A stretch of 41,080 nt of DNA from positions 1 through 41,080 of the forward strand of contig JAKSYS010000576.1 in the NCBI GenBank assembly GCA_022925895.1. Direction: 5' to 3'. The notes under the pieces were generated by a model. The model was given only the letters and a program-made list of their open reading frames with translations, did no database searches and was not told the DNA's origin. Shown here piece by piece: positions 1-41,080 of the stretch. The stretch is from Fragilaria crotonensis. Lineage: Eukaryota > Bacillariophyta > Fragilariophyceae > Fragilariales > Fragilariaceae. Numbering within the stretch: position 1 is the first letter of the stretch; every line of letters starts with the position of its first letter. The position numbers and the translations under genes were made by a program.

Positions 1-1
1 C

Positions 2-775
2 AAGACAACCATTGTTGTGGGAATCATAGGCTACCCCAACACGGGCAAGTCGAGCATCATCAACGCTCTCAAACGAACCAGAGCTGTTGGTGTCAGTCCT
101 CGACCAGGGTTCACCACAACCATGCAAGAAGTGCTTCTGGATAAAAATGTTCGTCTTCTCGACAGTCCTGGTGTCGTGTTCGACGATAAGTCCGCAATGC
201 TTGGAAATTGTGTAGATGCTGATTCTATCGAAGATCCTATTCCCGCTGTTGAGCAACTCATTACAAGATGCAACCCAGCGTCACTGGTCATGACGTACAA
301 TATTCCAGCATTCCCACCGGGTAATGTCATGATGTTTCTTGCCATGGTGGCACGGTCGTATGGACGTGTCCTCAAGGGAGGCATTCCCGACAAGGTTGGT
401 GCAGCAAGAGCTGTTTTGAGGGACTGGAATTCGGGGAAAATCCCTTACTATACTCCTGCGCCATCGACCAAACTAGTTCCTGAAGACGCCGTCGTCGTCA
501 AGTCGTTTGGAAGTGTGTTTGATGTGAGCAAGTACGATGACGAGGTGCTCAATTCTCTCAAGGAGACGGATGAGATGGATTTTGTTCAACTGGAAGAAAA
601 TATGCGAGATGACGACGAAGATGAGGATGATGGCGATATCTTTGAGGACGACGAAGATGATGATGAAGACGACGATGATGACGAAGATATGGACGAGGAC
701 GACGCGGACGAACCCAAGCACGTTTCCAGAAATGAATTGAAGGATGCGGATGACTATGATTTTGATGAGTCATAG
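2..775 (+). CDS. GNL3: Nucleostemin/GNL3-family nucleolar GTPase, 3' part
   Basis: This is the C-terminal part of a circularly permuted GTPase of the nucleostemin/GNL3/Nug1 type, a nucleolar factor for large ribosomal subunit assembly. The reading frame is open from base 2, so the start and the permuted G4/G5 motifs lie before the window; the codon at 17 is GTG inside the frame, not a start. Visible are the P-loop GYPNTGKSS, the switch region PGFTTTMQE and the G3 motif LLDSPGVV, followed by the family's helical tail (KGGIPDKVGAARAVLRDW and the GKIPYYTPAP stretch). The last 60 residues are a long Asp/Glu tract ending in DYDFDES. The C-terminal acidic tail fits a nucleolar, rRNA-proximal protein. 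The frame is intact to its TAG stop. GNL3 versus GNL3L or Nug1 cannot be decided from this fragment. Confidence 0.88.
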   Translation, partial: KTTIVVGIIGYPNTGKSSIINALKRTRAVGVSPRPGFTTTMQEVLLDKNVRLLDSPGVVFDDKSAMLGNCVDADSIEDPIPAVEQLITRCNPASLVMTYNIPAFPPGNVMMFLAMVARSYGRVLKGGIPDKVGAARAVLRDWNSGKIPYYTPAPSTKLVPEDAVVVKSFGSVFDVSKYDDEVLNSLKETDEMDFVQLEENMRDDDEDEDDGDIFEDDEDDDEDDDDDEDMDEDDADEPKHVSRNELKDADDYDFDES

Positions 776-1196
776 TCCACAAAGAACCCTCTATAGCAGC
801 ATAACCAATAACTGTTATGTTGTTGCGAAACAAGTTGCGCTGTGCGAGGTCCATGCGGTCCGTGCAGATTAGAATGATAGGACAGCGACACATCGGAATA
901 AGGCCACCCCGAGCTGGATTTTCTGCACTGGAACCGGTTGACTCACAAGAAGGTGATGCAACCAATAGAGTGCCATGACAAGCCCCTTTGTACCAGGGAA
1001 TTTTGTCGAGGGAATAACGAGACTTCATAGTCGACGAGTCCACAACTCTGATTTGATGCCTAGTTCTCAGCAATCCTATGCAATCACGTGATGCACTAGT
1101 GTTCCCTATAGTTTTAGGTGCATCCTCATGTAATCTTATACCTCCATGACGATTGCCAATAGATTATCCTTCATACGTACAGGTTCAGCGGGGCCA
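776..1196. other. Intergenic region between GNL3-like gene and LEO1-like pseudogene
   Basis: About 420 bp between the GTPase stop and the edge of LEO1 homology. Short frames on both strands show no family motif. I see no RNA gene. Confidence 0.5.
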
Positions 1197-1857
1197 TGAT
1201 GATTGTTGGTGAAGACATCCATGCAATCCCAAATCATCGTCGTCGTCAAATATACTCGACTGAGACTACCGTAGATGGGTAGAGGAAACTGTATCTCATT
1301 CAAAGAGTCATATGATTCATCAGCATCATCAGCATCATCGTATTCATCAGAGCCATCAGTGCACCCAGTGCAACAAGAGCAATCAGATGCATCAGAGTCA
1401 TCACTGCCGCCAGTGAACTCCCCTTCTCTGGCATCGTCATTTTCCATCGATGGGTGCTCCCTCTCCTTGGATCCTCGTTGGTTGCAGACAGCAACGACGA
1501 TAGGAGCGTGGCATGCTGGGAGGAAATAGACGCAACACATTCCACGACTTTGGGGCCCGGCTGTTCTTCTTCGTTGTCGTTGCTGGTGTCGCCGTTGTCA
1601 TTTGCACTTCTTGGAATGGCTACAAAATTGCTCAGATGGAGAACACCGTCGGATTCTCGCTGATCGCAGTTGTAGAGTTGCGACCCAACGTGCAACAGCA
1701 TGGTACCATCGTCCGTCTCAACCAGAAACCCAAACAATTTTGGCGGCGTTGCATCCTCCTTGGAACGGTCGAGATTTTCGTCGTGGGATTGCTTGTGCTC
1801 ATCTTCTTGTAGTTCGTCGTCTGAGGACTCTTCCACAACGAGCTCGTCGAACGACAT
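1197..1857 (-). pseudogene. Degenerate second copy of LEO1
   Basis: This minus-strand segment is a broken paralogue of the LEO1 gene at 4928-6337. The start context and first codons match LEO1 (ATG at 1857, then acidic SSDDELQEDE, compare SSDEELQDEE). The long central acidic stretch and the first half of the Leo1 core are deleted. The frame then resumes with DGTMLLHVGSQLYNCDQRES, matching DGSMTLHVGSEVFLCDQRES, and continues to EEEQPGPKVVEC. Near position 1450 the frame shifts: the SMENDD...GGSDDSDASD tail, matching SMESDD...GGDDSDDEEQ, lies in another frame. A TCA/TGA-rich repeat at about 1313-1345 interrupts the tail. DNA similarity runs through the LEO1 3' end and a few bases into the flank (about 1197-1262 against 4899-4977). 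No complete Leo1 domain remains, so loss of function is likely. The paralogy is seen directly; decay is inferred. Confidence 0.82.
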
Positions 1858-2892
1858 GGTTAACGAAAGATTTTTGCTGTTATGTGGGCAACCTGAGCAA
1901 TGGATCAAGACAAAGAATAGTTACTTCGAGGACTGAAGGGCTTTCGAGAAAATACTTTTGTGCACTGCAGTAAATAGGGTATATGTAAAATGTACAAATG
2001 GAAGCGTGTAGATCTCGAGTAGATCGAAAATGTAGAGTCGGAGTCGATATCGGCGTATGTAGAAATGTGATTCAAATGGAAGTGCGTGGCCAGTTCGGAC
2101 CAAGTGGATCGAAACCTTGGAAAAAACCAGATGTCTTGCGTACTTGCGCTGATGTTTTGAAGTATTTAGCCGGTGCCTCCGTCGAATGCTGAAATCCATT
2201 GTATCCCAAACATCCTTTCGTATATTGTATATATATTGCAATAACGTCGACGATCCAAGTTACGATCCGAAGTGAATTGAATGCCGGCTGACGTAGATTT
2301 CAAACACAGTTGGATCCCAGATGGTCATCAAACCCAGATTCCGACGATGCACAATGCACAGTAACCATCCGACTGTACTGTACCGGTTACCCATTTCAAT
2401 TGTACTACAGTACATGCATGATATTGTTACCTGCTTGTAGGGGACGATATCTCTAACATGATGAGGGGAAAAGAGGGGGCTGGGTTCTATATTTCGAGCT
2501 AGTAGGCCCACCATTCACAAAAACAAGAATGTTGACTGCACGTTCACATAAAGAGCTGCTGTCCAGCGTTATGTAAAAATTGGGTATGCAAACTGCAAAC
2601 ACACATGCATACAGTACGAAGTACAAACTATATATTATAAATTATTCATATATGTATATGCATAGTACTAGTAGGACAACATACTGTAGTAACACAAACA
2701 CAAAAACCACGAAGTCGAGTGAGTCGAAAAGCAATCGAACTACCGTGCTTGTACCGGTAACCGCTACTGGTAGTCAGCGTAGTGTCACATTTCAGGAATC
2801 CTTCGAACTTCGAACACAACAGGATTCCTCGATGTGTTTGAATCGGAGCCCAAATTCGGCGCCATCTCCAGTATTCTGTCACCAATATCATC
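1858..2892. other. Intergenic region, AT-rich in its second half
   Basis: About 1 kb with no supportable gene. It contains TACTGTA/TACAGTA heptamers at 2376, 2406 and 2682 of the kind repeated in other gaps of this window, and an AT-rich stretch at about 2620-2665 upstream of the next gene. Confidence 0.5.
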
Positions 2893-4506
2893 ATGTCCAA
2901 GTTCAGCGGAACTTCCAAGCTCCACAAGGAGCTGCAGGTTGTTGCAGCCTTTGCTGCATATGAAAAGTGTTGCAAAGGTGACGCCATGACGGCCACGGCC
3001 ATTGAAAGTAGCATGGAGAGGCAGTACTTTGGCGACCCCACTGATCTTGACTCTATCGGTCTGGGAGAGCAGCTCGTTCGAGGTCTCGGCATGTTTGCTG
3101 GTCTTTATAAGGAAGAAGAGAGGAGTGGTACTGTAAGACACAGTGCTGGTATTGGAGGAGGAGGCGGTGATGATAACTTGCTTCGATCTCCGCCACCGAC
3201 GAAGAGGACGATGCTTGTCATGAAACCCGCACTTCATTGTCTTGGAGAACACAAAAGGATTGTTGTTGGTGGGACTACAGGCATCAGTCTGTCCATGATG
3301 TTGGCCAAAGGAGTGACGGACAAGGAGTCAAAGAATGTTCGAGGTAGGTCGCTCCACAGACGAACAAAGGAGGCTATCAAAAACTGTCAAATGGCTCTGG
3401 ATATTGTACTTCGTCATGACAGCCCCTACAAGAGCTGCGCATTGACTGGGATCTTGCCACCCGGCATGTGTTTTGAGAATTACTTGCTCTTTGTTCGCCA
3501 AAAGATGTTTATTGAATTGATGATGCCGCATCGCAGCTCGGAATTAGTGGAGGTGGAACAAACGACGGACGAAATAACGACAACAACTGCAACGCCAATG
3601 ACAACAACGACAGACAGTAGTGATGCTGTCCCTTTAATCGCCACGTCCATCATGCCGGAGAACTGGATGTTTCCAGGGTTTATAGTTTTTTCTCTGTTTG
3701 GTCCAATTGTCGAATCAGGGATGAGACATTATCAATCACATCTCCTCGTGATCAAGCCAAACGATGGCACTTTGAGTGGGAAGAGACTTTTGACATCGGA
3801 CAACATCAACGACAACAATAACACTAGCAACAAGAAGCAGAAATGTCACACAGAGCAAGTGGACGTGGAACCTGGTGGCGGACCTCTCAATCATTCCTCT
3901 TCACCCGGAAATAAGAAGCTCACAGTGAGTCAAGGGGTCCAGACGGCAGCAACGGAGCAGTCCGAGTTGCTACAGGAAAGTGCTGACGAAAACGGAACCG
4001 GTGGTGGGAACAGACTCTTGTCAACGGACAACAATAACAACAGCAACAACAAGAAGAAATGTCACACAGAGCAAGTGCAGATGGAATGTGATGACGGACC
4101 TCTCAAGCATTCCTATTCGCCCGGAGATAAGAAGCTCACAATGAGTCAAGAGTTTCAGATTGCTGCCACTGAGCAGTCCAAGTTGCTACAAGAAAGTCAC
4201 GAAGAAAACCTGTATAACGATCGTCTCGTGTCGATGCACACTACAAAGGTCGAAGGTTTGAAAGTTCGGATCGAAAATGTCAAGTTTCTGTTTCTACATT
4301 CGGGCACTGATGATCCTGCTAGAGTGGGATACCTGCAGAAGCTAAAAGTTCTCAACGAAGAACTCGAGGAAGCGTTGCAGGAACTCAATGAATGTGAGAT
4401 TGCGATTGTCGAATCTTTGAAAAGAAAGCGTAACCGCGAAAGTGACATTAAGGAGAACGTGCACGACAACAACACGGGTAATGAGGGGCAGAACCTCTAT
4501 ATCTAG
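2893..4506 (+). CDS. Unrecognised 537-aa protein with Asn-rich duplicated module and C-terminal coiled coil
   Basis: I do not recognise this family. The ATG at 2893 opens a clean 537-codon frame ending in TAG. Residues 1-215 look like a folded domain with Cys and several hydrophobic helices (for example LHCLGEHKRIVVGGTTGISLS at about 115). About residues 220-250 are Thr-rich. Residues 296-439 hold two tandem copies of a roughly 70-residue module, each with an Asn/Lys-rich start, a KKCHTEQV or KQKCHTEQV motif, an SPG-KKLT segment and an ATEQS-LLQES end. Residues 440-520 are predicted from heptad-like spacing to form a coiled coil rich in Leu, Glu and Lys, followed by a basic KRKRNRESD stretch that could be a nuclear signal. 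It converges with LEO1 across a 421-bp gap. A nuclear scaffold or regulator is possible but is a guess. Confidence 0.7.
   Translation: MSKFSGTSKLHKELQVVAAFAAYEKCCKGDAMTATAIESSMERQYFGDPTDLDSIGLGEQLVRGLGMFAGLYKEEERSGTVRHSAGIGGGGGDDNLLRSPPPTKRTMLVMKPALHCLGEHKRIVVGGTTGISLSMMLAKGVTDKESKNVRGRSLHRRTKEAIKNCQMALDIVLRHDSPYKSCALTGILPPGMCFENYLLFVRQKMFIELMMPHRSSELVEVEQTTDEITTTTATPMTTTTDSSDAVPLIATSIMPENWMFPGFIVFSLFGPIVESGMRHYQSHLLVIKPNDGTLSGKRLLTSDNINDNNNTSNKKQKCHTEQVDVEPGGGPLNHSSSPGNKKLTVSQGVQTAATEQSELLQESADENGTGGGNRLLSTDNNNNSNNKKKCHTEQVQMECDDGPLKHSYSPGDKKLTMSQEFQIAATEQSKLLQESHEENLYNDRLVSMHTTKVEGLKVRIENVKFLFLHSGTDDPARVGYLQKLKVLNEELEEALQELNECEIAIVESLKRKRNRESDIKENVHDNNTGNEGQNLYI
3778..4209 (+). repeat. Tandem in-frame duplication inside the 537-aa gene
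   Basis: Two direct copies, 3778-3993 (216 bp) and 4006-4209 (204 bp), are separated by 12 bp. They start GGGAASAGACT and end in GAAAAC. Both keep the reading frame; the length difference is a multiple of three and falls mostly in the Asn/Lys-rich part. Divergence between copies is moderate, so the duplication is not very recent. Confidence 0.85.
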
Positions 4507-4927
4507 TTGTAGCCTCTAAACTAGTTGGGGGTTTACATTGTATTCGTCCACCTATAGATTTGTCGCAGGCCACTTCACTTTGTTCCTTATGTTCGCAATG
4601 ACAAAGTGCGTCACGAATTTGGACCGAACGAAGTCAAGTCTGAGCATACTAACGCACGTAATGCCGCCCACAGTCTGTTCACAGCGAATGACTCTTCCTC
4701 TTTCATCAACCCAGCTACACCACCATCGTCGTTTTATGTGAAACTGTTGTCACACTTTTCCACACTCGGATATATTCCGAGTATTCTCTTATTGCAAATT
4801 ACGAAACAGATCAAACAAGAATGTAGGGGCGAAGTTAGCTTATGTCAAGACTGTGCGGACCGCCAGGCTCAACTCTTTATCTCTGCAAGAAGGGCTGTGA
4901 TTGTTTGAACAGACATCCATCCCATCC
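4507..4927. other. Convergent intergenic region before LEO1
   Basis: A 421-bp gap between two converging genes. No gene, RNA or clear repeat is visible. Confidence 0.5.
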
Positions 4928-6337
4928 CTAATCTTCATCATCGTCGAACATATTTGACTGAGCCTTCTTAGGTTTCTTCAGAGCAACTTGTTCCTCGTCA
5001 TCAGAGTCATCACCGCCCACGTTGAACTCCTCTTCTCCTTCATCGTCACTCTCCATCGATTGGCGTGCTCTCTTCTTCGTATCACGCATGGCAGCAAGTC
5101 TTCCCCGGCTCCAGCCGACATCCTCATCGTCGTCATCATCTTCCGACGCATAATCCACGTCATCATCCACGGGACGATCTCTTCTCTTGAGATCTTTGAT
5201 ATTGACAGAATCGTAGTTCGCGTCTTGTTCTTCCATGTACCGCCGGTTCATACCTGGTGTTCGTCGCGTACTTCCCGAGGTGTAGTGTCGAGTCGTATTC
5301 TTGCGCGCCTGTGCCTTGTCCAGGTCTGTCTTTTGGCGGATGCGTTCTTCCTTGAGCTTTTCGGGATCTTCGTTCGTCACATATGCGGCAATAGTGGCAC
5401 GCTTGGTCGTCTTTTGACGAACGGCAACGGTCAGAGCCTTGTGCGCTGCAGACTGCAATGACGAGGGGCGAGCAGAAAGCTTGGAGATTGGGCCCATACA
5501 TTCCAAGACTGTGCCACCCGGCTGCTCGTCTTCGTTGTCGTCATCGTTGTCATCGTCCTTTTCCGTTGGAAAGGTTGCCTTTTGGCTCAAATAGAGGTAT
5601 CCATTCAGACCTGGGTATCCGGATTGGCCAGATTCACGCTGATCACAGAGAAAGACTTCCGACCCAACGTGCAACGTCATGCTACCATCGTCCCACTTGA
5701 CCAGACGCGCATTCGATTCACGCATCAGTTTTCCATCCCTGGAACGAACGAAATTTCCGTCTTTATCCTTTTGATACCTCCAGCGAATCATATTGTGAAC
5801 GTATCCATTGTATTCCGCTTCTTCATCTTCAGGCTTGAAGGTGTCAACATCAAACGGTTCTGGTTGAATTCCAACAACATTTGGTAATTTGGTAATGTGC
5901 AGAGTGGTGTCTGCACTGGGTCGCTTGGAATTCAGGACAGTCATTTTCTTTGGTCGTCTCAGTTTTGGAGGAGAATCCGATGCAGGTTTGGTAGGGGCAG
6001 CGGAACCAACAATGCCTTCTCCATCATCGAATTCAACATCTTCCTCATCGGGGCTATACACGACCTTTTTCTGTTCTGTTGATGCTTTTTCGTTTGTCTT
6101 TGTAGGACCTCGATCGTTTGACACGTTTTTGTCGTCGTCGTCATCGTCATCATCGTCATCGGCTTCGTCGATTTCAATGGTTCGTTTAGGAGCCTCTTTC
6201 ACTTTTGCTTCCCCGTCATCGTCATCATCGTCATCGTCGTCAAAGTTGCCTTGAGTTACACGCTTCTTAGGTTGCTGCTCTTCATCTTGCAATTCTTCGT
6301 CTGAGGAGTCGTCGTCAAAGAGCACATTGGACGACAT
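4928..6337 (-). CDS. LEO1: LEO1, subunit of the PAF1 transcription elongation complex
   Basis: Leo1 is a subunit of the nuclear PAF1 complex, which travels with RNA polymerase II and supports elongation and histone modification. I start at the ATG at 6337 (MSSNVLFDDDSSDEELQ), because the upstream 101 codons in frame begin without an ATG and look non-coding; this gives 469 aa. Residues 1-115 are acidic with two Asp runs. The Leo1 core spans about 143-345: LHITKLPNVVGIQPEPFD at 146, then the EYNGYVHNMIRWRY segment at 175, WDDGSMTLHVGSEVFLCDQR at 215 and the charged helix TNEDPEKLKEERIRQKTDLD at 321. The C-terminus is acidic and ends MFDDDED. This layout is typical of the family and no frameshift is present. 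It is divergent from EAPP. A broken copy lies about 3 kb away. Confidence 0.93.
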   Translation of the reverse strand: MSSNVLFDDDSSDEELQDEEQQPKKRVTQGNFDDDDDDDDDGEAKVKEAPKRTIEIDEADDDDDDDDDDKNVSNDRGPTKTNEKASTEQKKVVYSPDEEDVEFDDGEGIVGSAAPTKPASDSPPKLRRPKKMTVLNSKRPSADTTLHITKLPNVVGIQPEPFDVDTFKPEDEEAEYNGYVHNMIRWRYQKDKDGNFVRSRDGKLMRESNARLVKWDDGSMTLHVGSEVFLCDQRESGQSGYPGLNGYLYLSQKATFPTEKDDDNDDDNEDEQPGGTVLECMGPISKLSARPSSLQSAAHKALTVAVRQKTTKRATIAAYVTNEDPEKLKEERIRQKTDLDKAQARKNTTRHYTSGSTRRTPGMNRRYMEEQDANYDSVNIKDLKRRDRPVDDDVDYASEDDDDDEDVGWSRGRLAAMRDTKKRARQSMESDDEGEEEFNVGGDDSDDEEQVALKKPKKAQSNMFDDDED

Positions 6338-6670
6338 GGTCAGCAACACCTTTATGGAGCCAAGCGTGAAGGGACCATCGGGTGTTGTCCGTACCAGGTG
6401 TACACGTAAACCACGTAGTGAGATAGTATTATCCGAGCACCCTATGGTAGTACTGTTCTCCTGTATCCAGTATCCTGTATTTTTGGTACTACAGTACAAT
6501 TGGGACTTGGGATCACGCAACTCTCTCATAGCGTGATCTGGCGTATGATTCTGTATACTGTAGTACTGTAGAGTCCGAGTAGCTAGGAGTACTGGTAATC
6601 GCTCGTGCAAAAATTGTCCCCTTCCTGTCTGATTCGACACACTTCCCTCAACGTTTGATTAACCTTGACA
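6338..6670. promoter_or_regulatory. Shared divergent promoter region of LEO1 and EAPP
   Basis: The two start codons are 333 bp apart on opposite strands, so both promoters must lie here or overlap. The region holds three TACTGTA/TACAGTA heptamers (6491, 6556, 6564). No TATA box is obvious. Shared control is inferred from geometry only. Confidence 0.55.
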
Positions 6671-6779
6671 ATGGCTGAACAATTGCGTCCCCAGCAGCCG
6701 GAGCAAGGCCCGCATGTAGCACCGAATGATCCAGCCATCGTGTCAGCCGGAGAATCTGACAATCCACATCATAATGCAC

Positions 6780-6830
<51 letters not shown>

Positions 6831-7312
6831 CTCTGAAATACAGCATGGATGATCCGTTGTACGGTGCCAACCTCGATGACGAAGATGAAGCTTGGGTATA
6901 CCAGAATTTACGATCGGGCGTCGCCGAGCCTGTTACTGTTGTGCGCCGAACGAGTAATGGACGTGGAAAGAATGACCAACTGGAACAAGCAAAACTGTTG
7001 CGGCCCCGTGATTCGGATGCTGTCCTGAGTTGTCCGTGTTGTTTCACCATTGTTTGCATGGATTGTCAACGACACGAAACGTACACGAATCAATACCGAG
7101 CCATGTTTGTGATGAACATTTGTCTCCAATCGAAACTAATTTATGACAATCACAGCAAGCAGTTAGTCGAAGCAACCATGGATTTGGATGAAAATGACAC
7201 AACTACCGAGGTTTATCATTCCGTAAACTGCCTGGAGTGTAAAACGCAGGTGGCAGCCTTGGATATGAAAGAGGAAGTTTATCACTTTTTTGGATGTTTG
7301 GCATCGTCGTGA
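6671..7312 (+). CDS. EAPP: EAPP-like (E2F-associated phosphoprotein) zinc-motif protein
   Basis: This matches the E2F-associated phosphoprotein family, small nuclear proteins tied to E2F-dependent transcription and cell-cycle control in animals; the role in this lineage is unknown. The ATG at 6671 is the first Met (the frame extends two codons upstream from a TTG), giving 213 aa. The N-terminus is Gln/Pro-rich, followed by a 15-residue Asp run and the family segment MDDPLYGANLDDEDEAWVY. The diagnostic core is near residues 115-150: LSCPCCFTIVCMDCQRHETY then QYRAMFVMN. A second Cys pair (CLECKTQVA) and the ending VYHFFGCLAS also fit EAPP. The Cys pairs CPCC, CMDC and CLEC probably bind zinc. 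The ORF is intact. Confidence 0.9.
6782..6826 (+). repeat. (GAC)15 microsatellite coding poly-Asp in EAPP
   Basis: Fifteen perfect GAC triplets in frame encode Asp15. The purity at DNA level, with no synonymous GAT, suggests recent slippage expansion and likely length polymorphism. Confidence 0.95.
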
Positions 7313-8078
7313 TCCATGCATCTATACACACTATGCACACGGAATGTACATTAATACTCGCAGTGCCGTCTGGTAACATAGGAAACTTACAAGTCATGAT
7401 TTCTTCTGGACTAGATTAGATGCGGGTTCCTTTGGCAACATCGACAGGAACTGGTTCTTTCAAATCAACCCCAGTGGTCCTCATACGCGGCAGACGTTTC
7501 CCACATCCACCACAGGAGTTCAAGTTGTTTGCCTCAATCCTAACGAAAGCTGGTAAATGGTTGGATACCCCTGTATCGAGCAATGTGATTCGACAGTTGC
7601 TATTGTCGTGAAGGGGAAAAATAGGTCTGGATGCTTCGGACCCTTAGAAGTGAATCACCTCCGTTGCTGCTTTGCCTTCTCCATTCTAGTTCTTTTAATT
7701 CAAGCACTGTACAGTCGTCGTAAGGTACAACTGTACACTGGTGAAAAGGTTTCGCTCGTCTGGACCTCCTCCGGTTTGAAGGAGTGAGATCAAGAACTCC
7801 AGTATCAAGAATGTAACAGGTACATGTACTGTAGTACTACTACCAGAGATACAATCCAGTTCCACCGTCCAAGGTACAAGTACTAGGTACTGGAAAAAAT
7901 GTTACGGGGGCATGTGACGATGACGAAGAACTTCGAACGAAAAACAAATGCATTGAACAGGTCGGGAGCATCATCAATCCAAGCCCTTTCATATGAACTA
8001 TAAACGTTCTCACTGCTATGCTTTCTCGACTAGAGTTTGTGGACAGTGTTGAGTAAACACTCGTTCCGTGTCAATCTA
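7313..8078. other. Intergenic region upstream of the HtrL/YibB-type gene
   Basis: About 760 bp with no supportable gene. A TACTGTA heptamer lies at 7827 within a tract rich in GTACT repeats (about 7820-7890). Confidence 0.5.
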
Positions 8079-9170
8079 ATGCTACGACGGCATCGATCAT
8101 TGTCGACACCCCTCACTCTTCCAACGATTGCTACTCCCGCAGCAGCTGACAACGAGGATCGCTCGCGGAGTCTCGGTACCACTCAACGTAATGAACGAAA
8201 TCTGGATGATGACTCCCCTCTTTCCTCCCGCGAGCTTCTCATCATGGGTCAGAATCACATTTTGGCATTTTTAGGGTTCATGTATGTCACGCTCCTTGTA
8301 TGTCGTCTCGGTTGGGGGTGGACTCCTGGACGAATGCCTCCCATATCAATCGATATGCTACCAGTACCGAAACAAAATATAACAATTGTGACTGCCTCCT
8401 ACAATAATGTTCCATCAGAACGTGACTATTGGTCTCGGATTCAGCGTTTCTCGACGTTGCACGATAATATGATTATCTTTGTCACGTCTCAAGATCAAAT
8501 TCCTTTGTTTGAAAAACTTGGACGTGGTCGACCCAACATTCGGATCCTACTTCTTCCTCTGAAACAGGCGAGTGTTGTCAAGGATTTTGGTGGCATGGAT
8601 TTTTGGGAACAGCAAGCGTCTCTTGATCCTGATGAGCCATATCGTCATCGTCATGCTTCCAAGGAGGACTACATCATTTGGAATGAGAAGGGTCATTTCC
8701 TTCAACGAGCCGTGGACCTCAATCCGTATGACTCGGATTTCTTTGCATGGGTTGACATGAGATATTTGAGGGATTCCCTGTTGGAGAATCAGCGCATGAT
8801 TCGCTTCTTGCCCACCAGGTTAACGCGACAACAAGCCATCTTGCTGGATGTTCGCGCACTAGGAGTAGAGGGCGGTCAGAAGAAGTACTTTGGCAGTGGC
8901 TTTGTTGGAGGGTACAAGGAAGGGATCACTCGATGGATCAAGGAATACTATACCGTCCTCGATGCCAATCGTGATCGATTTTTAGGCAATGACCAACCGT
9001 GGATGTGCCAAGTCTGCAGTCGTAATCCTGGACTCTGTTGGTGGGTCGAGCCTCGTGATACGTATGGAGATCCGTGGCATTACATGGCACCGTTTCTACA
9101 CGGTGTTCCATGTATGGAATTTCAGATCATACTCGACACGCAATTCGAACTAGTCGACTGTATCTGCTAA
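8079..9170 (+). CDS. HtrL/YibB-family protein, type II membrane, putative glycosyltransferase
   Basis: The protein resembles the HtrL_YibB family, poorly characterised proteins often encoded near glycan-synthesis genes and thought to have a glycosyltransferase-like fold. I use the first ATG (8079, 363 aa); the frame extends 14 codons upstream to a TTG. A single hydrophobic segment at about residues 60-79 (HILAFLGFMYVTLLVC) preceded by polar residues predicts a type II signal anchor with the domain in the Golgi/ER lumen. Family hallmarks are the TIVTASYNN strand, the WNEKGHFLQRAVDLNPY segment, FFAWVDMRYLRD and, later, FGSGFVGGYKEG and GNDQPWM. The Asp in WVDMRY is a candidate metal or sugar-nucleotide ligand. 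The ORF is intact and has no intron visible. Substrate is unknown. Confidence 0.75.
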   Translation: MLRRHRSLSTPLTLPTIATPAAADNEDRSRSLGTTQRNERNLDDDSPLSSRELLIMGQNHILAFLGFMYVTLLVCRLGWGWTPGRMPPISIDMLPVPKQNITIVTASYNNVPSERDYWSRIQRFSTLHDNMIIFVTSQDQIPLFEKLGRGRPNIRILLLPLKQASVVKDFGGMDFWEQQASLDPDEPYRHRHASKEDYIIWNEKGHFLQRAVDLNPYDSDFFAWVDMRYLRDSLLENQRMIRFLPTRLTRQQAILLDVRALGVEGGQKKYFGSGFVGGYKEGITRWIKEYYTVLDANRDRFLGNDQPWMCQVCSRNPGLCWWVEPRDTYGDPWHYMAPFLHGVPCMEFQIILDTQFELVDCIC

Positions 9171-9629
9171 TCAAATGGATGATGCGACCACACATTGACT
9201 TGTCCGCGCTCCTGACGGCAGAAAACGAGACACATTCCTTGGTCCTGGAAAGTTGACATTAACAACAAGACGAGACTGTATTCTTGGTTGTAGTGTCTTG
9301 GCTGCTGTAAGAAATTCAATTCTTCATGCTGTGCATCAAGTGGATACTGACTTCATTCGATGCGCAGTTGAAATGCATTTCGGCCGTATGCGATAAGTGC
9401 AAATTTTGGACATTGGAGCCCAGCCTGTTCTTGACGACGATGAGACTCTGATGCTACAAGGATCAACAGATGGTGCTTGCACAACGTTGAGTCCATATGT
9501 GATCACAGGTTGATAAAACCGCACATTAGTTATCTACGGGAGTAGATGCGCACATTGTTAATACCGGCAATAAATGTTACGTTACGTTGTGAACCGCCGT
9601 TCTAGGATGTACCGTTGCGCTCATGGAAT
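9171..9629. other. Intergenic region between convergent genes
   Basis: About 460 bp between the HtrL-type gene and the end of the ankyrin gene. Nothing recognisable. Confidence 0.5.
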
Positions 9630-11972
9630 TCATTCACACACATCGACGTTGTGTTTCTGTAACTCAAGAACCACCTCGGAATGGCCATGTCGGGTGGCCA
9701 CAGTAAGACACGTGTCGCGGCAAGATTTTTGCATTCACGTCCACGTCCTTGCACGACAATAGTTCATGAACAATTTTCGAATGACCATTAGAGCTTGCCG
9801 CAATAAGCGCAGTCGCATCCTCATCATTCGTGGCATTCACATTCACCTTGCGCTGCGTCACAGACTGGATCGAACAAATACGGACGCCCGAGGTGTTGAG
9901 ATCTGAATGACCTCCATCCTTTCTCGTCTTGGCATCATTAGAATCGCTTCCCATTAGGTCCCAGCCGAAACTATCAGCATCACCAACGTTTCCGCTAGCG
10001 AGACTCGGCTGCGTGTTGCAGTCATGATTGTCGATTTTCCCATTCACTGACGCGAAATTCAATAACTCAACAACGATTTCGAAATGACCACATGCACTGG
10101 CACTAATGAGAGCTGTAGTACCACTCCTGTTAACAGCATTCACATCAATGTCTACATGATTCAGCAATTCTGCAACGACTTCAAGATGACCCTTGAAGCT
10201 CGCCAAAATAAGCGCTGTCGAGCCATCTCGCCTTTTGGCATTCACGTCTACCATCAGATGAATCGCGGGGCAAGCCACGCCCTCCAAACAAATATTGTCC
10301 CTCATCCTTGGAAGATCTACGTCTTCAGCGACTGTCTTCAGGTTCATCTGATCACTTTCAGGGACACTCAAACCAACGTCTGAGTAGCAGTTCCGGTCTA
10401 GAAAATCAACGCCTGTAACACAATCATCATCAGCCACGACACTCGCATTCACCGTCGTTGACCCACTGATGTTCCGATTCAACAACTTGCATACAACATC
10501 CCGGTGACCCTCATCACTCGCAACATGAAGTGCTGTTGCTCCATCCTCATTCCTAGCATTAATATCCAGCTTTTGATGCTTCAATAACGCACCAATCACC
10601 CCCAAATTGTACCTTTCACTGGACAAGATCAAAGCCGTTTTGCCATTGTCGTCGTTGGCATTCACATCGACCAACTGGTGCTTCATCAACTCGAGAACCA
10701 CATTCAAGTGACCACCGTAAATCGATAAGATCAGGGGCGTGCGTCCATTTTCGTCCTTGGCATTCACATCAACCCTTTCATGCCTCAACAACTCCCACAC
10801 ACATTCCGAATGACCATTCATACTTGCCCAGATGAGAGCCGTGCAACCATTTTCATCTTTCACATTCAAATTCACCCGCGCATGCTTCAATATCTCTCGA
10901 ACAACCCTCGAATCGCCCTTCTTGCTCGCCACGATTAGCGCTGTCGCGCCATCCTCGTTGTTGGCATTCACATCAAGCGTCTGATGCTTGGAAAGCTCGC
11001 GAACTACATTCGAATGACCATTTTCACTCGCCAAGATGATCGCCGTGTTCCCATCGGCATCTTTCGCATTCAACTCCACCACATCGCGCTTCAACAACTC
11101 GCGAACGACCTCGACATGACCCTTTCCACTTGCCAAGATGAGGGCCGTGCGACCTGTGGTACTTTTTGCATTCACAACCACCTTCGTGTTCTTCAATAGC
11201 TTGCGAACCACCTGCGGATGACCCATTTCACTCGCCAGCATGAGTGCCGTTGTGCCAGTGTGATTCGCGGCCTTCACATTCACCTTCAGTTCCTTTAACA
11301 ATTCGCCAACAACTTGCAGATGTCCATTGCCACTCGCCAAGATGAGTGGTGTGCTACCATCAGAACATGTCACATTCACATTCAAATTCATAACGTTTAA
11401 GAGTTCGCGAACGATTGCCAAGTGTCCATTCGCACACGCCAAGATAAGGGAAGCACTTCTGAGACCAATTTGGCGGTGTTTCAATAGCTCGCGAACCACT
11501 TCCAAGTGGCCCATTCGACTAGCTAATTGGACTGCCGCGAAGCCGCCATGATTTGTGCAATTCACTTCCACCTTCTCGTGTTTTCTCAATTCATTAACAA
11601 CTTCGGTATGGCCTTTTCCACTTGCCCAGATTAGAGCGGTGTTGCCAATCCTACACTTGGCATTCACATTCACTGTCACCTGTTTCAATAATTTGCGAAC
11701 AACTTCCACATGGCCCTTTTCACTCGCCAACATGAGGGCCGTTTTGTCTAAGTTGCTTTTTTCATTCACATCCACCTTGGTATATTTCAATATCGCGCGA
11801 ACAACTTCTGCATAACCATATGCACTTGCCAAGCCAAGAGCCGTATCACCGAGGCAGCATTGCTGGAATCCAAATTCGCCTTGCTAAGCAATAGGCAATG
11901 CACCTTGTCAATATTTCCAAGTTTCGCCTCTGACACCAGCGTCTGGACCAACAACTCAGCTGCTGAAGGCAT
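9630..11972 (-). pseudogene. Ankyrin-repeat protein gene, about 18 repeats, two frameshifts
   Basis: A 722-codon frame (11832 to 9664) is filled with 33-34-residue ankyrin repeats of the form DGxTALILASxNGHxxVVxELLKHxxVDVNAK. I count 17 repeats in or overlapping this frame, with non-repeat inserts after repeats 14 and 16. The frame has no ATG at its start: its first repeat (GDTALGLASAYGYAEVV) continues upstream in frame only to a stop at 11884. In a frame offset by one base, an ATG at 11972 starts MPSAAELLVQTLVSEAKLG, a good N-terminal cap that runs into repeat 1 with a shift near 11852. At the 3' end the 722-codon frame stops just after NAKILP, while the next frame continues with a further repeat (TVATRHGHSEVVLELQKH) and stops at 9630. 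The gene therefore has two single-base shifts, at about 11852 and 9733. Function would be protein binding; no effector domain is seen. Sequencing error is a real alternative to pseudogenisation. Confidence 0.75.
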
Positions 11973-12953
11973 ACTTACTTCGATGACTTTTAAGCAAGGT
12001 GGCCGGTATAGACTTTTGCTCAAGAAGTATGTTGTGCGTCGACTGCAAATCGAAAGCACGAACGAATCTTGTCCGTTTGCATGTGGATCTCGCGAGACTT
12101 TCGTGTGAAGCGTTGATCGAGTCAGACGGTTTCCATTTATGCAGCTGGGTGAACGCGGTTTTCCCTCCTCGTATCAGTCCCATAGTTTGTTTGTCGGTTG
12201 ATCACAACGGCATCGAATCGATCCGAGACAGGGTCCGTTAGATGCAATAGGGCAGAGAATCACAGCCTTCGTGGAACTACGACGAGATCCGTTAGGTCAG
12301 TGTGTGCGTGTGCGTGATGATAAGGTACGGCGGAAAGGTGCAGCGAATACAGGGAGAATTTGGTGTGCCACGACATAAGAGTTTGCAGCGGAAACGAAGA
12401 ACACCATGTGTTTGACTTCGGGTTTCCAAGTGAAGGGATGCTCAACACGGAGGACCGAACGGCTTCGAGACCATCCGGTTCCCGTAATTGTATTCTTTAA
12501 AAGGTCGGAACCAGATTCAAATCATTCCATGTGTCGGCTTCCATCCCCGTGGCAACGTCGAGAAAGCATTCTTCTACATGAACGTAACGCAAGTAATGGA
12601 TAGGACTCGAGCTGTCATAGCGGGGAATCACAACGAGAGGACTTGATTTCTGATTCGTTTGATCTCGACCATTCTGCAATAATCGCAATTTTGGATACTG
12701 AGCCGTTTGATGCACAGAACAAGGACGATCGCGACTTGCACATAGGACGCTAAATGTTGGTGACGTGCTTGAACTGAGAAAGTTACGGATGGTACCTTAC
12801 GCCAGGGCTAATCGAGAATGATGAATACGCAATCCATAATGCTTCGAAGGGAAGTGTGTGTGTGGTGCTCCCGACGCAATCATCAACATAACATGCCCAA
12901 ACACGGCAATCATTCGACGTGGCACAAACGATATCTGTGATACAAGTCTTGTC
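11973..12953. other. Intergenic region
   Basis: Nearly 1 kb with only short overlapping frames that show no family motif or repeat structure. It includes the upstream region of the ankyrin gene and the 3' side of the TB2/DP1 gene. Confidence 0.5.
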
Positions 12954-14404
12954 TCATTCTTCCTTGGTTTCCATCAAAAACATCTCGGCCACCTTGGCAC
13001 GAAGGTCACGAATGCGCCCCTTTTTGACGCAACGCTCCATCTCGCGGCGTACTAAAAGTGCATCTCGTAAGAGCATGTTTTCGTATTGACCAGTCAGCGG
13101 GACCAAGACATTCCGAAATACAGATTCGGCTCCACGGAACATGGGCAGGAATCTGGGCCAGCACGCACACACGAGCATATCAAGAGTTAGAAAAAGGCGA
13201 TATGCGCATACGAATCCTTGCCGCCGATACGCCCAAACTTACAAATACACAGTCGCACACAAGCAGATGGAGTAAAATCCAGGGATCGAACCAATAAATG
13301 TTTCCAGATAATCCATAATAATGAAAAGGATCGAGAAACAACACCAGTATGTCAACCAAAACGTTTCCTCGTGATCGGGCTTGGAGCTCGAGCTGTTTGT
13401 GATGCAAACAGTAGATGCAATCACAGGATAGACTGTCCCAGCAGCGACAGTGACGAACCGCCGCGCTTCTTCGGGGAGTGTCATGAATGTAATCCAGAGG
13501 ACCCACAAGTACCATGAATTGACGATAACCAAGAGCATTTGTATTCTCCCATCCATCAACACCTTGAGTTTTCGGTAGGTGGGTGCCAAGAAGGGCACTG
13601 TGACCTGCATTTCGAATTAGATGCGACGTTATACATCTATATATAAGTGTGGATTCAATCCAATCTTGCGGATAGGATTCTTGAGTTGTAGAACTTACCT
13701 GATCATAAAGCAAGCAGGAACCATCGGTCCATGGCAAAACGAACCACAGTGTTACGAAGAACTCAATTTCATACCAGTGTTCGGCAACGAATGGGACGTG
13801 ATCGGCAATTGTGTCCAAAAACTCTGTTCCATAGGAGAATAACGAACTGATAATCCAGTATTGCAACCATTCGATATCCTAACAATGGCAATCGGTGAGA
13901 ACTTTCACAAACATACAATTCCTTCAACAATTGCAAATCAATATCAAGCACAGCGATATATAATACTCACATCTGACTCTCCAAAGGTACACACCGCAAC
14001 GATGGATTGGTAAACAGGGATGATGGAGCCCACAATCAGCACGCCAGCTTGCTGTGACCAAAAACGAAACGTGTGTGAGAAGGGTTCGCATGCCACAGGA
14101 TCATGTGACACGCAGGTTTGCACAACCTGACGAGACTCTCTCTCTCTCGCTCAATCATTCTATTCCCCTCTACCTCCTAGTCGACAGGAAAAGAAAAAAG
14201 ACAACGTACCGAGAAACAAATGTCTTGAATCGTATCCGGTAGTAGCAACAGCAATGCGCTTGCCGAAATGACAAAGATCCCATGATAGAGAACATTTCTC
14301 CCACGAGAACGCTTGACTCTCGACAGGATCGGAATGAGCAGCAGAACGGCAAGCAGTGAGATACCTAGGATCCACCATCTCTCTGTCCCTTCATCTTGCG
14401 ACAT
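12954..14404 (-). CDS. Five-exon gene with two TB2/DP1/HVA22 (REEP-type) domains
   Basis: REEP/DP1/HVA22 proteins are wedge-shaped ER membrane proteins that bend tubules. I can assemble five exons: 14404-14210, 14051-13971, 13878-13699, 13604-13243 and 13152-12954, with GT-AG introns of 158, 92, 94 and 90 bp and consistent phases, giving 338 aa from the ATG at 14404. Residues 1-65 hold two hydrophobic segments. The first domain spans about 66-152, with GSIIPVYQSIVAV, DIEWLQYWIISSLFSYGTEF and the hydrophobic WFVLPWTDGSCLLYDQ end. A second copy lies at about 195-305: GTVYPVIASTV, EETFWLTYWCCFSILFIIMD and, across the last intron, CATVYLFLPMFRGAESVF. A charged helix follows. Typical family members have one domain, so the tandem pair is unusual. 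Splice sites are clear by eye (donors GTACGT, GTGAGT, GTAAGT, GTAAGT), and no frameshift is needed. Confidence 0.82.
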
Positions 14405-14816
14405 AATTGACTTGTTTCTTCTTTCGTCGTGCTGAACAATCACAACAGGAGATTGGATTCGCCACAGCCAAGTGAATCAATTCAAGATTGGCAAGATATG
14501 AAATTGTGAATAATTTGAAGATCTTCGTTCCAAAATTGCAAGGAAAACACGAATAAATGGTTTTCACTCATGTACGTACCAATCCTGTACGCTGATACTT
14601 GTTCCACCGTTGCTCTTCAGTATAATCATCTGTATTCGCAATTGTACTGTGCACTGTGTACTGTGTACTGTGGAATACGTTTTAACGAGTGTACCGTGTG
14701 CATAACTTTACCGAGATCCATGTATACTGGTACACAGACAGACAGTATGACATGTATACTTGACACCTTGACACCAAAATCTTTGAGATCCAGAACACAC
14801 ATACGATTGATTGACC
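14405..14816. other. Divergent intergenic region
   Basis: A 412-bp gap between the start of the TB2/DP1 gene and the cyclophilin-like pseudogene. At about 14640-14672 there is a short run of TGTACTG/TGCACTG units. No gene seen. Confidence 0.5.
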
Positions 14817-15751
14817 ATGACAAGAGGGAACGCCACATGTAGTTGGTGGATTGCTTTATTTCTATTGGCTGCTACACCGAGTACATGTGGGGGCTTCCTT
14901 TCAGGCCCACGGCTCATCCACACCCCAACATTATTGCGTTCGACTCTCGATAATGATGACGGTGTCAATCGTCATGAGGGTGATGGTGCCGTTCGAATCT
15001 ACTTTGACATTCAAGTCCAAGACACACCCGTTGGGCGTCTGGTATTTGAACTGCCCGAACCTTCTCCTCTCCCACTGCATACTGAGAATATCATTCAACT
15101 TTGCAAGGGGAGTCGTCGAGGCATTGATCCTTTGGCTCACTATGTCGGCTGCGAATTTGATTACTCGCCCGCAACCATTGAAGATGGGTCTGGTCGCTAT
15201 CGATGGGGTCATATTCTCAAGGGTAGGGTCGCAATGCCATTGGAAGAGCTGATGAACCAATTGTGGATCATGAGCATCTATTAGCTTGTACGCACACGTT
15301 TTGGAGGCCAGTATTATGGTGTCAAATACGAAGTCGATGCTACTAGTCCGAAAATGACAACAACAATGATGATGATGATAATGTCCGCCAAAGTGGTGTC
15401 GTCCTTGCGGTATCGATTGCGGGTCCGGGACGAGGAAGCAGTCGATTATCAATTTTGCGGGTTGGAGAATCACCTCCCGAATGGCGCGAGAGACTGCTTT
15501 TGAATAGTGGTGTTGTGGGCTTTCTCCTCCCCGAGTCCATCGACACGCTTCGCACCATGGCACGACAACGACTAGGAACCCCCAAGGTGGTCGCGTCAGG
15601 TGTTCTATGAAATGATACCAAGGACGGTAACAAGAGTGAGGTATGGCGTGTCTCCAGCAATTATGAGTCGCTCATGGGAATGCCGACCATTCGATCCTAT
15701 CCGAGTCTGTCTATGGGAAAGCGCTGGTGGTCAAGCGTCGATAAGCATTGA
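14817..15751 (+). pseudogene. Decayed secretory cyclophilin-like gene
   Basis: The ATG at 14817 begins a probable signal peptide (WWIALFLLAATPSTCGG). Next comes a cyclophilin-like N-terminal strand pattern: VRIYFDIQVQDTPVGRLVFELP, then LHTENIIQLCKGSRRG. The frame meets a TAG at 15282. Coherent protein continues in other frames: GRNAIGRADEPIVDHEHLL after a shift near 15222, then FGGQYYGVKYEVD back in the first frame after a shift near 15296, then GVVLAVSIAGPGRGSSRLS after a shift near 15350, and finally SEVWRVSSNYESLMGMP after a shift near 15600, stopping at 15751. At least four single-base shifts are needed. The cyclophilin catalytic Arg and Phe signature is not evident, so even an intact version may be a non-catalytic relative. 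A plastid or secretory destination is possible from the presequence. The family call is moderate. Confidence 0.5.
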
Positions 15752-16194
15752 CTCGAATCGCGATGAGAAGTCTCTTCTCAGTCTGAAACTGAAATTTCCA
15801 TTCCAACGTAGATATTACATCTTCGCGCCTCAGATTGTTATCCACGTTTGGATACTTTGGGCGGACCTGTTCGGTTCGGTCGGATGGATTCGTGACGGAA
15901 CCCCAATCACAGGCAGAACAGTACCAACAAAGAACTTAGGAGAATAATACAAATCTAAATTGTAAACGTGTGCATCATTGTCGTAGGCCTGCCAGTGGTC
16001 TACGAGTGGACTAGACTGTTTTCGTCGCAAGAAGTCTTACTGTAATCACTTGCACTTTCTTCACTGGATGACCATCAGGCATATTTTCAATATCGATAAT
16101 CTTATATATTACAAGGACAATGACGTTGTTGTTTATGCCGTTGCATGACATGGGCTAGCAGTCGAAACACTTTAAATCGCTTTCGAGTTGAAAG
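15752..16194. other. Intergenic region
   Basis: About 440 bp. A short run near 15842-15896 reads RLDTLGGPVRFGRM in one frame and might be a last scrap of the cyclophilin-like gene, but this is too short to call. Confidence 0.4.
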
Positions 16195-17094
16195 TTAGAG
16201 AGTTTGAAACGCAAAATCTCGCTCTGTCGCACCCTTGCGTTTCCACAAGGCATTTCCTTCGCTCAAGAGCACCGATGAGGCCGTTACCGTAGGCCCACCT
16301 TTAAACTGAGAACAGTAATCCGTTGCTGCCTTCGAATCCAAATGTCCTCTTTGCAATGCTTCCAAATATACTAGTTCATATCCAATTCGTTTCATGTGTG
16401 GCCACCAATCCGTACAAAAATCATTGCGAACGTTCTTGTATGAGGATTGGTTGTTGACGAATATTTCTGAATACACGTAATCCACGTTCCGCTGAAACAG
16501 ATAATCATCGGCGGCTGAGATGGCGACAAAGTCATGACCTTGCATATCAGTCTTGATGTAGGGTATTGCAATGTGAGATGGTATCGCAGAGAGAATCTGG
16601 CGCAATGTGATGACTGGCACAATTTGCATGTGTCCATCTCGTTCCGTATCTGAATTCCACCAGTCCTGAAAGGCTGGTTTCGAAAATGAGGATGATTCTC
16701 CGTTTTGGTTGTATAGGAACATGCTTGTCAAACCAGAGTTAGCAGCAACTGCAGCGTGAACAACCATGAGATGCTTGTGAGGCTTAATCTTGCAACCCAC
16801 AATTGGTTCAAATGCGATTGTGAGCGCCTTGTCTCCAGAGTCCACTGGTGGGAGAATTGGATCTAAATTACTCCCAATGTTTAGGAATACCTCTGTAATT
16901 TTTTCAGGCAGTTGCATAGTTTCAAGTTCGGCTGAGATAGAACTGCTAACCTCAGATGTAGAGACATGATTGACAGTTGCCGAATTGGTAGGAATGGGCT
17001 CCGTGAATCGCAGGTATAGATCCATGGAAACCAGAAAACTAAGAAAGAACACAGCCCTCCTCAGCAAAGGGAAACCAGCTCGCGATGCAGACAT
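16195..17094 (-). CDS. FkbM-type methyltransferase, signal-anchored
   Basis: The 299-aa frame from the ATG at 17094 resembles FkbM-family (Methyltransf_21) SAM-dependent O-methyltransferases. A hydrophobic segment near residues 12-26 (AVFFLSFLVSMDLYL) after a basic start suggests a Golgi/ER signal anchor, as in methyltransferases that act on glycans. The SAM-binding motif I equivalent is VFLNIGSNLDP at about 69, a variant of the usual DVGANxG, with the acidic residue of strand 2 in IAFEPIVGC. Later family features are VVHAAVAANSGLTSMFLYN, the TLRQIL helix and IPYIKTDMQGHDFVAI at about 177, where the family has a KIDxEGxE-like motif. The Asp of motif I is replaced by Asn, so activity is uncertain. 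The ORF is intact. The target is unknown. Confidence 0.68.
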   Translation of the reverse strand: MSASRAGFPLLRRAVFFLSFLVSMDLYLRFTEPIPTNSATVNHVSTSEVSSSISAELETMQLPEKITEVFLNIGSNLDPILPPVDSGDKALTIAFEPIVGCKIKPHKHLMVVHAAVAANSGLTSMFLYNQNGESSSFSKPAFQDWWNSDTERDGHMQIVPVITLRQILSAIPSHIAIPYIKTDMQGHDFVAISAADDYLFQRNVDYVYSEIFVNNQSSYKNVRNDFCTDWWPHMKRIGYELVYLEALQRGHLDSKAATDYCSQFKGGPTVTASSVLLSEGNALWKRKGATERDFAFQTL

Positions 17095-17454
17095 TCTCAA
17101 AGGCTCTTCAAAACTTCAAAAAGAAACGCACGTTTACGTCAGTGAGGTCAACATCCAGTCAAAGTACATGTATTTGTTGGGTTGATAGCTACCGAGGCCA
17201 CACTGTACTTACCAACAACAAGAGTCCAAATCCAGAGAGGGGGTAAGTAAACAAGAGACCGGGATATATGTCCTTACAGTCGGCAACTGAATCCACTGAC
17301 AACGGACTTGAGAGTACGTGTATACCATATACCATGATGCGTAGTGCAGTTTAGTACCATGGCTACCAGCACATACTTGTACCATGTCTAATGCCTATTA
17401 GCATCAAGATGATGCCTGTGCATTACGACTATATTCCCATACACCATCGACAGA
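17095..17454. other. Intergenic region upstream of the FkbM-type gene
   Basis: About 360 bp leading into the tandem repeats. No gene or clear motif seen. Confidence 0.5.
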
Positions 17455-17818
17455 GGCTGTTCCTTAACCTGATACACATGTATGATATGTCATTCACTCG
17501 GCAAAAAACTCTTTAGGTTTGAAGTTTCGCGCAACGCATTCGAAAGGCATGTATGCATATGGCATATATATTATACGCAGGAAGATGTTGTAGTTTCTTA
17601 GGCTGTTCCTTAACCTGATACACATGTATGATATGTCATTCACTCGGCAAAAAACTCTTTCAGTTTTGAAGTTTCGCGCAACGCATTCGAAAGGCATTTT
17701 TGCATATTGCATATATATTTTACGCAGGAAGATGCTGTAGTTTCCGCTGACGCACCTCCGCTTAGGCTGTTCCTTAACCTGATACATGTATGATATGTCA
17801 TTCACTCGGCAAAAAACC
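17455..17818. repeat. Tandem repeat, two full units and a partial third
   Basis: Units start with GGCTGTTCCTTAACCTGATA at 17455, 17601 and 17765. The first is 146 bp, the second 164 bp (an extra 18 bp near its end, TCCGCTGACGCACCTCCG-like), and the third is cut after about 54 bp. Units share the ATGATATGTCATTCACTCGG core and a CGCAACGCATTCGAAAGGCAT block with few mismatches. Short minus-strand frames across it are by-products of the repeat. Confidence 0.9.
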
Positions 17819-18156
17819 AGACACAAATCCCCGGACACACTTGTTTTGCTAAAATATTTCCCGCATTTTTCACCGACCGTTGAGGGCCGTTGAGCCGTAC
17901 TGTGGCCTCAGTCCTTAACCCTTTGTGTTTTGATCTTTTTGAGCACACACTCGGCGTGAACCGTGAACACACATCTTTTACTGTAAATTGTACGGTATCG
18001 AAATTATACAGTACAGTTTCAAAGTGTATGCTGCATTGTATGGATGCTTCATCCAACGACAAACAACCATTGACCACCATCTACAACTGATTCACCATTA
18101 ACACTCTCTAGTAGACTGTTATCATTTGTACTTCTTTGTTGTTTTTCAATAGACTT
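17819..18156. other. Intergenic region
   Basis: About 340 bp after the satellite. It contains GTACGGTA and TACAGTA-type words near 17990-18015 but no gene. Confidence 0.45.
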
Positions 18157-18772
18157 TTAATTGCTACTACTACTAATACTTCTTGTCATTTTGTTCGGAC
18201 CCGCCTGCTGCTTCATCGTTGCTTTGGACAAAAAATCCTCGGACCATTTAATCTTCGAAAAATCGATCTGAGCAAGTGGCTGCACGGCATTCCTAAGGTC
18301 TCCATAGAAGCCATCATCGTCATCGCTCTCCTCGTCTTTAACGTTCTGTGATGCTGGCGATGCCAACTTGCTTCTTTGTGCCTTCACCGTCATTGTCGTC
18401 GGCGTCGTCGTCACCTTCGTCAGCGTCCTCGTCACAGGTGACGGGAACAGAAGGTACCTCCAACACCTCCTCTTCTTCTCTTGGTCCTTTTCTTTCCTCT
18501 CCAAAATCGATGGAGCAAGCAACACTTTCCACTTTGTCTGGCCTGTTCTTCAGGAAGGCGGCGTACATCTCGCCAGCACGACGTAGAGCCTGCATCAAAA
18601 ATGCACTCTCGCTATCGTTGTGGTATCCTCCTCGTCATCACTGCTGCTACTGGAATCGAGGAGATCAGACGAGGATTTTGGCGCATTGACAACAAACTCA
18701 GGGAGAAAAGACATGTCAACACCCGCAAGTTTTGGCAAGAGCAGCGACTGCTGCTTTGCATTCGTCTGTCAT
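18157..18772 (-). pseudogene. Decayed gene of unknown family with acidic tracts
   Basis: Four coherent stretches in changing frames follow each other on the minus strand: MTDECKAAVAALAK from an ATG at 18772; then an MSFLPEFVVNAPKSSSDLLD segment with Ser/Asp run; then SAFLMQALRRAGEMYAAFLK and the EEEEVLEVPSVPV-acidic stretch; and last GFYGDLRNAVQPLAQIDFSK to a TAA at 18157. The continuity of composition and helix-like patterns suggests one former protein of about 200 aa broken by about three frameshifts. I do not recognise it. It lies just outside the hAT element and may be unrelated to it. Confidence 0.45.
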
Positions 18773-18797
18773 GTTGACAATAGCAACGCTGATGATC

Positions 18798-18842
18798 TGT
18801 AGTATGATGTAGTTGTACTTCCACGTAGTACATCATACTACA
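18798..18842. repeat. Perfect 14-bp inverted repeat (hairpin)
   Basis: TGTAGTATGATGTA at 18798-18811 is exactly complementary to 18829-18842, with a 17-nt loop. It sits between the decayed gene and the hAT left end. It could be the tip of a MITE or a relic of another insertion. Confidence 0.85.
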
Positions 18843-18865
18843 ATTACTGCACTATATCTTCGGAC

Positions 18866-20114
18866 TAGGCCTTGGCAGGGTAAGGTAAAGGTAATGGGGA
18901 AAGTTAAAGCCCTTTACCTTTACCCTTTAGGAAATTACCCATGCTTTAAGGAAAATCGTTAGCTAGTACCTTTACCTTTACCCTTTAGAAAATTACCCTT
19001 TAAGGAAAATCGTTACCTTTTCCTTTACCCTTTAAGGAAATGGGTTACCTTTACCTTTAACGCTACACGTTAAAGATTAAAAGGTAAAAGTTAAAAGGTA
19101 ATTACCGGGTAATGATACGATTGCAGCAACACCAACTTTGTGCACACCATTGAGCACGCATTAGCTGCCGATGATCATCATATCATCATGGTGATTCTAG
19201 AATACTAGAAAATGAATTGACGAGCCACTATAATGATTAATGATTTCTCTGCTTGTCGGTGAAGACTAACTAGTAGGCATAATCAGAGATTTTATTTCAA
19301 TCGGAGTCATCAGCAAACAAATTATCAAACAGTACGTTCAGCATGATGCCAACAACATCGTCGTCCAGGACTTCTTCTACCCACTCCTCTTGTTCCATTT
19401 CAATCATCCTCACCACTGCGTCAATAGATTCATCTGGCGCTGGCCGATGATCCCGCCAATCCTGACATTGCTGCCTTTTGACGATCGCGAGGAATTTTGA
19501 TTATGTCAATCTTCATCCACGAGCGTAAACACATTTTCTTAACAAAGATGTCAGACGACAACGATTGCCGTGCAGAAGTATACTCCCGACCCGACATGCT
19601 GTTCACTCGTTCCGATGGTGTTGATGTCGCCGGTGTTGCCAGGTAGTCCATTGCCTTGTGATAGTGAGCCGGAAGAAGCACATTCTTCCGGCCTATCCAC
19701 CATTGGACAACGTCAATAAATGACTGCGAAGCAACGCCCATGGCAAGGTATTGGTCAACCTCATCACAAAGGAGTATTGTCTCCATCAACTTGGTTTGAA
19801 GTGCCATTCGATTGTTCCAAAACATTGCAAGGTGGTACAACATGAAGCTTGTCAGCGTAGCAATCCTTTAGCACAGCTCAAATGGTAGTCTTAGGAGAAT
19901 TAGATATCAGCTGCTCGTACTATCTGCTACGAGTGTATCATGTAGTAGGTAACAACATCCTATGCATCATTTGTCTTGAACTTGATTGACATCTGGATCT
20001 CCCTTAATGGGTAAAAGGTAAAGGGTAATTAACGGGTAATCCAAAGCTTTACCTTTACCCTTTAAGGAAAATTGTTACCTTGTTTACCTTTACCTTTTAC
20101 CCTGCCGAGGCTTA
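18866..20114. mobile_element. hAT-superfamily DNA transposon, 1,249 bp, deleted
   Basis: The ends are imperfect terminal inverted repeats: left TAGGCCTTGGCAGGGTAA, right (reverse complement) TAAGCCTCGGCAGGGTAA. They are flanked by an identical 8-bp direct repeat, CTTCGGAC, at 18858-18865 and 20115-20122; an 8-bp target duplication is diagnostic of hAT insertion. Inside both ends are dense GGTAAAGGTAA/TTACCTTTACC blocks (about 18876-19110 and 20008-20104), which look like subterminal transposase-binding arrays. The interior keeps only the C-terminal end of a hAT transposase on the minus strand. The element is therefore a non-autonomous deletion derivative. Confidence 0.9.
19297..19843 (-). pseudogene. 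hAT transposase C-terminal dimerisation domain fragment
   Basis: The minus-strand frame from 19843 to 19430 contains the hAT C-terminal dimerisation signature: VVQWWIGRKNV, then HYHKAMDYLATPATSTPSER and MSGREYTSARQSL. This is the part of the transposase that mediates oligomerisation. No zinc-BED finger or DDE catalytic core is present within the element. A one-base shift near 19435 moves to another frame that continues as an acidic tail (MIEMEQEEWVEEVLDDD) and stops at 19297, followed at once by an AATAAA-like signal. It cannot be active by itself. Confidence 0.85.
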
Positions 20115-20122
20115 CTTCGGAC

Positions 20123-20403
20123 AACACATTCACTTAATTTTGTCGTCAGAAACTATCTCGAAATGGTATCCCTAATGTAAAAAGGGACTTGCGTGTTACA
20201 CAAGCTCAGACCGGAAATGACTTTGTTTTTACATGTGTATCAGTGGGCAAATTCGCAATACACTTGGTACCTACAGTAGCTACCAGGAATTTGTACTGTA
20301 GTATACACTGATTGCAGCACTCTCATAATTTTCTTGAGTATGTACTCTGAGCATAGCATGACACTTTCTGAGTTATTTTAGGTATACTACTATATAATAA
20401 CCA
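20123..20403. other. Short gap between hAT element and copia remnant
   Basis: No gene seen. TACAGTA at 20272 and TACTGTA at 20294. Confidence 0.5.
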
Positions 20404-21902
20404 GGAAGGCGAGGCTTTGTGCGAACGGTAATGAAACGGATCCCAAAGGATCGACTTTCTCAACTGTGGTGTCACACCGTCCGGCTCTTCTTCTTGATGG
20501 CAGCACTTCACGATACGGACATATTATTGGCCGACATTCAGAACGCCTATCTGAATGCTCCGGTGAGGGAGACGAAGTTATACACTATAGCGGGTAAGGA
20601 GTTTGGTCCCAAGAATGAAGGACGTCCGGTAATGCTCGTGCGTGCACTTTATGGGTTGCGGAGCAGCGGCAAGTCCTTTCGTGACTTTCTCGCAAATAAT
20701 CTTCGAGAGATGGGGTACGTAAGTACTAAGGTACCAGACCTGGACCTGTGGATGATGCCAGACACTAAAACTGATGGTACGGAATACTACTGATACGTTA
20801 TATTCTATGTTGATGATGTAGCGGTTACAATGGAGGAACCCAAGCGGTTTATGGACGAGCTAGGGCTACGGTTCACTTTGAAGGAAGGAAGTGTGCAGGA
20901 ACCAATACTGTATTTGGGAGCCGACGTTATGAAGTGGTATATCGCTGAGTCAGACGAACCGGGAAAGGTTCGATGGGCATTGGCGTCTACGAAATATACA
21001 AGTAGTGCAATCGCTGACCTTGAGACTGAAGTAGATTCAATAGGGAAGCGACTTGTTCCCACAAAGGTTGTTACTCCACTTGCCAGTGCTTACCGGCCGG
21101 AGCTGGACCAAACGACGCAGTTGAATGCCGGCGAGAGGCAGAACTACTATCAGGGGCTGATAGGAATACTCCGTTGGATATGCGAACTGGGACGGCTTGA
21201 TATACTTATGCCGGTCTCAATGATGTCTCGATATTTGGTGGCTGCTAGAAAAGGCCATTTGGATCAACTGTTTCATATTTTTGCATATTTGAAGCGATAT
21301 CATTCGTCGATGATGGTCTTTGACGATACGGAACCTGCCTTTGACGAGAGGAGGTTTAAGGTTTGTGATTGGAGTGAATACTATCCTGGTGCTAAGGAAG
21401 CTTTGCCTCCGGATATGCCAACACCGCGAGGACGTTCCGTCGTGATGTCTTGCTTCGTCGACGCTGATCATGCGGGTGCAGAGTTACGAGACGATCGCAC
21501 ACGGGTGTGATCATTTTCGTGAATCAAGCTCCAATATTGTGGTATTCAAAAAGACAGAATACGGTAGAGTCCTCAACCTTCGGATCGGAGTTTGTTGCAA
21601 TGCGGATTGCAATCGAAATGATTGAGGGACCACGTTATAAGCTGAGGATGATGGGTGTAGGGATCGATGGACCGTGCAATGTGTTTTGCGATAACAATGC
21701 AGTGGTGCTGAATTCTGCTAACCCGGAATCCATGTTGAAGAAGAAGCATGCGGCTATCAATTATCATCGGGCGCGGGAAGCAATCGCAGCGGGAGTGATT
21801 AGAGTTGCAAAGGATAACACGGCGACGAATATTGCCGATTTGTTAATGAAATGTTTACCTGGTCCGACCTTACGCGAGCATGCGGGTCGGATATCATGGT
21901 GA
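20404..21902 (+). pseudogene. Copia-type retrotransposon remnant: reverse transcriptase and RNase H
   Basis: This is the 3' half of a Ty1/copia pol resembling the diatom CoDi group. Near 20404-20470 an ARLCANGNETDP segment lies in one frame, followed after a shift by LADIQNAYLNAP and ALYGLRSSGKSFRDFL. A TGA at 20791 lies directly before the polymerase active-site motif YVDDV. The next stretch (20797-21510) covers the RT thumb and connection. A further shift near 21500 leads into the RNase H part, with WYSKRQNTVESSTFGSEF and a VFCDNNAVV block, ending at 21902. There is no gag, protease or integrase next to it and I see no LTR pair. It is dead: one stop and at least two frameshifts. Confidence 0.88.
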
Positions 21903-22242
21903 ACGATGTGCTCCGGCACAACCCCTTTTCTATTAATACCGAGGTTCCCAAAATGGTGCCTCAGGCCTCTGTTGGGTGATGATGTTCCGAGGCAAATTGA
22001 TCCGCGTATACCACGTATCAATTTGTGGGGACTATTAAGTTTGGCTCGTGCTATCGTGTTTTCAGGCTACTGCTTATGCATGACCGTAGTGGACATGTCC
22101 ATACGGTAGCAATTTGAACAGTAGAAACTCGACATCATGCACTTATATTCTTTTAATCCTATTTTAATACCGATGACCGTATACATATGCGTTTTTTACA
22201 ATTGATTACTTGAGCGCAACTCGTAAGAAATCACAAGCTACC
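21903..22242. other. Intergenic region after the copia remnant
   Basis: About 340 bp; could contain LTR sequence but no partner copy is present in the window to test this. No gene seen. Confidence 0.4.
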
Positions 22243-23166
22243 TTATGACTTGAAGTAGCTGATGTTAGTCATTCCGCGTTGTTGGTACCAATCGATGCAT
22301 TGTTGTGCATGTGCACCTTCTGGGATCGGTGTGTAGTGTGCCACAGGGGAGTGTTCTTCCATTGACACTCGACACTGTCGTAAGGGTTGTGGAGTGGCAC
22401 CTGGAAGCCACCTGTCCCGGCCAAGGCGCACGACCGACGCAAAGGTACGGTTGTTCATCCCCCTCAGCATTTCCTTCTCCCGTCGCGTCATTAGACTCAT
22501 TCCAGAAAATATCACGGGGGGATTACCGACGGTCGAAAGGCGATAAAGTCTGAATGGATTAGGTAGCCAGTATCGTTGCAATGCGTTGCTCCCTTACATA
22601 CTTCATAGCAGTCGACAAAGATCCCGTCAACCTCTGCGTCTGGTATTGTCGACAAAATGTACGTGTCATTTCTGATGATGACATCGGGGTTAACACGGAC
22701 TACCCAATCGTACCCTTGAAACCATCCCTGCTTATCTCCCTCCGCCATGGCTGCAATTGCCCCATTCTGATATCCTATGTTTAATGAGTGATGCACAGTA
22801 ATGTTCTTGCCGTAGAAAACCTGTCGCAGCAGAGCTTCATTGTAATTTCGACGTTCTTGGTCACCATTTAGGAAGACCGTAACATCTGCCATTCTTACAA
22901 GCTTGGAGTTGGCAATGGTGTACGGCCAGCACCCCTCCAAGAGCGCTTCATGCTGAGGAGACATATGCGTTGTAATGTAGAGCAAAACACGGGGACCTCT
23001 TGGCTCTTTCGCTTTTATCGATGGCGGAGGCGCTTTACCCTCAAGAACCGATTTCAAATTCAAATAATGAAGCGAAGGAGATACAACAAGGAACACCACG
23101 CACAAAGCAAAAAAGCCTTCTTGGCATACTTTTCCACGTCCTGTTACGGACTTGAGTGAATTTCAT
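22243..23166 (-). pseudogene. Glycosyltransferase-like type II membrane protein, two homopolymer frameshifts
   Basis: An ATG at 23166 begins MKFTQVRNRTWKSMPRRLF; at a run of six T (23109-23114 on the plus strand as A6) the frame shifts by one base into a hydrophobic anchor (ALCVVFLVVSPSLHYLNL). The lumenal domain follows: RVLLYITTHMSPQHEALLEG, ADVTVFLNGD, then YDWVVRVNPDVIIRNDTYI and GIFVDCYEV. The strand order and the VNPDV motif suggest a GT-A-like fold. At a run of six C (22516-22521) the frame shifts again and continues with NNRTFASVVRLGRDRWLPGA and CRVSMEEHSPVAHY, to a TAA at 22243. A single base change in each homopolymer gives one continuous protein of about 307 aa, so sequencing error is as likely as a real pseudogene. 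The family is not one I can name precisely. Confidence 0.6.
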
Positions 23167-24908
23167 TTTTAGAGCGCCTCTGGAGCAAAGGAGGTTTGAT
23201 CTGCAAACAATATCGCAACAACTATCACACAATACCAAAAGCAGTAACATCAACAATTTCAAAAAGAACGGGAAATAAACATCACTTACCCGCTCCACCG
23301 CTTAGCAAGTTGCTCTCCGACGAAGCCAGTCGACATGATTCAAGTTTCAATTATCAATTATTTGTCGCTGATGCTTCTCTGTTGCATTAGCATTTACGCT
23401 CTAGAGTGATGCGGTCATCGATACGAACCGGACTCGGGAATCGGGAATCAGTCATCGACGGGTGCACGCTTATACATGTACGTGTAACTATGTCATACAA
23501 TGTGTACATGTTTAACCCCAAACATCAAAAATCGTAGGACAAAAAGAGGACAAATTTTGGCGACACTCGCTAACTCCAGATTTCAAGTTCAAACAAAATC
23601 GTAGTCGTACCTGGAGGTTCCGAATATCTTCTTTTCGACGCTTTTGTCGACCGACATGAAAATAAGTGAAAACGATTACGACGAGTTTAGTGTTTTCCAA
23701 CGGAATTTCGCATTTGACATGCTAACTAATTTTTTTTATTTGATATGAGTACACCTATCTAAATTCTCCGTAGTCATGGAATAGTAGAAATGAACGAAAG
23801 ACAAATTCGGCTCGAAAAAAATGAAAGAAGGAATGGAAAAATGCATTGGTAACGACTGGTATGACAATCCGATGAATGAATTCTTCACATTTAATTCTTA
23901 TGGAATTACTTGAGATACTCCGATGCATTCGAATGGAATCTCTTAATTAGGAATCGTCAAGATACATATGTTTTCGAGCTGTTTCTTAAATTTTCTTAAG
24001 TTTTCTCAAACTTTCTTAAGAAACTTTAAGAAGATTTGAGTTGCTTATAAAATCTCAAATAATCTACGTGAACCTGGTAATAAAATTGCGCCTTCTTAAA
24101 TTTTCTTAAATAATCTCAAACTTTCTCAATCGGACGTGAGAAAAAAGAAGTTTCTCATATTTTCTTAAACTTTCTCATTCTTTATCAACTTTACTTAACG
24201 CAAGATTCCTATCTGTAACTCTTGTTCGAAAACAATTTGTCCGAACGATAGTCTGCCAACTAGGACAAAATGAAATCTCTATATTGTAGAACAAGCTCGA
24301 GAGTTCAAAGGTTAAGATGATATCGGTCGGACATAAATAGTTAATAGCCAAACAGATTATACATAGTCATTCTCGTTTTATACATAAAAAGGCGCTGAGG
24401 TGCGTCACGTTTTGACATGAGATCTGCTCGTGAATTATAGAATTTCGTGGTTGAGACATTTTCAATATGCACTGACAAATTCCACGAATCCTGCTTGGAG
24501 TACGATTAACGAAGTAGAGAAGGAATTCCGGAACCTCCTGGTACATCTTGTTCCTGACTGTTGTCTTATCGTTCTAATCTTGCTGTTGGTAAGTTACCTG
24601 GTATGAATAGTTGTTTTTGATCTCGATAGGATATAAACATGGGCTCAATCTTTAAATAAAGACAAAATTATCTTATTATTAAAAAAAAATAGCTCGAGTA
24701 CGTTCGTGTTTTTATCATATATAATTATGTAACACTCTACCGGTTGCCTATATGGCTGAAGCCAGACGCTCAAAGATCCAAATCAAAAAAATTTCACGGT
24801 ACCCCAGTACTTGTACGCAACTTTCAGGACTACAGTAGATTATGTCATCACGCTGTTGCGCCCTCCATCATGGAAGAATCGACATCCTGGTTTTGGTGAA
24901 TAGAGACC
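23167..24908. other. Long AT-rich intergenic region
   Basis: About 1.7 kb without a supportable gene on either strand. It includes the TTTCTTAA-type low-complexity block described separately and poly-A/T runs near 24660-24690. A TACAGTA heptamer lies at 24831. Confidence 0.6.
23985..24205. repeat. Degenerate repeat of TTTTCTTAA/TTTCTCAAA words
   Basis: The block carries about a dozen variants of a 9-11 bp word (TTTTCTTAAA, TTTCTCAAAC and complements such as AACTTTAAGAAG). Spacing is irregular, so it is a degenerate simple-sequence or satellite-like tract, with some inverted pairs. No coding sense. Confidence 0.65.
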
Positions 24909-26513
24909 ATGGAAGACTCTAACCAATTCCCTCCGCAACTTCTCGTCTCGCCGGCGTCAAGTGCCGAGAACTATGGTTCCTTGAAGTTAGTGAACACGGA
25001 AGCCCAAAAACAACAACAACATAAACAACAATCGGACGAGACAACCGAACTGCTCTGACAACGACCATGGTCGTGATCGTTCCTACAATCGACGATTGGA
25101 ATAACAGTGGCACTGCCACAATTGAAATAATCTTGAATCTTCTCAAGAATATTGTCGGATCGGGTGGATTCTCCTTGCCGGCCGGGATTGCAGCCTTTGC
25201 CAATGCACCTTCGGCGATAGTTCCGACCACTGTCGTCATTGTCGTCCTCGGCGTTATCACCGCCTATTCCTTCTCATTGCTGGGACGAATCTGTTCCGTC
25301 ACGCGAAGCACCACGTACCAACAAGCCTGGGATCGAAGTTTCGAAAGTCCAAACCATAATCATGGCTCAATTTCCAAACTGCGGTAGGAATGGTCGTGAC
25401 CGCAAAAGCCATTGTGGGGTGTTGGTCCTATAGCATCATTATTGGATCAACGTGTCAACCACTCCTCAGCTTCTTTCTGGAACTATCGAAAACGGAGACA
25501 TTAATAGCAATTGTGGTGCTTGTCCTCCTGCCGCTCTGCCTTGCTGAGAATTTGGGATCTCTGGCTGGTTTCAGTTTCATTGACAACTTGGAACGACGCT
25601 GTCGGCATTTACCATGATCCTACGATATTTTGATGGTTCTTATCAACAGGGCGGAAGGTTTTACGATAATATGAAGCCTGATCTACAACCTAGTTTTGTG
25701 TGACAAAGGGTGGGCTAGCTTCTTTACACCTCAGAGTCTTATTTTGGTTTCAATACTTTCGCAAGGGTACGTCGTTCATCAGTAGTCCTTCTGATTCGCT
25801 TTCTTCGATTCTCAATCAAATCTTCCTCCTCACCAGATACGTAGCGCACTACAAGTAAGCATCATGGCATGATCATGTTCCCCTGTTGGGTGTCACCTAA
25901 CTCCTTCTGGTTTTTATTCTCTTAGCGCCCCAAAATATTTCCATGAATTGAGACCGCTCAACCAGACGTTTCAATATCGTCGTGAACGTATCCTTCTTTG
26001 TGCTGGCGCCACCTACATGATCATTTCATCCCTCGGATTTTTAACATTTGGAGAGCACTCTGCTGGATTCATTCTCGACAATCTCCAACGACGATCGGTG
26101 GGCATCTGCCTCTCGACTGGGAGTGGCGCTGCTGTTCTCTTTTCGTATCCATTAGTATTTCTCGGTGCTCGTGAAGGTTTTGTTGCCTTGATGGTTGCCC
26201 ATTCTGCGCCTACCGATGCAGTTCGAATCGCAAACTAATTACGGTCGTTCTGATCGCCACCATTACGGCCTTGGCCATACTGATGCCGAACCTAACCTTT
26301 GTCCTATCCTTCGGTGGTGCAACCCTGTCCTCGTGCATCATTTATATCTTCCCATCACTCATGTTCCAAGCGTTGGTCCGTAATAACTGCTACTCACTTC
26401 AAATGTCCACGTCCAGCGACTGGGACATAAAGAAATCAGTCGCCATGATGTGGATGGGAGTTGGCTTGGGGATTTGTGGTGCTGTTGTTTCTGTTGTACG
26501 GACCTATTTCTAA
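24909..26513 (+). pseudogene. Amino-acid/auxin permease (AAAP) family transporter, decayed but with introns
   Basis: AAAP (SLC36/38-type) proteins are 10-11-helix amino-acid transporters. An ATG at 24909 starts MEDSNQFPPQLL; after a shift near 25048 the first helix has the family signature IIEI-like EIILNLLKNIVGSGGFSLPAG. Shifts near 25375, 25590, 25695 and 26220 separate the later parts: GMVVTAKAIVGCWSYSIIIG, LRYFDGSYQQGGRFY, PQSLILVSILSQG, then YVAHYNAPKYFHELRP across two introns, GATYMIISSLGFLTFGE and MPNLTFVLSFGGATLSSCIIY. The introns are 25767-25836 (70 bp) and 25855-25925 (71 bp), both GT-AG with consistent phase, around an 18-nt microexon. Retained introns mean the copy arose by DNA duplication, not retrotransposition. 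At least five shifts make a functional product unlikely unless the assembly is wrong. Confidence 0.8.
25837..25854 (+). other. 18-nt microexon in the AAAP gene
   Basis: Eighteen bases lie between a CACCAG acceptor and a GTAAGC donor. Joined to the flanking exons (phase 2 on both sides) they restore Q-G-Y-V-A-H-Y-N-A-P-K-Y, which fits the family. The downstream intron has a CTAAC branch-like word and a pyrimidine tract before TTAG. Confidence 0.75.
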
Positions 26514-26629
26514 GCTGATGGAGATATGAGCGCCATCCGGTGTGAGTGATGAAATAATTGACTAAAGCAATTAGCTAATCAACCATCATGATAGAGTGCT
26601 GGTAGCATACGCGCTGGGGTGGGAGATGA

Positions 26630-26638
26630 TTTACATTA
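26630..26638. repeat. Left 9-bp target site duplication of the MULE
   Basis: TTTACATTA, identical to 34171-34179. A 9-bp duplication is typical of Mutator-like insertion. Confidence 0.92.
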
Positions 26639-27116
26639 GGGGAAATTACAATATCACGCATTTTTTTGCCACTTTTCAATATAGTACAATGACTTACTAT
26701 CCACAAATTCGTATTTTACTATATACTACATTTACAATTGTATTTTACAATATCACGCATTTTGAAAAGAGACATTTACAATATCACGCATTGTTTTGCC
26801 CCTTTACTATATCGCGCTTGTCGCCTGCCATGCCCGACCTCCACGGACGTCATGGTACACCATCTCGTAACATTCATCAAAGATGGTTCACACTCATCGC
26901 TCCACCATGTCGTACATACGCAACGAACATCATCATCACTCACTTCTCATCTGTCGTTCGTTTACTAAGCATCATACTTTGAGTGTGGTCATAATTCTTC
27001 TCTCTGCTCTTTTGTTTCAGAACTACAACTCAATCTTCATCTATATGGTCAACGAAATGGCACCAAATCTGAGATCAACAGTAGTCCCATACACAATCTG
27101 CGTCACGGTACTGTAC
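26639..27116 (+). repeat. Left terminal inverted repeat of the MULE, 478 bp
   Basis: Matches the reverse complement of 33691-34170 end to end. It holds three copies of the 16-mer TTACAATATCACGCAT at 26646, 26745 and 26776, plus a variant ACTATATCGCGC near 26809. These are candidate transposase-binding sites. It ends inward at a GGTACTGTAC palindrome. Short frames in it are not genes. Confidence 0.95.
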
Positions 27117-27406
27117 CACAAACAACCTACTGACGTAGCGAAGCCCATGAAGGGCAACATGCCATTATCTTACCAGTGTGTTCACTGCTTTTTGCTGTTA
27201 ACTCACTTTGCTACCATTATACTTCGCACTTGATGTGCAAGTTAGTTATCATTAACATCAACATCAATTGTCTTCATCGTTGTCATCAGTATCTTTTGAA
27301 CAGCATTCTTTATCGTCGTCAGGTCTGTACAAATCCAGACCCAACAAACGATTACGCATTGCCTGCCTCCTCCGTGCCTGCACTCTAGGACAGTCTTCGT
27401 CACTTG

Positions 27407-28936
27407 TCATTTCCAAGTCAGACTGGAATTGACGTGCCATCCCTTCCTCCTCCGCATCCCTCTTGCAGTAGCGATTACAACGTCGTCGTCATCGTTGTAA
27501 CGACAACCATGCTGAATACAACGACGAATGTATGTTTCTGCCTCGTCATTGCTGTCATCACGGTCATGTGATCCAGAGGTGATCTTCTTCATTTCGTCGT
27601 CCTTCTCCTTCACCTCGTGGAATAGTCTCTTCGGGCGCCCTGTATTTGATTGTGCCACATTCGTGACAACATCTGCTGCCGCACTACTTCCTGAAGCACG
27701 ACGTCGACCTGCCGCCACAACTTTTTCCTTGGCTGCCGTGAAGGTGCCATATAAGTGATTGTTGCCATTCCAACAACCCGAGCGTACTGGTGCTGTACCT
27801 TGCCCATCCGGTCGAGACACCGACGTGCAATGTCTCACAGCACGTCCGTCCCAGCTTATGGCTGTCCCATGATAAAGCTTGACGGCAATGCCATTGTACT
27901 CCGTTCCGCATGGCCTCCTTCCGTGCAAATTGGGGAAGATCAAGTACCAGTTTGATGCACAACCGGGCATTTCCTCTGTCCACACACTAAAGCCCTGCGA
28001 CGCGTCGTTTACGTCGAAATGCGACGCATTTCCTAGGTCAACGCTCATATCAATCGTGTAGCCCACCCGGATCCCATTGCAGTCATTTTCACCCATCGGA
28101 GCAATGGGTGGAAGAGATGAATCGGCTTCCATGTGTTGAACAACAGACAGCACATCGGGAAAACAGCACATACCGATAGTTGCGAACGCCGCAATAAACC
28201 TTTTCAGTACTGTTTGCGGCACCTTATAGTTAGCGGCGTATCCAACAGTACCCGATCCGTCAAGGAGCACTCGTGTCCCAATGGCATGCATTGTCCCAAC
28301 ATCTCCTTTGTTCTGTCTCGCCGTGCCAACAGGTACATTCCGACGCAGAAGTGAGTTGTGTTCCACAATTGCGTCTAGGCAACCGACAACGTCATATTGT
28401 TGCTTCAGATGACAATACCGCGACTTGAGTGATGCGTCAAGAACGCTTCGGACCATGATGACAGACTTCCTCCCAATTGTGCTTGGCACTGGTGGTGCAA
28501 TGTCGACTATGATGTCAACGAATGGGCGTTCCCCAGGATCAACAATCCAGCAAGTATCGGGGATGTTAAGATGCAAGCACCCAGGAGCGTAATGACGACC
28601 ACCCACCCTTGTGGAATTAGAGTTGACAAGGCGGCGATTGTATTCCTGAGCTCGGTCAGGAACTGGCCACGCACCCACATCGTGGCCAGAGATAAGATCT
28701 GGTGGCATCCTTGGGCCTTCGTGATCCGCGCATTGTGTTGACGTGAACACTTCACGCGGAAAATTTATTGTGGCGGGATGGTACGCAACTCTCCACGCAG
28801 ACACAAAAGTAGACTGTGGCGACCCCTTTCTCGTAATGCTGGCAAACCTTTTAACGTAACCATCCCCACCAAATTGCAAGTCCGACTGCGGCGACTGCTC
28901 CATGCCAGTCTTTAGACGAAACCAACTCATGTCCAT
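27407..28936 (-). CDS. MULE cargo: putative 2-oxoglutarate/Fe(II) oxygenase-like protein
   Basis: A clean 509-codon frame from an ATG at 28936. The C-terminal half has the order expected of a double-stranded beta-helix oxygenase: GYTIDMSVDLGNASHFDVND at 292 (H306-x-D308), SVWTEEMPGCASNWYLIFPN at 317, and KLYHGTAISWDGRAVRHCTS at 353, where a GxxISWDG turn precedes H369 as in the second metal-binding His; Arg375 or Arg385 could bind 2-oxoglutarate. A conserved-looking LYGTFTAAKE segment follows at about 396. The last 90 residues are charged and low-complexity with a basic end (GMRRRKGW). The frame stays open upstream to about 29050, and two shifted frames carry what look like its N-terminal parts. 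DNA-, RNA- or protein-modifying activity are all possible; a TET/JBP-type role is speculation. The fold call rests on motif spacing only. Confidence 0.6.
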   Translation of the reverse strand: MDMSWFRLKTGMEQSPQSDLQFGGDGYVKRFASITRKGSPQSTFVSAWRVAYHPATINFPREVFTSTQCADHEGPRMPPDLISGHDVGAWPVPDRAQEYNRRLVNSNSTRVGGRHYAPGCLHLNIPDTCWIVDPGERPFVDIIVDIAPPVPSTIGRKSVIMVRSVLDASLKSRYCHLKQQYDVVGCLDAIVEHNSLLRRNVPVGTARQNKGDVGTMHAIGTRVLLDGSGTVGYAANYKVPQTVLKRFIAAFATIGMCCFPDVLSVVQHMEADSSLPPIAPMGENDCNGIRVGYTIDMSVDLGNASHFDVNDASQGFSVWTEEMPGCASNWYLIFPNLHGRRPCGTEYNGIAVKLYHGTAISWDGRAVRHCTSVSRPDGQGTAPVRSGCWNGNNHLYGTFTAAKEKVVAAGRRRASGSSAAADVVTNVAQSNTGRPKRLFHEVKEKDDEMKKITSGSHDRDDSNDEAETYIRRCIQHGCRYNDDDDVVIATARGMRRRKGWHVNSSLTWK

Positions 28937-29659
28937 GGCAATCCTGGAACCTTCTACACCTTCTGACTTTCTTCGCCAGTCCCTTACAGCGTAAAATACA
29001 CCCGCCCTGGGAGGAACGCAAGGAGAGTCCTGTACTTGAAGTCGTTGACATCATCCAGGTCTTTTCTTCAGACGCAGGTGCCATAATGACGTCGTCTTCA
29101 CCCAAGTTACCATAACTTGAGTCACTTATACCCAATGCCGCGGCAGCCGTCGGGTAATCCTCCGATTACAGATGACATCCATTAGGATGAATTCCGAAAG
29201 GAATTCGGAGGATGATCCGTGCTTCATGAACATGTCATCCAGAGACCGCAATTGCGTGATGGCAGTACTACGATCCGAATCGTTGTTGATACCGAATGAA
29301 CAAGCAAGCGCATACGCTATCCATCGCAAGGGTGTCCCACATATCTCGACCTCGCCCTTCATCGTCCCTGTTTTCGTTGCATCGCGAAACGCAGTCGCAA
29401 ATTCCCGACCTTCACTGAAATTACCGCCGTTCAAGGGGAAGCACTTCAGTAGAAGCGCCAACACCTTTGGACTGGAAGGAAAGTAATTCCTCTGCTTGCG
29501 TTTTTTCGGCATCTTGTTACTTAACCGTTTTCTTGAAGGATCCACCACTACCACACGTGGATTTTCCTTTCCAAAGTTGAGCATAGTTGACCGACAAATG
29601 GACGTCCGACATCGCGCCTTCAACGTTTCGTTGTCTTCGTTTGGTATCAAGTCCGACAT
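28937..29659 (-). pseudogene. Probable N-terminal portion of the oxygenase-like cargo gene, frameshifted
   Basis: The ATG at 29659 opens 177 codons (to 29126) beginning MSDLIPNEDNETLKARCR, with a basic KKRKQRNYFPSS stretch and a helical FSEGREFATAFRDATKTG region. A shift near 29150 continues as AALGISDSSYGNLGEDD, and another near 29050 joins the frame of the 509-codon ORF through SPCVPPRAGVFYAVRDW. The composition is continuous, so the intact gene probably encoded about 750 aa. The N-terminal domain is unrecognised. Two independent genes remain possible. Confidence 0.5.
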
Positions 29660-30486
29660 GGCAAATGGTTTGCCAATACTACACTCACAGCTAAATGGCA
29701 GGAGAGTACAGTAAACTTGTTGACAGCAAAACGAACTCCGTCGGCTAGATGGCAGATGGAATTTGTTTCAGTGAAACAACTCTAACCCTACGTCAAGGAC
29801 ACCTCGTTCTACTAAGGTGACCAAATACTTAGAGCTCCAAGCTAAATGGCAGGGAGAGAAAGTACTCTGTCGACGCAACAAGCATTCCCGGCTAGATGGC
29901 AGGGAAATGATGATGCGCTCCTGGTAGTGAGGTGGCCTCAGGTTAAGAGGTGAATGCGAAGATTGTTCGGAATGATAGACGAAGAAGAAGTAAACTTGAC
30001 TTGAGAAGTAATGCCGGAGTGAAACGTGTTGGACATAGAACTCCGCGCGCAATTCTTTGGTTAGTACATGTTTTACGTTGAAATTCGCGTGAATTTGAAT
30101 CATGGACTACTAATTAGCCTACCAGCGCGCGAAAGTACTACTAATTAGCCAACAAACGCGCCAAAGACAGCAAAATTTTGATATTTATCTCTAGTCATGT
30201 AGGTTAGTGTATAGTGACTTGGCAATATAGTACACACCAACCCCTACAGAAATCTTGTTTTTTATGCAAAACGCACGCACGTTCTTAAATGAATTGAAAT
30301 GAATAACACTTACTAGGCTTAGGTATTTTACTTAGACGTAACACTTAAGCGTTGCACTTAGACGTAATGCTACGGAAGCGTACAAGTACCACTTTTACAT
30401 CGAATTCTCAAGCCACCATCGGTTGTCATCTTCCTCTTTTGAGGTGTCTTTGGAGTTGTGTTGTGATCACCACAAACATACCATGA
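29660..30486. promoter_or_regulatory. Central divergent spacer of the MULE with repeated motifs
   Basis: The minus-strand cargo gene and the plus-strand genes diverge from here. The 12-mer GCTARATGGCAG occurs four times in the same orientation, at 29690, 29744, 29841 and 29891. Further in, ACTACTAATTAGCC occurs at 30106 and 30137 followed in both cases by a CGCGC-containing tail, and ACTTAGACGTAA at 30330 and 30356. These are candidate binding sites for a host or element regulator. No TATA box is certain. Confidence 0.6.
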
Positions 30487-31304
30487 AGGAGGCACGTTTC
30501 CGGAGATCCTCGCTTTTCTGGATGGATATCACCCAGCAGTGATGACACTTCTGCGCTGTCAACGAATGCTTGGCTGAGCACTTTGTTATTGGACTGTATA
30601 TTGCAGCGATCTGTCCCTCCCCAGGAGGTAATTTCCACGAATGTATCTCACATAGGAAGCCTTGGCACCTATGAGTACTTCAATTCATGTAATGACTTGA
30701 TCAATGATAATCCAGAACTCGTGGAAGACGAGACGACGAGAGGACGTAAACTTGCTCGCAGTCGGAACGTCGCTCGTATTCGGCAACAAATGAAAGCTTG
30801 TTTTGGATCGCCGCGTACTCTCAACAGGCTGCTTATCCCGATTGTGTTGGGAAATCATTTTTTTGTGCTATGCCTGGACTGTTCGATCTCAACGCCGGAG
30901 TTCGTAAATGACATGACGTTTTATGATTCCCTGGTACGCCGCACACGTCAGGTTCACCCCGATGTCCTTTGCATCGTAAAGGTTGTGAATTTATTCATTC
31001 ACAATTTCATTCTACACGAGAAAAAACATGCACACCTAAGGGAAAGTGACGCGGCGCTGATTGGCAGGGTGCATTATTGCGATTGTCCCATCCAGAAGAA
31101 TGGGTTTGACTGCGGCTTGTTTGCAGTGGGTGTTGTATTACACCTCATCGAGGGCATTGATGTCACGAGAGAAACGTTTCGGCAACAAGACGTCACAAAC
31201 TGCGAAGTAGGCTGGTGACAGTATTTGGGGATGGTGCTGACTTGGGAACAACAAGTCAGGTTGTGCGTGATTGCTTTCTAAGTTGCGCGGAAGTAGCATC
31301 TTAG
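30487..31304 (+). pseudogene. MULE cargo: Ulp1-like C48 cysteine peptidase
   Basis: Ulp1/SENP peptidases remove SUMO or related modifiers. The frame is open from 30487 but has no ATG before the family's first feature, a WLSTLLLDCILQR stretch resembling the substrate-groove WLxD motif near 30570. Counting from the codon at 30583, the triad candidates are H92 (IVLGNHFFVLCLD), D115 (MTFYDSL) and C177 with the oxyanion Gln171 in PIQKNGFDCGLFAVGVV; spacing and the QxNGxDCG signature fit clan CE. A shift near 31197 leads from VTNCEVGW* into a second frame, KLRSRLVTVFGDGADLG, which stops at 31304. The catalytic core itself is intact. A missing start might mean an unseen upstream exon. It sits directly before the transposase on the same strand. 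Confidence 0.75.
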
Positions 31305-31676
31305 ACAGTTTTGGGCTGGAGGTCATTCATAAAGAACCAAAGAAGGAACGAAGGCTCAGTTCCGACAGTGATGTGAGTGCTGCTGTCCTGGTGTTGACAA
31401 CGTTGCAGGCTGAGGAGGCAGATCGTCCTGCCAGGGTGAGTAACGTTTATCGGCAAAACAGCAGACAGAGCGCAGGCGAGGATAGAGAGAGAATGAGAAT
31501 CACGACGATGACGACGACGACGACGACAGGGCTGGGGAGATGATGATGATGATGACTACGTCACCTGCGACAGCAGTGACGAGTACAGTTAATCCGATGG
31601 CAAGGAGAAGCACGATCACAGCGTCGGCACTTCCACCCTGACAGGAGAGGAAGTCGACAGAAAGCAGGGAAATTCA

Positions 31677-33607
31677 GTGGCTACAAAGGATTATGTATTG
31701 TATGACATCCTTGATGACGCGAACGTTGACTGCTTCTCAACCTTGGAAGAGGTGGTACCGTTTATTGAAAAGTATGAGGTCAGATCGGGTAATCGTTTGA
31801 GAGTGCAACGTTCCATTTGCGACCGTTTCAAACAATTTCAATGTATGGAGCACGTCGACTGTCCGTTTCGTGTGTTGATATCTAGGCGGCGATCCGACGG
31901 TATGTTCTGCGTCCGAAAGATTACGGGTATGCACAGTGAGGTGTGCCGACCTAAACAGGCAGCTGATGGGAGAAAGTGGAAGAAGAGGCGAAATGCAGTG
32001 CTTGATGATGTTATCGATCAGATAGTTCGCACGAAGAAGGGAGCTCCAACACCGGCGGACGTTGTGAAGACAGCTGCGACGAAGTCGGGGGTTGTCGTTT
32101 CGTACATGACAGCGTACAGGGCGCTACGCTTTCAAACCAGTAGCATGAGAAATGCTTCCGTGAAAAACTTCGAAATGGTCATCCCATTTTTGGAGGGCTT
32201 GAAGAAAACGAATCCTGGTTCTGTGATTGGGTATACTAGGGATGAGGAGAAGAGACTTGTCGATCTTCATGTATTTCCTGGTATCATGAATGGGTTGCTG
32301 AAGTTTGTTCGACCAGTAGTGTCGTTGGATGCTACACATTTGAGGAGCGAACACAAGGGAACTCTGTACATAGCATCAGTTCTCAGTGGGTGCAATGACA
32401 TCTTCCCCATGGGTTTATGATCTCCGCCGGAAACGAGGATGGAGCAACGTGGAAAAAGATGCTTGAATTGTTGAAAAAGCGTGTCCAATCATTGATGATC
32501 AGGGCTATGGCGACACTGACACGGATGGCGTTGTTAGGCCGCCGTTTCTTTTCATTTCAGACAGAGACAAAGGCCTGAAGGAGGCATTGAAATCGGTGTT
32601 CCCGAATAAGTACGAAATGAGCTGTGCTAGACACATCGAAGCGAATGTAACGCAGAAGTATGGAAAGCAGTGTTCGAAGTTTGTGTTCAATAGCAAATCA
32701 TTCTCAACACGAAATGCCAGCCTGTTGCTAGATGAGATTCGAAAGGTCAAGCCAGAGGCCGCCACATATTTGGAAGGCATAACGGCGTCAGGTGTTCTGT
32801 GGCAGAGTACTCAGTGGTACTCAGATTCACCGTCACCGTCACCTGCTCAGTTGCCTCCAAGGTATGGGATTGTAACTTCGAACACTTCCGAGTCGGCGAA
32901 CAGTATGTTATCGGAAGCAAGGAATCTTGGATGGCTGGAGGCTGTGAACAAAATTCTTGACATAATGACGACGAGAGTGTGTGCTTGCCGAAAGAAGTAT
33001 GCTGAACGAGATGGATCGGAGGTGGTGCCTAGAGTTGCCCAGATTCTAAAACGTAGGTGGGATGCCGCTGCGTCTATGACGGTCGATGAGTTGGAGGTGG
33101 GGTGTGGTGACTTCAAGGTGGTGGAACCAATATCGATAGTTGATGAAAATGGCGATGACAATGTGCAACGGATGGCACGATCCTATGGAGATCCAGACCG
33201 TGTCCTTGTTGTCAAACCATACTTGGAGTGGTGCAGCTGCGGGGTATGGCAAGACTTCCTGTACCCGTGTCGACATGCATGTGCAGTCTTCAGGAAATGG
33301 CAGGAAAAGGAATTCAGTTATGTTCTGAGAAGTTTGGTCCATCCATTCTACACATTTGAGTTCGTGCACAACACTTTCAAGAAGAACGTTTTCCCTGTAT
33401 GCTTGGAGACGACTGTATATGATGGTGAAACAAAGGAACCAAACGTGCCAAAACGGCAATCTGGACGACCGAAAACAAAACGATTCGCAAACGCAGTAAG
33501 TTCATTGAAAGCGAGATTCTCCTGTGAAATGTTCCATTTGTGGAAGAAGAGGGCACAACCGAAGAACTTGTCCTAGTGCACTAGTTGGTAACAATGACAA
33601 TAAGTAG
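31677..33607 (+). pseudogene. MULE transposase (MURA-like) with SWIM and CCHC zinc motifs, frameshifted
   Basis: The first frame (31677-32420) has a MuDR-type zinc-binding region with CMEHVDCPFRV and TGMHSEVC, then the first catalytic Asp in PVVSLDATHL (D218). A one-base shift near 32405 gives MISAGNEDGATWKKMLELL; another near 32475 gives the second Asp in FLFISDRDKGLKEAL; this joins the frame 32587-33576, with CARHIEANV, the catalytic Glu in SNTSESANSMLSEAR, and the SWIM finger CSCGVWQDF...CRHAC. A last shift near 33528 moves to a frame with a zinc knuckle, CSICGRRGHNRRTC, ending at 33607. The DDE triad is thus spread over three frames. Upstream in the first frame there is a TAA at about 31593 preceded by an Asp-rich run, so the true start is uncertain. 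The family call is secure. Confidence 0.9.
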
Positions 33608-33690
33608 AAGAAACGAGAACGGGTACATCATGAAGCATGCCACGATGAGATCATTGTTTATGTAAGATTGGAAATTTGCTTCAATAGGTC

Positions 33691-34170
33691 GTACAGTACC
33701 GTGACGCAGATTGTGTATGGGACTACTGTTGATCTCAGATTTGGTGCCATTTTGTTGACCATATAGATGAAGATTGAGTTGTTGTTCTGAAACAAAAGAG
33801 CAGAGAAGAATTATGACCACACTCAAAGTATGACGCTTAGTAAACGAACGACAGATGAGAAGTGAGTGATGATGATGTTCGTTGCGTATGTACGACATGG
33901 TGGAGCGATGAGTGTGAACCATCTTTGATGAATGTTACGAGATGGTGTACCATGACGTCCGTGGAGGTCGGGCATGGCAGGCGACAAAAGCGCGATATAG
34001 TAAAAAGGGGCAAAACAATGCGTGATATTGTAAATGCCTCTTTTCAAAATGCGTGATATTGTAAAATACAATTGTAAATGTAGTATATAGTAAAATACGA
34101 ATTTGTGGATAGTAAGTCATTGTACTATATTGAAAAGTGGCAAAAAAATGCGTGATATTGTAATTTCCCC
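33691..34170 (-). repeat. Right terminal inverted repeat of the MULE, 480 bp
   Basis: Reverse complement of the left TIR with four substitutions and three 2-bp indels. It holds the 16-mer in inverted orientation at 34018, 34049 and 34148. Ends with CCCC before the target duplication. Confidence 0.95.
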
Positions 34171-34179
34171 TTTACATTA
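34171..34179. repeat. Right 9-bp target site duplication of the MULE
   Basis: TTTACATTA, identical to 26630-26638. Confidence 0.92.
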
Positions 34180-34343
34180 TTCTTCACAGACCTCGTTTCG
34201 TAGGAAGTATCAGGTAGCATTGTACTTCACGAGCTCCTTATGCGCTGCCGGGCTGCCGTACTCTGGCTATCTCAGACCAATGCACAGTACGCCCCTCGTA
34301 ATACAGTACTGTACATGGTCCTTGGGCGTCTTGGTTCCCATGT

Positions 34344-36202
34344 TTGCCCAATGCGCCTGGGATATGGCGGCACGAGGAGGCAAACAGGAGACATAGTGAA
34401 GAATTGAAACAACCTGGTATCAACTCGGAAACTAGACGCCATGGACTTTATATCGATAGCGGACACCGCTTGGGTTTGCATCGTAAGCTTGCGAGTGGTA
34501 ATAGTGGAGAGGATGACGACTTTGCCGAGATTTCTGGCGGCGGCAGCGATTCACTGTCATCGGCATCAACATCGGGACAAACCCTTGGTTTGGACACATC
34601 TTCCATGCATGTTGCGCAGGATGAGATTAGTGTCCTGACTGGCGATCAAACTCGTCCTTTCTTATCTCCATCAGCGGAAGCCGAACTACTCCTTCTTGCA
34701 ACAATTTCCTTCTTTGTAAGTGCTTTTGTTGTTTTGTTTTTGTTGCTGTTCTTTGATCTTTCCTTTGCCTGAAACTCTGAATACAGTGTAGCCGGCGCAA
34801 ACAATATGCTCACCTGTTGATAACGTTCAGATGTTGCCATGGTGATCATCACGGCCATGATTGCGAAACTGTACTCAGAGTGTTTGGAGACACGTCGTGG
34901 CGAAGCACCTGCTCCACGATCATACGCGTATCGCATGGTGGATGGACAAAACGAATTAATCGAGCATGAAGAGGATGATAGCGACGGTGCTGAACAGGAC
35001 GAATACCTAGATTCAGGCGACGAGCAAGATCCAATTAATAGAATGTATCCACGAACTTTACGAGACCAGCCTTGGGTTTGACCAAGAAACCATGTCCAAG
35101 GCCCAGGTGTTGAAAGCGCCTACTGTTTTGTTCTCTCATGCTGAACATTACGTTTGTCACGTGGGGTCTCTTGCAGGAGCGCATGCTCACTCGCCGCTAT
35201 CCGCGAATAACGGGAGTACTTTACGTATTCCTATGCTCTTGTCTTTACCAACCGATTCTGGACGCTCATTATTTCAAGCCTATTTTGGATCTATCTCAAG
35301 CCGCGTCGCTCGCGCTCGACCGTCATTTACGAATACTCGTTCCCGAGCATTAGCAACATGTTGAGTTCGTGGTGCCAATATGAAGCCTTGCGATATGTGT
35401 CGTTTCCCGCAACAACTCTCTTCAAGTCGTTCAAGTTGGCACCAGTCATGGCCATGGGCAAGATTTTGGGCAACAAGACGTGTGAGTCTGCCTACGTTTT
35501 TGTGCTCGTAAACATAACTTCCCCATCGTTGCTCACAATTCCACCATCTTGCACAGACCCAACATACGACTACTTTGTTGCACTCGTCATTGGTGTTGGA
35601 ATCACTTTCTTCATGTCATCCAGTGACGATTTGAAATTCGGATACGACATTTACGGAGAAGCGAGTGCAACATGGACGGGTGTTATGCTCCTGTTCCTGT
35701 ACCTCTTTTTGATTCCTTCACATCGCAGTGGCAATCTCGCATGTTTCAGCGTCATCGTGACTTGTCCATGGTGGAGCTCATGTTTTGCCACGTCGGCCTT
35801 TTCCACTGTCCTGGCCTTTGTCACCTTGCTCCACACGAAAATTGACACCAGCACTCTCGTTCATTACCAACCACCCCGAAATTCATTTGCACTTTTCGCA
35901 TTTTCCATTTGCTCCACGATTGGTCAGATTTTCATTTTCTACACTATCAAGAACTTTGGTGCCGTCGTCTTTACCTTGATCATGACGACTCGCATTTTGT
36001 TGAGCATTGCCTTCTCGTGTATCTTGTACGGACATGAAGTTACGGGCGTTGGCTTTATGGGCCTCATGATGGTGATGGGCGCCGTTTGTACCGCATCAAG
36101 CGCAAGGCGGAGGGTCAGAAAATATTGAAATGGCAGGGTATGGACGACAATGACAAGGAGCAAGAATTGGTACAAGAATGGCATGAACATGTCGATATGT
36201 AA
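34344..36202 (+). pseudogene. SLC35B-type (PAPS) nucleotide-sugar/sulfate transporter, decayed
   Basis: SLC35B2/B3 proteins import the sulfate donor PAPS into the Golgi. The best segment is SSWCQYEALRYVSFPATTLF (about 35361), a strong match to the family, preceded in the same open frame by EYFTYSYALVFTNRFW and ending in IFIFYTIKNFGAVVFTLIMT and SIAFSCILYGHEVTGVGFMG. Other parts sit in other frames: an acidic N-terminus (34344-34715) closed by a GTAAGT donor at 34716, a MVIITAMIAKLYSECLE segment, ETSLGFDQETMSKAQ, VTWGLLQERMLTRRYPRITG, then SFTSQWQSRMFQRH near 35700 and NHPEIHLHF near 35870. The tail shifts near 36090 to KRKAEGQKILKWQG and stops at 36202. At least six shifts are needed. It ends 54 bp from the next gene, which is convergent. 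Confidence 0.82.
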
Positions 36203-36256
36203 AAAGCCAGTGTAAACGGGGTAAAAAGTCGGAATTACTTGTACTGTGTCACGTCT

Positions 36257-37171
36257 TCATTCGCTGTCGTGCTTAGAAGGTGATTCCACCCAAAGATTGT
36301 TGGCTGTCATTTTTCGTGAGTGACATTTGATTGTTGTCATGACGGACATCGTTTTCCGCAGCGAACGCAACTTCTGAACAACCGAATCATCATGTTGCTG
36401 CTTTCCATTTAGATTCTGAACTGACTCACGAAACGATCGAAAGGATTCTTTCCATGCGGACGACTTTGATTCATCCTTGCCTCCTTCATCAAGTTTGGTG
36501 AGACTGCTATTCGACAGTTTTTGAAAGGATTTGCGCCAAGAATTTCTCATTCTGTGTTCTAGATTCGTGATGGGACCCCCGTTTTGGTCGGTGTACTAGC
36601 GACAGAATCATCGCCTCCATTTCCTTTTTGCTTGCCTGATCCAAGTTCACTTGCGACAGACTCGTCATGGATGGATTCCGCCAAAACCAATAGGAACCAG
36701 TAGTAGGGTAGGGGATTTTGCCGATGCACCCGCCGCCAAACCACCGTCCTTCTCTTGCTGTGCGAGATCGGATGCGCTCTTGAAAGAATTGCGCCAATGC
36801 CAATAGTTCTTTTGCGATTGCTTCACTGCCTCGTCATTGTTCTTCGCGTCAACACCATGGGCATGTCCCACGGTACCCAAGCTAACTGTGGACAAGGTCT
36901 TTTTGATGGTTTCCGTCCATTCCCAGTAGCCTCCTCCTGGTGTCACCTTTGGCACCGAATCGGAACTCGTGTCCAATGTCTCGGGTGAAACTGCAGTTTC
37001 CTGTTTCGCCTTGCCAAGCTTGCTGAGATCAAGATTCGAAAGTGTACCCTTGACAGTCTCCTTCCAACCCCAATAGTTCGTTGGGGGAGATGCTGAAACA
37101 GGCGAAGCACTCTGTGACACCTCTTCCATCACTTCGGTCGCTGCATCGTTTTCCACGACAACCACAACCAT
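36257..37171 (-). pseudogene. Unrecognised protein with repeated YWxW...S/T motifs, frameshifted
   Basis: The ATG at 37171 starts MVVVVVENDAATEVMEE. Repeats follow with a W-x-W or W core, a short amphipathic helix and a linker: NYWGWKETVKGTLSNLDLSK, GYWEWTETIKKTLSTVSLG, NYWHWRNSFKSASDL, then, after shifts near 36720 and 36690, SYWFWR and an IHDESVASELGSG linker, and after a further shift near 36560, NSWRKSFQKLSNSS and SAWKESFRSFRESVQNL. The frame ends at 36257. That is six related units of about 35-45 residues. The first three are in one clean frame. I do not know the family. Linkers are acidic or polar, so the units may be short binding motifs. The shifts may be real or sequencing error. Confidence 0.5.
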
Positions 37172-37987
37172 TTTTATTCTGCTGGAACCGATAACTTTTT
37201 TCGATTCACTTGGATTCGTCGATGGAACACAAAGTACACTCCGAGCACTTTCTAGTAGGACGAGGATGATTAGACTACTACTCGGGTAGAGCGTCGCGAC
37301 TGCAATTAATGCTCTCAGACATGCCATGAATCTAGGTGACACCACCAGTGTAAACATGCACGCGTGCACACACCAATAATTCGTGGTACGCACCATTCCA
37401 CTCTCGGTGAGACCATATGCAGCATTTACTGCACTTTACACCATGAAGACTGAGAGCCAGTATGGCGTACTTGTATCTACCGCCACAACGTCAGTCCGAT
37501 GAACGACGCGATGTGAAAAGGTGTGATTCATTCCAATGAAGCTATCACTCATCTGCTGGAAGTTTGGCCGACAGACCGCTGATCCCGGACGGATCCGATT
37601 TAGAATGCAATGAAATGACGTCAAGCGTACAAGTGTACCTGAACATATCTTTTGGGGGTCGCGGGAAAGGTCGTGTATGCAACACATGGTACTAGTACTG
37701 CAAGGTGTGCCGGGAAAGTGTTCCAAATATCATACACCTAAACGATATGCATACTGCATACTATGATACTACACTACTCGGAGTTCCACAAAAATCTCAA
37801 AACCTCAAAACACGATACGCGGAGTATTGTAGATATTGTCAGGATAGAGTCGTCTGTCCTGCCATCCGACATGCGCGGGGACCTCACAGTTCCAGCGTAG
37901 GTAGACTAAACTGAACCACCTAGTCACTTCTACTTGTGCATGACGATTAATAGTCTTTGTTGCTACTTTAACCTCTTTTAGTTGACC
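37172..37987. other. Intergenic region upstream of copia gag
   Basis: About 816 bp. It should contain the 5' LTR and primer-binding site if the copia element is complete, but with no second LTR in the window I cannot delimit one. Confidence 0.4.
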
Positions 37988-39202
37988 ATGTCCGAGCCTT
38001 CTACTCCCTCCCAAACCGCTGGTACTGCTAGCATCACCCCAGGTGATGCTGTGAACGTGACTCCCGTTCGTTTAGTCCACCCCACGTCGCAAATCCTTGA
38101 TTTGTTCGTGGACATCCTCGATGAGGAGGAGGCGGACCGTACGAAGTTAAAGGAAGGGATCACGCTTCTTTTCAGTCAACATTGGCGTGTCCGTAAGTGG
38201 AGCGATATGAAGTTATTCACGTCTGAGGACGTCAAGACAGCTCTGGTTTCCGGCAACGGAATGCCAGAGGAGCTTTTAGCCCCTGTCGTTGTCAAAAAGG
38301 TGGGCTGTATCGTTGATTACGCCCGCATTGGCATTTTGACGCCGGATCTGACTTTGGACGTTATCATGAGTCAGCTTGATGCTTCTAAACAGAAGGCATC
38401 TCCTACTGGTTCTATCGTTGGCTCCCCTTTGCGTAAAGGTTCCGAACTCTACGACAAGAAGAACATGCCAAAGTTGAGCAAGTTCTCTGGCTTGGATGAG
38501 GATTACTTCGCGTGGAAGGACGCCACGGTGAACTCAATGGGCATTGGTGGTTTTGGTATCTTCTTGAAAGATGCGGCCGAAGTCCAAAAGTACCCGAGTG
38601 TCGGAGAGAGCGTATTTTACCTCCTCCGCACTGCGGTTCATGGGGGCCAGGCTCAATCAATTGCCCAGGCGATGGTTGACGACGACAAGCTAGATCCGGT
38701 GGCGTTGTGGGCTGATCTTGCAGCCTACTACGATACTACGATCAACCGCGCTAACGTGGTCTTGTTCGACGTCAGACGTCTTCTTAGTATTCGCTTGGAT
38801 CCTGACGTTTCCGGGTCGAGTTTTGTTTCGGACTTCCGCGACTGCCTTCAGCGTCTCAGGAAGAATAAAGCAAAACTCGCTGAAGACAAAGATACCCTCC
38901 GAGCTCTGTTATTGGTTGCGATTCAAGACGAGGCGTTCGATTCAGTTCGTGACTCCATCGTTCATCGTCCCGACAGCAGCGTGGAGGCAATCTTGACCGA
39001 AATACGTGAGCGCGAAACATCGCTCAACATCAAGGATCAAGCGTCGGGTGTTTCTGGTGACGGTGCATCTGGTACTAGACACTCGCGTCGGACCGTTTCC
39101 ACATCTGCCGGAACTCAACAGAGATCGGCAGGAGGTGAACCGGGACCGATGAACAGGAAGTGGATCATTCGAAGTTTCCAGATACTTGGAAAATCGGGAT
39201 AG
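37988..39202 (+). CDS. Copia-type (CoDi-like) retrotransposon gag
   Basis: The ATG at 37988 (MSEPSTPSQTAG) opens 404 codons with the gag layout of diatom copia elements: a helical region with LYDKKNMPKLSKFSGLDEDY and FAWKDATVNSMGIGGFGIFL at about 155-190, an RTAVHGGQAQSIAQAM segment, and LRKNKAKLAEDKDTLRALLL. It ends prematurely in a shifted frame after MNRKWIIRSFQ; coherent sequence goes on as FPDTWKIGIGASFFKLLLEWR in the next frame. Gag packages the element RNA into particles. The gene continues into pol downstream. Confidence 0.8.
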   Translation: MSEPSTPSQTAGTASITPGDAVNVTPVRLVHPTSQILDLFVDILDEEEADRTKLKEGITLLFSQHWRVRKWSDMKLFTSEDVKTALVSGNGMPEELLAPVVVKKVGCIVDYARIGILTPDLTLDVIMSQLDASKQKASPTGSIVGSPLRKGSELYDKKNMPKLSKFSGLDEDYFAWKDATVNSMGIGGFGIFLKDAAEVQKYPSVGESVFYLLRTAVHGGQAQSIAQAMVDDDKLDPVALWADLAAYYDTTINRANVVLFDVRRLLSIRLDPDVSGSSFVSDFRDCLQRLRKNKAKLAEDKDTLRALLLVAIQDEAFDSVRDSIVHRPDSSVEAILTEIRERETSLNIKDQASGVSGDGASGTRHSRRTVSTSAGTQQRSAGGEPGPMNRKWIIRSFQILGKSG

Positions 39203-41080
39203 GTGCTTCGTTTTTAAGCTTTTACTCGAGTGGCGCATTGAGGCCCACAGGGTAGAATCAATTTCAACTCAACGAGCAATTCAACACCATAGTTGAGCGG
39301 TTCAAGACAACCGCTACTGGCAATGGAAAGCGCGGAAAACAGAACAAGTCTCGCCGATCGAAGAAGGCTAAGGCTGGTTCGACGTCTAGTACCCCGATGG
39401 CACTGCTACTACTGTCAGAACCGGGTAACGATGACGGTTCCGACGGCTCCGGTGACGAGCTGGTGACGAGAAAGCGAATCCGTTTGCAGAAGAGCCGTCG
39501 GATTCTCTCCGAACGCAGCGCCTGACTTCTTGCAGAGGAGGAAACTTCCGTTCGCGTCCTTCGCCGTGTTACTCGTTTGAATGAATTTATTTCGGAAGTC
39601 GACTCCTCTCAACAAATTCTTGTATCGGACACCGGGAATGATCAAACCTTGGTGACGTCCATCTGGAAGGTTGTGAGGAGGACCGGACGCGAGGTAATGA
39701 TGACCGGGGCTTTTGCTGGCCGAAACGTTGGCGAAGTTTTTCCAGTTGTCTCTGCCGTAGCGAAATTGATTGGTGAGGATGGTAAAGCCTACGCGGCATA
39801 TGCTCACGAGGCTTTACTAGATTCAAACCCCCAACAGACAGAATCCCTACTTTCTGTACATCAGTCTTTGCGGGACCAGAGGAATGGTATCGATGATCGC
39901 GCGCGTTGCGAACGCGGCGTCGATGGAAAACCTGGTCTCCAAATGGCTCGATTTGGAAAACACAAGCTTCCTTTTTACTTTGATGGCACCAAGTGTTTTT
40001 TTGAAGTTCATCGCATCACTGATTCAGAGGAGCTATCGTTACCAAGGGTATCTTTGACGGATGGATCCGTTGCCTACGAACCGATGGCGCGACTCCATTC
40101 ACGTCGGCGACCCGCGACTCCGATTCATACCGATGCATGTTGGAAGCGGTTTTTGGGTTTCACCCCTGATCACGTTGTTGCTAAGACATTGTCTGCGACG
40201 ACACAATTGGTTCCGACGGTCGAAGCGGAGACGAGAGAGATGATGCGCGACCACTTTCAAACGCGGTTGCCAGAGCTCAAAGTACGACGTGTCAATGATG
40301 TTTGTTATGTTGACACGTTCTTCTCTTCGCTCCCGTTGGTTCGAGGTTTTAAATGCTGGAATCTTTATTGTTTCCGGCGAACAGGTTTGGACGTCGCATT
40401 CTTAATGCGCCGCCAATCTCAGAGTCCGACGACGTTACCGAAGCTGGTGGCCGACTGTGGTGCACCGACGGTGATCAAGTCAGATAACGCACGAATTTAA
40501 GGGTAAACGTTGGGTCGATTATCTTACTTCGATGTCGATTCGTTCTGAGTTCACGGAGGCCCACCATCCAACGAGAACCTCGCGGAGCTCGCGGCAGTGC
40601 TTTGAAAGCCGCGACTGTCCATCTTATGAAAATCACCGGCTGCCCCTTAATTGTGGTGCTTCGCGTTGGAATATGTATGTCTTTTACGGACGGTACTTGC
40701 TCGACGAAGTCTGAACTGGTCGACACCACACGAAGCACACTGGGGCGACAGACCGGATATAAGTGTCTTTCGTTTCGTTTTTTGGCAGCCGATTTGGTAT
40801 TACAATCCACGTCAACCTTTTCCACAACCTAAGATGTTAAAAGGCCGTTTTCTGGGTATTGCTCAGAATATCGGAGACGCGTTTTGTTTCTTAATCTTAA
40901 CTCAACCCGATGACGAAACGGAGACTTCTCCACAGGTGTTAGCTCGATCGGTGATACGCAGACGATACCCGCGTGATGATACGTCGGAGATTGTCCCCGC
41001 ATCGCCCTCGACGACGCTATCGTTTTATTGCAACGATGAACGTACACTTCTCGCCGACCCGAGTTCGATCGATGACGGCG
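39203..41080 (+). pseudogene. Copia-type pol: protease and integrase, frameshifted, cut by window end
   Basis: After the gag, a basic spacer (KRGKQNKSRRSKKAK, about 39330) leads, through shifts near 39290 and 39535, into a 307-codon frame (39577-40500). This has the aspartic protease motif ILVSDTGNDQTLV, then the integrase region, with VCYVDTFFSSLP carrying the first catalytic Asp and VIKSDNARI the second. A TAA at 40498 and further shifts interrupt it; coherent sequence continues as KGKRWVDYLTSMS, TVHLMKITGCPL and KMLKGRFLGIAQN up to the window end. RT and RNase H would lie beyond 41080. The element is dead as written. It is a separate insertion from the RT/RNase H remnant at 20404-21902. 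Confidence 0.82.

Follow-up and report, generated by a model that had tools for sequence, protein, structure and literature searches.

A two-gene Mutator-like transposon of Fragilaria crotonensis pairs a Ulp1–transposase fusion with an accessory gene shared among transposon lineages

A bounded element with two divergent genes

We analysed a 41,080-nucleotide stretch of contig JAKSYS010000576.1 from the diatom Fragilaria crotonensis (the window), in which a preliminary description had recognized a complete, bounded Mutator-like element (MULE) with long terminal inverted repeats (TIRs), a perfect 9-bp target duplication and a SWIM-finger DDE transposase. These features were all found: the two TIRs are approximately 98% identical, the same 9-bp sequence flanks the element on both sides, and a transposase of the MULE/SWIM type lies between them (Table 1). 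The locus is a Mutator-like DNA transposon of the TIR type, and its two genes lie head to head and are transcribed divergently.

Table 1. Features of the transposon in the window
Feature	Position	Strand	Basis
Left 9-bp target-site duplication TTTACATTA	26630..26638	.	Read from sequence
Left terminal inverted repeat, 480 bp	26639..27118	+	
Accessory ('oxygenase-like') gene	27264..29659	-	ORFs and homologues; start and stop codons by eye
Ulp1-MULE transposase gene	30483..33607	+	Single ORF in relatives, small-indel breaks here; start and stop codons by eye
Ulp1 (Peptidase_C48) part; His, Asp, Gln, Cys retained	30487..31218	+	Pfam PF02902, E 2.7e-8
DNA-binding region of the transposase, with first catalytic Asp	31593..32420	+	PF03108, E 0.0022, below cut-off
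Catalytic region of the transposase, with second Asp, Glu and SWIM finger	32467..33576	+	SWIM 1.8e-5, MULE 2.2e-5
Right terminal inverted repeat, 480 bp	33691..34170	-	
Right 9-bp target-site duplication TTTACATTA	34171..34179	.	Read from sequence

Small indels break both genes in the window copy, and its broken transposase ORF scored 24.6 bits with the SWIM profile (above the cut-off of 19.6) and 25.2 bits with the MULE profile (below the cut-off of 27.6). Protein P0003, from copy L002, exceeded both cut-offs (MULE 37.1 bits, SWIM 25.5 bits), and the D, D and E of the transposase are all retained in the alignment. The Peptidase_C48 profile matched the window at 34.4 bits (cut-off 20.7), and the His, Asp, Cys and Gln that form the catalytic residues of Ulp1/C48 peptidases were all present in 9 of 9 aligned sequences. 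The Ulp1-like peptidase had been described as cargo; the domain is present, but it has no separate gene and is fused N-terminally to the transposase. Because relatives encode both parts in one uninterrupted ORF (1042, 967, 968 and 997 amino acids (aa), each with both Pfam domains), the element has two genes and not the three proposed earlier.

A search for further copies with the TIR gave 44 matches in the 62.1-Mb genome (best 40 of 91 candidates scored), and the element family comprises two subfamilies. Among 16 copies examined, namely the window and 15 loci retrieved, 9 are whole elements with both gene blocks, the window copy included; copies missing parts are deletion forms, for example L011, together with short TIR pairs, L009 is truncated at its right end and the right end of L005 is the contig end. 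In each of the two subfamilies the full-length copies retain both genes, where the preliminary description had taken copies devoid of both cargo genes as the sign of a chance capture. The 9-bp duplication is perfect in the window copy, L003, L004, L007 and L011, and likewise in L019 and L020, two related elements; 8 of 9 positions agree in L002 and L008 (by eye), and in L001 and L006 the duplication fits only with one terminal base counted as part of it. Target duplications at several sites thus record past mobility of the family.

Purifying selection on both genes

With gapped codons set aside, omega between L002 and L004–L007 was 0.23–0.24 for the accessory gene, 0.26–0.27 for the Ulp1 part and 0.12–0.13 for the transposase, and 0.35, 0.28 and 0.16, respectively, against L008, whereas shifted-frame controls against these copies gave 0.8–4.7; for the accessory gene, the comparison of L002 with L004 gave a Fisher P of 8e-16. 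When indels were set aside, none of the eight compared copies had an in-frame stop in the accessory frame. The Ulp1 block, read in the L002 frame, which extends past the frame break, has one stop in each of L004–L007 and two in L008; the linker/DNA-binding block has one in each of L003–L007 and the transposase block two in L008. Both genes evolved under purifying selection between the subfamilies, and on these comparisons a long-dead element was rejected.

Of 11 pairs of near-identical copies compared, 9 differ by more indels than substitutions, one by equal numbers and one by one indel fewer (29 indels against 14 substitutions between the window and L002; 24 against 3 between L004 and L006), so that many of the indels are probably assembly errors.

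An accessory protein with an invariant HxD...H motif

The minus-strand gene is split by indels in the window, where the homology search placed the match at 27437–29680, and is uninterrupted in relatives L002 and C131, in which it encodes 808 aa. An HxD...H region lies in the 3′ part of the gene: H557 and D559 occur in 14 of 14 aligned rows and H620 in all 13 that reach that position. The preliminary description had read this opposite-strand gene as oxygenase-like; gene and motif stand, the motif being invariant, but the name 'oxygenase' has no profile support. Pfam searches of 14 members up to E 5 returned no oxygenase profile and no Tet_JBP (PF12851), and the RCDG1, SPT6_acidic, LydB and Iwr1 matches, each in 1 of the 14 members, were set aside as unrelated and scattered. 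PF12851 had no match in this genome, in a search whose control matched only in E. coli and below the cut-off; PF20515 likewise gave zero matches, as did its control everywhere.

In TET/JBP-type dioxygenases a 2-oxoglutarate-binding Arg is expected shortly after the distal His. Here, where the alignment is rich in gaps, no Arg or Lys is conserved at 90% at positions +10 to +18 from H620, and the nearest such basic residue past the distal His is K654, at +34; AlphaFold2 on single sequences gave pLDDT values of 28.7 and 28.6. Given this lack of an Arg past the distal His and of a usable predicted fold, 'oxygenase' can only be a putative label. From the invariant HxD...H we nevertheless lean slightly towards a non-haem Fe(II) dioxygenase-type enzyme. 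The retention of the motif without a basic residue at the usual spacing, like the missing Tet_JBP match, would also suit a protein that modifies another protein (a histone or the transposase) or RNA, one that uses a cosubstrate other than 2-oxoglutarate, or a metal protein of new fold; no particular substrate is positively supported, however, and we consider these options rather unlikely.

No relative of the accessory family was found in viral_contigs or genome_contigs, by tblastn in phages, in Pfam (E 5) or in PDB (sequence and profile searches); P0002 matched nothing in PDB at E 0.01. Matches of the accessory profiles to PDB entries (viral glycoprotein GP1 chains at E 0.01–1.3, others weaker) differed from one profile to the next and were taken as chance. 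The open-licence PMC literature searched holds no description of the family either. The protein, of approximately 800 aa, belongs to a family for which the collections searched gave neither a relative nor a description. Within this genome, homologues occur at tens of loci, many of them 40–75% identical to P0001.

The accessory gene adjoins four transposase lineages

Homologues of the accessory gene adjoin transposases at 56 of 71 loci (38 of 43 loci, then 18 of 28 further ones), in four lineages of two superfamilies: the Ulp1-MULE, a second MULE and two Plavaka-type lineages. At the other 15 loci no listed transposase lies nearby; of the 10 such loci in the second set, 5 were inspected and 3 of these adjoin Plavaka transposases beyond the matches listed. 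The number of accessory loci is at least 71, in a set biased to relatives of two queries, and the genome searches scored the best candidates (56 of 531, 80 of 172, 82 of 230 and 54 of 567; in further searches 46 of 201, 72 of 412 and 62 of 549). By comparison, approximately 3.8% of the genome is no more than 5 kb away from the transposase positions used, a figure that leaves out several secondary matches at those loci as well as a few Ulp1-MULE loci whose contigs have no accessory match. The second Plavaka-type lineage matched the Plavaka profile (PF18759) above cut-off (L025 5.3e-8, L041 1.2e-6, L043 1.5e-6); the first (L022, 833 aa) has no Pfam match and is 24–28% identical to the L025 type. 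Accessory gene and transposase are divergent in 21 of 21 Ulp1-MULEs and convergent in 33 of 35 other carriers (16 of 17 in the first set, 17 of 18 in the second). A lone accessory copy (L040, C34) adjoins an RNA-dependent RNA polymerase ORF.

A tree of 15 accessory rows (UM_B and UM_D partial; C797, truncated, C471 and C17, with split ORFs, and L040–L044 left out) has two clades, each with Plavaka-type and MULE carriers mixed; the program flagged C108b, C341, C526 and C637 as long branches, and C341 grouped with C637. A single MULE origin of the gene was rejected (AU test, P 6.3e-6, with hypotheses chosen after the tree was seen), and the tree tests call for at least two superfamily changes. 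Judged from these trees, MULE and Plavaka-type elements have exchanged the accessory gene. The TIR-bounded relative L020 (4.35 kb) carries the Ulp1-MULE gene but gave no match to the accessory gene, so the accessory gene is an add-on rather than a core part of the element.

A single chance capture of a host gene, passively carried in the manner of Pack-MULEs, would accord with the known tendency of MULEs to pick up gene pieces, as noted in the account of plant MULEs cited here (PMC2528002), and with the lone copy beside the polymerase ORF. It is contradicted by purifying selection and by the stop-free frame, and it does not fit a gene found beside four transposase lineages after repeated superfamily changes; we regard it as very improbable.

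The accessory protein could instead be a transposition helper that acts in DNA binding, end synapsis or target choice, with no enzymatic action on silencing marks; second proteins of the mudrB or TnpA type are examples of such helpers. In favour of this are the conservation of the second gene, its constant orientation relative to the adjoining transposase and a product that matches no enzyme family. A family that adjoins, and has switched between, transposases as different as those of MULE and Plavaka-type elements is, however, ill-suited to be a transposase-specific partner; the TIR-bounded L020 is built without it, and an invariant HxD...H would be odd in a DNA-binding helper. We consider a helper role rather unlikely.

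Discussion

The best reading of these data, by analogy with TET/JBP genes, is that the element carries a mobile accessory enzyme that probably counters silencing. C5-methyltransferase matches are present in the genome and, together with the exchange of the accessory gene between transposon superfamilies, make an anti-silencing role more plausible; the gene may help several transposon lineages to escape silencing. The CpG observed/expected ratio was 0.96–1.00 in accessory-bearing Ulp1-MULEs, and 1.00 in positions 1–26000 of the window. L020, which has no accessory gene, had a ratio of 0.85, but so did two elements of other lineages that do carry the gene, so CpG content gave no consistent trace of 5-methylcytosine (5mC) deamination or methylation among the elements compared.

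We propose that the accessory protein would act on a repressive mark of its own transposon and of related ones (5mC, or a methylated protein or RNA), removing or altering it so that these transposons remain expressible, while the Ulp1 domain would strip SUMO or a SUMO-like modifier off the transposase or off silencing factors at bound transposon ends. For this putative joint action we put the chances a little short of even; for the whole account, a two-gene TIR-MULE with a mobile accessory enzyme directed against silencing, they seem to us evenly balanced. More tentatively, an orphan enzyme family unrelated in sequence to TET/JBP might have arisen in algal DNA transposons as an anti-silencing module that can be transferred, and has been, from Plavaka-type to Mutator elements or the other way. 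In Ulp1-MULEs it would act beside a transposase with a SUMO peptidase of its own, so that a single element would strike both SUMO-dependent heterochromatin and a methyl mark, two levels of silencing.

The closest parallel is in fungi, where TET/JBP genes reside in KDZ, Plavaka, hAT, EnSpm, Helitron and other DNA transposons, and are reported to have passed between superfamilies with mostly undisrupted coding regions; none of the 11 lineages listed there is MuDR (Kojima 2025, PMC12730594). The gene described here is likewise an accessory of DNA transposons from more than one superfamily, Plavaka among them, but its host is a photosynthetic alga, its carriers include MULEs, and its product has neither a Tet_JBP profile match nor a conserved Arg at the expected place. 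The preliminary description had also pointed to the KI/Kaonashi (KIU) MULEs of plants, which are described as non-TIR elements with Ulp1 reverse to mudrA (PMC2528002). That parallel extends to a Ulp1-type peptidase domain on a MULE; with its long TIRs and same-strand N-terminal fusion to the transposase, ours is not a KI element. In melon, rice and grapevine, MULEs, some of them TIR-MULEs, are reported to carry Ulp1, oriented either directly or in reverse, as are CACTAs (PMC2528002); the descriptions of these plant elements, so far as they extend in that source, mention no oxygenase-like second gene, unlike the present case.

Ulp1-bearing VANC (KIU) of Vandal MULEs has been linked to hypomethylation (PMC13317346), and VANC is reported to act sequence-specifically (PMC5735166, PMC10398659). 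Compared by description, the present element resembles VANDAL in its MULE-borne accessory protein, for which an anti-silencing role is our working hypothesis. The MULE-Diatoms group likewise consists of SWIM-finger MULEs from algal stramenopiles, but their published summary gives one ORF, TIRs of 123–124 bp and no extra domain (PMC6446971), as against 480-bp TIRs, two genes and a Ulp1 domain here. The giant transposon Sola1-1 of Ectocarpus carries an opposite-strand accessory ParB-DNA-methyltransferase gene, for which epigenetic action on the element was proposed (PMC12477816); in both cases a DNA transposon of an alga has an accessory gene on the opposite strand, whereas the protein and the superfamily differ and Sola1-1, as described there, is without the HxD...H family.

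A gene under selection and swapped among transposons points to a need common to all of them in one host, for which evading silencing is the natural candidate. If this reading is true, it would be a counterpart, in a non-fungal host and involving a protein family so far unrecognised, to the sharing of TET/JBP genes among fungal transposons, and would add MULEs to the carriers of such shared accessory genes. It would provide an algal test case for the ways in which selfish DNA overcomes silencing, and may lead to a new enzyme that modifies nucleic acids or chromatin.

Copies and boundaries of the Ulp1-MULE

As the preliminary description had proposed, the element of the window is a bounded TIR-type MULE: its inverted repeats measure 480 bp, and a perfect 9-bp target duplication, TTTACATTA, flanks it. 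The search for further copies that it had suggested, run with the left TIR against the window's own genome (62.1 Mb, 881 contigs), gave at least 44 matches (best 40 of 91 candidates scored). TIRs of the window's own subfamily A are 96–100% identical to the window and those of subfamily B mostly 84–90%; internally deleted and very short forms also occur. Besides the window copy, 15 loci were fetched, and nine of these 16 copies are full-length: four of subfamily A (the window, L001, L002 and L003) and five of subfamily B (L004–L008, with an extra insert in L008). Perfect 9-bp duplications surround the window copy, L003, L004, L007, the 4.2-kb deletion derivative L011 and the remoter relatives L019 and L020.

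Gene content and selection

The element had been read as carrying three genes; the further gene on the opposite strand stood, and the count fell to two on finding Ulp1 fused to the transposase in relatives. The Ulp1 frame appears separate in the A copies, a single ORF runs from Ulp1 into the DNA-binding region of the transposase in the B copies L006 (566 aa) and L007 (539 aa), and one uninterrupted ORF containing both Peptidase_C48 and MULE domains is found in each of the related families L017 (1042 aa), L018 (967 aa), L020 (968 aa) and L021 (997 aa). All 9 aligned sequences retain the His, Asp, Gln and Cys of Ulp1, and every aligned sequence that reaches the D, D and E of the transposase has them. 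On the minus strand, L002 and C131 each hold the accessory gene as one unbroken 808-aa frame. Because the accessory genes of Ulp1-MULEs form one clade in a 15-row tree and no accessory match was found in L020, a TIR-bounded Ulp1-MULE of 4.35 kb, Ulp1 is part of the core of this lineage, and gain (or loss) of the accessory gene happened inside it.

Codon-by-codon comparison of L002 with L004–L007, indels set aside, gave omega values of 0.23–0.24 for the accessory gene, 0.26–0.27 for Ulp1, 0.43–0.48 for the linker/DNA-binding part and 0.12–0.13 for the transposase (0.35, 0.28, 0.39 and 0.16, respectively, against L008); shifted frames of the same genes gave 0.8–4.7 against B copies. Fisher p values for L002 and L004 were 8e-16, 8e-8, 0.005 and 1e-27 in the same order. 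The accessory frame contains no in-frame stop across the 8 compared copies, and the other blocks have 1–2 stops in some copies. Both genes were under purifying selection during the A/B divergence. Synonymous divergence between A and B is 0.27 in the transposase, 0.15 in the accessory gene and approximately 0.145 in Ulp1 (L008, 0.24), with an intergenic p-distance of 0.20; this unevenness along the element suggests recombination between the subfamilies.

The window copy has small indels in both genes. Indels outnumber substitutions in 9/11 near-identical copy pairs (29 to 14 for window/L002, 24 to 3 for L004/L006), the remaining pairs being L002/L003 (34 each) and L001/L003 (37 to 38), an excess that makes assembly error the likely source of many frame breaks.

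The accessory gene accompanies several transposase lineages

Searching the genome with the 808-aa accessory protein yielded at least 64 matches (best 56 of 531 candidates scored), merged into at least 43 loci. A transposase match lies within 2.2 kb of 38 of the 43: 21 Ulp1-MULE, 7 of a first Plavaka-type lineage (Plavaka 1, L022 type), 9 of a second (Plavaka 2, L025 type) and 1 second-lineage MULE (L023 type); the transposase places entered, each with 5 kb on either side, take up approximately 3.8% of the genome. Among the other five, C511 is a B-element fragment (L010), C873:62763 (L016) derives from the L023-type MULE, and C108:111352, C637 and C777 have no neighbouring transposase among the matches listed. 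Repeating the search with the accessory protein of the L025 type added at least 28 loci, 18 of these 28 transposase-adjacent. Five of the other 10 were fetched: C649, C773 and C21 adjoin Plavaka transposases absent among the matches listed, C394 carries a gene that also occurs alongside Plavaka transposases, and C34 showed no homologue of the tested transposases in an 8.5-kb stretch. Orientation is near-constant, with accessory and transposase genes divergent in 21/21 Ulp1-MULEs and convergent in 33/35 others.

The L025, L041 and L043 transposases match Plavaka (PF18759); the L022-type transposase has no Pfam hit and is 24–28% identical to the L025 type, and the L023 transposase has a MULE match (6e-12). 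Inverted repeats of 33 bp enclose the transposase and accessory gene of L023, and weaker ones enclose those at C137 (23 bp, E 0.007, span 9.7 kb), with no clear duplication seen at either; element ends were looked for in L025 and not found.

Several further features were recorded (see the table). The lone accessory-family ORF of L040 is closely followed, on the same strand, by an ORF for an RNA-dependent RNA polymerase; insertion next to a silencing gene and domestication are both possible. The L024-type gene family, without a Pfam match, turns up repeatedly close to accessory genes, mostly with Plavaka 2, and is possibly a second accessory protein. Match positions compared by eye place Ulp1 homologues near second-lineage MULE transposases, and this gives Ulp1, like the accessory gene, two MULE lineages as carriers.

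Coordinates of features in the window and in related loci of the same genome
Location	Strand	Feature
Window 26639-34170		MULE
Window 20794-21510, 37982-40500		Copia-like reverse transcriptase, gag/integrase-like ORFs (by eye)
Window 9664-11883	minus	Ankyrin-like repeat ORF, 739 aa (by eye)
C15:103956-104768; C94:35252-36069		MITE-like TIR pairs, ~0.8 kb
C335:3165-3377; C239:47822-48048		Foldback-like pieces, ~0.2 kb
C137:43069-48049; C313:10524-15461; C346:14091-16283; C20:8990-13674; C579:32202-37102		Second-lineage MULE transposase, Ulp1 homologue nearby on opposite strand
L016 927-5769		Derivative of L023 MULE (~90-96% identical), Ulp1 ORF in transposase's place
L023 19-7710		Second-lineage MULE, stretch compared with L016
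L040 (C34:82000-90500) 2265-5114	minus	Uninterrupted accessory-family ORF, 950 aa, Asp/Tyr-rich repeat
L040 399-1055	minus	RNA-dependent RNA polymerase ORF (PF05183, 2e-18)
L024 240-2174	minus	Further gene family, 645 aa
L041 303-1403; L042 1227-2054; L043 674-2125; L044 6531-8308		Further gene family

Transfer between superfamilies

A maximum-likelihood tree of the 15 accessory rows, with long-branch warnings on four, contains two fully supported groups, one uniting Ulp1-MULE and Plavaka 1 and the other combining Plavaka 2 with the second-lineage MULE and two rows without an assigned transposase. AU tests, with constraints chosen after seeing the tree, rejected grouping all MULE-borne (p 6.3e-6) or all Plavaka-borne (6e-15) accessory genes together; on this tree the gene therefore changed superfamily at least twice.

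Identity and possible role of the accessory protein

The accessory family gave no credible match in Pfam (14 members, up to E 5) or PDB, and searches of viral contigs, prokaryote genomes and phages turned up no relatives. In its C-terminal core, H557-x-D559 is invariant (14/14), as are H620 (13/13), within a WDGRxxRHxTS-like block, and further Trp, Asn and Gly residues. An HxD followed after approximately 60 residues by a strand-like G..W..G...RH block resembles the core of a non-haem Fe(II) dioxygenase. Against this counts the lack of a conserved Arg/Lys 10–18 residues past H620 in the accessory alignment, and single-sequence fold prediction yielded no confident fold. On these motifs we lean slightly towards a dioxygenase.

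A gene that selection maintains alongside several transposase lineages in a single genome must act on something that all its carriers share. Host silencing may be this shared target, and fits better than a partner role specific to one transposase. The genome has 13 C5-methyltransferase matches (best 6e-67), and its 61 light-harvesting-protein matches lead us to take the host to be a photosynthetic alga. CpG observed/expected ratios are 0.96–1.00 in accessory-bearing Ulp1-MULEs, 1.00 in window 1-26000 and 0.85 both in the accessory-less L020 and in two elements from other lineages that carry the accessory gene, giving no clear support for heavy 5mC.

The closest parallel to the shared accessory gene is the fungal TET/JBP-bearing DNA transposons, for which the accessible text of Kojima 2025 (PMC12730594) gives 11 lineages, including Plavaka and not MuDR. 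For Ulp1, the parallel is with plant KI/KIU and VANC elements, as presented in the accessible parts of PMC13317346, PMC2528002 and PMC6117577. In the accessible text of a MULE survey (PMC6446971), diatom MULEs are entered as single-ORF elements lacking any extra domain, and the literature searched gave no description of such an accessory gene in MULEs or algal Plavaka elements. Transferable accessory genes are already known from DNA transposons; the protein family, its MULE carriers and its pairing with a Ulp1-fused transposase look new.
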